Of a stretch of 64,000 bases of DNA, positions 1 to 64,000 are shown piece after piece. How positions within the stretch are numbered: position 1 is the stretch's first letter; every line of letters starts with the position of its first letter. Under the pieces are notes generated by a model that was not told the origin of the DNA, made no database searches, and worked only from the letters and a program-made list of their open reading frames with translations. Source of the stretch: Saprospiraceae bacterium (lineage in GTDB: Bacteria; Bacteroidota; Bacteroidia; Chitinophagales; Saprospiraceae); contig JAKVCU010000065.1 of the NCBI GenBank assembly GCA_022448955.1, forward strand, positions 1-64,000, given 5' to 3'. A program made the translations under genes and the position numbers.

Positions 1-50
1 TTTTTGAAGGGACGCTAAAATTTTATTGTACCAATTTTTTAGCCTAACTA
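1..50 (-). repeat. Partial copy of dispersed palindromic repeat (family A)
   Basis: Read on the minus strand this stretch contains GGCTAAAAAATTGGTACAAT followed by AAAATTTTAGCG. It matches one arm of the long inverted repeat at 39793-39920 and the copy at 60708. The match runs to the window edge, so the unit probably continues upstream. No coding capacity is visible. Confidence 0.6.
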
Positions 51-357
51 CTTACACTCTTTGTTTATTGGGAATACCCTCTAATTTTTATTCTTTTAGG
101 CTGTAGGTCTCAATGTTAGGAAATACACTAGATCCCCCTTTATAAAAAATTTGTAGTTATACTATATCTACAATAGACTTCATTTTACAATAATTCAACT
201 CAACAGAAAATGTAAATGATCTACTATGTTTATCGATTTAGAAAAAACCTCAGAGCTGCCAATTCCATTGTTATCCTATAAATGAATAGATTGCTAATAG
301 AAGCCAAATAGAAGCAAGAGAAAAGCAACTATTCGTGGGTTATCAGATATGTTTTTA
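51..357. other. Non-coding gap downstream of the first sulfatase
   Basis: AT-rich sequence with no ORF and no convincing hairpin terminator for the sulfatase that ends at 358. Apart from the repeat arm at the window edge I see nothing assignable. Confidence 0.4.
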
Positions 358-1767
358 TCACTGATCTTCCGTCCACCACACGTCTGCACCAAGCGTTGGA
401 AATACCCTTTCCTTTAATTGCGCATTCCAGTCTTTCCAATTTGACATTAGGTCATCCAGAACCTGTTGGTTATCACCAGAAAGTTGCATGTTCTCGCCCA
501 CATCAGAAACCACATCAAACAGGAAAGGAGATTCTCCTTTTTGATCCCCATTTGAAACCAGTTTTAAATGACCTTTTCGAACAGCCATAGCACCCTGTTC
601 CCACTTTCTCCAAAACAAATAATCATGAGGATTACCATCATTTTTCCCAGTCAGGAAAGGAATCAAATCGACACCATCCAGTGGTCTTTCTTGAACGATA
701 GGTATTTCATTTTGCGCTACAATAGTTGCCATAATATCGAGGGATGATATGGGTTTATTATAGTTTTGGCCTGGAGGAATAACATTTTTCCAACGCATTG
801 CAAAAGGCACTCGGATTCCACCTTCAAATAGTTCAGATTTAAATCCTCTTAAAGGTGTATTCTGCGATGCGTTATTACGTGCACCCCCGTTATCCGAAAG
901 GAATACAATAAGGGTATGCTCATCAATTCCTTGTTCTGTCAATGTTTGCAAAACGCGACCTACACCGTCATCAACAGCACTTACCATTGCCGCATAGGTC
1001 TTTCTTTTTTCATCTTGCATATCATCAAAGCGTGCTAGGTACTTCTCGGTGGCCTGCAAAGGAGTATGAGGTGCATTATAGGCCAGATAAAGCATAAAAT
1101 GCTGCCCGGCATCTGATTGTTTTTTTATGAACCGAACGGCAGCATCACTAAGTTCATCAGTTAAATAATTGTGAATATTGATGGTTTGTCTGTTCTCAAT
1201 TAATTTCGTTCGGTACCATTCCCATTTTTGGGTTACCTGTGTTATATCATCGAGGTATAAATCCTGTGGGTAATAATTATGCCCTCCCGAAAGAAAGCCA
1301 AAGAAATAATCAAAGCCGCGTTCCAGAGGGTGAAAGAGCGGATGGGTACCCATGTGCCATTTTCCAATGATAGCACTTTTATAATCTGCCTTTTTGAGCA
1401 CTTGTGCTATGGTTTCTTCTTGAATTGGTAGTCCGGCGGTAGAATTAGTAGGATCAATACTGGGATTAGTTGTAAATCCGAACCGGTCTTGATACCTGCC
1501 TGTTAAAAATCCAGCTCGACTTGGTCCACAAACAGGGAAGGTCACATATGCTTCCGCAAAACGAACTCCCTCCTTAGCAATGCGATCGATATACGGAGTT
1601 GGAATATCTTGGCACCCATTAAACCCAACGTCTGCCCATCCCTGATCATCAGTCATAATCACGATTAGATTAGGTTTTGTTGCCCTTGAGGCAGCTTGCT
1701 CTGCTTCCGAACAGGAAGAGAAATAAGTACATAAAAGCAAATAAAAAAGCCATTTAAATTTGTCCAT
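358..1767 (-). CDS. Sulfatase (type I, formylglycine-dependent), lipoprotein
   Basis: A 469-residue S1-family sulfatase that should remove sulfate esters from carbohydrate at the cell surface or in the periplasm. The signal peptide ends in a lipobox-like FSSC (lipid Cys 19). The metal-binding pair DD is at 40-41. The formylglycine motif CGPSR starts at Cys80, and a downstream SDNGG carries further metal ligands. Length and motif order fit arylsulfatase-A-like enzymes. It is the last gene of a minus-strand series and lies 32 bp from the preceding sulfatase, so the two are probably co-transcribed. Maturation needs a formylglycine-generating enzyme or anaerobic equivalent, which is not in this window. 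The exact sulfated position and S1 subfamily cannot be read from sequence. Confidence 0.93.
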   Translation of the reverse strand: MDKFKWLFYLLLCTYFSSCSEAEQAASRATKPNLIVIMTDDQGWADVGFNGCQDIPTPYIDRIAKEGVRFAEAYVTFPVCGPSRAGFLTGRYQDRFGFTTNPSIDPTNSTAGLPIQEETIAQVLKKADYKSAIIGKWHMGTHPLFHPLERGFDYFFGFLSGGHNYYPQDLYLDDITQVTQKWEWYRTKLIENRQTINIHNYLTDELSDAAVRFIKKQSDAGQHFMLYLAYNAPHTPLQATEKYLARFDDMQDEKRKTYAAMVSAVDDGVGRVLQTLTEQGIDEHTLIVFLSDNGGARNNASQNTPLRGFKSELFEGGIRVPFAMRWKNVIPPGQNYNKPISSLDIMATIVAQNEIPIVQERPLDGVDLIPFLTGKNDGNPHDYLFWRKWEQGAMAVRKGHLKLVSNGDQKGESPFLFDVVSDVGENMQLSGDNQQVLDDLMSNWKDWNAQLKERVFPTLGADVWWTEDQ

Positions 1768-1799
1768 GATGACTTGTTGATATAGGTATTAAAAAGGGA

Positions 1800-3368
1800 T
1801 TACTCTCCGAAAACTAAAGCATCCATCTCAGTTCTTAACTGTACCAAAATGTTTTGATGCAAACTATCTGAGGCTAGATTATTCCATTCGTATGGATCAA
1901 CGCGATGATCGTACAACTCTTCTCGTTTATCATGATAGCGTATGTATCTCCAATCGATCGTTCGATAAGAAAAATTCTGTCCTACTAGTGTACTATCTTT
2001 TATGGAGGTATAATTACCAATGATAGAAAGTGCCCCTGCCGGGCCTGGCCATTGCCCATTTTCCGGATCTTCCAGTAATGGCCTAAGGCTATAGCCTCCA
2101 AGCTTCCCCCCCTGATCGTTGATCCTATTACTTCCGGCCAGTTGGCCATAATCTACTAGTGTAGGGAAAAGATCAACTAAGGATACAGGCTGAGCTATCT
2201 TTCCTATTTTGGTTCCTGCACCAGAAATAATTAATGGAACTCTACAACTTTCCTCCCAAGCGGAGTTTTTAAATAAATAAGATTTTTCTCCCATTTGCCA
2301 TCCATGGTCACTAGTCAGAATAATCATTGTATTATCCGCGTAAGAGGAAGATCGTATGGCATCTACGACTTTTCCAATCTGGTCATCGACGAAAGCAATA
2401 CAAGCCAAGTAAGCTTGTAAGAAAGATTTTAGCGCCATTTCTCGATCCCCATTATAGGATGCCAGTAGCATGCGATAATATTTAAGGCCTTTCATGTCAG
2501 TGTTAAAATTATCGGCATACCATGTATCAGAATCATCCTCCTCTTGCCATCTATCCAATTTAATTTCATCAAGAGGAAACATGTTGAAGTATTTTTCTGG
2601 CGCATGCAATGGTGTATGTGGCCTGACAAAACCTAAGCCTATAAAAAAAGGCTGATCGACTGACTTAGCTTCAAGTTCTTTGATTTTTTGGATAGCAAAT
2701 GCTGCATGTTTTTCATCATTTGTCATATCGCGATCATTATCGGAAATATAATGAAAGGTTTCCTCGTCCCAGCCCTGCATCCACTCAATTCTGGCCTCGT
2801 TTGTTGAGGAAGAATTACTTGACAAAAAGGGGCCAAAAGACCCGTCAATTGGCCCAATTTCCCGATATGGAAGAGGTACATTAGGATGGGCTACTCTGTT
2901 TTCGCCATTAAATGCGAAAGGGCCGTAGTTGTGTGTTAGATTAGCACCCCAATCATCCCAAGGTGTTGATTCGTGGGTATGATATATTTTTCCGCTACCC
3001 GCCACGTAATAGCCATTTTCTTGGAATAGATCAATAAAAGTCTTATTGTGTTGAAGCATCTTTTGTTTGGTTCTGGGTGTCCACCCAAAATCCTCTGAGT
3101 CATGAGGATAAACCCCTGTTAGAAAACTATTACGGGAGGGAGAACACACCGGAATATTGCTCTGCGCATTGAGAAAAATAAGCCCACTTTCGGCCAGAGC
3201 GTTCATATTTGGGGTCTGAGCTTGTGGATGACCGCCAAATACGCCGATGTAATCATTGAGATCGTCACATACCATAAATACTATATTGGGGCGTTCTATT
3301 TTTTCGATTTGTTGAGTACATCCTGCACAAGCAAGTAGGATTAAAAGCGATAAGGTAATCTTTGTCAT
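1800..3368 (-). CDS. Sulfatase, iduronate-2-sulfatase-like, lipoprotein
   Basis: A type I sulfatase of 522 residues. The ORF track begins at a TTG eight codons upstream. The ATG at 3368 gives a compact lipoprotein signal ending LACAGC and is preferred. The protein has the DD metal pair (CDDLND), the formylglycine motif CSPSR, an HTPLHAPEKYF segment and the SDHGWQMGE segment typical of iduronate-2-sulfatase-like (S1_7-type) enzymes. It closely resembles the sulfatase at 26920-28545 in length and motif spacing, so the locus carries two paralogues of this type. It is followed at 32 bp by a further sulfatase and preceded by a beta-helix lipoprotein, as expected for stepwise desulfation of an algal polysaccharide. 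Substrate not determinable. Confidence 0.93.
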   Translation of the reverse strand: MTKITLSLLILLACAGCTQQIEKIERPNIVFMVCDDLNDYIGVFGGHPQAQTPNMNALAESGLIFLNAQSNIPVCSPSRNSFLTGVYPHDSEDFGWTPRTKQKMLQHNKTFIDLFQENGYYVAGSGKIYHTHESTPWDDWGANLTHNYGPFAFNGENRVAHPNVPLPYREIGPIDGSFGPFLSSNSSSTNEARIEWMQGWDEETFHYISDNDRDMTNDEKHAAFAIQKIKELEAKSVDQPFFIGLGFVRPHTPLHAPEKYFNMFPLDEIKLDRWQEEDDSDTWYADNFNTDMKGLKYYRMLLASYNGDREMALKSFLQAYLACIAFVDDQIGKVVDAIRSSSYADNTMIILTSDHGWQMGEKSYLFKNSAWEESCRVPLIISGAGTKIGKIAQPVSLVDLFPTLVDYGQLAGSNRINDQGGKLGGYSLRPLLEDPENGQWPGPAGALSIIGNYTSIKDSTLVGQNFSYRTIDWRYIRYHDKREELYDHRVDPYEWNNLASDSLHQNILVQLRTEMDALVFGE

Positions 3369-3444
3369 ATTCAATCGTATTTTATGGCTCAAATTGTTAT
3401 CCTAAATCAAAAAAGTAAATTGTGGTAAAGGGCCTTACTCCAAT

Positions 3445-4536
3445 TCAAAGAAAATGAACTTCTCGATCCTCACTGCATCTCAAAGGCACCGATATCTGGG
3501 GGGTAATTATTTGCCCACGATAATCGCCGTTCTCAGGAATAAATCCTCCTAAGACTCCATGAGGATCATTAGGCAATCGGAATGAATAAATGCCTTGATC
3601 TTTTATGACAGAATAATTAGCAGGTAGATAGTCAAGTGCATCTGCCCCACCCAGATTTGCACATTGAGGATCAATGGCTATATTTTCAAGATAGACATCC
3701 CAAGTATGAGGTATTTCCGCTGTATGATATGGGATCGATGCGTGACCGGTTACGGTTCTATTATTTCGACTTTCAATATCTACATGTGTGCCTGCACAAT
3801 CAAGTCGAACACGCCCGCCACTGAGATAGTTATATTCTGCAACGAAATCGATGGTATACCACGTCCATAAGCGATCCCTTCTTCCTTTCATACGCGGATC
3901 ATCAAAACATCCGGGTTCTTTGATGGTATTCCGTGGGATATATACATTTTTGCAACCGGCTGTGACTATACCGTCTCCACCAAGCTTCTCAAAGTGATTG
4001 TCTATGATGGTAATATTATCGTGAAAGGTGGCTTGTGCTAGTTCATTTTCTCGGGGCCATTTATAAATGACAATTGCGTGGGTTACAATATTTTCCACTT
4101 CGATATAAGAGCAATACGTTAGTTCTATACTACTAGTTTGGCCTCTACAATCAATCTTAGCCCGATCATCATCGTTTTCGGCATCGAATACGCCAATTTT
4201 AATAGGCTGATCGGCTGATCCTTCCTGATTGGATAAATGTAATTGCCCTGTAAAGGTTTGCCCGTCACGCAAAAGCATCCAGTATTCAGGCTCGTAAGTA
4301 ATACTAGCCTTTCCTAGTGTTTTCCAAGCCTGATCGGGAGACATTCCATTATAGGTGTCCTTTCCTAATTGGTAATCTAAATAAAATATCCTACCAATGG
4401 CATTTAATACTTCTTCATCAGGGAAAGTTTCTTCGACAGTCTCCATTTTAAATTCACTTTGAGAACAATTAGCCAGCAGAAATACGGACAAAAAGAGGAG
4501 GGATATGTATAGAAAACGGATTCCTAGTTTACACAT
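3445..4536 (-). CDS. Right-handed beta-helix lipoprotein, polysaccharide-related
   Basis: A 363-residue lipoprotein (signal ending LLANC, lipid Cys 24). The mature start YLDYQLGKDTYNGMSPDQAW is the recurring 'YVDPxxGNDxNDGxSPxxAW' opening of secreted right-handed parallel beta-helix proteins, many of which are polysaccharide lyases or glycosidases. Asn/Ile-rich turns (such as ENIVTHAI, NITIIDNHFEKLGGDGI) fit helix rungs. It resembles the longer protein at 17277-18857 in its opening. Neighbours on both sides are sulfatases and an esterase, so a role in carbohydrate binding or cleavage is inferred. No catalytic residues can be named, and it may not be an enzyme. Confidence 0.75.
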   Translation of the reverse strand: MCKLGIRFLYISLLFLSVFLLANCSQSEFKMETVEETFPDEEVLNAIGRIFYLDYQLGKDTYNGMSPDQAWKTLGKASITYEPEYWMLLRDGQTFTGQLHLSNQEGSADQPIKIGVFDAENDDDRAKIDCRGQTSSIELTYCSYIEVENIVTHAIVIYKWPRENELAQATFHDNITIIDNHFEKLGGDGIVTAGCKNVYIPRNTIKEPGCFDDPRMKGRRDRLWTWYTIDFVAEYNYLSGGRVRLDCAGTHVDIESRNNRTVTGHASIPYHTAEIPHTWDVYLENIAIDPQCANLGGADALDYLPANYSVIKDQGIYSFRLPNDPHGVLGGFIPENGDYRGQIITPQISVPLRCSEDREVHFL

Positions 4537-4787
4537 GGCAGCTATTTCAGGTTTTTACTATAAAGAGGTGATACCTTTTGTGAATCCGATATATGCAAAA
4601 AAAAACGAGGTTAATTTTAGTACATAATGGAAATTCTTAAAGATGTGTTTTAGCATAAAATTCTCTAATAGCTTTGTCAAAATTATTAAACTATAGAAAG
4701 AGTGTATCCACATATCTTTTCCATTACTAACCGGATATTAACCCTCTACTGCATGAGTTAGAACAAATATTTGTATAGATAAGAGGA

Positions 4788-6746
4788 CTACCGAGCCCAT
4801 TGATCTGTCCTAAAAGGAGATGCAGGTAACCCTTCCATATTTGTGAGATTTGCTTGCTCAGGATTATTGGCCCAGGCATACCTTACAGCTACTGGCTCTT
4901 TTATCGTATCAGACCAAACCACAACCTTATTACCTTCTATTTTGGCTTTCGCCCAAACGAAATTTTTGTCTGCACCAGCAATGGTAAACCCTTTCAAGTC
5001 GCTCTCATCTTGAAAATTTAGTTTTGAACCAAAGCAATCAAAAAGAAGTACCGCTTTACCCTTTCTAATGCGCATTGATTTATACAATGGTCCAGAATAA
5101 ACTAATTGTTCTTTGTATGCTACTTTTTGAGCTGCTATAGCTAGACGTTTACCCACATCCTCTTTATTCTTTGGATGAACATCATTCCATTCTCCAATAT
5201 CGATAGCAACAGCCATTCCCGTATTAGGTAAAACTAGCGTTTTCAACTGTGATTCGCGTAAAAGGGCCCAATTACTGGCTCCCGGCTGCTCAGTTTTTCT
5301 TCCAAAATTAGCGAGTTGAACAAACAAGAAGGGCATGTCATCATGCTGCCTTATTTGGCGCCAGTTTTGAATTAAAGCAGGAAATAGCCGAGTATATTCT
5401 TGGGCTTTGCTCACATTACCTTCTCCTTGATACCATATTACACCTTTAATTTGATAATTGGTCAAGGGAGCAATCATATTATTAAAGAGGCCTGTGGGGA
5501 CCCATTGTAGCATGACAGGGTATGCTAGAGGGGGCATTTTAGCACCAATGTGATATTGCCAAGGGCCACTCAAATCCACTATATTTGTGTGCTTTGTTAA
5601 AGCCATTTGATAGCCTTCAACAAAGCCTGCTCTACCGCGCCAATTTACGACACGGATCGTAATCTGATTACTGCCTTCCCTTAAAAGGCCTTCCGGTAAG
5701 GTATAGGTTCGAGTAGCCCACTGATGATTTGTTGAGCCCACCCAGATACCATTGATATAAACGGAGTCAGCATCAATAATACGTCCAAGTTTGAGTTGTA
5801 GGGGGCCATCTAAAAAGGATTTTGATACATCAAACTTGCGGCTCAACCAGATTACTCCATTTGGGTATAAATGATCATTTGGATGCAGGTAATCAGGTAA
5901 ATTAATGGAAGACCAACTATCCCGATTGACTTGCTCAGCGAACCATGGGGTTTGTCCTTTCTGAATACCCTTATCTGACTTGCGGACTTGCTCATGCCAA
6001 TCGGCTATATCTTGACTATTTTTTTGTTCTAAGGTATGCACATAAGCAGTATCTTTGTATTTTTTGACCTCATCAAGATATTCAGGAAAAGTTTTCAATG
6101 CCTCTTTACTCATCCATGCCTGTGCAGGAGAACCACCGACGCTGGCGTTAATAAGTCCTATAGGTAGCTTATATTTCTCATATAGTGCTAGACCGAAGAA
6201 ATAAGCTACTGCCGAAAAATCGAGGACAGATTCTGGATGGGCAGCGGTCCATTGACCACCCACTAAATCAGCTTGTACCTTATTTAAATTATAGTCCTTT
6301 GGTACATCAAAATGACGAATAAATGTATTGGCGCTATTCGTAATAGAATGGGCATATTTATGCTTGGCACTAGCCATCGTGAATTGCATATTGGATTGAC
6401 CAGAACATAGCCATACCTCACCTATTAAAATATTCTGGATTAGGATAGTCGAATCTTTTGTGGATATAAGCATCTCGAAAGGCCCCCCAGCTTTCATTTT
6501 GGGTAACTTTATTTTCCAGCTGCCAGATGAGTCTGATAAAGCTTGGTATTTTTTATCCTGAAAATGGACCATTACGCAATCTCCAACAGAAGCCCAACCC
6601 CATATATTTAAATTTGTATTACGCTGTAAAACCATACCATTAGCAATCAACCTTGGTAGATGGATTTTGGCACATGCAGTAAAACCTACTAATAGGAAGA
6701 GAAAAATATGAATATACTTAGTAGCAAGAAATGGTATCTTTTTCAT
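4788..6746 (-). CDS. Sialate O-acetylesterase family (SGNH/SASA) carbohydrate esterase
   Basis: A 652-residue secreted esterase. The N-terminal signal ends near FTAC (possible lipid Cys 25). GQSNM, with Ser117 as likely nucleophile, is the SASA-domain block I. VIWYQGEGN is the conserved central block, and WNDVHPKNK carries the C-terminal Asp/His of the triad. Between about 280 and 400 a beta-sandwich insertion (LNGIWVGSTN... region) is typical of long sialate O-acetylesterase-like proteins in polysaccharide loci. It probably removes acetyl groups from sugars rather than acting on sialic acid. It lies 23 bp downstream of the sulfatase at 6770, suggesting one transcript. Confidence 0.9.
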   Translation of the reverse strand: MKKIPFLATKYIHIFLFLLVGFTACAKIHLPRLIANGMVLQRNTNLNIWGWASVGDCVMVHFQDKKYQALSDSSGSWKIKLPKMKAGGPFEMLISTKDSTILIQNILIGEVWLCSGQSNMQFTMASAKHKYAHSITNSANTFIRHFDVPKDYNLNKVQADLVGGQWTAAHPESVLDFSAVAYFFGLALYEKYKLPIGLINASVGGSPAQAWMSKEALKTFPEYLDEVKKYKDTAYVHTLEQKNSQDIADWHEQVRKSDKGIQKGQTPWFAEQVNRDSWSSINLPDYLHPNDHLYPNGVIWLSRKFDVSKSFLDGPLQLKLGRIIDADSVYINGIWVGSTNHQWATRTYTLPEGLLREGSNQITIRVVNWRGRAGFVEGYQMALTKHTNIVDLSGPWQYHIGAKMPPLAYPVMLQWVPTGLFNNMIAPLTNYQIKGVIWYQGEGNVSKAQEYTRLFPALIQNWRQIRQHDDMPFLFVQLANFGRKTEQPGASNWALLRESQLKTLVLPNTGMAVAIDIGEWNDVHPKNKEDVGKRLAIAAQKVAYKEQLVYSGPLYKSMRIRKGKAVLLFDCFGSKLNFQDESDLKGFTIAGADKNFVWAKAKIEGNKVVVWSDTIKEPVAVRYAWANNPEQANLTNMEGLPASPFRTDQWAR

Positions 6747-6769
6747 ATTTGATCTTTGACTAATTATGG

Positions 6770-8695
6770 CTATTCATCTTTAATATCTAACCCTAAATAA
6801 ATCAAACGCTCCTTGACCAGTGAATTTTTCTCCTGCAACCACAGTGGATTTACCATTCCTTTTTCAAGTGTAAATACGTAGCTCTGATTAGTATCTTTTA
6901 ATAAGACAATACTATTGAGTATTAGGTTAGCTTCGGTATGTGTGTTGGCCTTTTTAAGGCAGTTCGTTAGTCTGTCAACAGGGTTTTCGATTTGAACTAG
7001 ACCTAAAAACTCTGCTGCTCTTACTTGGACTAAATTTTCTTCATCTTCCTTTGCTAATTCACGTGCTTTATCATAGAAAATATAAGCTTCCTCACCAAAA
7101 GAACTACATACGATAAGACCCCAGTATCTTTTCCAAGGGTTACTCGAATTTAAGGCCATATTTATGCCTTCGCGAGCATCTTCGAAGGACAATAAGCTAA
7201 GATCTGCTACATCAATGAGCTGAGCGATTTCTGCCTTATTTCGCTGACCAAAGTGTACAGGATTTTTCCAAGCCATTTTGATTAAGAAATTTTCAGGATA
7301 GAAACTGAGATCAGGTAATGATTTTACTTTTTCTTGTAGCTTCTTTCGCATTTTTTGGAGTAAGCCTTTCATCTGGGGTTTGGTTGCTAGATTATTGAGT
7401 TCATGTGGGTCTTCTTTTATGTTATAGAGTGCCTCGGGTAGGCGAGGTTCAAAGAACTGTTTTTGGGTATCATTCAATTTACCATCTTTATATAATTGGA
7501 GCCATTCTTTGTAGGCTAACATTCGGTATCGATAAAAATTGTGAAGTCCATCAATGTTAAAGGGTTGATAGTTTCTGATATATTTGTAATTCCCAATACG
7601 GATTGATCGTACTAAATCATATTTTTCGTCAAAGCGATCAGCATAGCTGAATACTGAATTTCTTTCATTTAGTTCTTTTTTAGAGATTCCTTGACCTAAG
7701 AACGGAATTCCATCCATCTCGCTGGGGATTTTAATATCAGCAAGATTTAATACAGTAGGGGCCAAATCAATAAATCGAATAAATTCATTGACTCGGCTTC
7801 CTCTTTGAACAGGGACGAGATGCTTCCATTTTGAAGGCACATAAACTACTAAAGGCACATGTATGCCTCTCTCGTAAATATATCCTTTGCTACCTGGTAA
7901 AACGCCTCCATGATCACCATAGTAGAAAATAAAAGTATCTTCCATTAGCCCATCTTCTTCTAATTGTTTTAGAAAAGAGTTGATCGCTTGATCAGCCTTC
8001 TGATGCAGATCATGATAAAGAGATTGCGTATATCGGAAGGTAAAGGTATTCGGGTGATAGGGGCGTGGTACTACGGTCTTGGGGTTTGTGAGGGGCTTAC
8101 TATTTTGCATTTCCTTTTGGTCAAAATGTAATTTTCCTTCATGTGTAATTCCAAAGTTTTGCACATGGAAGAAGGCTTGTCCTTTTTTCCGATCTCGATA
8201 GGTAGCTGTATTTGAGGAATTATCCCAGACTCCCTCTCCCTTTATAAAGTTGTAATCTTCTTTGCTGTTGTTACTTGTATAATATCCAGCCTGCCGCAAA
8301 TAATAAGGAAACATCCTTAGTCCTTCAGGCATGGGGACCCTTTTCATGCTGCGATGATATTGAGCTCCTACTCTCGGAGCATAACAACCAGAAATGATAG
8401 TACTTCTTGCAACAGAACACACGGGGGCTTGAGAAAAAGCATTGTCAAAAATTATCCCCTCCTTAGCTAGACGCTCAATGGTGGGCATGGAAACACCATT
8501 TTCATCATACAATTTTAAATAATGCTTAGAATTGTCCTCCGTAACTATCCAAACTATATTAGGTCGTTCTTGGCCTTTGGCAATTGAAAAAAAGAAACTG
8601 AGGGTGATCATTAGAATGATCGCAAAAGTAGACTTGCTCCATTTAGAAACCAAAGTAAAGAACAAAAAAAATACTGCTGAAAAATGGGTCTTCAT
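6770..8695 (-). CDS. Sulfatase with CSVAR motif and helical-repeat C terminus
   Basis: A 641-residue S1-type sulfatase with two departures from the textbook form. The formylglycine site reads CSVAR (Cys93) where CxPSR or CxAxR is usual, and the first metal pair is ED (TEDNS) instead of DD. Both features recur in a heparan-sulfatase-like group, so the enzyme may well be active. After the catalytic part (to about 480) the tail is made of amphipathic helices resembling HEAT repeats. The N terminus has two hydrophobic runs. The internal Met29 (8611) would give a normal signal peptide ending AKG/Q, so the start is uncertain. It is the first gene of a run transcribed leftwards and has a candidate AraC-type operator about 75 bp upstream. 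Confidence 0.9.
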   Translation of the reverse strand: MKTHFSAVFFLFFTLVSKWSKSTFAIILMITLSFFFSIAKGQERPNIVWIVTEDNSKHYLKLYDENGVSMPTIERLAKEGIIFDNAFSQAPVCSVARSTIISGCYAPRVGAQYHRSMKRVPMPEGLRMFPYYLRQAGYYTSNNSKEDYNFIKGEGVWDNSSNTATYRDRKKGQAFFHVQNFGITHEGKLHFDQKEMQNSKPLTNPKTVVPRPYHPNTFTFRYTQSLYHDLHQKADQAINSFLKQLEEDGLMEDTFIFYYGDHGGVLPGSKGYIYERGIHVPLVVYVPSKWKHLVPVQRGSRVNEFIRFIDLAPTVLNLADIKIPSEMDGIPFLGQGISKKELNERNSVFSYADRFDEKYDLVRSIRIGNYKYIRNYQPFNIDGLHNFYRYRMLAYKEWLQLYKDGKLNDTQKQFFEPRLPEALYNIKEDPHELNNLATKPQMKGLLQKMRKKLQEKVKSLPDLSFYPENFLIKMAWKNPVHFGQRNKAEIAQLIDVADLSLLSFEDAREGINMALNSSNPWKRYWGLIVCSSFGEEAYIFYDKARELAKEDEENLVQVRAAEFLGLVQIENPVDRLTNCLKKANTHTEANLILNSIVLLKDTNQSYVFTLEKGMVNPLWLQEKNSLVKERLIYLGLDIKDE

Positions 8696-9578
8696 TGCAA
8701 TATGGCTTTAAAAAATAATTAATGGGCAGTTGTAATAAACATTGATTTCAACGGAGTAATCGGACAGATATTAACCATAATTACTCGAATATTAACAGAA
8801 AACTAATGTCTTGAGACGAATGATGATCAATTACTGTACATTGAATTATCAATCGACTAAAAGCAATGCACTTTATATTAATGTTAAGCTAATAAGTGTA
8901 TATTTTAAGTCTCAACTTCATACATTACTGTTGATACATTAAGTGGTGCGATAAGTTTTTATGAGTGCCACTTTTTTATTGCCTAGTATAACAATTGTAA
9001 AAAATAGATAAGGCCATAATGGTTATAATAGGGGTCTTAATTTTTTGAAACTAATGTAGTGAAAATATTAAAACCTTATTGTTGGTATACTTTTCAGTTT
9101 TGAAGGAAATTTTGTCTACAGGTAATTCCCATTGTTGGGAAAGAATCATGAAGTGTAAAAATAAATCAGTGATTATTCATTTTATCGTTTTCAAAGCAGC
9201 TAGATAATCTATCGAATTAGTATATGCTTCTTTACCTCAATGGGTTGGATGTATGTAATAGTATGGTAATATATATCTAGGCTGCCCTCACAAAGGCGCT
9301 TATTTTTCTGTAGAGACCAGTTGAGTGAATAAATGTTTTAAAGCTTTACTCGTCCGATTTGAAACGAAACTCGAAAGGTGAGCGAGTTGATTATATATCA
9401 AACAAATCATTTTTAAACAACTGCATCGATGCTTTGAGCAATTGGATAATATTGATTAGATACCAATATTTAACATTTTATGAATGACTCTTTTCTGTCC
9501 TTTACTCAGTTTTTAAACACACTACTAATAAATCCACTCTCACTCGCTCTTATCATGCAAGGTACTGAGTGTTTTTAT
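8696..9578. other. Non-coding region upstream of the CSVAR sulfatase
   Basis: 883 bp without a credible gene. The left part should hold the promoter of the sulfatase-esterase run and contains the 21-bp-period ATTAAC repeat listed separately. A weak hairpin followed by six T residues lies at 8941-8977 on the plus strand, with no plus-strand gene ahead of it. The rest is AT-rich with nothing I can assign. Confidence 0.5.
8770..8796. promoter_or_regulatory. Candidate AraC-type operator (ATTAAC-N15-ATTAAC)
   Basis: Two identical ATTAAC half-sites in direct orientation, separated by 15 bp (21-bp period, two helix turns), lie about 75 bp upstream of the sulfatase start. A second site with the same geometry occurs at 34098-34124, beside the AraC gene of this locus. 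Direct repeats of this period are typical of AraC-family binding sites. The assignment is inference from two sites in AT-rich DNA. Confidence 0.35.
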
Positions 9579-12203
9579 TTATCTGAAGCGCATATTAAAT
9601 GTTAGCATAAAATATTGTGTAAGTGTATTCCATTGCTGTTGCATCAATAAATTAGTATTACTGACACGCTGAAAACCTGTATTTTGATTTAAAATATCGA
9701 ATGCACTGAGTGTTAGAGAACCTTTTTCTGCCTGTAAGAAGAAGTAACTGACATTTGCACTTATTAAGGGGATACTGACGGCTTCATCAAAGCTTTGGGC
9801 ATTATAATTTACTATATTAGCCCTTGCTTCAAAGTTCCATTTATTGTTTGGTGTAAAACGAAAGTCTCCTGTATAACTAGTATTGAAATAAGTGTTGTTT
9901 TGATCTTGTGCTATAGAAAATCTAGAATCAGTGTAGCTAACGGCTGTACTGAGGCGAATAGAAAATATTTCATTTTTTCTGTTTTCCAATGCCAAGTTTA
10001 AGCTGTGATTAATATTTTTATTAATATTTTCTTGCTCATTGATAAAGACGATACTGCTATTCCAGCTTTCAATTGCTTTGATATTGAGGTTAAGTCCTAA
10101 ACTACGCAAAGGAGTTGAAAAGTCTGCAGAAGCGCTTAAGTTTATATCATTATTTACATTAATTGGTTGCATTACCTTTACGAAATCGTCGCTAATGCTT
10201 TGCGCCCATCTAATTTTATGTTTGGTATATTCTCCTGAAAGCCGTAATGAAAAAGAAGTAAATGAAAACTGGTCGAAAATAGTCCAATTAGAAAATACTA
10301 GATGTCGTTGTTCTGGCTCAAGCTCAGGATTACCTTGAACGATATTCAATTGATTGATGGCATTTCTTACAGGGATCAACTGTTCGGGTGTTGGCATTAC
10401 AATGTTGGATGTGTAGCGTAGGTTTATTCGTCGGCCTGAGCGATATTCATTTTGATAGTTTAATTGGGGGGTCAGGAAAAAATATTTCTTCTTTTGAATT
10501 CTGACAGTATTTTGGAGTTTAGTAAATTGATTTATAGTGGCCTTAAACTGTATATTAAGTTGAACATTTTTTTTGGATCTATTAATGATTAGATTTGGCC
10601 ATATTAAACGTTGCTGCGTAGTGAATTCAGGGATGTCAATTTCTTCAAACTCAGATAGATCATTCATTTTTGCTTCTTTTCGAATTAACTTATTATCATC
10701 TAATGCTACTCTAGCACCTAAGCTTAAGGACCAGTTTTGATTCAATTTTTGTAAAATGGAGGGTTCTGCAAAGAGAAATAATCTTTCTTTGTCATTGGTT
10801 TGAAATTGTTGAAGCATTACTTCGCTAATCGGCTCAAAAAAATTCACAAGATTTACCCAATCTAGGCGATTTGAAACTCCATCATGTATTCCACCAATTA
10901 TTGTTTTTAATTGGGTATTATCGTTATTGAACTTAACAATGTAACTTGCTTTTGTCCAAAGAAAAAGACCATTGGAGTTATTATTGGTTTCATTATCTAG
11001 GGTATTAAATAGCTGTTCTTCTAATTGAGAGCTGGTAAATGCCTTAGTCAAGATATCGCTAGCATTGATATTGATCCTTCCATCAAGTAAAAGTCTTTGA
11101 TTAGTATTAAAGTTTTGGCGTATACCAAATTTAAAGCGTTGAAGTTGATCCGTATCTACTGCTTCAATATCTTGATTTTGATTGTAAGTGGTATTGGAGA
11201 GAAAGTTTTCTGTATAAACATCTTCCATTAGGTTCTTTACTCTTCTATTTCCAAGATAGTTAAGAAAGTAACGATTTTGACTACTAGGATTATAGGAAAG
11301 ATTAAGTCCGCCAGCTAAAGCTTCATTTAATCCTTTATTGTTCGAACCAAATTGAAGATTATCTTTATTAGTAAATCCAAACTCGTTAATATTGTTAGAC
11401 ATGCCTAGCAAGGCATTCTGTGTTTTTTTGGTGAAGTGATAAATTTTCCCCTCTATTTTATAAGTTTCTTTGCTACCGAATCCTGTGGATATTTCGCCAA
11501 AATATCCCTTTTTATAATCTTCTTTAAGTTTAAGGTTAATGGTCTTTTCTCTTTGACCATCATCTATTCCGGAAAAAATAGCCTCCTCAGTTTTACGGTC
11601 GATTACTTGGACTTTATTTAATGCTTTAGCTGGCAAATTTTTGGTTGCCACCTTCGGGTCATCATCAAAAAACTCCTTTCCATCTACTAGTATTTTTGTA
11701 ACTTCTTCTCCTTCAGCTCTTATATTTCCAGTATTATCCACTTCTACACCAGGTAGTTGTCTCAGCAGTTCTTCGACAGCTGCGCCAGGTCTAGTCTTAA
11801 AAGCTTTAGCATCAAATTCTAGTGTATCACTTTTAAACCTTATAGGGATTAACTCAGCCTCTACCACTACTTCTTCTAGGGAAGCAGTTTGTAATATTTT
11901 ATCTTTTACAGCTTCCCCAGAGGATAACGGGATGTTGATTTGATCATATGTCGTTTGCATGCCCACAAAAGAGAATTGTATCAAATACTGCCCTTTTTTG
12001 ATACCTTTGATTTGATACTCTCCTTTGGTATTGGTCACGCCAAAATACTGTAAGATGGAATCAGCAGGATTGAGTAATGCAACCGTGGCATATTCTAATG
12101 GCTGATCCTGCTCATTTAAGACTATTCCCTTTATGGTATTTTGAGAAATTCCGCTTAGACAGAATAGCAATGATAATACAAATGTTACTGTGGATTTTGA
12201 CAT
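9579..12203 (-). CDS. TonB-receptor-like outer-membrane beta-barrel protein
   Basis: An 874-residue outer-membrane protein. A signal peptide (to about 20) is followed by a carboxypeptidase-regulatory-like domain (about 21-105, opening NTIKGIVLNEQDQPLEYATV), a plug-like region (LLRQLPGVEVD... LVDGKEFF) and a barrel of about 600 residues ending in aromatic Phe-Arg, as in the 'outer membrane beta-barrel family' proteins. It lacks the size and typical features of SusC, and no SusD follows, so I do not call it a glycan importer. Two GLPGLI proteins lie immediately upstream on the same strand, a recurrent pairing in Bacteroidota. The ligand is unknown. Confidence 0.85.
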   Translation of the reverse strand: MSKSTVTFVLSLLFCLSGISQNTIKGIVLNEQDQPLEYATVALLNPADSILQYFGVTNTKGEYQIKGIKKGQYLIQFSFVGMQTTYDQINIPLSSGEAVKDKILQTASLEEVVVEAELIPIRFKSDTLEFDAKAFKTRPGAAVEELLRQLPGVEVDNTGNIRAEGEEVTKILVDGKEFFDDDPKVATKNLPAKALNKVQVIDRKTEEAIFSGIDDGQREKTINLKLKEDYKKGYFGEISTGFGSKETYKIEGKIYHFTKKTQNALLGMSNNINEFGFTNKDNLQFGSNNKGLNEALAGGLNLSYNPSSQNRYFLNYLGNRRVKNLMEDVYTENFLSNTTYNQNQDIEAVDTDQLQRFKFGIRQNFNTNQRLLLDGRININASDILTKAFTSSQLEEQLFNTLDNETNNNSNGLFLWTKASYIVKFNNDNTQLKTIIGGIHDGVSNRLDWVNLVNFFEPISEVMLQQFQTNDKERLFLFAEPSILQKLNQNWSLSLGARVALDDNKLIRKEAKMNDLSEFEEIDIPEFTTQQRLIWPNLIINRSKKNVQLNIQFKATINQFTKLQNTVRIQKKKYFFLTPQLNYQNEYRSGRRINLRYTSNIVMPTPEQLIPVRNAINQLNIVQGNPELEPEQRHLVFSNWTIFDQFSFTSFSLRLSGEYTKHKIRWAQSISDDFVKVMQPINVNNDINLSASADFSTPLRSLGLNLNIKAIESWNSSIVFINEQENINKNINHSLNLALENRKNEIFSIRLSTAVSYTDSRFSIAQDQNNTYFNTSYTGDFRFTPNNKWNFEARANIVNYNAQSFDEAVSIPLISANVSYFFLQAEKGSLTLSAFDILNQNTGFQRVSNTNLLMQQQWNTLTQYFMLTFNMRFR

Positions 12204-12694
12204 ATTAATTTTTAATGAGAAGTAGCTAAATACACTGTAATCTTAGTTACTTAGCAATTTGAAGGCGTCTTTTTACTTAGCTTTGCATTAAATACTCGCC
12301 TTTATAGCCGCGGCTATTAGGCTCCGCTGCGCCTTAAGCTGAGCAAAAAACAGCTGGTTTAAAATTACAATAACCTTAAATTACAGTTTGACAAGTACCT
12401 TTTCTCAAAGTAAGCTTAGTTTTTTTAAAGTTCTAAAGTCGAGCTAAAAGAATGTTTGAATTTCCTACTGTCTGAAAACCAACGCTTTGGAGATTATGGT
12501 GTGCAATTGAATCATTCACTTAGCTCGCTAAGCTCCATCACGAAGCCTTAGCCGCAACTCTACCTTTGCCGGCAGGCAGGCTCAAATCATTGATTCTCCC
12601 TTTTAACAAAGATTAAACATACTCTAAGATCATTCGCCTAATGTATGCATAGTTACAGTTTTTTGTACTCTGTACATAATGTATGCTAAGGCCT
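12204..12694. other. Repeat-bearing non-coding gap
   Basis: 491 bp between the barrel gene and the GLPGLI gene. It holds short palindromes (ATAGCCGCGGCTAT near 12304; CTTAGCTCGCTAAG near 12518) and one copy of a roughly 60-bp repeat found again at 36036. The GC-richer patches stand out from the AT-rich surroundings. It looks like decayed mobile or repetitive DNA rather than a regulated promoter, although the promoter of the barrel gene may also lie here. Confidence 0.5.
12567..12627. repeat. Dispersed repeat family B, copy 1
   Basis: Contains GGCAGGCAGGCTCAAATC followed by a segment ending ATTAAACATACTC. The same order with a few mismatches occurs at 36036-36099, directly after an IS630-type remnant. 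The function is unknown. Confidence 0.6.
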
Positions 12695-13450
12695 TTAACC
12701 CCGTCCTTTTTTACCAGTTCTCGATCGGCTATTTGTTTTCCATTCTTCTATTTTTTCATCAACTATTTTTGTAAAAGTATCGTATTGTATTTTTTGACCC
12801 TTATCCGGTATATTGAGTGGATCTATGGGATTCAAATTTATTTCCGAAGCAAGGATGACCATATCTCCATCAATTTCAATTCCCAAAATTAGACCAGGTA
12901 GACCATGATAATCATCTGGGCCAAAAGAGACAGGGATTTCTGATGTAAACCAAGCTGTAATGGTCCTACTGTCCGTATCCAATTTTGCTGCACTACAAAT
13001 ATAATCGAGAATCTTTTTTTTGTTAGGAGTGATTTTCCATGCATGCTGTTCAAGCTTATTTTCTACAATAAAGTACCTTGTCATAAATTCTACTTCTTCT
13101 ACCTTATCGCCTTTTTCAATATTTTGATAGATTTTTTGCACTTTAACTTTTGGAGGTGTGAAGCTAGGGATAGCATTTAAAGCTCTTTGTAAACGAGGAT
13201 CAGTCTGCTCCCTTTTTGATAGGTCTTCCTCAAATAATGATTCGGAACCTTTAAATGAGAGGGTGTAAATAAAAGTGCCTTTTTTAGGTAAGCTTTTGAT
13301 ATAATTATCCCAGCGGGGTTTACCCATTGGTTCTATACCGTAATCGATAATTTTTTGATAGACGATTTGTCCGCTCATTTGCGCACTCAACATACTTACG
13401 ATCATTAGTGCCCAAGGTAGAGCAAGAAGACGAAAAAATGGCCTTTTCAT
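12695..13450 (-). CDS. GLPGLI family protein (distal of two)
   Basis: A 251-residue exported protein of the GLPGLI family, named from the motif that is visible here as YHGLPGLILGIE. A signal peptide covers about residues 1-24. The family opening (GQIVYQKIIDYG) and the central Trp/Cys pattern (MTRYFIVE, AWKI, AAKLDTDSRTITAWFTSEIPVSFGP) match the neighbouring paralogue at 13486. The C terminus is basic. The molecular function of the family is not known. Its members are confined largely to Bacteroidota and often sit beside TonB-receptor-like barrels, as here. It is 35 bp from the upstream paralogue, so co-transcription is likely. Confidence 0.88.
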   Translation of the reverse strand: MKRPFFRLLALPWALMIVSMLSAQMSGQIVYQKIIDYGIEPMGKPRWDNYIKSLPKKGTFIYTLSFKGSESLFEEDLSKREQTDPRLQRALNAIPSFTPPKVKVQKIYQNIEKGDKVEEVEFMTRYFIVENKLEQHAWKITPNKKKILDYICSAAKLDTDSRTITAWFTSEIPVSFGPDDYHGLPGLILGIEIDGDMVILASEINLNPIDPLNIPDKGQKIQYDTFTKIVDEKIEEWKTNSRSRTGKKGRG

Positions 13451-13485
13451 AATAATATATTTTTAATAATCATTTACACATGAAG

Positions 13486-14265
13486 TTAGTTTTTAGATTT
13501 TCTTGCCGATTTATTTTTGGTCATCTGAACTTTCTTAAATTCTTTTAATTTTTCTTGTACAATCTTATCGAATTCGTCTTCATCCAGTTTTTTAGCTTTC
13601 TTTAGTTGTGCGGATAAAGACTTTTCTGGCATATTAAAGTTGGCAGAAGTAGCTAGTAGAAATATTTCATCATTTTTTTCCAAACCTAGAATAATTCCTG
13701 GAAGTCCGTAATAGGAGTTAGGACCAGCTGAAATGGGGATTTGGGGGCTAAACCAAGCAGTAATAACTTCTGTTTCCGATGCTAACTCAGCTCCCATGCA
13801 AACAAAGTCTAATACTTTTTTCTTTTTGCCAGTAAGCTTCCACGCTTTTTCTTCTAATGAAGATTCAACAAGGAAATTTCTAGTCATAAACTCGATTTGT
13901 TCAACACATTTTCTATTATTAAAGTCGTAATAAATTTGTTTTACTTTCGGCTTCGGCATTTTATCATAATTAGCTTTTTTTATAGCTTTAATTAGATCAT
14001 TGGATAAGCTTTCTTTTTTTGAGGAGTTTTCTTCGTAAAAGGATTGTTCTGTGGTAAAGTGAAGGATATGAAAAGACTTTCCAGTTTTTGGTAAATCTGC
14101 GATATAGTTATCCCAGCGAGGATCGTCATGAGCTCCTTCCAATTGATAGTCGATGACCTGCTCATAAGTAATTGTTCCTCCTTGAATATTCTGAGCAGAT
14201 AGTTTAAAATGGCAAAGAGAAATTATAAAAAAACCACTGGTTAAAAGATACCCAAACTTTTTCAT
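13486..14265 (-). CDS. GLPGLI family protein (proximal of two)
   Basis: A 259-residue paralogue of the next gene downstream, with signal peptide (about 1-24), the family motif as YYGLPGIILGLE, and the same preceding stretch TAWFSPQIPISAGP. Both proteins contain a DDPRWDNYI or KPRWDNYI segment near residue 50, which supports a tandem duplication. The last 40 residues are Lys-rich. It is the first gene of a probable three-gene unit with the second GLPGLI gene and the outer-membrane barrel. The family function is unknown. An envelope role tied to the barrel protein is inferred from position only. Confidence 0.88.
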   Translation of the reverse strand: MKKFGYLLTSGFFIISLCHFKLSAQNIQGGTITYEQVIDYQLEGAHDDPRWDNYIADLPKTGKSFHILHFTTEQSFYEENSSKKESLSNDLIKAIKKANYDKMPKPKVKQIYYDFNNRKCVEQIEFMTRNFLVESSLEEKAWKLTGKKKKVLDFVCMGAELASETEVITAWFSPQIPISAGPNSYYGLPGIILGLEKNDEIFLLATSANFNMPEKSLSAQLKKAKKLDEDEFDKIVQEKLKEFKKVQMTKNKSARKSKN

Positions 14266-14327
14266 AGGTGATAAAATTTTCAGTTTAAAATGTATTTATG
14301 GCACTCAATAATTTACGCAAGGTCCAT

Positions 14328-14531
14328 CTAATTGATCAAGTTTAGAAGATCAATACAGGGGGGGGTGATCCTAAATTGTGAATAGTGAAGAGTTGCCATT
14401 GCATAAATTAAAGCATTTGGTGTACTTCGATGTCTATTTCGGACGATACCAAAGATAAATATTAAAAGCGCATTTACTGACTCAATAATAGCTTCTTTTA
14501 TCAGCCATGATTTTCGAGCTGAAAATTTCAT
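14328..14531 (-). pseudogene. IS982-type transposase, C-terminal remnant
   Basis: The end of the 137-residue track ORF, from MKFSARKSWLIKEAIIESVN to the stop, resembles the C terminus of IS982-family transposases. The family has an 'IIE(S/T)VN' helix, a 'RHRS' block (here NRHRSTPNALI) and a Pro-rich tail (here FRITPPCIDLL). The catalytic DDE part is missing, the family's basic 'QLKN' stretch is altered (ALLIF), and the upstream part of the ORF has no family resemblance. I read this as a decayed insertion sequence. It sits at the boundary between the GLPGLI/barrel genes and the glycosidase genes. Confidence 0.6.
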
Positions 14532-14822
14532 TGTAAGAGTAATTTTTATTTGCTGCTTAAATACACAGCTACTCCAAAAATAAACAGAAATATAAATCGA
14601 GAGAGATATGGTGATAAAAAATATTTCTTGATATTTAATTGTAAACCAGATACTTAATAGGTGTTGAATACATTTCTTAACTGAATTTTTAGAATATTCA
14701 TTTGGAGATGCGAATTGGTAAATATGCGAGTAGGAAAACATCTAAAAAGTAAAACAATGAATAAAACATTACTATACACACTTTTACCAATGAAGAATAA
14801 TTGTAGCAAAAAAAGTATCTAG

Positions 14823-17273
14823 CTATTTGTTGCTTATATCAAGATAATCCACTTTTTTAAGCTTTAATTTAGTATTGTTGAGAATATTTGCAGTGAAATT
14901 TTCGGGTACGTCAAGTTGATATAACAAAGTATCTTTATGGCACTTCCATTGGAGTGAAATGAGATCGTGACCAATCGGCAATTGGCCCTTGCAATAATTT
15001 AAATTAACATTAGAGAATTGGATAGTAATAAGTTTTTTTTGGTAATCTATACTTCTTATACAAAGTACATCTCTGTATAGTACATGTACTATATGAGCAG
15101 CAAAACCATGGTTGCAACTTGCATGAGCAGACTGATTTTCCCAAAGGGTACCGGTGCGCTTTGCCATATAATCAAAATAATCGATGGACTCTTTAAGCAG
15201 TTGAGATTGTAGTTGATATTGTGATAATAACTCTAACCGTAGGTAATTCCCGATAAAAGAATTAGCGAAATACACATTAGGGTATAGGTTATTATCCTTT
15301 CGCTGGGGCCCAAAATCTTTACTTAGCTTTTGCCAAAGGGCAGGGTGGGAATCTATGTTGGCTACATTAAAATAAAAAGCATAATATTGGCATACTTCTG
15401 TGATATTATTAGTAGGTTGTAATTGACCATTTTTGTCTCTAATCGCATTATCAACAAAAAATGTACCATTAAAAGATTGGGAGCGAATGGAATCGCGGAT
15501 ATGTTCGGCTTTTTGGATGAGTTTCTTCTCTTGATAGAGTTCTCCTACTTTCTGTAGCGTGGCTGCATAGAGCATATTGGTTGGATAATTTACATCTTGG
15601 ACGAAGCGATTTGCTTCTGACCATTCGATAAAGATCCAGCTATCTAACTTTTCCAATAAACCAGATTCATTTTCAAAAGGTTCAAAGTATTTCAACAGCT
15701 TTAGCACTTTGGGTTTCAGAGCGTCTACTAATGCTCTATCATTTGTACGACTGAGGTACTCAGGGAGTTGAATAACAAACCACATTGCCCAATTAGGAAT
15801 GAAAACACCATCGTTGTGGTCGGCAGGATAACACATGGGTAACATGCCCTCAGGTAGATGATCAAAAGAATCGGGTAACAGGAAGTTTTCAAAGAAATTC
15901 TTTTCAATGAGTGCATGGCCTGAAACATCTTGTGCTACACGAGCAGCAAAGTAGCTATCACAGAGCCAGCCTGCGCGCTCACGAGATGGGCAATCCATAA
16001 ACAAATCAAGCGCATTCTGCCGGAAGGTTTCAACACCAGATTCAAATATGCGATTCAGACGATGATCACTACTTTGAAAGGAGGCTTTATTTACATCGGG
16101 GTTGGTTAGTTCTCGTAAGTAAACATCATGAATAACAGCTGCTCCATTTGTTGCAATAATTTTTAAATGACGGAAGGTGTAAGGTTCAATGGATTCGAGT
16201 GAATATTTTCCTGGCTCCAATTCGTAGGTTATAGCATTGATGCAGTCCATTCGTTTAAAATCTACATCACCGTCAGTAAGGATTTCATCAAAGGTTATGA
16301 AGAAACGCCCTGCCTGGCTTACTTCCAATTCAATACCGATAAAGCCACTGAGATTAGTACCCATATCAAAAGTTCGAAATTGGTTATTATCGAGATGATA
16401 CTTTTCGAGGGTAGAAAATGTCTCATAATGGATTATAATCTCATTACTTTCCATTTCCTGAAGTTCGATAGCTGGGTTATACACTAGATCATTTTCCTTA
16501 AATCCTTGTAGTTGTTCTCCTATATTAATTAATGAGCGGTCTTTCCAGTACTTTTCTCTTTTAATATTGGTATAGATTTTTCCATTAGCCTCTTCAGCAA
16601 TGGGTTGCCGAATAGTGAATGTTGGATAACTGATTCTTCGAGGTATTAAATTCTTTGTTGATACCTGGCTATAAACTAGTTTTTTTAAATCGGGTTCTGG
16701 ATGTGTGCGCCATTGGTCGAAGTTGGGATCTAAACGATAGTATTCAATAAATGGACGTTGGAAAGAATACCTAGGCACCTTTTGGATCCGCTCTAGCAAA
16801 CGATAAGCAACAAAATCAGTCTTTTTTGTCGAGGTCGCACACAAGACACTTTCACCTGTAGTTACTTCTGCCTGGAGAAAAGCCGGTTGATCCAGCAGAT
16901 AATATGAGTTAACATGGTAAGAAGCGACTTCGATCGCTAGGTGGTTAATGCCGGCTTGAAGGTATGGGGTTAGTGACCAATCATCGACTCGATAATAATC
17001 ATGGCCTGCTCGGGCAGGACCATGGCCTACAAATTTTCCATTTAGATATATCCGGTAAATGCTGGAGCCCGTTATTGCCAATACAACCTCACCAGTTGCA
17101 GGTTTTTTAAAAGAGGTATAAAAGCCAATAGTAATATTCTGTTCGTTCTCAAGTTGATTAGGCCAAATGGGGGTGGCTTCTGAGAAAAAATCAGACTGTG
17201 CAGTGCCATTTAATGGCCCAAAAGATATTAGTAACATCAAAACTGAAAAGATGTGGATCGGTATTATTTTCAT
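14823..17273 (-). CDS. Alpha-L-rhamnosidase-like (GH78-type) protein
   Basis: An 816-residue secreted protein with the architecture of GH78-type enzymes: N-terminal beta-sandwich domains including an NGKFVGHGPARAGHDYY segment (about 75-95), a six-hairpin catalytic domain from about 395, and a C-terminal sandwich. The block DCPSRERAGWLCDSYFAA corresponds to the conserved 'DCPxRxERxGWxGD' region carrying acidic catalytic residues. The track start is a GTG at 17276. The ATG one codon later (17273), right after the upstream gene's stop, is preferred and begins a normal signal peptide. It is virtually fused to the beta-helix gene, so translational coupling is likely. The substrate could be L-rhamnose or another alpha-linked sugar. 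Confidence 0.82.
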   Translation of the reverse strand: MKIIPIHIFSVLMLLISFGPLNGTAQSDFFSEATPIWPNQLENEQNITIGFYTSFKKPATGEVVLAITGSSIYRIYLNGKFVGHGPARAGHDYYRVDDWSLTPYLQAGINHLAIEVASYHVNSYYLLDQPAFLQAEVTTGESVLCATSTKKTDFVAYRLLERIQKVPRYSFQRPFIEYYRLDPNFDQWRTHPEPDLKKLVYSQVSTKNLIPRRISYPTFTIRQPIAEEANGKIYTNIKREKYWKDRSLINIGEQLQGFKENDLVYNPAIELQEMESNEIIIHYETFSTLEKYHLDNNQFRTFDMGTNLSGFIGIELEVSQAGRFFITFDEILTDGDVDFKRMDCINAITYELEPGKYSLESIEPYTFRHLKIIATNGAAVIHDVYLRELTNPDVNKASFQSSDHRLNRIFESGVETFRQNALDLFMDCPSRERAGWLCDSYFAARVAQDVSGHALIEKNFFENFLLPDSFDHLPEGMLPMCYPADHNDGVFIPNWAMWFVIQLPEYLSRTNDRALVDALKPKVLKLLKYFEPFENESGLLEKLDSWIFIEWSEANRFVQDVNYPTNMLYAATLQKVGELYQEKKLIQKAEHIRDSIRSQSFNGTFFVDNAIRDKNGQLQPTNNITEVCQYYAFYFNVANIDSHPALWQKLSKDFGPQRKDNNLYPNVYFANSFIGNYLRLELLSQYQLQSQLLKESIDYFDYMAKRTGTLWENQSAHASCNHGFAAHIVHVLYRDVLCIRSIDYQKKLITIQFSNVNLNYCKGQLPIGHDLISLQWKCHKDTLLYQLDVPENFTANILNNTKLKLKKVDYLDISNK

Positions 17274-17276
17274 CAC

Positions 17277-18857
17277 CTAATTGATTTTAGAAGTGGATTC
17301 AAAAGCGCCAATATCAGGGGTAGTAGCTCCGATTGGATGTCCAAAGTAGTCGTACTTCCCCATACTATCTATTGCTATTCCTTTATCGATACAGGGAGAT
17401 GCTTGTTTTAACTGATACCCCTGCAAAGACGAGAGACCCCAACCACCACTACCTGCTTCGATTAGCATTGGATCTTCCAGAACTTGCTGAGGGTCGTTAG
17501 GTATGCCATTGAGCCAAGGTCCAAAGAAGCAGTTGTTCCAAAAATTAGGCGGATCCGTCAATGCAGAAGTATGAATACTATCATTGAATTGGCGATCGAT
17601 AGCGCTGCCATGAGAGTATACAGTTCGAAAACGACCCTGCCCACTGGCATAGAAAATATTATTCTTGAAATTGACGCCAAGTTTATTTTTATCCTTTTCA
17701 TTCTCCATACCACAATAATAATCCAGATCAATGGTGCTATGATCTACATAGAATACATTATTATGGATGAGGTTGCGGTCTTCGGTATATCCATGAATTT
17801 GTATGAGATGAGTCTGATCGTTCTGGCTTATGTTATACCGAGCGATATTATCATTCGTGCGATTCATGATGAGCAGAAAGCCGTGATTATTGGCGCTGTA
17901 ATTATATTGAAGAATACATCTCTGACAATCGAAGTCAAAGTCGTAGGCAAAACCGTCACCATTGGCGGGTTGCCGGCCGGTGTTATATACCTCGTTATAC
18001 TGCATTATTGTTCTGGTATTTGCGTACAACCAGATGGCAGCGGTATGAGGCCACCAATCTTCACCTCCAGTATTCAAGTCGGGGTCTCCTGATCGCAAGC
18101 AGGTTCGATCGGCATAATTGTATTCCACTAGGGCTTCATGCGCACCAAGGACAATGATACCATCTCCTCCGGTGTTTTCGATGATGTTCTTACGAATGAT
18201 CACTTGTTCATCACCATTCACGGCTATTCCGATCTTATCTACCCTTCGGATGGTATTATTTTCTATAAGGACATCATTTGCTACACAGTTTTGTTCAGCT
18301 TCTACGCCAAGTAATCGCTGACCCACATAGATGGCTACACCAGATTTATCGCCTCCCACGTCACCCCAGATATCGTGTAGGTAGCAGTCGCGAATGACAA
18401 TATGCTCGATCAGGATAGCTTCTCCTTCGGCGGTAGCTACAATCCCTTCTCTTCTCAAACCAAGCTGATGGGGTTCTCCAGAAGTGATTTCCATACCTTC
18501 GATTTCCCACCAAGATTGATTATTCAAGCTAATGCCAGCCCCTTCTTCCTTGCCTATATTGATTACTGGGCGGGGGCCGTCGCCATAGGTGCCAATGGTA
18601 ATGGGTTTTCCGGGGGATCCACTTCCATTAGGTTTTAGGTTTCCTTTCCAGATTCCTCCACTTTCAAAGCGGATTGCATCACCTGGTTCAAAAGTGGTTT
18701 GGTTAACGCGTTCTAGAGTTTTCCAAGCAGTAGCAGCTTGCAAACCTGTATTCGCATCGTTACCCATTGGTGATATATAGAATGTACGTTCGGTGTCATG
18801 GTTTTGGCAACCCACTATGAGAAAGGATAGCAGGAGCAGTAATACCTCATTTTTCAT
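17277..18857 (-). CDS. Right-handed beta-helix lipoprotein, putative polysaccharide-active
   Basis: A 526-residue lipoprotein (signal ending LIVGC, lipid Cys 17). It opens with FYISPMGNDANTGLQAATAW, a hallmark of secreted parallel beta-helix proteins, and continues with a long series of rungs rich in Asn, Ile and Gly (about 100-420, for example VLIENNTIRRV, VIIRKNIIENTGGDGI). The end 'DIGAFE' is typical of the same group. Such proteins include polysaccharide lyases and glycoside hydrolases, but I cannot place it in a numbered family or name catalytic residues. It lies between a GH50-like gene (11 bp away) and a GH78-like gene, so all three are probably co-expressed and act on the same glycan. 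Confidence 0.82.
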   Translation of the reverse strand: MKNEVLLLLLSFLIVGCQNHDTERTFYISPMGNDANTGLQAATAWKTLERVNQTTFEPGDAIRFESGGIWKGNLKPNGSGSPGKPITIGTYGDGPRPVINIGKEEGAGISLNNQSWWEIEGMEITSGEPHQLGLRREGIVATAEGEAILIEHIVIRDCYLHDIWGDVGGDKSGVAIYVGQRLLGVEAEQNCVANDVLIENNTIRRVDKIGIAVNGDEQVIIRKNIIENTGGDGIIVLGAHEALVEYNYADRTCLRSGDPDLNTGGEDWWPHTAAIWLYANTRTIMQYNEVYNTGRQPANGDGFAYDFDFDCQRCILQYNYSANNHGFLLIMNRTNDNIARYNISQNDQTHLIQIHGYTEDRNLIHNNVFYVDHSTIDLDYYCGMENEKDKNKLGVNFKNNIFYASGQGRFRTVYSHGSAIDRQFNDSIHTSALTDPPNFWNNCFFGPWLNGIPNDPQQVLEDPMLIEAGSGGWGLSSLQGYQLKQASPCIDKGIAIDSMGKYDYFGHPIGATTPDIGAFESTSKIN

Positions 18858-18868
18858 AACTTTTTTGT

Positions 18869-20989
18869 TTAGAGGAATAATTTGGGTAAGTACTCGGGTG
18901 CATCATCAAAAGGTTCTTTTTTCCCGGTTGCGATGTCATAAATGGACTCGTGACTCGCCGTAGCAGCCTCGCATAATGGCTTGTGTGGCTGATTACAAAT
19001 GTCCAGAAAACCGATATTATAATTTTCCCCATCGAAGCGGCCGATAGCGGACTGATCATAGAGTACGAACCAATGAACCCCCACACAGTAGGGATTAGCG
19101 GCAGCGTCTTCTAAGTACACCCGGTAGGCTTTCCCTCTATCTTTTTGTGTACGCACATGCCCTATACCTGAAGCAGGTAACCCTACATCAAGAGCTCCAA
19201 AATGCCATTCACCAATCATGATTGGCATTTGCAGCAAATCATGAATTTTTTCGGTTTGGTCAAAAGGTACTTTTTCTTGATAATTATTCATACTAAAAAC
19301 ATCAAATGATTGCATACCAGAAACTGCCCATTGGGGCGGAACACCTTGGTATCGGATGCCTAAATTGAGGTGATTGGGATCTACTTTTTTGCAGGCTGCT
19401 GATAAGGTGCCAAAATATTTTTCAACCATAATAGCACTGAATGCTTCCAGATCAACTAATGCATCTGCGGAGCATTCCTCCTTCCATTTGCCAGTTTCAA
19501 TTTGGGCAAAACCAATATCCATCTTCCAGCTTTCTGCTAAGGCTGCATCGGATGCATATTTCTTTTTGAGGAACTGAGTGAGCTGAGTTCGTGTATGACT
19601 CGCCTCGTTATTATAAAGCATACCCACAGCTGGTAGTTCTTTAGAGAAGGCCCACTGGGGTTCATTCATCATGAAGTAGCCGATAAGAGCTGGATCATCT
19701 ACTGATTCTTCTAAATCTTTTGCGTAAGCAACAGCGTCTATTTCAAAATCAGGATGGAAAACATCAGGAAAGTCACGATAAATTCGCTGACTTTTTTCAC
19801 CTTTAAAACTCATAGGCCGTACATAAGGGAAAACAGCTTTTGAGGCATAATTCCATTCCGACCAATTTCCGACTGTATTAAACCGCAGGCGTCGGAGCTC
19901 GTCCAATGCAATGGTGGCCCATTTGTCCCGCCAGCCTTTAGTACCAAAAGTTCTGATAAAATTGGCAGCTAGGTAATTAATATGTAATTGATTGTCTTGT
20001 AAAGAGTATATCTCGGAGAATGCACCATCTTGTGGTGGTATAAATTCGAGAGCATCTTCCAATAAATGCATATTCCCTGAGGTGTCGACCCTTACCGAGT
20101 CGATTCCCATACTCCAAAAAAGGTGGCCATCTGGATCGACCAACCACCAGCGATTACTCTTGTTGTATACCCGAAAAAAGCCGGTTCCTTCATCCAGTTT
20201 TTGTGCTTTGCATCCACCCCATTTGGAAAAATGGTTTGGGAACGTATGTTTGGTGTTTTCCAATCTAGCGGTTAGGTTGGTTTTTAGCGCTGCGAGATTC
20301 TTGGTTTTACCATCCCAGTTGTGGAGCGTGCTTTGACCTATTTCGTCAAGAAGCTTACCTTTCGGTAAAACCGGATGCTTAATAACCGACACTTCATTTT
20401 CTGTAGCCAAAAGTGGAGTCAGGCAAAACGTTGCGGGCGATTCGCTCTTTCGATTGATATAAAACTTGATTCTATCTACCTTTTCAAGATCAACTCTGTC
20501 ACCCCAGCACATGGGCTTAAGAAAGGCACCATCTCTTGGCGTTCGCCAAGTGTTTTGGTCAACCAACCGCAAAGGGAGGCGTACTCGTAAAGAGCATTGG
20601 GTAAGCACACCAAAAGCGAATTGAAAGATGCGTCCGTCGGCTCCTTCTTGCAATTCAATATTGAATTGGATTAAGGAGCTTCCATTGGCCAACATATCAG
20701 TGGTGATATATTTCATATCAGCAAGACTACCTGTAGGAAATTCATAATAGAATCCGTCTAGTACATCTTGCCCAGTATACCACTGTGCTTGTTCGATTAA
20801 AGGTTCTCCATCAACAAGCTTTAAACCTTTTATTTTGGTAGGCCTCAAAACCATTCCTGATTCTGATGCAAGCGTATAATCGATCAGGGATAGGGGAAAT
20901 AGAATTCCTGTACTTAAGAGAAGACTCTGTTTTAGAAAGCTTCGTCTGGGTTGGATGGGCGATATATCGGTGGAAGGTATATTTTTCAT
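18869..20989 (-). CDS. GH50-like (beta-agarase-type) glycoside hydrolase, putative Tat substrate
   Basis: A 706-residue hydrolase. The N terminus carries PRRSFLKQ followed by a hydrophobic stretch, a twin-arginine signal. A beta-sandwich region (about 40-230) precedes a TIM barrel. WWLVDPDGHLFWSMGIDSVR, GYFMMNEPQWAF (putative acid/base Glu), MIGEWHFGALD (putative nucleophile Glu) and GENYNIGFLDI follow the order I know from GH50 beta-agarases. GH50 enzymes release neoagarobiose from agarose, which would fit the anhydrogalactose cassette downstream in this locus. The match is from remembered motifs, not a search, so a related clan GH-A family is possible. The promoter should lie in the 414-bp gap upstream. 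Confidence 0.72.
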   Translation of the reverse strand: MKNIPSTDISPIQPRRSFLKQSLLLSTGILFPLSLIDYTLASESGMVLRPTKIKGLKLVDGEPLIEQAQWYTGQDVLDGFYYEFPTGSLADMKYITTDMLANGSSLIQFNIELQEGADGRIFQFAFGVLTQCSLRVRLPLRLVDQNTWRTPRDGAFLKPMCWGDRVDLEKVDRIKFYINRKSESPATFCLTPLLATENEVSVIKHPVLPKGKLLDEIGQSTLHNWDGKTKNLAALKTNLTARLENTKHTFPNHFSKWGGCKAQKLDEGTGFFRVYNKSNRWWLVDPDGHLFWSMGIDSVRVDTSGNMHLLEDALEFIPPQDGAFSEIYSLQDNQLHINYLAANFIRTFGTKGWRDKWATIALDELRRLRFNTVGNWSEWNYASKAVFPYVRPMSFKGEKSQRIYRDFPDVFHPDFEIDAVAYAKDLEESVDDPALIGYFMMNEPQWAFSKELPAVGMLYNNEASHTRTQLTQFLKKKYASDAALAESWKMDIGFAQIETGKWKEECSADALVDLEAFSAIMVEKYFGTLSAACKKVDPNHLNLGIRYQGVPPQWAVSGMQSFDVFSMNNYQEKVPFDQTEKIHDLLQMPIMIGEWHFGALDVGLPASGIGHVRTQKDRGKAYRVYLEDAAANPYCVGVHWFVLYDQSAIGRFDGENYNIGFLDICNQPHKPLCEAATASHESIYDIATGKKEPFDDAPEYLPKLFL

Positions 20990-21403
20990 CTTTATTGGAT
21001 TGTAGTTAGAAAATAACCTTTATAAAAGGGTAACGCACCTTTGCATTTCCTGATTATCATCAGTATATAGAGGCTTGAAATGAATGTCTCCAGTATACCA
21101 TTAGGTAATAAGGTGTCCATATCATTCTATTTCGATTCGCTTCTGATATGATAAGACGAGCATCGGAACGAGCACTTTACTAGTGTTTCCCTCAGCATGC
21201 TAAAAATTTAGTATGACTTGTCATTTCCAAAAATAGATGAGGGAAGAATCAAATAACCAGCAACGGTAATTTGGATAGTGCTTGCCTATCAGTTAAAGCT
21301 AAAAGTTTAGTTTCCCAATAAATGCAGGTGGCATTAACATTCGTGATAATGATGTATTAGTTGGTTGCGAACGAATTATCTTCATAAGTCAAGAATATTT
21401 TGT
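20990..21403. other. Non-coding gap, probable promoter of the GH50-like run
   Basis: 414 bp between two same-strand carbohydrate genes with no ORF. It separates the transcript starting with the GH50-like gene from the GH78/GH2/sulfatase/catabolic run. No ATTAAC pair with 15-bp spacing was found here and no clear terminator. Confidence 0.45.
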
Positions 21404-24010
21404 TTAGAATTGGATAACATGTTTCCCCCTGCTCAATACTAACTCTTCCGTGCTGGCAGAGGACTCTACGGGTAGATTGTCAATGGTTAACCTAGCCGTA
21501 CTTAATTGTTCAAATTCTTCGATATTGATACCAATGATCATACTTCCAGGTATATCGAGGACTAGTACTCCTTCTCCTGATTTTGATCTGTCCCATTGTA
21601 TTTTCAGCATGCCTTGGATTGTAGGAATGTCAGCCTGAAGGTTTTGGACACTATGTTTTTGTGGGCTAATAATAGCTTTTGTCCACCCGGGGTGGATTGG
21701 TTTAATTCCCAATAAATAGTTCCCGATTAAAGCAGGTGGGAAGGCGCTTTCTGTTTGGGCATCACTTCTTGTTTTTGGGGTTAGCCGTCCACTTCTGCCT
21801 GTAGCATCCAACCACCATTCCTCCCAAAGGGTTCCGTTATACTGAGGTTGTAACATTTTGTCAAATCTTTTTTTAAATAGTGAAAAGGAAGCATCAATCT
21901 GATCATATTCACAAAGGCCTTTATGCAGAAAATACGACATGGCGGGCGTAACCATGGTCATTCCAGAGGCCCGGTTGATATAATTTAATTCATCGTTCTC
22001 CAATACTTTGGTGATGATTGATTCGGCTTGCTCTGGTGAAGCCACATGTTCTGCTAATGCCATCGCATTGGCGTGTTCACTGAATTGAGGAGATAATTTC
22101 TGGTGAATTAGAGCGTCAGAAAATAATCCTTTTTCATTATCCCACAGGTGCTGCTGTAAGGATTTTTGTACACGAAGGGCGCGAGTTCTGTAGATTTCGC
22201 TTCCGGCTTGGCCCAACCAATCCAGTACATCCGCAAAATCTTTTAGTGCGCCGAGATAGTGCCCGTTTAGGCAAAAATTGGCACCCTGACGATCAATAAC
22301 ACTATGGTCTAACCAGTAAGGATAGGGTGGATTGGTAATAAGGCCTAGGTCACTGGTATAGCTATCGAGTAACTGTAGTAGCTTTAAAGCGGCAGGGAGC
22401 AGTTGTATTACTGTTTTTTTATCTCCTGTAAAAAGTAAGTAGTCGTGCAGGCTCCGCAGCCATAGGCAATTGGAATCCAATATAACCATATAGTCATCTG
22501 AGGCTAAAGGAGCATAAGCTGGCATAATACCATTGGCATCCTGTTCTTGAGAAACCTGTATCAGATAGCGGCGCTGAAGCCATCGGTCGTTAAACAACCA
22601 ATAATTTCCTAAAGCTCCGTAATAGCCGGTTTGTGCGTATTGCCGGCGCTCGCGATAATTATCTGTATACCCATCTGTGGAACAAACCTTGATGGTTTTG
22701 GCGGTAGCTTGGATATATCTTTCAATCCATTCGGCGTCGCTGGAATAGATGCGGCCTTTGGGTTTGAAAGGGTATTCCAAATATCGAATCTCTAGGGTGT
22801 GTAAGCTAATCGGTTGACGGTGCCCGTGTATGTAGAGGCCTAGGTATCGAGTGGGTTTAAAGTAGGTGGCTTCCCAACGATCCTTTTTTCCGGAAAGGGT
22901 GATTTGATCATGAAAATCTGAATCGAGAATACGCTGCGTAAATTTATTATTTACCACAAAGGGTGCCATTAGGATATCAATTTTTGTACCTGCTGGCCCT
23001 TCCACATTCAGGATAGGAAATCCATTATGAATCTCTCCCAAGTCAAATACCATAAAGTAGCCCTGCGGTTGTTCGGCAGATGATGGAACGACGAGCGGGG
23101 CTACTCCTTCCTGAAAGGGCGTGACGGTAGATGCTATAGGTTCAGCTATATGGCCAGATAGTGCGAATGGTTCTGTTATGTTTAGAGTGTCGATGCTCGT
23201 TGCTTCTATAAGATGAGTAATGCGTTTAGTTTTTTCTAAGAGGTAGGGCACATCGCGAGCAACTAGGGCTGTCCAGGGTGGGGTAAGTGGTTGGGGTTTT
23301 GCGTTGGGTGGTGGTGAAGGCCAACCCACATTACGGATAAGTGGGGTGGCTTGAGGCCATGCATGGTCATTGTATTCATTAGTATTCCAAGCTGTAGCCT
23401 TTTTTCTCAGATCCATTCTATCAGCTACAACCATTTGAAACCGATTAATAACAGGTGTTTGGCTGTCCCAAGCTGGATCGGGTAGTGCTTTCCACTGGTT
23501 GTCTGTGGATATGATTGTATGGTTGTTGTCGGATGTGAGTTCCAATTGAGCCAGCAAACCAGATCTTCCTTTAAAATGGTAGGCATATTTATTTTGTTGG
23601 TGATGAACCCGGATAGCTATACAGTTTGCTCCTTTTTGGAGGTAAGGCCTGACATCTAAAATGTCATAGGATTGATGATGTGGTGCACTTCGGGCTGGAC
23701 CCCGCTGGATGTATTGTCCATTGACGAACAATTGATATTGAGAAGATGCGGTAATAAAGAGGGTGCTCTTTTGGGGTACTTCCTGTAAATCAAAAGTCCT
23801 TCTGGCCAGAACCATATCTGCTTTCAAAGATGGCTTGGTCCATATCCACTGCGCCTGCCAGTCCATATCCACAGGAGAATCCCCATATTGAGACCAGTAA
23901 TTTTGCGGTTGTTCCTGACTAATTACTGGATATGTAAGCGCAACAAACAGAAATAAGATGGGAAACCATAGGATACATACTGATTTATGGGTAGCACAGT
24001 TATTTTTCAT
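21404..24010 (-). CDS. GH78-like six-hairpin glycosidase, divergent motif
   Basis: An 868-residue secreted protein with GH78-type layout: sandwich domains with QLFVNGQYIQRGPARSAPHH near 110-130, a six-hairpin domain from about 430 and a terminal sandwich (GIKPIHPGWTKAIISPQ). The catalytic block that in GH78 reads 'DCPxRxERxGWxGD' is here TDGYTDNYRERRQYAQTGYY, so Cys-Pro and the Gly-Trp-Gly-Asp part are lost although an Arg-Glu-Arg core remains. The substrate or mechanism may therefore differ from classical rhamnosidases. The N terminus has a clear signal peptide. It is 12 bp downstream of the GH2 gene and probably co-transcribed with it. Confidence 0.78.
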   Translation of the reverse strand: MKNNCATHKSVCILWFPILFLFVALTYPVISQEQPQNYWSQYGDSPVDMDWQAQWIWTKPSLKADMVLARRTFDLQEVPQKSTLFITASSQYQLFVNGQYIQRGPARSAPHHQSYDILDVRPYLQKGANCIAIRVHHQQNKYAYHFKGRSGLLAQLELTSDNNHTIISTDNQWKALPDPAWDSQTPVINRFQMVVADRMDLRKKATAWNTNEYNDHAWPQATPLIRNVGWPSPPPNAKPQPLTPPWTALVARDVPYLLEKTKRITHLIEATSIDTLNITEPFALSGHIAEPIASTVTPFQEGVAPLVVPSSAEQPQGYFMVFDLGEIHNGFPILNVEGPAGTKIDILMAPFVVNNKFTQRILDSDFHDQITLSGKKDRWEATYFKPTRYLGLYIHGHRQPISLHTLEIRYLEYPFKPKGRIYSSDAEWIERYIQATAKTIKVCSTDGYTDNYRERRQYAQTGYYGALGNYWLFNDRWLQRRYLIQVSQEQDANGIMPAYAPLASDDYMVILDSNCLWLRSLHDYLLFTGDKKTVIQLLPAALKLLQLLDSYTSDLGLITNPPYPYWLDHSVIDRQGANFCLNGHYLGALKDFADVLDWLGQAGSEIYRTRALRVQKSLQQHLWDNEKGLFSDALIHQKLSPQFSEHANAMALAEHVASPEQAESIITKVLENDELNYINRASGMTMVTPAMSYFLHKGLCEYDQIDASFSLFKKRFDKMLQPQYNGTLWEEWWLDATGRSGRLTPKTRSDAQTESAFPPALIGNYLLGIKPIHPGWTKAIISPQKHSVQNLQADIPTIQGMLKIQWDRSKSGEGVLVLDIPGSMIIGINIEEFEQLSTARLTIDNLPVESSASTEELVLSRGKHVIQF

Positions 24011-24022
24011 ATTTGAGGTTGT

Positions 24023-26911
24023 TTACTTGGTGATGAACGTCAGCATATTTTTCAGAATTTGATCTGCAACGGGGTCTATACCCAAATTTTCTAATAGTCT
24101 GAGTTGTGAAACAATCAGTTGACCTTGGCCATAGGGTAAGATGATTAGTTCAGACCCCCACCATGAAGATCCTGGGCCTGAGTATTGGAGTTGGTGTTCT
24201 CGTGAGAACCAATCGAAAGCAATAGTGCCTACGATTGGCTTTGGTGTTGTACCTTCCTCCAAATCAATATCGCGGAGAGTTAGGGTTGGCCAAACATTTT
24301 CAAAAAGGCTACGCATAGGGCCACCAGAAGGTAATCCATTAAAAATGGGATGATCATGAATTAAATGGGGCATACATGTCCATAGACCTCTAGCTGGATG
24401 TACCCTAGCTGTAAAGGGAAAGGCAGGGTGGTCTGTTTCAATCATACCAAGCTTATACTGGTGTTGCAGATACAATGCAGTTCCACCTTTTTTGACGAAG
24501 GACAGCAAGGTTGAAAAGGGTAATCGTTTATCCGCTGAATCATAATCCGTAACGATTACTGGAACATTGGTTGGTGTGGTCGTATTAAAAGAAGATACAG
24601 GAACCTGTTGGGTACGGAAGTAATCAGATAAGGCTGCGTTCTTATTGAAAAGAGCAATTTCTCTTTTTTGTAGTCGTACACTTTTTTGTGGAAACACATC
24701 AAAGGTATAGCGGTTATGAGTCAATTGATTACCGGCTTGATCGTGTACGTGAACATTAATTGTGTAGGTACCCTTCCATTTTTTGGTATCTAACATGGAT
24801 GAGAAAAGAGTAGAAATACCGGACGTAAATTCCTTTTGAAATGAACGTTTAAATACGGTTTTACCTTTCCCATTGCTGATTTCTATTCTTACGTTTGCCT
24901 GAATAGAGGCTAAGTCATTGATGCCAGTTATATCCAGCGTAGTTCCTGCTTGAGCATAAACGTTACGGGATGCTAAGCGAATGCTAAGGATGCGGGGCTG
25001 ATTGGCAGCGCGAGTGGCTTCATAAGCATACGATTTTGGGCGTCGCCAGATGTCGATTAGCCCGGCACCTAGGATCCAGTCTCCGGCTGCTAGGGCATGG
25101 ATACAATAACCATCTACCAGAGGGTTAGACCTGACGGCTTCGATCATGCGTTTGTTAGCGGTGCCATGAATCGATTGTTGATCCAGATAAAATTGCTGCA
25201 TGTCCGGGTATAACTGAGCGAAACCGCTTTCTTGTAACATGTGTTGCTGTTCGTCATGGAGGCGTAGGTGGTATCTATAGGCGGGGGTCAGGGGATTACC
25301 TTTTGTTGTGAACAACTTCGTAACCTCGGTTAAGTCAGGCAGGCTGCCATATCCAAGTTCGGAAACATAAGACATCAGACCAGGAACCACGTTTCGTCCT
25401 ACTTTACTACCTTGATAACCCTTTGATTTTTTTTCTTCTTTGGTCAGTCCTATAGATAAGTAACCTTCATAATGGAAGCGATTAACGAAAGGTCCTGCAT
25501 AGTTATGGATATCATTGAATTTGGTGGGCTCATACTCATTAGGTAGGTACATATTGGCTCCATAGGCCCAGCCACCGGACTCATCTAGAATTAAACGAGT
25601 AGGGTCGAGGTCTCGAGCCAGCATAGCCATTGGCCTCATAAGTTGCTTCAAAACTGGGCGATGGAGTTCGTTAAATAACTCCCATTGAACTACACAAGCT
25701 CGATTGCGATCCCTTAAGATAGACTGACGCACTTCGTGTTCTACTCTTTTGGGTAGATAAGGTGTTGATAGGGGTAGGGTCATACACTCCAAAACAGGAC
25801 TACCAACTACCAAGACCCCCATTTCGTCGGCGAGGTCCAGCCACATAGGTGCTGGTGGTCTTCGCCATGGGCGTATCATATTAAAACCTGCTTCTTTTGC
25901 GAGTTGAATCTCTCGTCGGGCCATTTCTTCACTATCAGGGTAAGCTATTCCATTTGGATATAAGCCTTCAAAGAAAGTGGCTTTTATGTGTATTCGTTTT
26001 CCATTGAGATAAAAGTCCTTGTTCTTGATAGTTAATTCTCGCATACCGAATTGCTCCTCTTGACGATCAGATATGGTACCCTCTTTTTTTACAATTATTT
26101 CTGCCTGATATAGATCAGGTGTTTCTGGTGACCAATATTTTGCGTTTGGAATCTTTAATTTTGTCTCTCTGAGATTAATTCCTGAATGGAGTTTCAATGA
26201 TTCGGTGAATCTTGCAACTGTTTTTCCATTTTGTTTTTCTTTGATGTTAATACGGAGATTTGCATCACTATTTTTGATGCCAGTATGGTCGAATGTCATT
26301 TGAATATTCACCGTATTATCCTGAATGTTAGGTTGTATAAAAACATCAGCTATGACAATTTCTGAAGTAGCCATTAATTGAACTCCCTGCCATATTCCAG
26401 CCGTTAGGCCACCACGCCATTGTGCAGTTTCCATTTTTCCAATGCCGTCTATTCTTTTATCTGTAAGAGTTATGGGACCGACTACCCTTACCGTCAAAAC
26501 ATTTTTTTTTCCGACTTTGATCATCTCATCTACTCGGAATTCAAAAGGCGTAAACCCACCCTCATGAAAACCCACAACTTCATCATTTAGCCATACTTCT
26601 GATAAATAGTTGACTGCTCCAAATTGGAGATGTACGATTTTATTTTGCCAAGTAGAAGGAACTTCAAACTCTTTTTTATAAAAAGCAACACCTTCATAAT
26701 CTTCTTTAATTAATTCCCAAGCACTAGGGACTTCAATAGCTTGTATATCCGGATATTTATCAAATACATCAGCACTTATCCAGTTGGCAGTGTTACCTTC
26801 GTTATTTTCATCGAAAATGATCTCCCACATGCCATTTAACGAAAGCGTCATTTGCGAAAATGTAGGTTGATAAAACCCTAGAAGCAGTATTGTAATTAAG
26901 AGTAATCTCAT
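24023..26911 (-). CDS. GH2 family beta-glycosidase
   Basis: A 962-residue exported GH2 enzyme with signal peptide (about 1-20). Its domains run sugar-binding beta-sandwich (about 21-190), immunoglobulin-like domain (about 195-305) and TIM barrel. The acid/base Glu lies in QWELFNELHRP, and the nucleophile is probably the Glu in YVSELGYGS. A further C-terminal part from about 650 includes sandwich and Rossmann-like segments (KGGTALYLQHQYKLGM) that are not in short GH2 proteins. Specificity could be beta-galactosidase, beta-glucuronidase or similar. In an agar- or porphyran-type locus a beta-galactosidase would be expected. It is 8 bp from the sulfatase upstream. Confidence 0.88.
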   Translation of the reverse strand: MRLLLITILLLGFYQPTFSQMTLSLNGMWEIIFDENNEGNTANWISADVFDKYPDIQAIEVPSAWELIKEDYEGVAFYKKEFEVPSTWQNKIVHLQFGAVNYLSEVWLNDEVVGFHEGGFTPFEFRVDEMIKVGKKNVLTVRVVGPITLTDKRIDGIGKMETAQWRGGLTAGIWQGVQLMATSEIVIADVFIQPNIQDNTVNIQMTFDHTGIKNSDANLRINIKEKQNGKTVARFTESLKLHSGINLRETKLKIPNAKYWSPETPDLYQAEIIVKKEGTISDRQEEQFGMRELTIKNKDFYLNGKRIHIKATFFEGLYPNGIAYPDSEEMARREIQLAKEAGFNMIRPWRRPPAPMWLDLADEMGVLVVGSPVLECMTLPLSTPYLPKRVEHEVRQSILRDRNRACVVQWELFNELHRPVLKQLMRPMAMLARDLDPTRLILDESGGWAYGANMYLPNEYEPTKFNDIHNYAGPFVNRFHYEGYLSIGLTKEEKKSKGYQGSKVGRNVVPGLMSYVSELGYGSLPDLTEVTKLFTTKGNPLTPAYRYHLRLHDEQQHMLQESGFAQLYPDMQQFYLDQQSIHGTANKRMIEAVRSNPLVDGYCIHALAAGDWILGAGLIDIWRRPKSYAYEATRAANQPRILSIRLASRNVYAQAGTTLDITGINDLASIQANVRIEISNGKGKTVFKRSFQKEFTSGISTLFSSMLDTKKWKGTYTINVHVHDQAGNQLTHNRYTFDVFPQKSVRLQKREIALFNKNAALSDYFRTQQVPVSSFNTTTPTNVPVIVTDYDSADKRLPFSTLLSFVKKGGTALYLQHQYKLGMIETDHPAFPFTARVHPARGLWTCMPHLIHDHPIFNGLPSGGPMRSLFENVWPTLTLRDIDLEEGTTPKPIVGTIAFDWFSREHQLQYSGPGSSWWGSELIILPYGQGQLIVSQLRLLENLGIDPVADQILKNMLTFITK

Positions 26912-26919
26912 ACTGTACT

Positions 26920-28545
26920 TTATTTTGTCATATTTTTGAATCCAGCCAACTTAACAGGAGCTACAATTTCTTGGAGCTGCTGGCGCATTTTTCTCAAAAC
27001 TGCTGTTTGAGTACTTCCTATATTATTCCATTCATTGGGATCTACATAGTGGTCATATAATTCTTCCATTCCATTATTGTAAAGGATATATCTGTATTGC
27101 TGCGTTCTAATCGAGTAATGTTGCATGGAGGGCTCCCTTTTATGTTTATTTCCTGCAAAGACAACAGAGAGTGCTGCGGGGGCACCTGTCCATGTATCTG
27201 TATAGGGGTTATTTAAAAAAGGGAGTAAACTTTTGCCGTCCAAGGGATGTCCTTTTTCATTTTTGGTCGTATTAGTTGAGAGGCCGCAAAGGTCTAAGAG
27301 AGTAGGATAGACGTCAATCAGGGATACGGCTTGTGATACAACAGAACTAGGGTTTGTAATACCAGGTGCCCTAAATATTAAAGGTACTCGAGTACTTTCT
27401 TCCCATAGGGAGTTTTTGTAGAGGTAGTTTTTTTCTCCCATGTGGAAGCCATGGTCACTAGCAAGTACTACGATTGTGTTTTTGTCTAGACCGCTGCTAC
27501 TAAGTGCGTCCAAAACTTCTCCTATATTTTCATCTACTGCTGCTACACAAGCTAAGTAAGCTTGTGTCCATTTTTTGAGACCTAATGTTGAGTTTCCGTA
27601 AGCTTTGCTTATTGCATTGAACATTCTTTTTCCCATACTAAGGGTAAAGAGGTCTCCTTGATAGGCAGCGGTCAGATGGGTATCTTCTTCATCTTCAGAC
27701 TCAATCGCGACTAGTTGGATATTTTCAAGTGGAAACTGCTTAAAGTATTTTTGGGGAGCTACTAGGGGGGTATGTGGTCTTAAGAAACCTACGGACAGGA
27801 AGAATGGAATCCCGGAGGTATCTACTGCTAATTCCTTGAGTTTATTGGCAACCCAAGTAGCATTTCTTTCGTCAGGGGTGGGATCGCGATCATCATCATT
27901 AATGTACCGCATGGGATTAAAACCAGTTCTTTCATTTCCGGTGATCCATTGCAGCGGTTTGCCTTGGCTATTGGTACGGCTTTCCAAATTCAAAAAAGGA
28001 CCAAGGGAACCATCTACCCAGCCAATTTCTGCGAATGCCGCAGGCACATCGGGATGGGGCACTTGCTTTACCCCATCAAAAGGTGTCGGGGAATAATCGG
28101 CATCATTTTCAAAATGGGTCCACATTTCTTTACGATTATGATGCATGATTTTTCCTGTTCCAATAACATTGTATCCTTCTTTTTTAAATTGTTCCATTAT
28201 AGTGCGAGAGTTGGTTAAGGTCTCAAACTGGAACCAAGGCTCTTGGAAATAATTGTTGGAATGATGTGGATATATTCCTGTAAACATAGAAGCACGTGAA
28301 GGGCCGCACATAGGGGCATTGGAATAAGCATGGAGGAATAAAGTTGCCGAATGAGCAAGTTTATCCATATTAGGAGTCAAAGCTTGTGGATGACCTTTTA
28401 GAGCGCCTATATTGTCATTGAGGTCATCCACCATTATTACTAGGACATTGGGACTGGTACTAATGGTTACCTCTTTTTTTGTGTCACAGCTTACTATTCC
28501 GATGATTAGGAATAATAAGAACGATTTCAAATTTAAGTTCTTCAT
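26920..28545 (-). CDS. Sulfatase, iduronate-2-sulfatase-like, lipoprotein (paralogue)
   Basis: A 541-residue type I sulfatase with lipobox GIVSC (Cys20), metal pair DD at 40-41, formylglycine motif CGPSR from Cys80, an RPHTPLVAPQKYF segment and SDHGFHMGEK. It parallels the sulfatase at 1800-3368 along its whole length (PQAxTPNM, EEDDSDT versus EEDEEDTHL insert, same C terminus 'LYDHxVDPxEWNN'), so these are in-locus paralogues, perhaps for differently placed sulfates. It lies 2 bp downstream of the sugar-acid kinase gene, which ties polymer desulfation to monomer catabolism in one operon. Confidence 0.93.
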   Translation of the reverse strand: MKNLNLKSFLLFLIIGIVSCDTKKEVTISTSPNVLVIMVDDLNDNIGALKGHPQALTPNMDKLAHSATLFLHAYSNAPMCGPSRASMFTGIYPHHSNNYFQEPWFQFETLTNSRTIMEQFKKEGYNVIGTGKIMHHNRKEMWTHFENDADYSPTPFDGVKQVPHPDVPAAFAEIGWVDGSLGPFLNLESRTNSQGKPLQWITGNERTGFNPMRYINDDDRDPTPDERNATWVANKLKELAVDTSGIPFFLSVGFLRPHTPLVAPQKYFKQFPLENIQLVAIESEDEEDTHLTAAYQGDLFTLSMGKRMFNAISKAYGNSTLGLKKWTQAYLACVAAVDENIGEVLDALSSSGLDKNTIVVLASDHGFHMGEKNYLYKNSLWEESTRVPLIFRAPGITNPSSVVSQAVSLIDVYPTLLDLCGLSTNTTKNEKGHPLDGKSLLPFLNNPYTDTWTGAPAALSVVFAGNKHKREPSMQHYSIRTQQYRYILYNNGMEELYDHYVDPNEWNNIGSTQTAVLRKMRQQLQEIVAPVKLAGFKNMTK

Positions 28546-28547
28546 CC

Positions 28548-29639
28548 TTATCTAATTACTCTCCCGGAAGTATTGCCTTTCATCAATCTTTCGACTTCTT
28601 CTCTTGTGTTGAAATTGAAATCCCCATTTATGGAGTGTTTTAAACAAGATGAAGCCACTGCAAACCTGATAGCGGATTTAGGATCAGATAATTCGGGTGT
28701 ATTAAGTGCAAATATCAACGCGGCACCAAAAGAATCTCCTCCACCAACTCTGTCTACAATATTATTTATATTGTAAGGGGTGTATTGGCCTTCTTCCTCA
28801 GGTGCAAAATATACTTTTTCGGATTCTTTGTCATAGAGCATTGCACCCCATTTATTGTAAGAAGCAGATATGCTTTCTCTCAAGGTTATTGCTACTTTAT
28901 GAACGTTAGGAAATTGGTGAATGACTTCTTTGGCTACTTCGATATATTTTAAAGCATCTAACTTGCCAGATTCCACATCCGCTCCTTCTGCTGCGATGCC
29001 TAAAACATCGTGAGCATCACCTTCATTGCCAATCACCACATCGATATAGGGTATCATAGTCCTCATGGTTTCTTGTGCTAATATCTTGGCGGGCATTCCA
29101 GGTTTCCATGTCCAAAGGTTTTTTCTAAAATTAAGATCTGTGGATGTAGTAATATTGCGCCGTTTTGCTTCTTTTACAGCTGTCAGAGCGGCATCTGCAG
29201 CATTCTCTGAAAGTGCGGGTGTTATACCTGTTACATGCAGCCATCCTGCCTCTTCAAAAATGTTGTCCCAATCATAAGCACTGCCTGGCATCAAAGAAAC
29301 AGAAGAATATAGTCTGTCATAGATCACTTTACTAGGACGTTGATTCGCTCCTCTCTCAACGAAGTAGAGACCAAACCTACCTTCATCACATATTTTTATT
29401 CCCGATATATCGATTCCTAAACCCTTAAGATTCGCTATGCAAGCTTTTGTAATATCATTATTGGGTAGGGAGGTGACAAATTTGGCTTTTCCACCAAGTA
29501 TGGATATGGATGCGGCAACATTGGCTTCCGCTCCTGAAAAGGTGATGTTCATAACGCCAGGCATATTTTGCCGGAACCTCTGAAATAAAGGTGGACAAAA
29601 CCTTCCCATAATTTCTCCAAATGTTACTATATTTTTCAT
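28548..29639 (-). CDS. kdgK: 2-keto-3-deoxy-sugar-acid kinase (PfkB family)
   Basis: A 363-residue cytoplasmic PfkB-family kinase without signal peptide. The N-terminal FGEIMGRFCPP and the GAEANVAAS block bind substrate. DRVGGGDSFGAALIFAL near 295 is the C-terminal PfkB signature with the catalytic Asp. It should phosphorylate 2-keto-3-deoxygluconate or 2-keto-3-deoxygalactonate at O6. The aldolase gene begins 4 bp upstream, completing the Entner-Doudoroff-type lower branch that yields pyruvate and glyceraldehyde 3-phosphate. The family includes fructokinases, but the genomic partner makes a keto-deoxy acid the best substrate. Which epimer is used cannot be told from sequence. Confidence 0.85.
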   Translation of the reverse strand: MKNIVTFGEIMGRFCPPLFQRFRQNMPGVMNITFSGAEANVAASISILGGKAKFVTSLPNNDITKACIANLKGLGIDISGIKICDEGRFGLYFVERGANQRPSKVIYDRLYSSVSLMPGSAYDWDNIFEEAGWLHVTGITPALSENAADAALTAVKEAKRRNITTSTDLNFRKNLWTWKPGMPAKILAQETMRTMIPYIDVVIGNEGDAHDVLGIAAEGADVESGKLDALKYIEVAKEVIHQFPNVHKVAITLRESISASYNKWGAMLYDKESEKVYFAPEEEGQYTPYNINNIVDRVGGGDSFGAALIFALNTPELSDPKSAIRFAVASSCLKHSINGDFNFNTREEVERLMKGNTSGRVIR

Positions 29640-29643
29640 GACG

Positions 29644-30315
29644 CTATCCTGTGATTTGATCTATAAGGTTTCTAATTTCTTTGGCATTTTTAGTAATGGC
29701 TTTCCAGTCTGCTGCTTGGATTAATGGTCGTTTGGTCATCCAGGAACCTCCAACAGCCAGGATTTTTGATGATTTTAGATACGGAATTGCATTGGAAATA
29801 TTAATTCCGCCAAGTGGGATAAAGCTGAGTCCTAAGTGTTGATAGGGAGCAGCCATGCTATCCAGATGTTTTAATCCACCGGATGTTTCTGCTGGAAAAT
29901 ACTTCAGAATACGACATCCTTGTTCAAGTGCCATTTCAATATCTGTTGGAGTAGCTATTCCAGGAGCAAATGATAAACCATAATCTTGTGCTTTTTTTAT
30001 AATTCTTGGATTACATCCAGGAGCTACTGCAAAATCAACTTCAATTTTGGAAGCAGCTTTCACTTGATCCTCGGTTAATACGGTTCCTAGGCCAACCAAT
30101 ATATCAGGTACTTCCTGTTTGATAGCTCGCGCAGCTTCTATAGCTACAGGGGTACGAAGGGTTAATTCAATTGCATTTACCCCACCTTTGATGAGTGCTT
30201 TTGCCAAAGGAATAGCTTTTTGGAGCTCATCAATGACCAAAACTGCAATGACACCTGTATCATTAAGCTTATTAATGATCTGTGGAGAAAATGATTTTTG
30301 CTCGACAGCTTGCAT
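29644..30315 (-). CDS. eda: KDPG/KDPGal aldolase (Eda-type)
   Basis: A 223-residue class I aldolase. It cleaves 2-keto-3-deoxy-6-phosphogluconate (or the galactonate epimer) into pyruvate and glyceraldehyde 3-phosphate. The Schiff-base Lys is Lys138 in RILKYFPAET. The catalytic Glu is Glu50 in AIELTLRTP. VGLGTVLT and FAVAPGCNP are further family blocks. Length is normal. It lies between the kinase (4 bp) and the RhaT-like symporter (28 bp), all in one direction. In an anhydrogalactose pathway the substrate would be the phospho-galactonate form. Confidence 0.92.
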   Translation of the reverse strand: MQAVEQKSFSPQIINKLNDTGVIAVLVIDELQKAIPLAKALIKGGVNAIELTLRTPVAIEAARAIKQEVPDILVGLGTVLTEDQVKAASKIEVDFAVAPGCNPRIIKKAQDYGLSFAPGIATPTDIEMALEQGCRILKYFPAETSGGLKHLDSMAAPYQHLGLSFIPLGGINISNAIPYLKSSKILAVGGSWMTKRPLIQAADWKAITKNAKEIRNLIDQITG

Positions 30316-30343
30316 ATGGAGTGATTATAATAAAAAGTCAATA

Positions 30344-31345
30344 TTAAATAGTATTTGAATATCCTAGTAGGACACTAGCTACAATTAAGACGACTAGGCC
30401 TAGGAGTAGGAGGCGAAATGGTTTTTTTGCACCTTTCCACTCACCTGATCGATAGGCCCATATATTGCTGATGATCAAAGATAACCCCAATAGCATTGGC
30501 CATCCGATAACTGGCCCTAGTTCTCCCATTAAAGCAGAGCCCTGACCGTATATTCCTAGAGCTGCGAACCAGCAAAGACCTGCGATGATTGACCATTGGT
30601 ATGCTTTTCCTGACTTGGCAACCTTAAAAGAGGTCCAGCTTTTATTCTTAAATAGTAGAAAAATGGCATAACCTGCATTCATGATATAAGCCCCTACTAG
30701 TACTACTACCCAAGCAGCTAAGCTACTATTTCGAGTAATTACTCCAGCTTCTTCTGCGGTCTTAGCAACGGGTGTTGCGTTAGCAAAGCCTACATTTAAC
30801 AAAGCAGATAGTAATCCACAAGTAGCCGCGATCATAATACCTTTAGAAATATTCATAGAATTCTTGGTAGTATCAGCCTGAAGATCACGATCAATTCCTG
30901 CTTTTGCAGTGATGGCTACGCCCACTAGCATTAGAGCTACTCCTGACATTACATAAAAGAAAGATGGATTAGTAGTGGCATCTTCCATTTGAAAGAATGG
31001 AATCAAGGAACCTGCTGATGCTGCCAGCCCCATTACAATGCCCATGGTAAGCGATAAACCTATAAACGGGACGCTTAGTCCGAACATGATTCCCCCTATT
31101 CCCCACAAAAATCCAAAAAACATTCCTAATTGAATGGCAGAGGAAGGTGCTTCGGCAATGATACCAAATAGGTTAGGAACGACCATCAATGCCCAAACTA
31201 AGGGAAAGATAATCATGGCTATAGTAACATGAACTAGCCACCATGCTTCCCATTTAAGCGGGGCCATATATTTCATGCCAAGGCCAAAGCTACCTTGAAA
31301 AAGGCTAGCGAAAATGACCAGTAAAAAGGGAAGAAAAATTTCCAT
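30344..31345 (-). CDS. RhaT-family sugar/H+ symporter
   Basis: A 333-residue inner-membrane protein with about ten hydrophobic segments. The N-terminal LFQGSFGLGMKYMAPLKWE and the Gly-rich helices (SLTMGIVMGLAASAGSLIPF) match the L-rhamnose-proton symporter family. No rhamnose isomerase, kinase or aldolase lies nearby. The genes around it are instead a keto-deoxy-acid kinase, an aldolase, an aldehyde dehydrogenase and a cycloisomerase-like enzyme. Its cargo is therefore more likely the monosaccharide fed into that pathway, possibly 3,6-anhydrogalactose, or else L-rhamnose released by the GH78-like enzymes. The gene is 20 bp downstream of the dehydrogenase gene. Confidence 0.85.
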   Translation of the reverse strand: MEIFLPFLLVIFASLFQGSFGLGMKYMAPLKWEAWWLVHVTIAMIIFPLVWALMVVPNLFGIIAEAPSSAIQLGMFFGFLWGIGGIMFGLSVPFIGLSLTMGIVMGLAASAGSLIPFFQMEDATTNPSFFYVMSGVALMLVGVAITAKAGIDRDLQADTTKNSMNISKGIMIAATCGLLSALLNVGFANATPVAKTAEEAGVITRNSSLAAWVVVLVGAYIMNAGYAIFLLFKNKSWTSFKVAKSGKAYQWSIIAGLCWFAALGIYGQGSALMGELGPVIGWPMLLGLSLIISNIWAYRSGEWKGAKKPFRLLLLGLVVLIVASVLLGYSNTI

Positions 31346-31365
31346 AATTCTATATTTGGTTAGCC

Positions 31366-32802
31366 TTAAAGGGCGATAGTGATTCGTTTTTTAACCAAGT
31401 AATCCTCTAGTGCTAAATGAGAACAATCATGTCCAATACCACTATTCTTGATACCACCATGAGGTAGATAAATGGCATATTTTACTCCATTTACCTGAAC
31501 TTCGCCAAATTGCAGTGCATTGGAAAAACGTTCTATTCGATAATAATCATTTGTGAAAAGATAAGAGGCTAGGCCATAGTCGGTATCATTGGCTAGTGCT
31601 ATCACTTCCTCTTCACTATGAAATCGAGTGAAGCCTGCAATCGGGCCAAAAATTTCATTTTTATAGACCTTCATATCAGGGCTTACGTCTGATAATACGG
31701 TAGGTTCGAACCAATAGCCTTTTTCAAAATCTTCAGGTATTTTCCCTCCTGTCAATAGTTTTGCCCCTTTCGAAATGGCATCTTTCACCAAACTTTGCAT
31801 ACGTTTTTGGGCAGCTTTATTGACTAAGGGGCCCATATCTGGACTTTGTTCTTTACCAAAGCCCAGCTTCAGTTTGTTGGTTCTTTCCACATAGGTTTTT
31901 ACGAACTCATTGTATATGGTATGCTGTATAAAAAAGCGATTAGCAGCCACGCAGATCTGTCCACTGTTGCCAAACTTTATACCTATCGCCAAATCGAGTG
32001 CAGCATCTATATCCGCATCATCAAAAACGATAAAGGGTGAATTTCCACCTAGCTCCATACTGAGTTTTTTGATAGAAGTAGCACTATCAGCGATTACTCT
32101 TTTACCAGTTGCTGTGGAACCAATCATAGTGACTACGCTAGGGACTTGACTTTTGGATAGGGTAGTGGCTACTATTTCGGGAGGACCACAGAGTATGTTG
32201 ATGACGCCAGGTGGGAATTGAATGTCGTATAAAATTTGACCGACTAGATAAGCCGAAACGGGCGATAGTTCAGAGGGTTTAATAATGAGACTACAACCAG
32301 CAGCTAGAGCGGGACCTATTTTGAAGCCAGCATTTAATAAGGGGAAATTCCAAGCTAAGTATGCTACTGCCACACCTGCAGGTTGCTGTATCATTTTATG
32401 CCGATGTGTATTTTCATAATCTGGGATTTGTTCTTCGCGCATATGCTTCATGGCGGAGGGGTACCATTCCAAACCATTGGCTAGGGCTTCGATATCCTCA
32501 TAAGCACCTTCATAAGTTTTTCCCATTTCATGCATGATAGCTAGGCGCAAAAGGTCTTCTTTTTCTAAAATCGCCTCCCGAAAACGTAGCATCCATGTTG
32601 TTCGTTCTGCTAATGATAAGGAGGACCATATCTTAAAGCCTTTTTGTGCAGATGATAGGGCTACTAATGCATCTTCCTTACTTGCCCAAGCCACTTCTGA
32701 TATTTTTTCTTCATTGGCTGGGCAGATAATGTCCTGTCTTTGTTCGTTCGACGCATCGATAAGTTGTCCATTCAGGTACATTTTTAGATATCCAAAGTTC
32801 AT
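31366..32802 (-). CDS. NAD(P)-dependent aldehyde dehydrogenase (candidate 3,6-anhydrogalactose dehydrogenase)
   Basis: A 478-residue ALDH-superfamily enzyme, cytoplasmic. It shows the Glu motif MELGGNSPF and the catalytic Cys in GNSGQICVAANRFF, with NFPLLNAG and KPSELSP cofactor blocks. The short form resembles succinate-semialdehyde dehydrogenases of the YneI type. Placed directly after the cycloisomerase-like gene and before the symporter, aldolase and kinase, it could oxidise 3,6-anhydrogalactose to 3,6-anhydrogalactonate. A lactaldehyde dehydrogenase role would make sense only with a 6-deoxy-sugar pathway, for which the other enzymes are missing here. Family certain, substrate inferred. 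Confidence 0.88.
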   Translation of the reverse strand: MNFGYLKMYLNGQLIDASNEQRQDIICPANEEKISEVAWASKEDALVALSSAQKGFKIWSSLSLAERTTWMLRFREAILEKEDLLRLAIMHEMGKTYEGAYEDIEALANGLEWYPSAMKHMREEQIPDYENTHRHKMIQQPAGVAVAYLAWNFPLLNAGFKIGPALAAGCSLIIKPSELSPVSAYLVGQILYDIQFPPGVINILCGPPEIVATTLSKSQVPSVVTMIGSTATGKRVIADSATSIKKLSMELGGNSPFIVFDDADIDAALDLAIGIKFGNSGQICVAANRFFIQHTIYNEFVKTYVERTNKLKLGFGKEQSPDMGPLVNKAAQKRMQSLVKDAISKGAKLLTGGKIPEDFEKGYWFEPTVLSDVSPDMKVYKNEIFGPIAGFTRFHSEEEVIALANDTDYGLASYLFTNDYYRIERFSNALQFGEVQVNGVKYAIYLPHGGIKNSGIGHDCSHLALEDYLVKKRITIAL

Positions 32803-32855
32803 AGCGCAATAAATTTTTATTCAATCAATGGCCTTTGACATAGAAAACTATATTC

Positions 32856-33995
32856 CTAAATAAAAGCTGTTGTTTGATATTCACGCAGAGCATCTTCATT
32901 TATTTCTATACCAAGGCCGGAACCTTGAGGCACTTTAATATATCCATTTTCCATTTTGATACAGGGGCGTGTTAGGTTCTCCCGAATTGCATTCTCCGTT
33001 CGATCGTATTCTATATAAAAATCGGGAGAGCAAAGCCTTCCAGGGATTGGTTCAAGGTTTGCTATAAAGTGCAAAGCTGCATGAAAGGCGATACCTGTAC
33101 CCCAAGTATGTGGTACTATTTCAACACCATATGTACTAGCAAGAGAAGCGATACGTTTCGCTTCTGTTAGCCCACCTGAAGCACAGATGTCTAATTGTAA
33201 AATATCGAGGCAATTATTTTTAAGTAATTGTAGGAAGCCATATCTAAGGTACTCGCACTCTCCCCCTGCAATGGGGATGCTTGTTTTTTTTCGAAGATCT
33301 CGGTATTGATTATAGAATTCAGGAGAGACTGGTTCTTCGAACCAGCTTATATCATAGGGTTCTGCCAATCTTGCTAATTTAAGCGCTTCTCTGAGAGAAT
33401 AAGCGTGATTGGCATCAATCATCAAAGAAATATCATATCCAATGGCTTTCCTTATTGATTTGATATGGTGGATATCATCTTTTATAGATAAGCCAACTTT
33501 CATTTTTATGGCACGGAAGCCCTGATCTACATAATGTTCGGCTTCTTCAGCCAAGTTTTTAGCAAGTTGATGACTTTTTGAAAAATATAGACCTGTAGCA
33601 TAGGGAACCACTTTTTGACGATTTTGACCACCTAGTAAAACACTGATAGGTAGATCGAAGAACTTCCCTTTCAGATCCCAAAGGGCAACATCTATAGCAC
33701 TCAGAGCAGCAGTCAGTACACCACGCCTCGCAAAGTCTAGTGTTTTGCGATACATCTCGAACCAGATGGTCTCTTGCTCAATAGGATTTTTTCCAATAAT
33801 AATAGGTTTTAAATGATGGATACCCGCCTGTATAATATTAGCCGGTCCATAACCCTCACCCCAGCCACAGAGTCCATTATCGGCAGTGATTTTTACAATA
33901 CAGATTTTTCTTTCACTATATTCCCACTGAGAAAAGAAGAAACTTCCTTCTAATTGGTTGGTAAGTATGAAGGTTTCAACCCTTGAGATTTTCAT
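32856..33995 (-). CDS. Enolase-superfamily cycloisomerase (anhydrogalactonate/galactarolactone type)
   Basis: A 379-residue member of the mandelate racemase/muconate-lactonising group. Catalytic residues are visible: Lys164-x-Lys166 (AIKMKVG), metal ligands Asp194 (MIDANHAY), Glu220 (WFEEPV) and Glu246 (GGECEY), and His296 (PHTWGTG). The YATGLYFSK, DILQLDICASGG and FDRTEN-like (YDRTENAIRENL) blocks recall Agrobacterium galactarolactone cycloisomerase and the 3,6-anhydro-L-galactonate cycloisomerases, more than rhamnonate or fuconate dehydratases. The product of the anhydrogalactonate reaction is 2-keto-3-deoxygalactonate, exactly what the downstream kinase would need. It is the first gene of the catabolic run. 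A candidate operator lies about 100 bp upstream. Confidence 0.82.
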   Translation of the reverse strand: MKISRVETFILTNQLEGSFFFSQWEYSERKICIVKITADNGLCGWGEGYGPANIIQAGIHHLKPIIIGKNPIEQETIWFEMYRKTLDFARRGVLTAALSAIDVALWDLKGKFFDLPISVLLGGQNRQKVVPYATGLYFSKSHQLAKNLAEEAEHYVDQGFRAIKMKVGLSIKDDIHHIKSIRKAIGYDISLMIDANHAYSLREALKLARLAEPYDISWFEEPVSPEFYNQYRDLRKKTSIPIAGGECEYLRYGFLQLLKNNCLDILQLDICASGGLTEAKRIASLASTYGVEIVPHTWGTGIAFHAALHFIANLEPIPGRLCSPDFYIEYDRTENAIRENLTRPCIKMENGYIKVPQGSGLGIEINEDALREYQTTAFI

Positions 33996-34097
33996 CTATA
34001 TTTGTTGTTTGTCTATAAAACGTGGGAGGCTAAACTAAAGAAGACATAACATCCCTTTACAAATGTAGAAGCTTAATTAGAACTGTTGCGGTAGAGA

Positions 34098-34124
34098 ATT
34101 AACTATGGCTGACCATATTTTAAC
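34098..34124. promoter_or_regulatory. Candidate AraC-type operator (ATTAAC-N15-TTTAAC)
   Basis: ATTAAC and TTTAAC in direct orientation with a 15-bp spacer, the same geometry as 8770-8796. It lies in the 186-bp gap between the AraC gene and the cycloisomerase gene, about 105 bp ahead of the latter. It is a plausible site for autoregulated activation of the catabolic operon. Inference only. Confidence 0.35.
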
Positions 34125-34181
34125 TGGCCGAAAGACTGAAGAAATGAAACAGGCTAACAATGTTGGGATATTAGTTTAGTC

Positions 34182-35051
34182 TCACTGTAGGCGGATGGTT
34201 TTAAAGGCAGCACGGTATTTGGTAGGAGATTCACCTTTGAAGGATTTAAAAACACGGTTAAAATTTGTTAGTGAATTGAAACCTACCTCGTAGCAAATCT
34301 GCTTTATATTCTTTTCTCCACTAATTAGCAATTGACAAGACTTACCTACCCTAAATTCGTTAAGGAATTCTAAAAAGGTTTTGTTGGTACTGTTTTTAAA
34401 GAAACGGCAAAAGGCTGGTGGTGTCATGAAAGCGACTCCAGAAATTTCTTCCAAGGTAATGGTCTTGGCATAGTTATTAAAAACATAATTGATTACTTTT
34501 TGCAAACGGTTTTCGTTATTGGTTTGGTTTGGTAATACAAACTCGGGACTAGCTAAAGGCTTATAATCATCTGTTTGTGATAGAATATGTAGCAGTTGAA
34601 TAAAATTGAAGAATTTTTCAGAAGAATTACATTTGCTTAAATGAATAATAAGGTCATGTACTTGGTTTAGAATCTTCTTAGGAAACAATAGCCCTCGGCG
34701 AGCTTTCATTAGTAGTTGGTTGATTTTTGTTAATTCAGGCACCGAAAAAAGGTTTATCCCTTTATATTCCTTTAAAAATTTGATGACGATAAAGTCGGAG
34801 GGATTATCCTTATATTGATCGCAATCGTTACGCCAGAGATGTGGTAGCCATCCCCCGACTAAAACTAACTCACCTTTGTTAAAATTAGAAATATCATCTC
34901 CCACGATACGCATACCTTGTCCTTCGAGAAAATAGATCAGTTCAAATTCTTGGTGAAAGTGCCAGTTTAGCCCCAGATAGGGTTGTTTCATTCTATTAAC
35001 ATAGATAATATCTAATGTGTTTTTTTCGATCGGCTTATACTCTAATTTCAT
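34182..35051 (-). CDS. AraC-family transcriptional regulator with cupin sensor domain
   Basis: A 289-residue regulator. An N-terminal cupin-like sensor (about 15-150, with NWHFHQEFELIYFLEGQG and LVLVGGWLPHLW) is followed by a double helix-turn-helix (about 190-285) ending in ICYEVGFNSLTNFNRVFKSFKGESPTKYR, the standard AraC signature. It should bind a sugar and control nearby operons. It is encoded immediately upstream of the catabolic run on the same strand, so it probably regulates the polysaccharide locus. The protein at 51617-52468 is a clear paralogue with the same layout. The inducer is unknown. Confidence 0.92.
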   Translation of the reverse strand: MKLEYKPIEKNTLDIIYVNRMKQPYLGLNWHFHQEFELIYFLEGQGMRIVGDDISNFNKGELVLVGGWLPHLWRNDCDQYKDNPSDFIVIKFLKEYKGINLFSVPELTKINQLLMKARRGLLFPKKILNQVHDLIIHLSKCNSSEKFFNFIQLLHILSQTDDYKPLASPEFVLPNQTNNENRLQKVINYVFNNYAKTITLEEISGVAFMTPPAFCRFFKNSTNKTFLEFLNEFRVGKSCQLLISGEKNIKQICYEVGFNSLTNFNRVFKSFKGESPTKYRAAFKTIRLQ

Positions 35052-35882
35052 ATTGTCATTTTATAAATAATTCCCACTTATTAAATAACAAAAAAATACC
35101 TTCGTCCATTACGTAAAGCGTAAAATTATATTAGGTAATAATATATTAATTTATTGTTTTATTTTCAATAAAACTGTCTTTGAAATGTAAAATTTCGTTA
35201 ATGGGTGTGGTTTTAGATTTGGTTTTCCTATAACTGAGATTAATTTTGGTATAGTCATAACTACTTGCTTAAGGTAGGTAGGTTGTCATGAGACGATATC
35301 TCCACAAGAATGATGTATTTGACTTGAAATATTGATTATCAGATTAGAATGATTGATTTAAGTCAAATCAACTATTTTCTTTTTGAATTCATTAGAATAC
35401 CTCTGAAATTGGGTTGCTCGAGTTCTAGGATATTGATTTTAAGTATTTAAGATTGAAGCTTACAATTGATGAAGCTTGTTGCTGCTTTGGGCTTGGGGTC
35501 GCAATAGCTGTTTGGATAACTTTAATTCACCTGAATCACCCAGTAAGTTCATTAATAATTATCAATTCATTTACAGTTGTTTGTTTCATTTTTTAGATTT
35601 ATTCAATATCGATATATCACCCTCTTGAAATATTTCTTTTAGCATGTTATCAGATAACTGGTATTTTGCGTCATGGTTTTGGACCGCTATTTGATCTAAT
35701 CTTTTTGATTGGGTTAAAATCTGGATAGAAAAGGATAAATCTCGCCCATATCGAAGTTCAGTATTTTATAACTTTACTAAGTAATTCTTATAAATGATAA
35801 AAAAATTAAGATACGAAAATTGATCAGGCCTACAACTTAAGTAGTTTGCCGAAAACCGTGCCTGCTGGACTATAAATATCTT

Positions 35883-36017
35883 CGTAGTTTATTGAGAAAA
35901 GGCAGTTTGAAAGTCGGGAAGCAACAGCGCGCTCAAGCATTACTTAAGCTATACACTGGCAAGACGTTTCAAGCTGTTTCAGCAAGCTTGAATAAAAGCT
36001 ATGTTACTGTATCTGGT
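35883..36017 (+). pseudogene. IS630-type transposase, N-terminal HTH remnant
   Basis: The frame reads LRKGSLKVGKQQRAQALLKL, then a helix-turn-helix ending in LNKSYVTVSG. This matches the N-terminal HTH of IS630-type transposases and related orphan HTH proteins ('RAQALLLLxxGxSxxEVAxxLgvSxxTVsrW'). The family resemblance stops at codon 42, where a family B repeat begins, and no DDE domain follows. There is no normal ATG start. It is a relic, not an active gene. Confidence 0.6.
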
Positions 36018-36035
36018 TGTGCCTGTTGGAGTTTG

Positions 36036-36099
36036 CGCTTGCTGGTAGGCAGGCTCAAATCGTTGGTTGCCAGTTTGAATAAAATTTAAACACACTCAT
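36036..36099. repeat. Dispersed repeat family B, copy 2
   Basis: Contains GGTAGGCAGGCTCAAATCG followed by a segment ending TTTAAACACACTC. It pairs with the copy at 12567-12627. It begins right where the IS630-type remnant loses its similarity, so the repeat and the element may have a shared history. Confidence 0.6.
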
Positions 36100-36709
36100 A
36101 AATCTACACGGCTATCATTCTTTTTATGAATGTTTTGATGCGCAAACAGCTGCTTAACACACTCAAAAGATTGGATTCGTCTTTGCACCCAAAAATGCTT
36201 CTTGGCTTAATATGATTGAAATTGAATTCTCTACTCTAACTAAGTAATACTTTTTTAAAGTGCAGAGGAAATTAACCCCGTCTTCCAATGTAACAACATC
36301 ATAAGATGAATTATTAAACCTTTAACGAGTGTTTGTATTTCAGAAATTTTGATGCATATCGATCATCATATACCATTTTATTTTTTCTTTGAATGCTGAG
36401 TAGTATGGGATATACAAAAAGAAAATTCGCCATCGATCCGAAACTAAATAACGCAGGAATAGTAAATGCTTTGACTTACTCGTCAAACTATTATACTGTT
36501 GATTTAGAGTAGGCAATGAAATTGTGCCTTATATTAAGGTATCAAATATATTTTATTTTCTATATTTTGCCTTGGGCAAGGTACAAAACAATGGCTTTAA
36601 TTGATCACTAATTTTCTGGATATTAGGGTCTATTACATTTATTTGGATGACCATCAATAATGTGTTGCAATTATTTAAAAACAGAATTTTTACAAAAAAT
36701 TATACAACA

Positions 36710-37591
36710 ATGTTTTGGAATTCTAAATGCTCAGCTTACCTATTACCACTGGTGCTAGCAAGCCTAGCTTACAGCTGCAATAAGAATGAATCTTCCACAC
36801 AAGAACCAGAACCAATCGAAGCAGAAAAAACTTATGTACTCGTTTGGGCCGAAGAATTTGAAGAAGATGGCCCTCCGGATCCTAATAACTGGTCATATGA
36901 AAAAGGTTTTGTTCGAAATAGGGAAGATCAGTGGTATCAAGAAGATAATGCATTCGTGGAAAATGGGGTACTCGTCATTGAAGGACGACGAGATACCTTT
37001 CCTAATCCGAATTATGATCCAAATAACTCTGATTGGAGAATCAATAGACCTGAAATCCACTATACTTCATCAAGTATAAACACACAGAATAAGCATAGTT
37101 GGAAATATGGAAGATTTGAAATATGTGCAAAAATCAGTGCGGAAGAAGGGTTATGGCCTGCGATTTGGACGCTAGGAACAGGTCATGAATGGCCAAGCGG
37201 TGGAGAAATTGATATCATGGAGTATTACGACGGCAATATTCTGGCTAATGCAGCTTGGGCAGGCCCCGAAAGGTGGCAAGCTATTTGGGACGATTCTAGA
37301 ACACCAGTATCTAGCTTTAGCGATCCGGAATGGGATCAAAAATTTCATATTTGGCGAATGGATTGGGATGCAGCTGAGATTAAGATTTATCTGGATGATC
37401 AACTTCTTAATACTGTAGATTTGAGTAAAACGATTAATCAAAGGGGAAATGTAAATAATCCATTTCGGGAGCCAAAACATTATATTTTACTCAATCTTGC
37501 CATCGGAGGCCAAAATGGAGGCGATCCAAGTTTTACTTCTTTCCCCTCTCGTTATGAGATTGATTATGTAAGGGTTTATCAGGAGCAATAA
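36710..37591 (+). CDS. GH16 family endo-glycosidase, lipoprotein
   Basis: A 293-residue GH16 enzyme starting at Met22 of the track ORF. From ATG 36710 a lipoprotein signal follows directly, ending LAYSC. The catalytic block is GEIDIMEYY (E-x-D-x-x-E), with KYGRFEICAKI before it and HIWRMDWD and IDYVRVYQEQ after it, the usual GH16 order for a beta-jelly roll. GH16 includes laminarinases, lichenases, agarases, porphyranases and carrageenases. The general features here look laminarinase-like, but specificity is open. It is plus-strand and monocistronic, convergent with the second GH16 gene 0.6 kb away. Confidence 0.9.
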   Translation: MFWNSKCSAYLLPLVLASLAYSCNKNESSTQEPEPIEAEKTYVLVWAEEFEEDGPPDPNNWSYEKGFVRNREDQWYQEDNAFVENGVLVIEGRRDTFPNPNYDPNNSDWRINRPEIHYTSSSINTQNKHSWKYGRFEICAKISAEEGLWPAIWTLGTGHEWPSGGEIDIMEYYDGNILANAAWAGPERWQAIWDDSRTPVSSFSDPEWDQKFHIWRMDWDAAEIKIYLDDQLLNTVDLSKTINQRGNVNNPFREPKHYILLNLAIGGQNGGDPSFTSFPSRYEIDYVRVYQEQ

Positions 37592-38215
37592 AGTGAATTC
37601 AGCGTTTTTTGGGATTTATCCTTTAGATAGGAGCACTCAAAGTTATTCTGAAGGAAATGTTACTGCTACTCAGCTATTCTATTGAGAAGTAACCAAACTA
37701 CTTAAAAGGATAAGGGGCATTTGAGTTAATTTTTAAAACTACAACCGTATAGAAAGAGAGAATGCTTTTGAATTAAAAAATGTTAAATGCCAAGTCTTGG
37801 AAGGGTTTTGGAAGTGCCATCGTTATAAAGGGGAAATTAAAGTGTAATAGCTTTTTTCAAGAATAGCTTTGGTGCATTCGATTGGCACAAATTTGAGTAT
37901 TTCCTAGATAAGCTATAAATAGTCATTTTAATAAATGATATATGTTTAATTTTTAATATGATGTTAATTTATAAGTCGCCCAATTGGACCAAGAGCTCAA
38001 ATTTAGTTGTGGAGTTACATTATTTATATTATCCAATATGCTAGGCGAAAACACTTAGATTAAAAAAGCGAAGGATGATTAAATGGTAGTCGATCTTGTG
38101 ATGTTCGAAAATTAAAAGATGTAAAAGCGAAAAGAGAAATTATAACAAATTATAGTATACGAATGCCTAGATTTCTAGATTAAAACTTAAAATCAGGAGC
38201 TATTTATGACTATGT
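37592..38215. other. Gap between convergent GH16 genes
   Basis: 624 bp, AT-rich, without ORF or strong hairpin terminator. I see nothing assignable. Such a long convergent gap is unusual for a compact genome and may be decayed sequence. Confidence 0.4.
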
Positions 38216-39163
38216 CTAGTCCTTTTCATAAAGCAGCATATAGTCAAGAATTAACTCATTTGGGAATGGGGTATTTCCTTTTTCGACACTTGACATTAGA
38301 CCATTATTGACAACAAGCGCCATTGGAACATTAGGCCAGTCAGAATTTGGTACTTCTAGACCTCTGGTTTTTCGGTGGACTTCCTCTCCATCGATATACC
38401 AAATCATAGCAGAACTATTCCATTTAAAGCCAAAAATATGCCATTTATAGGAAGATGTATAGTCTTGCTGAAAAGGTTCGATCCATAGACTATGATCCTC
38501 AGGGTCAGACCAGTGGCCATAGATGTAACGCATATACATTCGATCTAATCCCCAATCTGGATTAAAGAAGACGCCAAAGTATTCCCAGATATCAATTTCT
38601 GGTGGCCACATTCTATTAGGAGAGTCGTCGATTAGCCAAATAGCTGGCCAAACTTTCTCTCCTCTAGGAAATTTTGCTTTTATCTCAAGATAAATGGGTC
38701 TTTGTGTTCCATTAAAGTTTACCTTTTGGAGCGATTGAATCCAACCAGTTGTATATGCAAATTCACCAAGGGGATCGATACCCTCAATAGTTTCTTCTTT
38801 GTTAACTAGATAAAGGAGTCCATTTTCTACATATGCATTTTCATCAAGAAGGTATCCTGCATATTTGTCATTAAGTAAATGTTCGCCACCTGTTTGCATA
38901 TTCCAAATCATCCTGATAGATGGATCATCATCATGGACTAATCCTTTAGACCAATTGGAAGGATCAAAGATCACAAACTCATCTTTCCAAGATAGAGAAT
39001 ATCCCTCAGGGGGAAAAACGCCGATTGAATCCTCAAGAGAAAGATTATTATTTGATTCTGGAGAAGAAATAGAAGAATTATGATCTTTTTTACAATCACA
39101 AAAGAAGGGTAGGGTTAATATTATTACAATTAAAGTTTGAAACCTTTGACTGATAAATTTCAT
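38216..39163 (-). CDS. GH16 family endo-glycosidase, lipoprotein (second)
   Basis: A 315-residue GH16-type protein. The signal ends near FFCDC (lipid Cys about 23 or 25). The catalytic block is PPEIDIWEYFG (E-x-D-x-x-E), preceded by KVWPAIWLIDD and followed by WHIFGFKWNSSAMIWYIDGEEV and a C-terminal LDYMLLYEKD. It differs strongly from the neighbour at 36710 outside these blocks, so it is not a recent duplicate. The WPPEIDIWE form and the loops are closer to enzymes acting on red-algal galactans than to laminarinases, but this is an impression. It would fit a sulfated galactan locus next door. Confidence 0.82.
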   Translation of the reverse strand: MKFISQRFQTLIVIILTLPFFCDCKKDHNSSISSPESNNNLSLEDSIGVFPPEGYSLSWKDEFVIFDPSNWSKGLVHDDDPSIRMIWNMQTGGEHLLNDKYAGYLLDENAYVENGLLYLVNKEETIEGIDPLGEFAYTTGWIQSLQKVNFNGTQRPIYLEIKAKFPRGEKVWPAIWLIDDSPNRMWPPEIDIWEYFGVFFNPDWGLDRMYMRYIYGHWSDPEDHSLWIEPFQQDYTSSYKWHIFGFKWNSSAMIWYIDGEEVHRKTRGLEVPNSDWPNVPMALVVNNGLMSSVEKGNTPFPNELILDYMLLYEKD

Positions 39164-39615
39164 GATTTAACGATTTTAATAATATAGGCTGAAACTTCTG
39201 TTTGCACTTTCTACAGCAGTTCAATAAATTCTATAATTCCATTCTATCGACATCTTATTTAGAGTAATTAAAAGGTAAATAATTAAATTCTACTTCTGAA
39301 TATCATTCTAAGGAGTTTAGCTAATTGATAGCTACAATAGACCAGAGAGAACGAGATTACGATTAGGAGTATGTGAAACTGTTGTAAACATCTGTTTGAC
39401 ACTTCATTATTTAGCTAGTTGTGATAAATTTTCGCCTGCACATCGTTGAAATATTTACCAATGCTATGGCATTACTTGCTATTTTGTGTCGTTCAGCATT
39501 AAATTTACTAGCGCTATCTCAATCATGAAAGTTAGATATACTCTAAGTTTCTACCTAATTATAAGGAATAAAATACAGTTTTTTTGGGAATGAAAAAAGG
39601 GTGAAATATGAGATT

Positions 39616-39708
39616 TAAGCGACTAGTCAGAATTGCTTGTGCAATAAAATTTCATTCAAAGGCTGACAGATTGGAGTTTCTACAAAAAACCGTGCGTCAC
39701 TCTCCTAT
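39616..39708 (+). repeat. Dispersed palindromic repeat, family A (single unit)
   Basis: Begins TAAGCGACTAGTCAGAATTG and ends CGTGCGTCACTCTCCTAT. The beginning matches the left arm at 39793 in the same orientation. The end matches the reverse complement of the centre of that palindrome (ATAGGGAAGTTACGCACG). Confidence 0.6.
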
Positions 39709-39792
39709 CGCCAGCAGCTTAATGTAAGACTGACCTTTTTAGAGTACTTTTGTTTAAGCACTGACGGTTTACTTTTCATATCCTTACACTTA

Positions 39793-39920
39793 AGCGGCTA
39801 GTCAAAATTGCTTGTATAATAAATTCGTCAGCTCAAAAATAGTAAGTAACTAACAATAGGGAAGTTACGCACGATTTTTGAGCTGACTAAAAGAATTTAT
39901 TATACCAATTTTCTAGCCTA
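39793..39920. repeat. Long imperfect inverted repeat (family A palindrome)
   Basis: The left arm contains GGCTAGTCAAAATTG, TATAATAAATTC and GTCAGCTCAAAAAT. The right arm contains the inverted ATTTTTGAGCTGAC, GAATTTATTATA and CAATTTTCTAGCC. Arms of nearly 50 bp surround a centre where AGTAAGTAACT faces AGTTACGCACG. It could fold as one long hairpin and looks like a MITE- or REP-type element. Confidence 0.75.
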
Positions 39921-40451
39921 ACTAATTAGACACAAGTGTTTCATCAAAATATCGGTTTTGATAAATTCTGGATTTGTGGGAAATCGAAAAGGTGATAGTA
40001 GCATTTGAACAGATGAAATTCAGACGAAACTATGCTTTGTCAAGCTGTAAATTGTTTAAGTAGCTATTATTGAAAAATATAGGTAAATAACTTATTTACT
40101 AAGAGGGTAAATTAGCAGTATTTTGAGCTTTTTAGCTCAGATTCTAGGGACTGTCATAGGGGGGGAGCTCGACTGATAATTTTGATCAAGGATGCCTTTG
40201 TCTACTCTAATTTCTTTAAATACGAGTTCGCTAATTAGTAACTTAGACCGACCTTCTATTGCCATTACTTTGGTTTTAGAATCAAATATGTTGAGTTAAA
40301 TTAAAAAGAGCGACATTCGATTTTTTGTAGAAATTACTCCTCTATTGAGATGCTTAAGGGAAAGCTTAGCTAAATTAGTGGAATAGCCTTTATAGCGTAT
40401 ATTATATGTAAGGTTGAAGGGGACATAGCAATCGTACATAGCTTTTAGAAA

Positions 40452-40486
40452 TAAAAAATGCCCTTATCAGATAAATGATAAGAGCA
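40452..40486 (-). terminator. Rho-independent terminator of the tRNA gene
   Basis: On the minus strand TGCTCTTATCA and TGATAAGGGCA form an 11-bp stem (one G-U pair) with a 6-nt loop, followed by a T-rich run (TTTTTTAT). It lies just downstream of the tRNA. Confidence 0.8.
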
Positions 40487-40503
40487 AGTGGTGTTAAACC
40501 TTG

Positions 40504-40577
40504 TAGCGCGGGGGAGACTTGAACTCCCGACCTCAGGATTATGAATCCTGCGCTCTAACCAGCTGAGCTACCGCGCC
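40504..40577 (-). tRNA. tRNA-Met (CAU anticodon)
   Basis: A 74-nt cloverleaf on the minus strand: acceptor stem GGCGCGG/CCGCGCT, D arm with AGCTCAGCTGGTTAGAGC, anticodon arm CAGGA-TTCATAA-TCCTG and T arm with GGGAGTTCAAGTCTCCC. The anticodon is CAU. The elongator Met form is preferred, but an Ile tRNA with lysidine-modified CAU cannot be excluded by eye. The 3' CCA is not encoded. Confidence 0.9.
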
Positions 40578-40746
40578 TAATGTGATATAGTTGAACCTAA
40601 ATTAAACTACGCTTTTGATAGTTTATGCTTTTAAAAGCCTAACATTATTGTCAATTCCTAAAAGCGAATGCAAATATCTGCTTTTTCCTTGTTTTACGCA
40701 ACAATTTTGGTGCTATTTTCTTTAAGGAAAGTAAAAGAATTAAAGA

Positions 40747-41112
40747 ATGTATGATAGATTAAGCATTCGGCCTACTATAAATACGACTTATGAGGCAGAA
40801 AATCCGAATGAACAATTCCAAAATAAAACCCTAAGGCCCATCCTGAAAATGCAAAATGACCTTATTTGCAGGATGTATTTACACTACATGGAGAAAAGGA
40901 AAGTACCTTTCTATCAAATGTCTACTCAAAAAAGAGTAGAGCAAATTGCACACAGTGTAAGTAAAGATAATCGTCTAAGAGGACTATTGTTTGGGATGGT
41001 GGTGGGTATGTTTACTTTGGTGGAAATGGATTATTATCGTCAATATGAGGGAGAAATTAATCGAAGGATAACGAGTTTGGTCATTCAACGGCTGGAAAGC
41101 CAGTTGGGATAA
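40747..41112 (+). CDS. Conserved Bacteroidota protein of unknown function
   Basis: A 121-residue cytoplasmic protein, mostly helical, without signal peptide or membrane segment. The pattern LRPILKMQNDLICRMYLHYMEKRKV, a central QIAHSVSKDNRLRGLLFGMVVGMFT, and a terminal RRITSLVIQRLESQLG with acidic and basic residues are of the kind seen in small conserved proteins of this phylum. I recognise no named domain. It starts 170 bp past the tRNA on the opposite strand and ends at a strong bidirectional terminator, so it is monocistronic. Confidence 0.75.
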   Translation: MYDRLSIRPTINTTYEAENPNEQFQNKTLRPILKMQNDLICRMYLHYMEKRKVPFYQMSTQKRVEQIAHSVSKDNRLRGLLFGMVVGMFTLVEMDYYRQYEGEINRRITSLVIQRLESQLG

Positions 41113-41157
41113 ATAGGAGAGCCTCAAAACTTTAAGTTTTGAGACTCTCCTATTTTT
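41113..41157. terminator. Bidirectional terminator between convergent genes
   Basis: GGAGAGCCTCAAAACTT is followed almost at once by AAGTTTTGAGACTCTCC, giving a 17-bp stem with one mismatch, flanked by ATA on one side and TATTTTT on the other. It serves the plus-strand gene ending at 41112 and the minus-strand gene ending at 41156. Confidence 0.88.
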
Positions 41158-42553
41158 AGAATTTTGGTTTATTATTAAAAAAACGATCTTGATCACTAAT
41201 ATCGTCTATATTTCTAATTTCCTCGCTCTTTGGACGAAACACAAAATTTAAACCTATTCTCACATTTGCACTTTTAGAATCTTTTGGCTGAAAAGCCGCA
41301 AGGATATTATCTGTAGCTGCCATCAATTGTATAGGTCCCATATTAAGCGCTGCGTTGATACCGATATTTGTATAAGAATCATCTCTCACTGCATATAAAG
41401 CGCCTGCTCTTAACCAATCGGTAATAAAAATATCGGCGCCTACGCCAAAGGATAAAAAGAATTCATCCCTATATCGCTCACCATAGAGTACACCACCAAG
41501 CGATACTCTATTATTGAGCAAGTAAGTGGAGCTAAGATAAAAACGAGTAGGCAGTATGGTAGTATATTTTTCATTTGTCTCTCTTACGTCATAAGCCGCC
41601 CTTAAAGAATCTACAACTGACCCTATGGTTGTGGTATCATCTAGAATATCTTGAACGATATCGAGCCCTAAGTACTCATAATTTCCACTTAAAGTGTAGT
41701 TATTTACATCTTCTTCCCAATTGATAGAGCCAATATCTAGTGCACTAATCGCCACATCTAAGCGACCAAAATTCAGGTGTGCACCAATATCAAAAGCAAA
41801 TCCAGCATTACTACTGAATAGCTGACTAGCATCAAATTTACCTGATTCAAAATTGAAATCTAAATCATCAAATCCATTATAGGTCAAGGTTCCAGATGAA
41901 TTTACTCGATAATCTGCATTTAGCGTAAGTTGGTAAGAGGTTTCATCCGTAAGTAAGTTAAGACGACTGCCTTCTGTAGAAACATCTTCAACACCTGATA
42001 GATACTTTATTTTACCACCTATAGTGATCATCTCATTAACTTCATATGCAGCTCCTACCGCAAATTCATTATAAGCAAATAATTGTACATCAGGGGCAAA
42101 ATTGATTTCCTGCCCTATGAATTGTGCATTACCATTCCAAGCCAACTGAGGTAAGGTTTTTGGATAGTTGATAAAAGCATTGAAGCGAAGTTGATGTCCA
42201 GCAAAAATATTGAGGCGGCCAAAGGCTAGGCCAAGGCTTAATGTCTCGATTTGTGAGCTTTCGCGAATGAAATTATTATCCTCCATTAGCGCAATAGCTT
42301 TGTCAATATCAATCACGTTTGTTCCATCTGTTCTTTCAGAAATAACATCATTAAAGGTCAAATTGGAAACCTGCAAATTGTTATAGGTTCCTCCCACGCC
42401 AATATTAATCATGTGACCTGGCAATAGAGCAGGATTGGTTTGATTCGCTTGCCATAAGCCGCGCATTAAATGGGTGCCTAGTTCAGATTGTGCCTGAGTA
42501 GTAATAGACATACTGAAAAGCAAAAAGAATAAGAGCGATTTTCTAATGATCAT
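41156..42553 (-). CDS. DUF5723-type outer-membrane beta-barrel protein
   Basis: A 465-residue exported protein with signal peptide (to about 22) and alternating beta-strand pattern throughout. It opens with GLWQANQTNPALLPGHMINIGVGGTYNNLQVSN and includes the FNAFINYPKTLPQLAWNGNAQFIGQ region, as in the Bacteroidota family DUF5723 of predicted outer-membrane barrels. Its role is unknown. The lipoprotein gene 26 bp upstream on the same strand is probably its partner. The C-terminal tail (KSEEIRNIDDISDQDRFFNNKPKF) extends beyond the last strand and is charged. Confidence 0.82.
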   Translation of the reverse strand: MIIRKSLLFFLLFSMSITTQAQSELGTHLMRGLWQANQTNPALLPGHMINIGVGGTYNNLQVSNLTFNDVISERTDGTNVIDIDKAIALMEDNNFIRESSQIETLSLGLAFGRLNIFAGHQLRFNAFINYPKTLPQLAWNGNAQFIGQEINFAPDVQLFAYNEFAVGAAYEVNEMITIGGKIKYLSGVEDVSTEGSRLNLLTDETSYQLTLNADYRVNSSGTLTYNGFDDLDFNFESGKFDASQLFSSNAGFAFDIGAHLNFGRLDVAISALDIGSINWEEDVNNYTLSGNYEYLGLDIVQDILDDTTTIGSVVDSLRAAYDVRETNEKYTTILPTRFYLSSTYLLNNRVSLGGVLYGERYRDEFFLSFGVGADIFITDWLRAGALYAVRDDSYTNIGINAALNMGPIQLMAATDNILAAFQPKDSKSANVRIGLNFVFRPKSEEIRNIDDISDQDRFFNNKPKF

Positions 42554-42579
42554 ATGTTTTGAGTTTCTTGTATTTGGGT

Positions 42580-44112
42580 TTATTCATTATTAAGGTCCAC
42601 TATTGCACCAATTCTAACGCGTACATCTTGGTCAGATTTTACTCTTACGGATTGATTGCCTTCGGTAGAGGTTGAGAAAGAAATTTGTAATAAGACATCA
42701 GATGCAGCTTTTAATTTTTCTAATCTTTCCCCTTCAAAGTTAGAAAACGTTTCAGCTTGAATAGCATTTGTTACATTACCATTGGCATCTACAGGTGCAC
42801 CTAGTACTATTCTTTCTTGCCCATTCAACATAGAATCTAGTACTACCCCTGATTCATTAATGAAGTAGCCTTGAACATCCACGTTTAGCGGTAAGCTATT
42901 GTCTGATACTAGTTTAAATTCGACTGCATTCACTTCCTCAAAATCACCTAGATTGATGGGGAAAGTATCTGTTGTGAAAAAGTCAATAGCATTGCCGTAC
43001 ATAGGAAGTTCGACATCTACTTGGACTTTATAATAACTACTATCTGTTATAAATCCTCTGATACTAGGGTCTTCAAGTGGGTTAGTATCTGCATTTACAT
43101 CATAATCAATAGCTACTGGACCTGAACCCAAAACCACATCAATATTTGAGTTGGTTTTGTCGAATATAAATGCCTTAGATTTGATTGCTCCTACTTCATT
43201 CAGCTCAGGATAAGGAAAATCAATACCATCTTGCAACCAAACACTTTCTAGTGGTAAAACTTCCCCCTTAACCGTGAAAATATCAAAGACATTGACGATG
43301 GACTGGGTGGGAATACCAAAAGAGTTTTCAAAGTTGAAGGTGATAATGGGATCTTCGAAATAAACATCTCCTCGAATCCAGTTGTCGAAGAAGTCAATTT
43401 CTATAGTGTCCCTTCCTCCCACATATTCTGTGCGGCCTAAATACCCTTCTGCGTAAGAAAACTCGAGGTTGTCAAATCCAACAAAAGGGAAAGCGGTATT
43501 AAAAGAAATATTATTGCCATCCAAGTCTTTTAATTCATACCCTACATTGATGTTTCCATCTGTTGGAATGAGGCGGTAACCTGCAAAAGAAAAAGGATTA
43601 TCTCTAAGGTCCAACTGCTCATCAGCTTGTATTTCAACCGTCAAGCGTAACATTTCTCCATCTTTGATCGCTTCAGGAACAAAAAGGGTGAATTCAACAG
43701 CTACGCCTGTGTCGTTATATACACCAAAATAAATATCCCCTCTTTTTACATCTAGCTGATCAATTTCAAGTCCATCAGGCTGTGAAAAAGGTAAGGTTTG
43801 AGGACTAAAGAAAATTGGAATTTCAGGAAGTGCGTTTAAGGTCTCATTAATTGCAGCGAAGACATCTTCACTTGTTTGAGATAAAACATCGCCACTGTAT
43901 TTGAAACGAATTAAGCCATCTGGGTCAATCGTTAAGACTGAATTTTCTTCAAACCTTTCCAATAAATCTCCCATAGATACTTTGGAATCAACGATAGGAA
44001 GGGCATAAGAAGCATCATATTCGATGCCATCTGCTTCGGTAATTTCTTGAATCTGATTGCAGGTAGCAGTAAGCAAGATAAGTCCGAATAGAAAGTAAAA
44101 ATGATTTTTCAT
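42580..44112 (-). CDS. Large lipoprotein of unknown function
   Basis: A 510-residue lipoprotein (lipobox LTATC, Cys18). It is acidic, rich in beta-strand and Asn/Asp, with no family I can name. An early segment, YALPIVDSKVSMGDLLERF, recurs in Bacteroidota lipoproteins that precede DUF5723 barrels, and the rest looks like two or three all-beta domains (FVPEAIKDGEMLRLTVEIQ; VDVELPMYGNAIDFFTTDTF). Being 26 bp upstream of the barrel gene, it probably works with it at the outer membrane. No catalytic motif is seen. Confidence 0.75.
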   Translation of the reverse strand: MKNHFYFLFGLILLTATCNQIQEITEADGIEYDASYALPIVDSKVSMGDLLERFEENSVLTIDPDGLIRFKYSGDVLSQTSEDVFAAINETLNALPEIPIFFSPQTLPFSQPDGLEIDQLDVKRGDIYFGVYNDTGVAVEFTLFVPEAIKDGEMLRLTVEIQADEQLDLRDNPFSFAGYRLIPTDGNINVGYELKDLDGNNISFNTAFPFVGFDNLEFSYAEGYLGRTEYVGGRDTIEIDFFDNWIRGDVYFEDPIITFNFENSFGIPTQSIVNVFDIFTVKGEVLPLESVWLQDGIDFPYPELNEVGAIKSKAFIFDKTNSNIDVVLGSGPVAIDYDVNADTNPLEDPSIRGFITDSSYYKVQVDVELPMYGNAIDFFTTDTFPINLGDFEEVNAVEFKLVSDNSLPLNVDVQGYFINESGVVLDSMLNGQERIVLGAPVDANGNVTNAIQAETFSNFEGERLEKLKAASDVLLQISFSTSTEGNQSVRVKSDQDVRVRIGAIVDLNNE

Positions 44113-44412
44113 AAAACCGATTTAGTGCGATTCTTAAGTTTGAATAAAAATGTGTGGTGCTTTACTAAAAAATTGGGCAAGAAGCCGCAAAGACATCTTA
44201 CCTTAAGGAGAATGCGTAGAATTGCTTAAAACCATTGGGTATAGAGTAAGATTTACTCTACATTTAGAGATTGAATCTATTGTAATCTAAACGACAGCAT
44301 TTCGATTGACTCAAAGATATAGTAAATCGTGCTTTTCAACTAATGTTTCCGCGCAAATACATAAATTTTACAGTACCTTTGGTCAGATATAAGTCTAATT
44401 TGACGGATACTT
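44113..44412. other. Divergent promoter region
   Basis: 300 bp between the divergently transcribed lipoprotein gene and the Pycsar-effector-like gene. It should carry both promoters. Only the plus-strand -7 element (listed separately) is clear. Confidence 0.5.
44374..44381 (+). promoter_or_regulatory. Bacteroidota-type -7 element (TACCTTTG)
   Basis: TACCTTTG is an exact TAnnTTTG match, 31 bp before the ATG at 44413. A weaker TTTCC lies about 23 bp upstream in place of TTTG. Probable promoter of the next gene. Confidence 0.5.
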
Positions 44413-45639
44413 ATGGAAGAGCAATTCCCTAAAAAGACAACGCCCTCTGATCAGCCGAGCACAATCGCTCAGGCTCACGCTTTTATCCTACAACGATTTA
44501 ATCAGTTGAATGATGCTCGTTTAGTATATCATAACTATTCTTTAGCTACAGAAATTGTGGAAAATGCCAAACAAATTTTGGCAAATACCAAAACCAATGC
44601 ATCGCAACAAGAGAATGTATTGCTTGCTGCTTGGTTTTATTGTAGTGGTTATTTTTTGGAGCCCTCCGCTCCACGTGAGAACAGCGTCAAGCAGGCACAG
44701 CAGTTTATGAAGGTTCACCATTTAGCAGATGCTAGGATTCAAAATATTTCGGAGGCAATAAATCAGGTTTATGAGGGTAGAGTTATCTCCTCTCTAATTG
44801 GTAAAATCCTTTCAGATGCTGTTAATGCGACACTTTATTCTACTGCATTTGCAGAACGTGATCCACTGCATCATCTAGAATGGGAGTTGTTACATCGTGA
44901 ACGTTTTGCTAAAGAAAAATGGGCAAGTTTGCAATTGCAGGCGTTGCTAAAAGTAAAATTCTACACTCATTATGCCAAGCTTAAATATGAAGGTGTACTC
45001 GCTCAAAATATTTTACAGCATAGAGATCTTATTGAAAAATTAAATAGCAAACAAATAGGAGGTGAGGGGGAAGAAAGGCCATTACGTCTCTATCAAGATT
45101 TGGAAAAAAAGATGCCTACTCGAGCTGTTCAAACTTACTTCAGAGCCAATTATCGCAATCATATTAATCTAAGTGCCATTGCTGATAACAAGGCAAATAT
45201 CATGATCAGTGTTAACACGATTTTAATCAGTGTACTAATAACTTTCCTCTCTTACCGAAATATTGGGCAGACCCAACCCATGATACTGATGCCTGTTATT
45301 ATTTTCTTGGTTACAGGTTTAGCTTCTTTAATTTTTGCAGTGCTTTCGGCAAGGCCAAAAGTAACCAACTTGGCGGAGCGTACCACGGATTTAGAAGTAA
45401 TAAAAAAGAATGTAATTTTTTTTGGTAATTTTTCAAAGTTAAGTGTACAGCAGTATGAGGAAGCCATGGATGCCGTTTACCGGGATAGTGAGTTGATGTA
45501 CGGGAATATGACTAGAGATTTATACTACCTTGGGAAAGCATTAGATAAGAAGTATAAGTTTCTTTCGATCTCTTACAATATTTTTATGGTAGGATTCATT
45601 TTTACGGTGACTACCTTCTTGGCAGCTTTATTTGTCTAA
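44413..45639 (+). CDS. HD-like/PycTM membrane protein (Pycsar-effector type), HD motif decayed
   Basis: A 408-residue protein. Residues about 20-220 resemble an HD phosphohydrolase fold: His40 in LVYHNYS is kept, but the usual 'WFHDxGY' is WFYCSGY, so both His and Asp of the HD pair are lost. Residues about 245-405 carry the domain of Pycsar effectors (NYRNHINLSAIADNKANIMISVNTILIS, then two or more membrane segments), ending in a last helix at about 385-405. In Pycsar systems such proteins damage the membrane after sensing cyclic nucleotides. No cyclase gene lies next to it, so it is either a housekeeping relative or an orphan effector. It is monocistronic with its own promoter element. Confidence 0.78.
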   Translation: MEEQFPKKTTPSDQPSTIAQAHAFILQRFNQLNDARLVYHNYSLATEIVENAKQILANTKTNASQQENVLLAAWFYCSGYFLEPSAPRENSVKQAQQFMKVHHLADARIQNISEAINQVYEGRVISSLIGKILSDAVNATLYSTAFAERDPLHHLEWELLHRERFAKEKWASLQLQALLKVKFYTHYAKLKYEGVLAQNILQHRDLIEKLNSKQIGGEGEERPLRLYQDLEKKMPTRAVQTYFRANYRNHINLSAIADNKANIMISVNTILISVLITFLSYRNIGQTQPMILMPVIIFLVTGLASLIFAVLSARPKVTNLAERTTDLEVIKKNVIFFGNFSKLSVQQYEEAMDAVYRDSELMYGNMTRDLYYLGKALDKKYKFLSISYNIFMVGFIFTVTTFLAALFV

Positions 45640-45745
45640 CATTCAAGTATCCCTAGTTTGATTAGGCAATAAGTATTCAAAAATTATATGATATCAAATT
45701 TTTAGTTTTACTACTCGATATTAAGTAATTTGAATTGCAGTGTAC

Positions 45746-46501
45746 TCAAGCATATTCAAAAAAGATATTTTTTCTTTTGAATCCCATCTTTTCATAGATG
45801 CCAATTCCATCTTCAGACGCTTGTAGGACTGCTTCTTGATACCCTTTTGCTTTCGCAAAATTTAATGCGTAGGAAAATAAGTAGGATCCAATGCCCTTCT
45901 TTCGATAATTCTCCAATGTGGCGAATCCGTAAAGTCCAACCACCTTTTCATTAGTTGGGAAAACTTCTACGCTTGCAACGGCTTTGCCATCTTCATAATA
46001 GGCTAAGAATTGAATATTTGAATCTAGATAGCTTTCTGCGGTTTGCTGATAGTAAGTAATGACATTTTGATCGGCTGGTGTCCAGTTCTCTGCAATCACA
46101 TTGGCACAAGCCATTAAATCAACTTTGGACTGGGCCAACTTGATATTTTGGTGTTGTACTGAAGAGATCGGGTGAAATTGATTAAGGTTGAGAACCATTC
46201 CAACCTCCTGGTTTTGCCGTTCAATGGACAGCTTTTGTAAGTGTTGACTTAAATTTGGCGAAAGCCTATCATCCCTAAGCCAGATACAATACTCTAGTTG
46301 TTTAGAGCGATAATAATCGATTACTTTTTCCAAAGCATCAAAGGATATATTTTCGTCTTTAATAAAAATAATATTAAAGGTATCACAAGAAAGGCCACTG
46401 TCTACATATGCTATTGAAGGCACTTCAAAAACTTGCATCTGCGGTGATCCTTGTGGAATACGAATGGCATGCTGTAGGAAGTTGTGGCTGATTGGTCCCA
46501 T
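45746..46501 (-). CDS. GNAT family N-acetyltransferase
   Basis: A 251-residue cytoplasmic protein. The C-terminal half (about 120-250) is a GNAT domain: acetyl-CoA-binding LENYRKKGIGSYLFSYAL (Q/RxxGxG/A type, here RKKGIG) and a final YEKMGFKRKN. The N-terminal half is less conserved and may be a second, degenerate acetyltransferase-like lobe. The substrate is not predictable. It lies 57 bp downstream of rsmI on the same strand, but no functional link is evident. Confidence 0.88.
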   Translation of the reverse strand: MGPISHNFLQHAIRIPQGSPQMQVFEVPSIAYVDSGLSCDTFNIIFIKDENISFDALEKVIDYYRSKQLEYCIWLRDDRLSPNLSQHLQKLSIERQNQEVGMVLNLNQFHPISSVQHQNIKLAQSKVDLMACANVIAENWTPADQNVITYYQQTAESYLDSNIQFLAYYEDGKAVASVEVFPTNEKVVGLYGFATLENYRKKGIGSYLFSYALNFAKAKGYQEAVLQASEDGIGIYEKMGFKRKNIFFEYA

Positions 46502-46558
46502 GATATATTTATCTTTTAGAGTAAAACCTACTTACAGGCCCTTATAGTTCCAATCTTT

Positions 46559-47227
46559 TTATTTTGGTCCTACCACAATTACAATTTCACCTTTCACACC
46601 AGCAGCTTCGTAATGTTTGATTAACTCTGCTAAGGTGTTGGTGCGAATGTCTTCGTGTATTTTTGTTAACTCTCTGGCAACACATGCTTTTCGCTCTTCA
46701 CCACAATGCTCCGCTAATTGCTTTAGGCATTTGACCAGACGGTGAGGAGATTCGAGTATGGCAAAGGTGTGTGGTAAGCTGGCAAGATATAATAGGCGTG
46801 TTTGGCGACCTTTTTTGTGGGGCAAAAAGCCTTCAAAATGGAAGCGGTCGCAGGGTAGGCCGGAAGCTACTAATGCCGGAACAAAAGAAGTAGCTCCAGG
46901 CAAACATTCTACTTTTACATCGGCTTCCACGCATGCACGAACCATTAAAAAACCAGGGTCGGAAATACCAGGGGTGCCCGCATCAGAGATGAGGGCCATG
47001 GCCGTGCCAGCTTGTATTTGCTCAACAAGTTGAGCAGTAATACCATGCTCATTGTGTGCATGATAGGAACGAAGAGGTGTTTCTATTTCGTAATGTGAAA
47101 ATAGCTTCTTGGAGGTTCGAGTATCTTCCGCCAATACCAAATCAACTTCCTTTAGAATTCGTAGTGCACGAAGACTAATATCCTCTAAATTTCCAATAGG
47201 TGTAGGAACGATATACAGCATACCCAT
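46559..47227 (-). CDS. rsmI: 16S rRNA (cytidine(1402)-2'-O)-methyltransferase
   Basis: A 222-residue SAM-dependent tetrapyrrole-methylase-fold enzyme that methylates the ribose of C1402 in 16S rRNA. Family blocks are all visible: YIVPTPIGNLEDISLRAL at the N terminus, LAEDTRTSKKLFSHY, LISDAGTPGISDPG, and ARELTKIHED near the C terminus. The protein is about 50 residues shorter than many RsmI proteins because it ends after the methylase domain (EIVIVVGPK), which is common in Bacteroidota. It lies 12 bp downstream of purS. Confidence 0.95.
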   Translation of the reverse strand: MGMLYIVPTPIGNLEDISLRALRILKEVDLVLAEDTRTSKKLFSHYEIETPLRSYHAHNEHGITAQLVEQIQAGTAMALISDAGTPGISDPGFLMVRACVEADVKVECLPGATSFVPALVASGLPCDRFHFEGFLPHKKGRQTRLLYLASLPHTFAILESPHRLVKCLKQLAEHCGEERKACVARELTKIHEDIRTNTLAELIKHYEAAGVKGEIVIVVGPK

Positions 47228-47239
47228 AGATTAGGGTGA

Positions 47240-47494
47240 TTATTCTGCTGCTGCTAAAGTGAAAGTGTATGTTTCCATGATCATATTGGCAAGGATTTTT
47301 TTACATGCCACATCAACCTTCTCTTTAGCTGCTTCTTCAGAAGCCGCTTCTAGATTCATAGTAATGTGTTTGCCAATGCGAACATCTTCAATGCCGCTGA
47401 TGTCTAAGTTAGAAATGTTCTTTGCAACTGTTTTTCCTTGAGGGTCCAACAATTCTTTATGAGGCATAATGTTGATCTCAGCAATGAATTTCAT
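47240..47494 (-). CDS. purS: Phosphoribosylformylglycinamidine synthase subunit PurS
   Basis: An 84-residue small subunit of the PurSQL FGAM synthase in purine biosynthesis. KFIAEINIMPHKELLDPQGKTV and the following DISGIEDVRIGKHI are the family pattern, and length is normal. The gene overlaps the stop of pssA by 4 bp (ATGA-type), indicating translational coupling. No purQ or purL is in the window, which raises the question whether they lie elsewhere in split form or the genome has a large PurL as well. Confidence 0.9.
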   Translation of the reverse strand: MKFIAEINIMPHKELLDPQGKTVAKNISNLDISGIEDVRIGKHITMNLEAASEEAAKEKVDVACKKILANMIMETYTFTLAAAE

Positions 47495-48207
47495 ATTCTA
47501 GTATTTCGATTTAGCAGAAATAAAATGCTATTAGTTAAGATATAAATTAAAATAATCACAAAAGGCGCTAAATACCACTTAAAAATAATTAGCCCTATGG
47601 ATATGGCTGCAAAGATAATTTTAATCTCATTTCCTTTCCATGAAAGTGATTGTATTTTCAAACTAAACATAGGTATTTCTGCAATAAGCAGGATACATAG
47701 TAATAATATGGTCGTATAAAGGAAAGTGTAATTCATGATTCCAAGGCTAATTCCAAAGGGATCATAGATATAAACGAGTAATAAACCTACCGTCAAAATA
47801 GTACAGGCTGGTGTAGGTAAACCCAAAAAATCATAAGTTTGGCGTGTATCTAAATTGAATTTTGCTAAACGAAGACCAGAAAAGACAGATATCAAAAAAC
47901 CGGGAGCAGCAGCCCAAGCTAAGCCCAAGGGTTCTATGGCATGGTCCAAACGATAAAGAAGAAAATAAAAAATAGCACCTGGTACTAGGCCAAAGCTTAC
48001 CATATCTGCCATAGAATCCAATTCTTTGCCTAGGTCTGAACGCACATCTAATATTCTCGCTGCAGCACCATCTGCATAATCGGCTACACCACCTGCTGCG
48101 ACGAGCCATATCACCAAGTAAAGTTCTTCTGTAAATAATGCAACTAATGCCATGCAACCCAAAAAAAGATTGCTTAATGTAATCGTATTCGGAATGAGTT
48201 TTTTCAC
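47491..48207 (-). CDS. pssA: CDP-diacylglycerol-serine O-phosphatidyltransferase
   Basis: A 238-residue integral membrane enzyme that makes phosphatidylserine, the precursor of phosphatidylethanolamine. The CDP-alcohol phosphotransferase signature D-G-x2-A-R-x8-G-x3-D-x3-D is visible as DGAAARILDVRSDLGKELDSMAD. About six to seven hydrophobic helices follow the usual order. It is first in a pssA-purS-rsmI run with an overlap to purS. The N terminus KKLIPNTITLSNLFLGCMA is typical for the family. Confidence 0.94.
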   Translation of the reverse strand: MKKLIPNTITLSNLFLGCMALVALFTEELYLVIWLVAAGGVADYADGAAARILDVRSDLGKELDSMADMVSFGLVPGAIFYFLLYRLDHAIEPLGLAWAAAPGFLISVFSGLRLAKFNLDTRQTYDFLGLPTPACTILTVGLLLVYIYDPFGISLGIMNYTFLYTTILLLCILLIAEIPMFSLKIQSLSWKGNEIKIIFAAISIGLIIFKWYLAPFVIILIYILTNSILFLLNRNTRI

Positions 48208-48572
48208 AAGATGATAAAATTAAGGGCAGAAAATCAATTATTATATCATGATTCCCAACCAGTTGATGCCTAGAGCTTATCTTTATGTACAAATGTACCG
48301 ATTTTTATGTTATCATAAGTTTAACAATTTGTGCTCGTCAGCTAGTCAACAATTTGCTATCAAATTGAATCTTTTAGATAAACAAAGGCCAATTTTTACG
48401 TTTAGAAGACGGGACAGGCTTAGATTTTTATGAATTTTCTGCCTTTCTGCATCTTAAATATGGATAAAGCCTTGAATATAATTGTATAACTCCAGTGATA
48501 GTGAACCAAATATTACGGTCTGAGGTATCAATATTAGGCCAATTGGTTTAATCAAATTAAAACAACCTTGCT
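48208..48572. other. Divergent promoter region of pssA and the T9SS protein
   Basis: 365 bp between divergent genes, no ORF worth calling, no clear -7 element. AT-rich and otherwise featureless to the eye. Confidence 0.4.
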
Positions 48573-51500
48573 ATGAGATGGAATGCTATATGCGTTTTTC
48601 TTTTTCTTCTAATTGGTAGTTCCTCGATTTTTGCGCAAGCAAATGATGAGTGTATTGATGCTACACTTTTGAATGATGTGGTCAACTGGTGTTCTCAGCC
48701 AGCCGCTTTTTCAAATGTAGGAGCAACCGAATCTGGAACTGCTAACCCTGGATGTTTTCCGAATAATCAAATCAATAATGATGTCTGGTTTTCTTTTATT
48801 GCAGTGGCCACAGATATCAATATTGCCGTAATTGGAAATCAGCCTTTTAATTCTGGCGGAACACTACAGGCCCCTCAATTTGCATTATTTTCTGGGGATT
48901 GTACGAATGGGCTTACAGAGGTTGCTTGCCAATCAGATGCTTTTGGACAAAATATAGCACAAGCGTTTAATGATGTCGACTTGATTGTAGGTGCTACCTA
49001 TTATCTACAAATTAGTGCGCGAAATGGCAATACGGGTACATTTGAATTATGCATTAATAACTTTAATCAGGTACCTCAGCCATCAGGTGATTGTGAGACT
49101 GCGGTCATCCTATGTGATAAATCCCCATTTTCGGTAGAATTTATCAATGGTGTTGGACAGCAAAACAATGAATTGACCAACTTGAATTGCCCTACTTGCC
49201 TTAATGGCGAATCTGCTTCTAGTTGGTATAAATGGACTTGTGATGATCCAGGAACGCTGACGTTCAGCTTAAATCCATTGAATCCATCAGATGATTTGGA
49301 CTTTGTGGTATTTGAATTGCCAAATGGAGTAGAGGACTGTTCTGACAAGTTTGATATCCGTTGTATGGCTTCTGGTGAAAACGTAGGTGTTCCTTTTTCA
49401 GAATGGCAAGCTTGTACTGGTGCAACTGGCTTGCTAGAAGGGGATGGAGATACCAGTGAAGATTGTGGTTGTCAGCCTGGCAACAACAACTTTGTTTCTG
49501 CTTTAGATATGGTAGCAGGAAGGAGTTATGCTCTGGTGGTGAATAATTTTACCAACTCAGGTAGTGGATTTTCTATTGAATTTGGAGGTACGGGTACTTT
49601 TCTTGGGCCAATAGCTGCATTTACAACTGATGACGAACCAGATAATACGATTTGTGTAGGAGAGTCGATCACTTTTTCGGATGCCTCTTCTTTTGTAGGC
49701 ACTATTAATGGATGGGCATGGAACTTTGGTCCAGGGGCATCTATTTCAACGGCAAATACCCAAGGCCCTCATACCGTTTCTTATGATTTAGCGGGGATAA
49801 AGTCTATTGTCCTGACGGTAGAAACAGAGGAAGGCTGTTTGGTGACAGAGATCGCTCAAATTGAGGTAGAATGCTGCTCTGATCATTTTACTTTAGGTTC
49901 AGATATTACCAATTTGAATTGTCCTGATGTTTTGATCGGATCTATTGATCTAGACGTGATGAATGATTATGGCCCGTATAATTTTGAGTGGGATATAGGT
50001 GAAAACACGGAAGACCTATCTGGATTGGACCGGGGAACTTATGAAGTTACCATAACTGATCAAGCCACCTGTGATACCATTATTAATTTATTGGTGGATG
50101 GTCCTGATCCTTATGAGTTTGATACCCTGATAGTAATGCCTACTTGTAATGGAGGAACAGATGGAGTTCTTACCTTATCGGTAACTGGTGGTACACCTCC
50201 TTATGAATTTAATTTTGAAGGTAATGGCTTTACGCCAAATAATACACTCAGCAATATTTCTCAAGGGGATTATTCTGTAATTATTCGAGATGATAATGGT
50301 TGCGAGCAAGAACAAATCTTGGAAGTACGCGAATTAGAATTGGAGTTGGATCCTCTTATAGAAGCGATTACACCTCCTACTTGTACAGGGTTCTCCGATG
50401 GCTCTATTGTAGTGAATATCACAAATGGTCTGCCACCATATCAGTATAATTTTAATGATGGTAATGGTTTTGTGGGGGAAAACGCTTTATTGAATATTTC
50501 AGAAGGGGTTTATTTAGTAGAGGTGTTAGATGCTAATTTGTGTAGTGGTTTTTTTGAATTTGATGTGCAAGATCCTCCACCTTTAGAGCTATTTTTTGAC
50601 TTTGTTGATGTAAGTTGTTTTGGCGAATCTGATGGTAGTGTTACTTCAACCGTTACTGGAGGTGTCGGTGGATATAGTTATCAATGGTCCAATAGTAGTG
50701 ATTCTACTGCTATTGACAACTTACCAGCAGGTGATTATTTATTGCTGGTTACAGATGCGAATGGTTGCGAAATTCAGGATGTAGCTACTGTAATACAACC
50801 TGATCCGTTATTTATTGAGATCGTGGATATCGTGGACTTAATTTGTAATGGTGAACCAACAGGTGTAATTACAGTAGAAGGATCAGGAGGTGTACCGCCA
50901 TTTATGTATTCTATAAACGGATCGCCATTTCAATCAGAACCAGTATTTACAGATCTATTTGCCGGAGATTATGTGCTGACGATTATGGATTCGGAAGGTT
51001 GTATGGTAGAAGTGGAAGGTTTTGTGGATCAACCACCTCCCTTAATCGTAGATGCGGGTGAAGATCAAATTATTGAATTAGGTTTTTCAACAGATATTCG
51101 TGCGACGGTTAGTGAGTTTCCAGTAAGTTACCAATGGACACCAAGTGATTTCTTAGTGTGTGATACTTGTGCATTTACGGGAGTGGTACAACCAACTGGA
51201 AATATTACTTATACCGTTACAGCTACCAATGAGGATGGCTGTATGGCAACAGATAGTGTAACTATCTTCGTGATTAAAAATCGTCCCATATATATTCCTA
51301 ATGTTTTTTCTCCAAATGGAGATGGGCTCAATGATGGGTTCACTATTTATGGTGGACCAGCAGTTGCGGAGATCAGAAATTTAAAGATTTTTGATCGTTG
51401 GGGAGAGTTGATCTTTGATCAGGATAATTTACCGATCAATTCAGAGGCAGAGGGATGGGATGGTAAGTTTAAAGGAGAGCCCATGACTTCTTCCGTCTTT

Positions 51501-51575
51501 GTATATTTGGCCGAAGTTCAATTTATTGATGGTGAAATTGTCTTGTTTGATGGTGATATCACCTTATTAAGGTAA
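48573..51575 (+). CDS. T9SS-secreted surface protein with PKD, SprB-type repeats and gliding-type C-terminal domain
   Basis: A 1000-residue secreted protein with signal peptide (to about 22). Residues 25-340 form two Cys-rich all-beta domains (NDECIDATLL; CETAVILCDKSPF). A PKD-like domain lies about 345-435 (ITFSDASSFVGTINGWAWNFG). About five SprB-like repeats follow (435-850, pattern 'CNGxxDGxIxxxVTGGxxPYxYxW'). An Ig-like segment leads to the type-B sorting domain (IYIPNVFSPNGDGLNDGF... IFDRWGELIF) at about 905-1000. The protein should be exported through the type 9 system and held at the surface, as adhesin or motility-related protein. It is monocistronic. Confidence 0.92.
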   Translation: MRWNAICVFLFLLIGSSSIFAQANDECIDATLLNDVVNWCSQPAAFSNVGATESGTANPGCFPNNQINNDVWFSFIAVATDINIAVIGNQPFNSGGTLQAPQFALFSGDCTNGLTEVACQSDAFGQNIAQAFNDVDLIVGATYYLQISARNGNTGTFELCINNFNQVPQPSGDCETAVILCDKSPFSVEFINGVGQQNNELTNLNCPTCLNGESASSWYKWTCDDPGTLTFSLNPLNPSDDLDFVVFELPNGVEDCSDKFDIRCMASGENVGVPFSEWQACTGATGLLEGDGDTSEDCGCQPGNNNFVSALDMVAGRSYALVVNNFTNSGSGFSIEFGGTGTFLGPIAAFTTDDEPDNTICVGESITFSDASSFVGTINGWAWNFGPGASISTANTQGPHTVSYDLAGIKSIVLTVETEEGCLVTEIAQIEVECCSDHFTLGSDITNLNCPDVLIGSIDLDVMNDYGPYNFEWDIGENTEDLSGLDRGTYEVTITDQATCDTIINLLVDGPDPYEFDTLIVMPTCNGGTDGVLTLSVTGGTPPYEFNFEGNGFTPNNTLSNISQGDYSVIIRDDNGCEQEQILEVRELELELDPLIEAITPPTCTGFSDGSIVVNITNGLPPYQYNFNDGNGFVGENALLNISEGVYLVEVLDANLCSGFFEFDVQDPPPLELFFDFVDVSCFGESDGSVTSTVTGGVGGYSYQWSNSSDSTAIDNLPAGDYLLLVTDANGCEIQDVATVIQPDPLFIEIVDIVDLICNGEPTGVITVEGSGGVPPFMYSINGSPFQSEPVFTDLFAGDYVLTIMDSEGCMVEVEGFVDQPPPLIVDAGEDQIIELGFSTDIRATVSEFPVSYQWTPSDFLVCDTCAFTGVVQPTGNITYTVTATNEDGCMATDSVTIFVIKNRPIYIPNVFSPNGDGLNDGFTIYGGPAVAEIRNLKIFDRWGELIFDQDNLPINSEAEGWDGKFKGEPMTSSVFVYLAEVQFIDGEIVLFDGDITLLR

Positions 51576-51616
51576 GAACAAATCTCCAAATAGTTTCTAA
51601 AATTCGAGGCATAGAT

Positions 51617-52468
51617 ATGAAGCCCATTCCCTTCAAAGTTCCAAAATCTAGACAGTATTCCTTACGGATACAAGTTGATGATGGGCCTCATTTTTATGAT
51701 CAATTGCATTATCATCCAGAGTACCAAATCACTGCTATTCAGCAAGGGAAGGGTATTCTTTATGCAGGAAATGGAATGGTGCATTTTCAGGAAGGTGATA
51801 TTTTTATGATTGGGGCCAATGTGCCACACCTACTAAAAAATGCTCCTGTATATTTTTCCGAGACTTCTCCTGAAGTGTATGCGATCTCCTTATTTTTTGA
51901 TGAATATTCTTTTGGGCAAGGTTTTTTTGAAATCCATGAATTACAAAAAATCAAGCAGCTTTTAGCGGATAGCAAAAGAGTGATTAAGGTAACCCATGCT
52001 ACTATATTGGACAATTTGCTTCAAATACAGAAAAGAGTAGCAGAAGCCATCATTATTCAATTTTTGCAAATTTTGTCTGATTTGTCCGAAACCTCCAAAA
52101 AATTTATTAACTCTGATTATTATCAATTGTCTATTCATGAGAGTGTAGGTCAGCGATTAAATGATATTATTCGTTATTCTTTTGAGCATTTGCAAGAAAC
52201 TATTCGTATTGAAGAGGTAGCAGAGGTGGCCCATCTAAGTCGCTCGCAATTTAGCCGTTATTTTAAGTTACATACGGGGAAAACTTTCATTCAATTCTTG
52301 AATGAACTGCGTGTAGAAAGTGCTTGCAACTTGCTACTCCATGAGCATTATACGATCGAACAAATTTGCTACGAAGTTGGCTTTCAGAATTTATCTAATT
52401 TTAATCGACAATTCCGAAAAAGTAAAGGGTTGACACCTTCTGCTTATCGCAAATCTTATAAGGCATAA
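51617..52468 (+). CDS. AraC-family transcriptional regulator with cupin sensor domain (second)
   Basis: A 283-residue regulator with N-terminal cupin-like domain (HYHPEYQITAIQQGKGILY, FMIGANVPHLLKN) and double HTH domain (about 185-283, ending ICYEVGFQNLSNFNRQFRKSKGLTPSAYR). It is a paralogue of the regulator at 34182. It lies 41 bp after the T9SS gene and convergent with the TRIC-type gene, whose end it touches. The hydroxyproline operon begins 5 kb away on the other strand. AraC-type regulators control such operons elsewhere, so it is a candidate, but its target is unknown. Confidence 0.92.
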   Translation: MKPIPFKVPKSRQYSLRIQVDDGPHFYDQLHYHPEYQITAIQQGKGILYAGNGMVHFQEGDIFMIGANVPHLLKNAPVYFSETSPEVYAISLFFDEYSFGQGFFEIHELQKIKQLLADSKRVIKVTHATILDNLLQIQKRVAEAIIIQFLQILSDLSETSKKFINSDYYQLSIHESVGQRLNDIIRYSFEHLQETIRIEEVAEVAHLSRSQFSRYFKLHTGKTFIQFLNELRVESACNLLLHEHYTIEQICYEVGFQNLSNFNRQFRKSKGLTPSAYRKSYKA

Positions 52469-53071
52469 TTAGGCAGGGTTAAAAGGCAAATTCCAATGTT
52501 TCTTGATCGCCAAAATACGGATGACAATAACAGAAAGAATAGAAATGATCATCGCAATATCGGTGCTTACCATCAGGCACGTTCCTAAATAAACCAATGC
52601 ACCTGCCAAACAAGCGAAAGCATAAATTTCCTTGCGGAAAATAAGAGGCACATCTCTAGATAATACATCGCGGATGACGCCGCCAAAAACAGCGGATACA
52701 ATGCCCATCATCACGGCAATGAGCGGAGAAAGACCAACAGATAAGGTCTTTTCTAATCCAAGTATGGTAAATAAGCCAATTCCTATGGTGTCAAAAAGGA
52801 AAAAGCTCCGCTTTAACTTACTGATATAAGGCTTCAGGAAATAGCAAAAAGGAATTGCCGAGACGATGATATAAATGTATATTTCATCATTCATCCAGCC
52901 AACAGGTGTACTACCAATTAGGATATCACGCAAAGTACCTCCACCAATAGCAGTTACTAAACCAAGTATAAAAACACCAAAAAGGTCAAATTTTTTTTCA
53001 GTGCCTGCTAGTACACCACTCACAGCAAAAACAAAAGTTCCCAAATAATCAATAAAGTTGATCAATGACAT
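52469..53071 (-). CDS. TRIC-type cation channel family protein (UPF0126)
   Basis: A 200-residue inner-membrane protein built of two UPF0126 repeats, each with three membrane helices. Repeat one has AVSGVLAGTEKKFDLFGVFILGLVTAIGGGTLRDILIG. Repeat two has GLFTILGLEKTLSV...MGIVSAVFGGVIRDVLSRDVP. The paired 'GGGxxRD' signatures are diagnostic of the bacterial TRIC-like family, which conducts monovalent cations. The stop codon directly abuts the stop of the convergent AraC gene. It is 27 bp downstream of the D-amino-acid dehydrogenase gene and could be read through from that operon. Confidence 0.9.
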   Translation of the reverse strand: MSLINFIDYLGTFVFAVSGVLAGTEKKFDLFGVFILGLVTAIGGGTLRDILIGSTPVGWMNDEIYIYIIVSAIPFCYFLKPYISKLKRSFFLFDTIGIGLFTILGLEKTLSVGLSPLIAVMMGIVSAVFGGVIRDVLSRDVPLIFRKEIYAFACLAGALVYLGTCLMVSTDIAMIISILSVIVIRILAIKKHWNLPFNPA

Positions 53072-53098
53072 AAGTATTATTGAATCATAAAATTGACC

Positions 53099-54358
53099 TC
53101 AAAATCGATCAATTTTAAATAATTCAGTAGTAATGGATGTTTTTTGTTTGCTAATTATTTGACGCATCAATTTTCCGGTGGCAGGTCCTAGACTCATACC
53201 CATCATGCCATGCCCTGTTGCTATGAATAGATTTTGCACCTTTGGTGCTTTGCCCATATAAGGCATACCATCAGGAGTACAGGGGCGATAACCCACCCAA
53301 GGGGTTTGCTCATAAAGCGGCTGGACATCAAGTTGTGGATAATACTGAGTTGTACGCTCCAGAATACCTTTTAATCGAAGTGCATTGATTTTATCTTTTT
53401 TTGAAAGCAGACTTCCTAATTCTAGTGTACCTCCAATTCTTAGCTGTTGATGCATTGGTGTAATCGCTACTTTGGCTTCCGCCAAAATGCTTGGGATTCT
53501 TGGACTATTTGACGAAAGTGGAAGTGTAAAGCTATAGCCTTTGCCATCTTGCAATAACATAGAAATGCCTGCTTTTTCTAAAAGCTGTGCCGACCAAGTG
53601 CCAGCCGTACATAGCACTTGCTGTGTAGGAATCGATTGTTGATTACTGTCAATAATCGCTTTTATTTGCTGATCTTTAATGTCAAAATTTACCACTTTTG
53701 CTTGCAAAAATTGAACGCCAGTTTGTTTTAAGCGTAACAATAATTGTTGGATAAATTGCTGCGGATGAAGATGAGCATCATCAGGGAAATAGGCTCCACC
53801 AAGAATATTTAAATTAGCATTCTGCTCTAATTGTTCTACCTCTGCTTTGGATAGCAAATTTGCCGAAAGGCCAAGCTGCCTAGACTGTTTCACCATACTA
53901 GCCTCCTCTTTTTGCTGTTTAGAGGTTTTGAAAAGCATCAATAAGCCTTTTTTCTCGAAAGAGAAATCTAAGCCGACCTCCTCTGCAAAAGTCTCATACA
54001 AAAACTTACTCCACTGGTTAAATGCAAGCAATACGGGTGCTGCATTATGTACCTTGTTTTCATTACAAGAAAGATAAAATTGCCACAACCACTGAATCAG
54101 CTTGTTATTCAGGCGAGGACGAATATAAAAGGGACTTTTTGCGGAAAACATCCACCGAATCCCTTTTGAAATAACGCCTGGTGCGGCTAGCGGAATGAAG
54201 TGACTCGGCACAATCATTCCGGCATTGCCATGGGAAGTGCCGTTGGATAAATCCGATTGATCGATCACGGTGACTTCATAACCTTCTTCCTGAAGATACC
54301 AGGCTGCACACAGCCCAATGACACCGCCACCGATGATATGAATTGTTTTTTTACTCAT
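53099..54358 (-). CDS. FAD-dependent D-amino-acid (D-hydroxyproline) dehydrogenase
   Basis: A 419-residue flavoprotein of the DadA type. The dinucleotide-binding motif is IHIIGGGVIGLCAAWYL at the N terminus. SNGTSHGNAGMIVPSHFIPLAAPG is characteristic of D-amino-acid dehydrogenases acting on cis-4-hydroxy-D-proline and relatives, and the C terminus has GMPYMGKAP and ATGHGMMGMSLGP. It should oxidise cis-4-hydroxy-D-proline to 1-pyrroline-4-hydroxy-2-carboxylate. The gene overlaps the epimerase gene by 4 bp. Without context a D-alanine dehydrogenase would be equally possible; the operon makes hydroxyproline the best call. Confidence 0.88.
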   Translation of the reverse strand: MSKKTIHIIGGGVIGLCAAWYLQEEGYEVTVIDQSDLSNGTSHGNAGMIVPSHFIPLAAPGVISKGIRWMFSAKSPFYIRPRLNNKLIQWLWQFYLSCNENKVHNAAPVLLAFNQWSKFLYETFAEEVGLDFSFEKKGLLMLFKTSKQQKEEASMVKQSRQLGLSANLLSKAEVEQLEQNANLNILGGAYFPDDAHLHPQQFIQQLLLRLKQTGVQFLQAKVVNFDIKDQQIKAIIDSNQQSIPTQQVLCTAGTWSAQLLEKAGISMLLQDGKGYSFTLPLSSNSPRIPSILAEAKVAITPMHQQLRIGGTLELGSLLSKKDKINALRLKGILERTTQYYPQLDVQPLYEQTPWVGYRPCTPDGMPYMGKAPKVQNLFIATGHGMMGMSLGPATGKLMRQIISKQKTSITTELFKIDRF

Positions 54359-55356
54359 ATTACTTGAAAACCATAAGCGTAAGGATCATCAGCTGTATCG
54401 ATGATGATATTGTTATAGCCCGTTATTTTGGCCCAGCCTTCAATACTCGGGATAATGGCCGGATAATCGCCACAGTGTGTTTCTTCTTCAATACGGCCAA
54501 TAAACTGAGAACCGATATAACTTTCGTGAATGAAAGATGCTCCTTTCTGCAATTGGCTTTTGGCATACCACTGTGCCATTCGTGCAGAAGTACCTGTACC
54601 ACAAGGCGAGCGATCAATTGCTTTGTCGCCATAAAAAACAGCATTGCGAGCATCTGCTTCTTCAGCAATGGTGTCACCTGTCCAAAGTATATGACTCAAG
54701 CCATTGATATTTTTATGCAAAGGGTGCTGAAAAGTATATTTTCCATTCAATTGTTGTCGAAGAATTGGGCTCCATTGAATAAATTGACTAGCAGTATAAT
54801 ATTGTATGCCAGAAAAATTTTCTTGTGGATCTATAATTGCATAAAAGTTGCCACCATAAGCCACATCTAACTTTAATATTCCAAGATCAGGGCAATCTAC
54901 TTCTAAGTCTTTCAAATAAAGGAAAGAAGGAACATTGATGATCTTCACTGACTTTATTTTTCCGGCCTCTTCTTGGTATTCAACCTTTACGATTCCAGCG
55001 GGTGTTTCTAATCGGAGTTTTCCTTTTTCCTTGGGTTGTACTAGGCCTTCTTCTAGCATAATGGTCACTGTACCAATCGTTCCATGGCCACACATGGGTA
55101 GGCAGCCACTGGTCTCAATAAAAAGAATACCAATATCATTTTCGGGATAAGAAGGAGGAAAGAGAATGCTTCCCGACATCATATCATGTCCCCTTGGCTC
55201 AAACATCAGGCCTCTTCGAATCCAATCATATTCTTTTAAGAAATGGAGGCGTCGCTCCATCATATTTTGGCCTTCGAGCAGAGGTCCTCCGCCAACAATA
55301 AGCCTAACAGGGTTGCCACAAGTATGTGCATCTATACAAAAAAAGGTCTTTCTCAT
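54355..55356 (-). CDS. 4-hydroxyproline 2-epimerase (proline racemase family)
   Basis: A 333-residue cytoplasmic epimerase. Both catalytic cysteines are present: Cys89 in LPMCGHGTIG and the second in DRSPCGTGTSAR. Having both marks a racemase/epimerase, not a trans-3-hydroxyproline dehydratase, which has Thr at the second place. It should convert trans-4-hydroxy-L-proline to cis-4-hydroxy-D-proline. It overlaps the flanking genes by 4 bp on each side. Proline racemase activity cannot be excluded by motif alone, but the three partner enzymes support hydroxyproline. Confidence 0.92.
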   Translation of the reverse strand: MRKTFFCIDAHTCGNPVRLIVGGGPLLEGQNMMERRLHFLKEYDWIRRGLMFEPRGHDMMSGSILFPPSYPENDIGILFIETSGCLPMCGHGTIGTVTIMLEEGLVQPKEKGKLRLETPAGIVKVEYQEEAGKIKSVKIINVPSFLYLKDLEVDCPDLGILKLDVAYGGNFYAIIDPQENFSGIQYYTASQFIQWSPILRQQLNGKYTFQHPLHKNINGLSHILWTGDTIAEEADARNAVFYGDKAIDRSPCGTGTSARMAQWYAKSQLQKGASFIHESYIGSQFIGRIEEETHCGDYPAIIPSIEGWAKITGYNNIIIDTADDPYAYGFQVI

Positions 55357-56870
55357 ACTAATTCCATTTTGCCATTCACTTTTCTGATGATGTGGAGAGG
55401 ATTGGCCCTTTTTAATGCTTCTGGAAGGAGTTCATCTGGCCAATTTTGAAAACAAATTGGACGGACAAAACGCTGAATGGCAGATGTGCCTACCGAAGTA
55501 TATTTACCATTGGAAGAAGCAGGAAAGGGACCTCCGTGATGCATAGCGGAGGACACAGCGACACCAGTAGGCACCCCATTAAAAATTAGTCGACCAACTT
55601 TTGTCGAGATAGTCGAGACAATTGTATGTAACTTGCGAATTTCCTGTTTTGTACTAAAAATGGTAGCAGTAAGTTGTCCTTGTAGATCATTGCAAATAGC
55701 TTGAAGTTCATCGGGGTGATCATAAACTACTGCAATAGTAAAAGGGCCAAAAATTTCTTCTTGATAATCTTTATTACTCAAAAAGTCTTTTGCTGAAAGG
55801 CGAATAAATCCGGGTTGTACATCCCATGCCTTATCATCTTGCCGAAATGGTGTACGATCTACGACTTGTTTATCCTGCATATAGTATTTGCGCTTATCGC
55901 AAAATTGCTGGAATATGGAGCCATTAAGCATGGTTTGTTGAGAGGCACTTAGCAGTATTTCTTTAAAATCTGCCAAGAACCGATCTGTTGAAGGATGATT
56001 TTCAAGAAGCAATAAGCCTGGCTTGGTGCAAAACTGACCGGCGCCTAATTGTAAGGATTGTGCTACTTGTTGTGCCACCCTAGTGCCTTCCTTCTCTAGC
56101 TTTTCAGGAAAAAGGAAGATAGGATTAATACTTCCCATCTCCGCATATACTGGAATTGGTACTACTCTTTGAGCAGCTGAATAGGTGATAGCAGTTCCAC
56201 CCTTTGGTGAACCAGTGAAACCAATGGCCGTTATTCCTGGATGTTTTACCAATTGCTGTCCTTCTTTGATTCCTCCATTGATAGAGGCAAATACACCTTT
56301 CGGTAAATGGCATTTAGCGGCAGCTGAATGAATAGCATTGGCAACTAATTGATTGGTGCCTAAATGAGAAGGATGTGCCTTGACAATAACGGGGCAAGAT
56401 GCAGCAAGCGCAGAAGCGGTATCTCCACCTGCGGTAGAGAAGGCTAGCGGGAAATTACTTGCTGTAAAAACTGCAACAGGACCTAGTGGTAGAAGCATCT
56501 TACGAAGGTCTGTTTGTCCTTCATCGATGGTAGCATCCACCCAATGTCCTTCTTCCACCAAATCAGCAAATAGCCTCAGCTGATTGCAGGTACGACCTCT
56601 TTCACTCACCACTCTGCCTTGCGGCAAAGCTGTTTCTTCCATGACTTTTTCTACTAGTTGATCGCCGAGTGCCATGATTTCATCAGCAATCGTTCTTAGG
56701 AACGTTGCTTTTTCTAGGCCGGAGCAATTTTTATAGGTTTCAAATGCTTGTTGAGCACTTTGAACCGTATGGTTGATTTCTTCCTTTGAAGCAATAGGGA
56801 ATTGTTCAGGAATAATCGTTTGAGTTGCTGGATTGGTACTTTGTAAAAAAGTGGAAGTACTAGAGACCAT
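55353..56870 (-). CDS. 2-oxoglutarate semialdehyde (2,5-dioxovalerate) dehydrogenase
   Basis: A 505-residue aldehyde dehydrogenase of the NADP-type 2,5-dioxopentanoate group. The track start at 56924 would overlap the upstream gene by 65 bp. Met19 (ATG at 56870), giving MVSSTSTFLQSTNPATQ, overlaps by only 11 bp and begins at the family's usual place. The catalytic Cys is in LGAGQFCTKPG. GSINPIFLFPEKL and TASNFPLAFSTAGGDTASALA are family-specific. It converts 2-oxoglutarate semialdehyde to 2-oxoglutarate, the last step of hydroxyproline breakdown. Confidence 0.9.
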   Translation of the reverse strand: MVSSTSTFLQSTNPATQTIIPEQFPIASKEEINHTVQSAQQAFETYKNCSGLEKATFLRTIADEIMALGDQLVEKVMEETALPQGRVVSERGRTCNQLRLFADLVEEGHWVDATIDEGQTDLRKMLLPLGPVAVFTASNFPLAFSTAGGDTASALAASCPVIVKAHPSHLGTNQLVANAIHSAAAKCHLPKGVFASINGGIKEGQQLVKHPGITAIGFTGSPKGGTAITYSAAQRVVPIPVYAEMGSINPIFLFPEKLEKEGTRVAQQVAQSLQLGAGQFCTKPGLLLLENHPSTDRFLADFKEILLSASQQTMLNGSIFQQFCDKRKYYMQDKQVVDRTPFRQDDKAWDVQPGFIRLSAKDFLSNKDYQEEIFGPFTIAVVYDHPDELQAICNDLQGQLTATIFSTKQEIRKLHTIVSTISTKVGRLIFNGVPTGVAVSSAMHHGGPFPASSNGKYTSVGTSAIQRFVRPICFQNWPDELLPEALKRANPLHIIRKVNGKMELV

Positions 56871-57804
56871 ATTCAATTGTTTTTGATAGATATTGATAAT
56901 CAGGAAGGCTTGGACGATTGGCAAGACCAGTTTCTAAAATTTGTATTACGCTTGCTCTTTCTGCTCCTTCAAGGACTTGGCGAGGTTTGCGAACAAACTC
57001 AGTACCTAGCCCCGTCATTACTTCCGCTAATTTGATGTTCTGTACCAGTTGAGGGTTGATATCTAGTTCTAGAATGGGCAAGAACCAACGATATATGCGT
57101 AAAGCATCTTCATAGCGGCCAGCCTTGATGAGCTCATAAATGGCAACTGTTTCTTTTGGAAAAGCACAGACCAAGCCTGCTACCCAGCCGTCAGCACCCA
57201 TCATCAATTCTTCTGCTGCGAGCGTATCTACACCACAAAGGATTTTTAGATCATCGCCAAAGGCACTGCGCATACGAGTAACATTAGAAATATCGCGTGT
57301 ACTTTCTTTAACGGCTTGAATATTTTTTAGCTTAAGTAGCTCTTCAAACATATTGAGCTTGATCTCGATTTTATAATCTACTGGATTGTTGTACACCAAA
57401 ATCGGGAGGTCAATGCTTTTAGCAACATCTGTGAAATATTGCACGACTTCTTCATCTGTCGGGCAATACATCATTGGAGGAAGTAACATAATACCATCTG
57501 CTCCATTTTCTTGTGCGGCTTGCGCCAAATGAATAGCATTATGCGTAGCGCCTTCTGCGACATTGATGAGAATGTCAATTTTTTCACCACAGTGCTTCAA
57601 GCAAGCAATTAAGAGCTCGATACGTTCTTGAGGAGTAATCGTACTGCTTTCTCCTAATGAACCACCAATAATAATACCTTTAATTCCGGCTTCTATTTGG
57701 GCATTAATATGATTTAAAAAACTAGGAATATCCAGTTGCCCATCTGCATGAAACTTGGTTGTTAATGCTGGATAAACGCCTTTCCATTGAATATTTCTTC
57801 GCAT
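56860..57804 (-). CDS. 1-pyrroline-4-hydroxy-2-carboxylate deaminase (DapA/NAL family)
   Basis: A 314-residue TIM-barrel enzyme of the dihydrodipicolinate synthase/N-acetylneuraminate lyase family. The Schiff-base Lys is Lys166 (AVKESTRD) and the conserved Tyr is Tyr138 (ILVYNNPVDY), with GSLGESSTIT near 48-57. Within this operon the expected reaction is deamination of 1-pyrroline-4-hydroxy-2-carboxylate to 2-oxoglutarate semialdehyde. It is the first gene of the four-gene unit. The family also contains lyases for sugar acids, but co-occurrence with epimerase, D-dehydrogenase and semialdehyde dehydrogenase is decisive. Confidence 0.9.
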   Translation of the reverse strand: MRRNIQWKGVYPALTTKFHADGQLDIPSFLNHINAQIEAGIKGIIIGGSLGESSTITPQERIELLIACLKHCGEKIDILINVAEGATHNAIHLAQAAQENGADGIMLLPPMMYCPTDEEVVQYFTDVAKSIDLPILVYNNPVDYKIEIKLNMFEELLKLKNIQAVKESTRDISNVTRMRSAFGDDLKILCGVDTLAAEELMMGADGWVAGLVCAFPKETVAIYELIKAGRYEDALRIYRWFLPILELDINPQLVQNIKLAEVMTGLGTEFVRKPRQVLEGAERASVIQILETGLANRPSLPDYQYLSKTIEYGL

Positions 57805-57973
57805 AAGAATGATCTTTTTTGCAAAGAAAAGCCTATAATAAGGGAGTATTTATGCGTATTGTATTAATGAGTGGTACTATTATGCTATTTTTAAAAAAGT
57901 GAAAGCAATATTATAAATCACAATAAAGCGTTAAGGCTAAGCGAGAATCGAAAGGAATCGGTAATTTTGTATC

Positions 57974-58555
57974 ATGGAAATAAAAAACAGAAGTGTGCGA
58001 GTATTTGTTTTTCCCTTTTTTATAGGACTTATATGCTTAAGTGCTTGCGAGAATGATCCAGCAGATATCGAAGCACTAGCCAAAAAATTTAGGACAGATA
58101 TTGAAACTGCAAAAGGAGTGGAGATTTTGTATAGCGATTCTGCTCAGCTGAAGGTTAGAATTGAGGGAGAAACGATGCTTACTTATTTGGATAAATCGAA
58201 TCCTAAACAAGAGTTTGTGGATGGCATGTTCGTAGAGTTTTTTGGACCTAATGGCGAGATTACTAGCACTTTGTCTTCAAAGTATGCATTGCGAATGGAG
58301 CAGAGAAGAGAAATGATAGTAAGAGATAGTGTCATCTGGCAAAGTGAAGAGCAAGGAAAAAAATTAGAGACAGAGGAGCTAATTTGGGACGAAAAGGACC
58401 AAAAGATTTACACCAACAAGTTTGTGGTAATTACGAGTCCAGATGAGATTATTTATGGACATGGATTTGAAGCAGACCAAAGCTTTGAGAATGTAAAAAT
58501 AAAAGCTATCGATGGTCGAGTAAAAGTAGATGACATAGGAAAAGAACTAGAATAA
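57974..58555 (+). CDS. lptC: LPS export ABC transporter periplasmic protein LptC
   Basis: A 193-residue lipoprotein-type LptC (signal ending CLSAC, Cys25) of the Bacteroidota form. The jelly-roll part shows VEILYSDSAQLKVRIEGETML, FVDGMFVEFFGPNGEITSTLSSKYA, then DSVIWQSEEQGKKLETEELIWDEKDQKIYTNKFVVI, the OstA/LptC strand pattern. It relays LPS from the inner-membrane LptBFG complex to LptA. The stop overlaps the start of the CNNM/CBS gene (TAATG), so the two are coupled. A conserved pairing of these genes is common in the phylum. Confidence 0.88.
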   Translation: MEIKNRSVRVFVFPFFIGLICLSACENDPADIEALAKKFRTDIETAKGVEILYSDSAQLKVRIEGETMLTYLDKSNPKQEFVDGMFVEFFGPNGEITSTLSSKYALRMEQRREMIVRDSVIWQSEEQGKKLETEELIWDEKDQKIYTNKFVVITSPDEIIYGHGFEADQSFENVKIKAIDGRVKVDDIGKELE

Positions 58556-59817
58556 TGATTGTAGCAATCCTCTTTTTTTTGTTGTTATCGGCTTTATTTT
58601 CAGGATCAGAAATCGCCTTTATCTCTGCCAACAAGCTCCGTGTAGAACTGAAGAAAAAACGCAGTGGCAGACGAGGTCAGGTGCTTGCTGGTTTTTTTGA
58701 GCGGCCAGCAAAGTTTTTGAGTACAATGTTGGTGGGGAATAATATTTCGTTGGTTGTTTTTACTACTTTAATGACGGGTTTATTAAGTCCAGTAATTGAA
58801 GATAGCCTCCCTGGAAATCAATCTGACTTTCAGATGATTTTGATTACAACCATTTTAATTACGATAGTCGTTTTAATTTTTGGAGAGTACCTTCCAAAGA
58901 CTTTATTTCGTTTATATGCAGATCAGATTTTATACTTTTTAGCCTATCCTATTCGATTTCTAGAATGGTTTCTTTTTATTCCATCTTTGTTAATGAGTCA
59001 ATCTAGCAATTTTATTCTTAAAAGGGTACTCAAGATGGACAATGTGGAAGAGGAAAATGTATTTACCCGTTTGGATTTAGAGGACTTTATTAATGAGGCA
59101 CAGTCTTCCGATTCAGAGGAAGAAATTGATAAAGAATTATTTGGAAAGGCACTCAACTTGAAGGATGTTCGGGTTAGAGATTGTATGGTGCCCAGAACAG
59201 AAATGGAGAGCATTGATGTTTCTGCTACAATTGAGGAATTAGAGCAGCAAATTAGAGAAACAAAGCTGTCAAGAATAATTGTAATCAAAGATGATATTGA
59301 TGAGGTTTTGGGTTATATACACCATCAATCTTTGCTTAAAGATTTGAAATCTATCAAGGAAGCTATTTTAGAAATTCCTTTTGTTCCAGAGGTAAAACGA
59401 GTTACGGAACTTATGCAGGAATTTATTAGAGATCAGATGAGTATTGCCTGCGTTGTGGATGAGTTTGGAGGGGTTTCTGGCTTGATCACTTTAGAAGATA
59501 TTGTGGAGGAAATCTTTGGAGAAATTGAAGATGAACATGATCAAGAAGAATATGTGGAGACGCAGCTTAGCGAAAATGAATTTATCTTTTCTGGTCGCTT
59601 GGAAATTGATTACCTCAATGAGAAGTACAAAGCATTAAATTTTCCCGATGGGGATTACCACACATTGAGTGGTTATCTAGTAATGACAACTGGAGAGATA
59701 CCTGAACAAAATAGAGAAATGATATTAGATGATTATAAGTTTATCTTGGAGTTAGTTAGTGAACGAAAAATTGAAATGGTTCGAGTCATGGTACTGGAAA
59801 AAGAAGAGGAGGAATAA
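58555..59817 (+). CDS. CNNM/CBS-domain membrane protein (CorC/HlyC, GldE-like)
   Basis: A 420-residue protein: DUF21/CNNM transmembrane domain (about 1-175, opening VAILFFLLLSALFSGSEIAFISANKLRVE), two CBS domains (about 195-320, with VRDCMVPRTEMESID and VDEFGGVSGLITLEDIVEEIFGEIEDEHD), and a C-terminal CorC_HlyC transporter-associated domain (about 335-415, FIFSGRLEIDYLN). It may transport Mg2+ or other cations. The gliding protein GldE belongs to the same family, but this copy is not beside gldD, so that symbol is not assigned. The start overlaps lptC by one base. Confidence 0.9.
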   Translation: MIVAILFFLLLSALFSGSEIAFISANKLRVELKKKRSGRRGQVLAGFFERPAKFLSTMLVGNNISLVVFTTLMTGLLSPVIEDSLPGNQSDFQMILITTILITIVVLIFGEYLPKTLFRLYADQILYFLAYPIRFLEWFLFIPSLLMSQSSNFILKRVLKMDNVEEENVFTRLDLEDFINEAQSSDSEEEIDKELFGKALNLKDVRVRDCMVPRTEMESIDVSATIEELEQQIRETKLSRIIVIKDDIDEVLGYIHHQSLLKDLKSIKEAILEIPFVPEVKRVTELMQEFIRDQMSIACVVDEFGGVSGLITLEDIVEEIFGEIEDEHDQEEYVETQLSENEFIFSGRLEIDYLNEKYKALNFPDGDYHTLSGYLVMTTGEIPEQNREMILDDYKFILELVSERKIEMVRVMVLEKEEEE

Positions 59818-60113
59818 TTCTTTCTTTTAATAGATGAATTTGGGCTTACTGTCGATTTTGGATGAAAAAATAAAAGGATTTAATTTAATTGAGTATAATT
59901 GAACAAATGAATCTTGATTCTTAATAATCCAAAATGTTAAAATTTAGCTTTTTTACAAAAAATTGAATTTTTTTTGACTTTAGAAGCAACTATTTGATTG
60001 TTTAAACGTCTTTTATAAGGAAATTGATTATCGGTAATACGAAATCTAATTTTTGATGATAAGAAAGGTTACGAAGTAGAACGGACTGCGTTTGTCTTTG
60101 CTGCGTGCCGAGC

Positions 60114-60256
60114 TTCCCATAAAGGGAAAACATCCGACTAAAAATAAAAAATTGAGGCTTGGGTAAGTTCTCCTATCATATCTTCCCCAAGTAATATGTT
60201 TTTGCAAGGTTCTTTGCGAAAAATGACTATCTTTTTTTCTATTATTTAAGTCGGAT
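60114..60256. ncRNA. Candidate structured RNA element
   Basis: Visible complementary segments: TTCCC/GGGAA (60114-60128), ATCCGACT (60132-60139) with AGTCGGAT (60249-60256) extended by A/T pairs, CTTGGG (60158) with CCCAAG (60186), and TTTTTGCAA with TTGCGAAAAA (60199-60223). The last two stems are nested inside the ATCCGACT stem, giving a multi-branched fold. I match it to no known RNA family and cannot tell the strand. Confidence 0.3.
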
Positions 60257-60502
60257 TTTCGTTGGCATAATCTAATGTGGTGGATTTTGTAAGTTCAATT
60301 ACATATTCTAAACCGTTGATTTGCTCTAATTTAGATTTGGAATCTTATTTTTGCTTCAAGGCAAAAATTTCATGCACTAATAGTTAGGGAACCATTGATC
60401 TTGAGGGAAAATGAAAAAAAGGTTACCACTAATGATAACCTTTCTGCTCCTTAACTTACTGTCTCGGAACTAATGAGAGTTTTTTTCATACTAATCCAAT
60501 TC

Positions 60503-60535
60503 GTTGTCGTGTAAGTATTTGCACGACAACTTTTT
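60503..60535 (+). terminator. Rho-independent terminator
   Basis: GTTGTCGTG and CACGACAAC form a perfect 9-bp stem with a 10-nt loop, followed directly by TTTTT. It lies about 690 bp past the CNNM/CBS gene, too far for its usual terminator, so it may end a separate small transcript. Confidence 0.75.
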
Positions 60536-60656
60536 AATTCGTTAACCAAATATAAGTTAATCATTAAAATAAACCAAATCTTTGTCCATAAAGGCTGCTA
60601 GCTTCACAATATAAATAGGCAGTATATTACAATTCGTAAAATAACCTTTAAACAAG

Positions 60657-60693
60657 AAAAGAGCAGTAAATCTTTGGATTCTACTGCTCTTAA
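60657..60693 (-). terminator. Terminator of the zincin/propeller/barrel gene
   Basis: AAGAGCAGTA and TACTGCTCTT form a perfect 10-bp stem extended by AATC/GATT inside. On the minus strand it is followed by TTTTCTTGTTT. It lies 100 bp downstream of the stop of the gene at 60793. Confidence 0.8.
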
Positions 60694-60707
60694 TTAATAA
60701 TAAGTAT

Positions 60708-60778
60708 TTAGTTAGTAAGCTCGAAAATTGGCACAATAAAATTTGAATATACTCTAACAAACTTTATTGTACGAGCCA
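60708..60778. repeat. Dispersed palindromic repeat, family A (short inverted form)
   Basis: The left part contains GTTAGTAAGCTCGAAAATTG and CACAATAAAATTT. The right part has the inverted AAACTTTATTGTACGAGCC. The left part matches the arms at 1-50 and 39874-39920 in reverse complement. The two halves face each other with about 16 bp between them. Confidence 0.6.
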
Positions 60779-60792
60779 TGTTATCTAAGCAT

Positions 60793-63700
60793 TTACCAGC
60801 CAGGAATAATATTTAAGCCAAATATCCCTTTCGTATTTTTTTCAAACGGAATAGCATAGTAAGGTTCCAAAATTAGGGCGCCAAAGAGGTTTATTCTCAC
60901 AGAAGTTCCTGCACTAGCGATAGGCTTTAAAGATTTATTTTTATCTCCAAAATCACTAAACTGATTGAAAGCTAAACCAGCATCAACAAAGAAATTTAGA
61001 TCTGTCAGCAAAAAATTGGATTTAATCAAGGCCAACCGCTTTGGACCAGTAAATGGAATCCTCATTTCAAAGTTGGTCACGAGGACTTTACTTCCTAATA
61101 AATCGTCAAAATTCGCTTGGTTTTGTGCAAAAATATCCTGAATACCATTACCATTATATCCTCTTACAAACCTAGGGTTACCCGCATATAATGGGAATAA
61201 TAAATCATTATCAGCAGCATTGCCATAGCGCCCATAATGTAAGGCTCTAAAGGCAAAGCCTACAGGCTTATAAAATCGATAAATTCTATAATCAGCCGTT
61301 GCTGCAGTATACGAAAACTCACCGAAGTACTGTTCTACCCCAATTCGGAATCGTTCTCCATGAAGTGGGGCGGTAATTCCAAATGACGCATTATCTCCTA
61401 CGAAAGCAGCATTTACATTCCATAGATTAAATCCAGGAGGAGCAGTTAATTGATCTCTTTCTTGGAATATCAATCTTCCAAACCGATCATAATAATTATC
61501 CAATTGCTCTAGTTGGAAACTATACCTAGAAAATGCAGCCCCAGCTTCTAATCGTAGGGTTTTTGAAAATGGTAATTGTCCAAAAACACTTGCTTTTTGC
61601 TCGAAGAACCGTCTTTGGAAGAAGCGGTATTGGTTGGTAGTGATGGTGTTTCCTTCATCATCAATGGGAAGCTGCGTTTGGCCTACATAACCACCTGAAA
61701 GGTTTCTTGAAGGAATATGTGAAATACTGCCACCCCAATTTATTCTATTTTTCCGATTAAAATAACCCACTACTCCACCAATATCTTCAAGTTCTCCATT
61801 CAAAGAGATGCTGGTAAATAGTTGATTATTTCCTAAAATATCACTGAACAGTAGATCAACGCCACCTGCAACTCCAGTGGTATTTCCTATCATCTGATTG
61901 CTTCCTATGCCAAGGCCAGCGCTACCACCGATGTAATCGAGTTTAAATTTTGGTTGATAATCAATAGAAACGACCTGGTCAGGTTTTAATCTAGGCAATT
62001 GATCTATTTCGTTCAATTGTGCGTCTACCAAATTATTGGCTTTTGGATTGACGCGTAATAATTTTGCAGCAGTCCAATCGATGGCTTTAGGATCAACTTC
62101 TCTATTCAAGAAATCTGTGGATGGTGCTTGGTAGATATCATACTGATTTTTATTGTAATGTGTGTATACGATACGATCAATGCGTTGTGCTAAGCTAATC
62201 GCTGGTGCATAAGGTGTAATCCCGCTGATTCCTGTAATCAGATCAGTCATTTGATATACCTTTTTCTCCAGTACATCGTATTTGTATAAGTTCCTAAAAC
62301 CGTCTCTATTGGATAAGAAATAGATATTTCCATGCTTATCGTATAAAGCATTCATATTATCAGCACCAAGAAATATCTCTATTGGTGTAATTTCACCTGA
62401 GGCGACATCTAATTCTGCTAGATTGAACGTCCATTTACCATGAGTACGTCCATTTTTATGACTCCATTCATCGGTAGAAAATAAAATCGTGCTTCCATCA
62501 GGCGACCAACGTGCATGGATTTGTGCATAAGCATCCTTTGTTAATTGCTTTACGCGACCTGTTTTGATGTTTACCTGATACAAATTGGTTCGTCCTTCTA
62601 CAAGACCTGTTACAACGATAGATTTGCCGTCAGGCGACCAAGAAGGATTGCTAAATGCAGGCACATCTTTGATAGGAAACTCTTTGATTGTTTTCCCACT
62701 TTTCACTTCTTTGATCACAAGGATATTTTTCCCTTTACTGAAGGCCACATAGGCAAATTGCGTACTCTTTGGCGACCAAGTTCCTGCTGATTCGATGTAA
62801 TTGAAATCATCAATGTGTCCATCTTTTGTAGAACTCGCTACTTTACGAATGATTTTCCCTGTTCTGGCGTTCGCCAAATACAAATCAATGGAAAACAATT
62901 CTTTTTCCGAAAGGAAGATCACATAACGACCATTCGGACTGATGACAGGTGCGACATTCAGTTGGCCCGCATTTTCCTTATTGATAATAGGCTTACCAAC
63001 AGTACGTTTTTCTTTATCCAAGGTATAAGCACCAAAATGACGCTTAAGGCCTTGTTGCCAAAGTGCTGAGAGATTTTCCTTACTCATACCTAGCACTCGT
63101 ATAGCAGCTGTCTCAAAACCATATTTAGCAACACCTACAAAGAAAGGCTCAATAATCTTATCGCCTTTCAAACCAGTTAAGAATGCCCAGAAAGCATGGC
63201 CATAACGATAAGGGAAATATTTGGGATTGTTCAAGTCATCCAAACTTGGAACATCCTCATTAAATACCGCGTCACGCATCCACATGGCCGTATGTGCGTC
63301 CACACTTCCAATGGACATATATTCTGCTAGGCCTTCGACCAACCAAAGTGGAAGATTGGATAAATTTCTAAGGGAAGTAGAATCCCCATTAAGAATCATA
63401 TTATACTGAAACGCGTGTACCAATTCATGACCCAAAACATGATGGGTTTGTTGATTAGACATACCGAATGGCATAATTACGCGATTCTTAAAGGCTTCGG
63501 TGACACCTCCTGTACCTACACTTACTGCCGAGTTAATGGCATTAGTTTGCTGAAAGTCAGCATGATCATTGTATAGAATGATTGGGTTTTTAGTACGAAT
63601 AGTGTCATTCAACACCCGCTGATGCATGCAGTACCAATGTTCGCTATGTGTAGCGAAATCATGTAAGGCTGCAGTATCTTTCAAGTAGTGGTGGATTTCG

Positions 63701-63840
63701 AAATGAGGGCTCTGACTAACTTCAAATTCGAAGCCTTTATAACTGGCTTTGTTTTTTCCGAAATACTGTGCTTGAACTTGAATACTCAGTAATAAAACGC
63801 TGAAAATGATAAAAGAGCTTTTTAATTTTTCCATATCCAT
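60793..63840 (-). CDS. Zincin-peptidase / TolB-type propeller / outer-membrane barrel fusion protein
   Basis: A 1015-residue exported protein with three parts. After a signal peptide (to about 24) comes a peptidase-MA-like zincin domain with HELVH at 138-142 and a downstream WLVEGLAEYMSIG Glu (about 169-173) as third ligand. A WD40/TolB-like propeller follows (about 285-600, repeats such as FSNPSWSPDGKSIVVTG and IHARWSPDGSTILFST). The last 370 residues form a BamA/surface-antigen-type barrel ending FEKNTKGIFGLNIIPGW. It may be a surface-anchored protease with a ligand-binding propeller. It is alone, with a strong terminator. The upstream end of its promoter region lies within the last 160 bp of the window. 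Confidence 0.85.
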   Translation of the reverse strand: MDMEKLKSSFIIFSVLLLSIQVQAQYFGKNKASYKGFEFEVSQSPHFEIHHYLKDTAALHDFATHSEHWYCMHQRVLNDTIRTKNPIILYNDHADFQQTNAINSAVSVGTGGVTEAFKNRVIMPFGMSNQQTHHVLGHELVHAFQYNMILNGDSTSLRNLSNLPLWLVEGLAEYMSIGSVDAHTAMWMRDAVFNEDVPSLDDLNNPKYFPYRYGHAFWAFLTGLKGDKIIEPFFVGVAKYGFETAAIRVLGMSKENLSALWQQGLKRHFGAYTLDKEKRTVGKPIINKENAGQLNVAPVISPNGRYVIFLSEKELFSIDLYLANARTGKIIRKVASSTKDGHIDDFNYIESAGTWSPKSTQFAYVAFSKGKNILVIKEVKSGKTIKEFPIKDVPAFSNPSWSPDGKSIVVTGLVEGRTNLYQVNIKTGRVKQLTKDAYAQIHARWSPDGSTILFSTDEWSHKNGRTHGKWTFNLAELDVASGEITPIEIFLGADNMNALYDKHGNIYFLSNRDGFRNLYKYDVLEKKVYQMTDLITGISGITPYAPAISLAQRIDRIVYTHYNKNQYDIYQAPSTDFLNREVDPKAIDWTAAKLLRVNPKANNLVDAQLNEIDQLPRLKPDQVVSIDYQPKFKLDYIGGSAGLGIGSNQMIGNTTGVAGGVDLLFSDILGNNQLFTSISLNGELEDIGGVVGYFNRKNRINWGGSISHIPSRNLSGGYVGQTQLPIDDEGNTITTNQYRFFQRRFFEQKASVFGQLPFSKTLRLEAGAAFSRYSFQLEQLDNYYDRFGRLIFQERDQLTAPPGFNLWNVNAAFVGDNASFGITAPLHGERFRIGVEQYFGEFSYTAATADYRIYRFYKPVGFAFRALHYGRYGNAADNDLLFPLYAGNPRFVRGYNGNGIQDIFAQNQANFDDLLGSKVLVTNFEMRIPFTGPKRLALIKSNFLLTDLNFFVDAGLAFNQFSDFGDKNKSLKPIASAGTSVRINLFGALILEPYYAIPFEKNTKGIFGLNIIPGW

Positions 63841-64000
63841 TGAGGTTTTTACGATACAAAATGCTTAGGGGTTATTGTTCTTCATTTATGATTATTTAAT
63901 AAAAGTTGATATCAGTAATGAATGACTGAACTTCTATTTAGTTATTAAATTAAATACATAAGACCCGTATATCATTGATATACTGCTGTTTGTCAAATCA

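Follow-up and report, generated by a model that had tools for sequence, protein, structure and literature searches.

A probable 3,6-anhydro-D-galactose operon within a GH127-less, putative sulfated-galactan locus of a Saprospiraceae bacterium

We analysed a 64,000-nucleotide stretch of the genome of a Saprospiraceae bacterium (GenBank assembly GCA_022448955.1, contig JAKVCU010000065.1, positions 1 to 64,000; hereafter the window). We conclude, with a probability of roughly 0.78, that a gene cassette in the window is a dau operon for the catabolism of 3,6-anhydro-D-galactose (D-AHG) and that it forms part of a locus for the utilisation of sulfated galactan, one of a recurrent type that is independent of GH127. 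The dau catabolic core is already known, and the variant lies in the surrounding locus. 3,6-Anhydro-D-galactose is a sugar of red-algal carrageenan.

Gene content of the locus and the release of D-AHG

The cassette consists of five genes on the minus strand, separated by gaps of 4, 28, 20 and 53 bp. They encode a PfkB kinase (28548-29639; Pfam PfkB, 4e-24), an Eda-type aldolase (29644-30315; KDPG/KHG aldolase, 9e-60), a RhaT/DMT-type sugar symporter (30344-31345; RhaT, 8e-26), an aldehyde dehydrogenase (31366-32802; Aldedh, 3e-143) and an enolase-superfamily enzyme (32856-33995; MR_MLE_C, 1e-64, and MR_MLE_N, 2e-16). These family matches are far beyond chance, and they bear out the family calls of an earlier sequence-only reading, whose gene boundaries were exact. 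That reading described a five-gene cassette; the five genes are as described, but the unit is longer. Its first gene encodes an AraC-family regulator (34182-35051, minus strand; Pfam HTH_18) with 37-75% identical relatives beside dau loci.

Downstream, on the same strand, the cassette is followed after 2 bp by an S1 sulfatase gene (26920-28545; lipobox, CGPSR at 80; assigned by Pfam and motif), which recurs in dau loci. Next come genes for a GH2 protein, a proposed exo-beta-galactosidase (24023-26911; Pfam) whose 59-85% identical relatives adjoin cassettes L008-L015; a GH78-type (alpha/alpha)6 enzyme (GH78a, 21404-24010); a GH50-like enzyme (18869-20989); a right-handed beta-helix lipoprotein (17277-18857); and a second GH78-type enzyme (GH78b, 14823-17276; Pfam Bac_rhamnosid6H), with gene order kept in relatives. 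The window also carries, on the minus strand, a group at 358-8695 and a divergent GH16 lipoprotein gene. The group comprises a sulfatase (6770-8695; CYAPR at 104; Pfam, motif), a SASA-type esterase/GH2-N domain protein (4788-6746; Pfam) whose relatives adjoin beta-helix genes in L105 and L107, and two sulfatases that group with SULF1 sulfatases (1800-3392; CSPSR at 83) and with canonical dau-locus sulfatases (358-1767; CGPSR at 80), respectively. The GH16 protein (38216-39163; EIDIWE at 189), a proposed endo-galactanase, has relatives (57-62%) only in GH127-less dau genomes.

Further genes were observed in and around the locus. A short protein of the same beta-helix family (3445-4536, minus strand) keeps the aspartate motif region, lacks the C-terminal coils and looks degenerate. 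At 9579-14265, inside the locus, lie genes for an outer-membrane barrel protein and for two small proteins in tandem that give Porph_ging/PNGaseF-N-like matches. A laminarinase-like GH16 gene on the plus strand (36647-37591) adjoins the divergent GH16 gene and may be unrelated to the locus. No SusC or SusD was found among 20 window proteins scanned with Pfam, and the locus runs to the contig end; a SusC-like gene is present in locus L102 of the relative G002.

To our knowledge, GH127 and DagB are the only characterised D-AHG-releasing families. In a previous survey, GH127 (dagA) was strictly conserved in PULs with dau genes and part of the core of all 30 species, with DagB found in few species (PMC5698469). 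The host genome (G000), which is listed as 100% complete with 1.5% contamination, contains no GH127 in a whole-genome search whose positive control matched, and no GH16 of the canonical dau-locus or carrageenase type. Nor was DagB found in it with a true DagB query, the L094 protein (5OPQ, 1021 bits), which in the positive-control genomes recovers its own sequence and a copy of 76% identity. Two other routes to DagB were discarded: a Flammeovirga protein (L005:4854-6938) is surface glycan-binding-like, the true DagB being that of L094, and Pfam GH129 is an insensitive detector that left the controls unmatched, so the DagB protein was used in its place. Without GH127 and DagB, D-AHG must either be released by a different enzyme or be imported ready-made, so the proposal that the host eats a red-algal galactan is plausible rather than demonstrated. 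For the carrageenan loci of Pseudoalteromonas, the authors likewise state that the enzyme which releases D-AHG has yet to be discovered (PMC6923384).

Uptake of D-AHG or neocarrabiose from other bacteria, with the neighbouring enzymes serving a different sulfated polymer, would account for a genome without GH127, DagB or a carrageenase-type GH16, and rhamnose is the usual target of GH78 relatives. We nevertheless consider such scavenging improbable, as the enzymes and the cassette form one co-directional run, the sulfatase-GH2-GH78 group is found next to the cassette in L008-L016, and members of these families accompany dau genes in other genomes too.

The upper and lower halves of the pathway

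The enolase-family protein has the KxK/D/E/E/H residues of its superfamily (K164-x-K166, D194, E220, E246 and H296), aligned to DauB and galactarolactone cycloisomerase (GCI). Among solved structures it matches 5OLC best (494 bits), ahead of the galactarolactone cycloisomerase 4GGB (319 bits); the L-AHG cycloisomerase 5XD7 (143 bits) and rhamnonate dehydratases (about 126 bits) are more distant. 5OLC is DauB of Zobellia (ZGAL_3156), assayed as a 3,6-anhydro-D-galactonate cycloisomerase (PMC5698469). A block of pocket residues (F21, S22, Q23, W24, Y49, R90, Y137, E248 and Y249) is common to 84 of 85 rows in the cycloisomerase tree and absent from AtGCI. In this tree, the window protein falls among the dau loci, in a well-supported clade of 15 that is nested among GH127-carrying loci. 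The scores and this placement go against a grouping with rhamnonate/fuconate dehydratases, the outcome that the sequence-only reading had named as counting against it. Residue 301 is W in Zobellia DauB and G in the window protein, but the position varies freely across the family and was discarded as a mark of specificity.

The dehydrogenase (GQIC at 281, ELGGN at 250) has its best solved match in 6PNU (482 bits; next, 365 bits), the assayed DauA of Pseudoalteromonas (PMC6923384). The symporter, which has 57-83% identical relatives in dau loci, is the counterpart of ZGAL_3157, a D-AHG-induced DMT symporter in Zobellia (PMC5698469). DauA, DauB and the symporter type are thus established by homology. 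The best matches to 5OLC and 6PNU identify the known dau cassette rather than a route for L-AHG, uronates or 6-deoxy-sugars, and homology settles the enantiomer as the D-form, narrowing the 3,6-anhydrogalactose catabolism that had been proposed from the sequence.

A challenge to this enantiomer comes from the GH50-like enzyme, whose match to exo-beta-agarases aligns both catalytic Glu and which could make neoagarobiose from agar, leaving the cassette to process L-AHG. This is very unlikely given the cycloisomerase scores (494 bits to the D-AHG enzyme DauB against 143 to the L-AHG enzyme). The ALDH and enolase-superfamily cycloisomerase logic is shared with the L-AHG pathway of Vibrio sp. EJY3, but the enantiomer is the opposite one and the cycloisomerase only distantly related. 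Furthermore, the host genome has no second DauB/ACI-like enolase gene. The next match (L002), considered as an L-AHG cycloisomerase and rejected, is 27% identical to the query, different in kind and located beside a kinase-like gene. In Zobellia, the L-AHG dehydrogenase homologue did not replace DauA (PMC5698469). Least likely of all, and rejected on the scores and tree, is a different substrate for the upper half, be it a uronate (GCI-like), L-rhamnose, L-fucose or D-galactonate, an idea in line with below-cut-off matches to galactonate and arabinonate dehydratase enolase-family profiles, the RhaT name and the GH78 neighbours, but opposed by the wide margins in favour of DauB, the presence of DauB-specific and absence of GCI pocket residues, the absence of a hexose or uronate SDR from the cassette and the DMT type of the D-AHG-induced Zobellia symporter itself (PMC5698469).

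The lower half of the dau pathway takes a different form here. A DgoK-type kinase serves Zobellia, Flammeovirga and Persicobacter. In the window cassette, the DgoK-type KDGal kinase (DauC) and the DauD aldolase of Zobellia have no counterparts of the same type, and a PfkB kinase and a KDPG-type Eda aldolase take their place. The kinase, proposed to act on 2-keto-3-deoxygalactonate (KDGal), has the KDG kinase 2AFB as its best solved match (259 bits), scores below cut-off for NF041633 (430 bits) and for the KDG/KDGal kinase profile NF041332 (177 bits), and is also near a KDPG-aldolase/kinase fusion family. The aldolase, a proposed KDPGal aldolase, exceeds the cut-off of TIGR01182 (216 bits; cut-off 156) and is only 27% identical to Persicobacter DauD. 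The claim that all four steps are covered therefore holds, by homology, for the dehydrogenase and the cycloisomerase, whereas the other two enzymes are KDG/KDPG-type substitutes for DauC and DauD, so that we infer steps three and four and the KDGal specificity of both proteins. The usual preference of Eda-type aldolases and of PfkB KDG kinases is for the gluconate epimers, which counts against the KDGal reading.

The same swap to PfkB and Eda occurs in 18 other loci. Among 82 dau loci, the lower halves were PfkB plus Eda (18), DgoK plus an Eda-family aldolase (17) or an HpcH/HpaI aldolase (24), with no overlap; 21 of the remaining loci had none of these within the fetched flank and two had Eda alone. 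The HpcH/HpaI aldolase gene lies beside the DauA gene in L021, L022, L023, L029, L030, L036, L053, L057 and 16 other loci. These loci, which lack the kinase and aldolase pair, suggest non-phosphorylative cleavage of 2-keto-3-deoxygalactonate, and they fit a non-phosphorylative variant that has been suspected (PMC5698469).

Candidate releasing enzymes and their distribution

The beta-helix lipoprotein at 17277-18857 is the best candidate, from sequence and distribution, for a D-AHG-releasing enzyme. In a Foldseek search, its AlphaFold2 model (pLDDT 75, pTM 0.82) matched GH136 lacto-N-biosidases best (TnX, 3.7e-22). The acid/base and nucleophile of GH136 are an Asp pair seven residues apart, D568/D575 in ErLnb136 (PMC7335108), and a corresponding D-x6-D pair (D301 and D308) is invariant in 18 of 18 members of the beta-helix family. 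The fold and the Asp pair are shared with the GH136 lacto-N-biosidases TnX, LnbX and ErLnb136, but sequence identity is about 24% and the genomic setting differs. The GH136I helper domain, which is required for GH136 activity (PMC7335108), was not seen in the 526-aa protein, in which the beta-helix comes first after the lipobox. Judged from the modelled fold and the invariant Asp pair, the protein is probably an active glycosidase. GH136 enzymes are biose-releasing, and the protein may free D-AHG itself or a disaccharide. It is a tentative and rather doubtful further step to regard this GH136-like family as a third one that frees D-AHG (or else neocarrabiose) from galactans and that takes the place of GH127 in a second, widespread type of locus.

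Strong GH127 matches (E below 1e-40) were searched for in the genomes behind the dau loci, and dau genes without one were found in G001, G002, G007, G009, G013-G023, G032, G033, G039, G049, G054, G061 and G062. We compared 20 GH127-less genomes (19 of these and G000) with 20 GH127-bearing ones. A full-length beta-helix member was present in 18/20 GH127-less and 3/20 GH127-bearing genomes (Fisher p 3e-6, relatedness ignored), and the GH16 type of the window in 9/20 and 0/20 (Fisher p 0.001, relatedness ignored). Fitch counts on the tree call for about 9 state changes in GH127 and 8 in the beta-helix; among eight tree-disjoint pairs differing in GH127, five fit the association, one was opposite and two were uninformative. 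L013 and L019 have neither GH127 nor a full beta-helix. Incomplete MAGs and single cells are numerous in the GH127-less set, so that gaps may explain some of the absences. This caveat does not apply to G000, to Lutimonas saemankumensis (L030), which is a named strain, or, probably, to the 5.1 Mb genome of L013.

Two other enzymes were considered as stand-ins for GH127 and rejected. GH78a (2OKX, 184 bits; also assigned by Pfam) has a plain GH78 fold in the fold search, and its distribution (10/20 versus 5/20) is not significant. The GH50-like enzyme shows no association (5/20 versus 4/20). It matches 6XJ9 (3.5e-59) and 4BQ2 (1.2e-55), both GH50 catalytic Glu being aligned with residues in NEP at 442 and GEWH at 593, to which we presumptively assign the catalytic roles. 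The characterised sugars of GH78 and GH50, rhamnose and agar, differ from D-AHG.

Many GH127-less genomes have a gene of the beta-helix family adjoining the cassette; L069, L079, L083, L085 and L086 have two in tandem. L105, from an Algibacter MAG, carries a contiguous run of beta-helix, SASA, beta-helix, GH16, GH78a and GH2 genes, and L109 has GH2, GH78a, beta-helix, GH16, beta-helix and sulfatase genes. The window order GH50, beta-helix, GH78b is retained in G002 (97% identity over 241 aa, 90% and 83%, respectively); G001 retains the last two, the beta-helix at 93% and GH78b at 85%. Along window 14823-33995, identity to L008/G002 is uneven (cycloisomerase 78%, kinase 31%, GH2 85%, GH50 97%, beta-helix 90%, GH78b 83%), a mosaic that suggests module exchange within the locus. 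Dau loci L053, L057, L069, L071, L073, L085 and L086 come from single-cell genomes and MAGs whose isolate names (AG-/AH- series, MED-G61) are of the kind given to open-ocean samples; their open-ocean origin is taken from these names, and carrageenan is not expected there.

In the sequences examined, GH127 and DagB are absent from the host and the alternative gene set recurs. We interpret this as a second type of D-AHG-galactan locus, one that does without GH127 and recurs in Saprospiria, Flavobacteriia and open-ocean single cells (site from names).

Proposed pathway and relation to known systems

We infer both the galactan substrate of the locus and the enzyme that frees D-AHG. The exported divergent GH16, four sulfatases, GH2, GH50-like enzyme, GH136-like beta-helix and two GH78-like enzymes would break down a carrageenan-like galactan and free D-AHG, which the RhaT-type symporter would import. 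DauA would oxidise the free aldehyde of D-AHG to give 3,6-anhydro-D-galactonate. DauB would then abstract the C2 proton and expel O3, opening the anhydro ring to yield 2-keto-3-deoxy-D-galactonate, which the PfkB kinase and Eda-type aldolase, in place of DauC and DauD, would convert to pyruvate and glyceraldehyde-3-phosphate.

The locus resembles the carrageenan PUL of Zobellia galactanivorans (ZGAL_3145-3159; PMC5698469) in its DauA, DauB, DMT symporter, AraC regulator (matching cgrA in position and type), S1 sulfatases and two-step kinase/aldolase finish. Unlike that PUL, it has no GH127 (dagA) or DagB, it has PfkB and Eda where Zobellia has the DgoK-type DauC and DauD, and it adds the GH50-like, GH136-like beta-helix and GH78 enzymes and a different GH16. 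With the Pseudoalteromonas CarPUL it shares the DauA pathway and the lack of a GH127/GH129 homologue, but the releaser candidates there are beta-propellers rather than a beta-helix (PMC6923384).

The earlier survey (PMC5698469) found the dau core bound to GH127; the loci compared here show otherwise, and three lower halves (DgoK with DauD, PfkB with Eda, and the HpcH aldolase) are swapped beneath one upper half. For D-AHG release without GH127 or DagB, the window and its relatives yield a short list of candidates, led by a family that tracks the absence of GH127. If the beta-helix reading is true, finding the family in open-ocean single cells would imply that a glycan containing D-AHG is consumed a long way from seaweeds.
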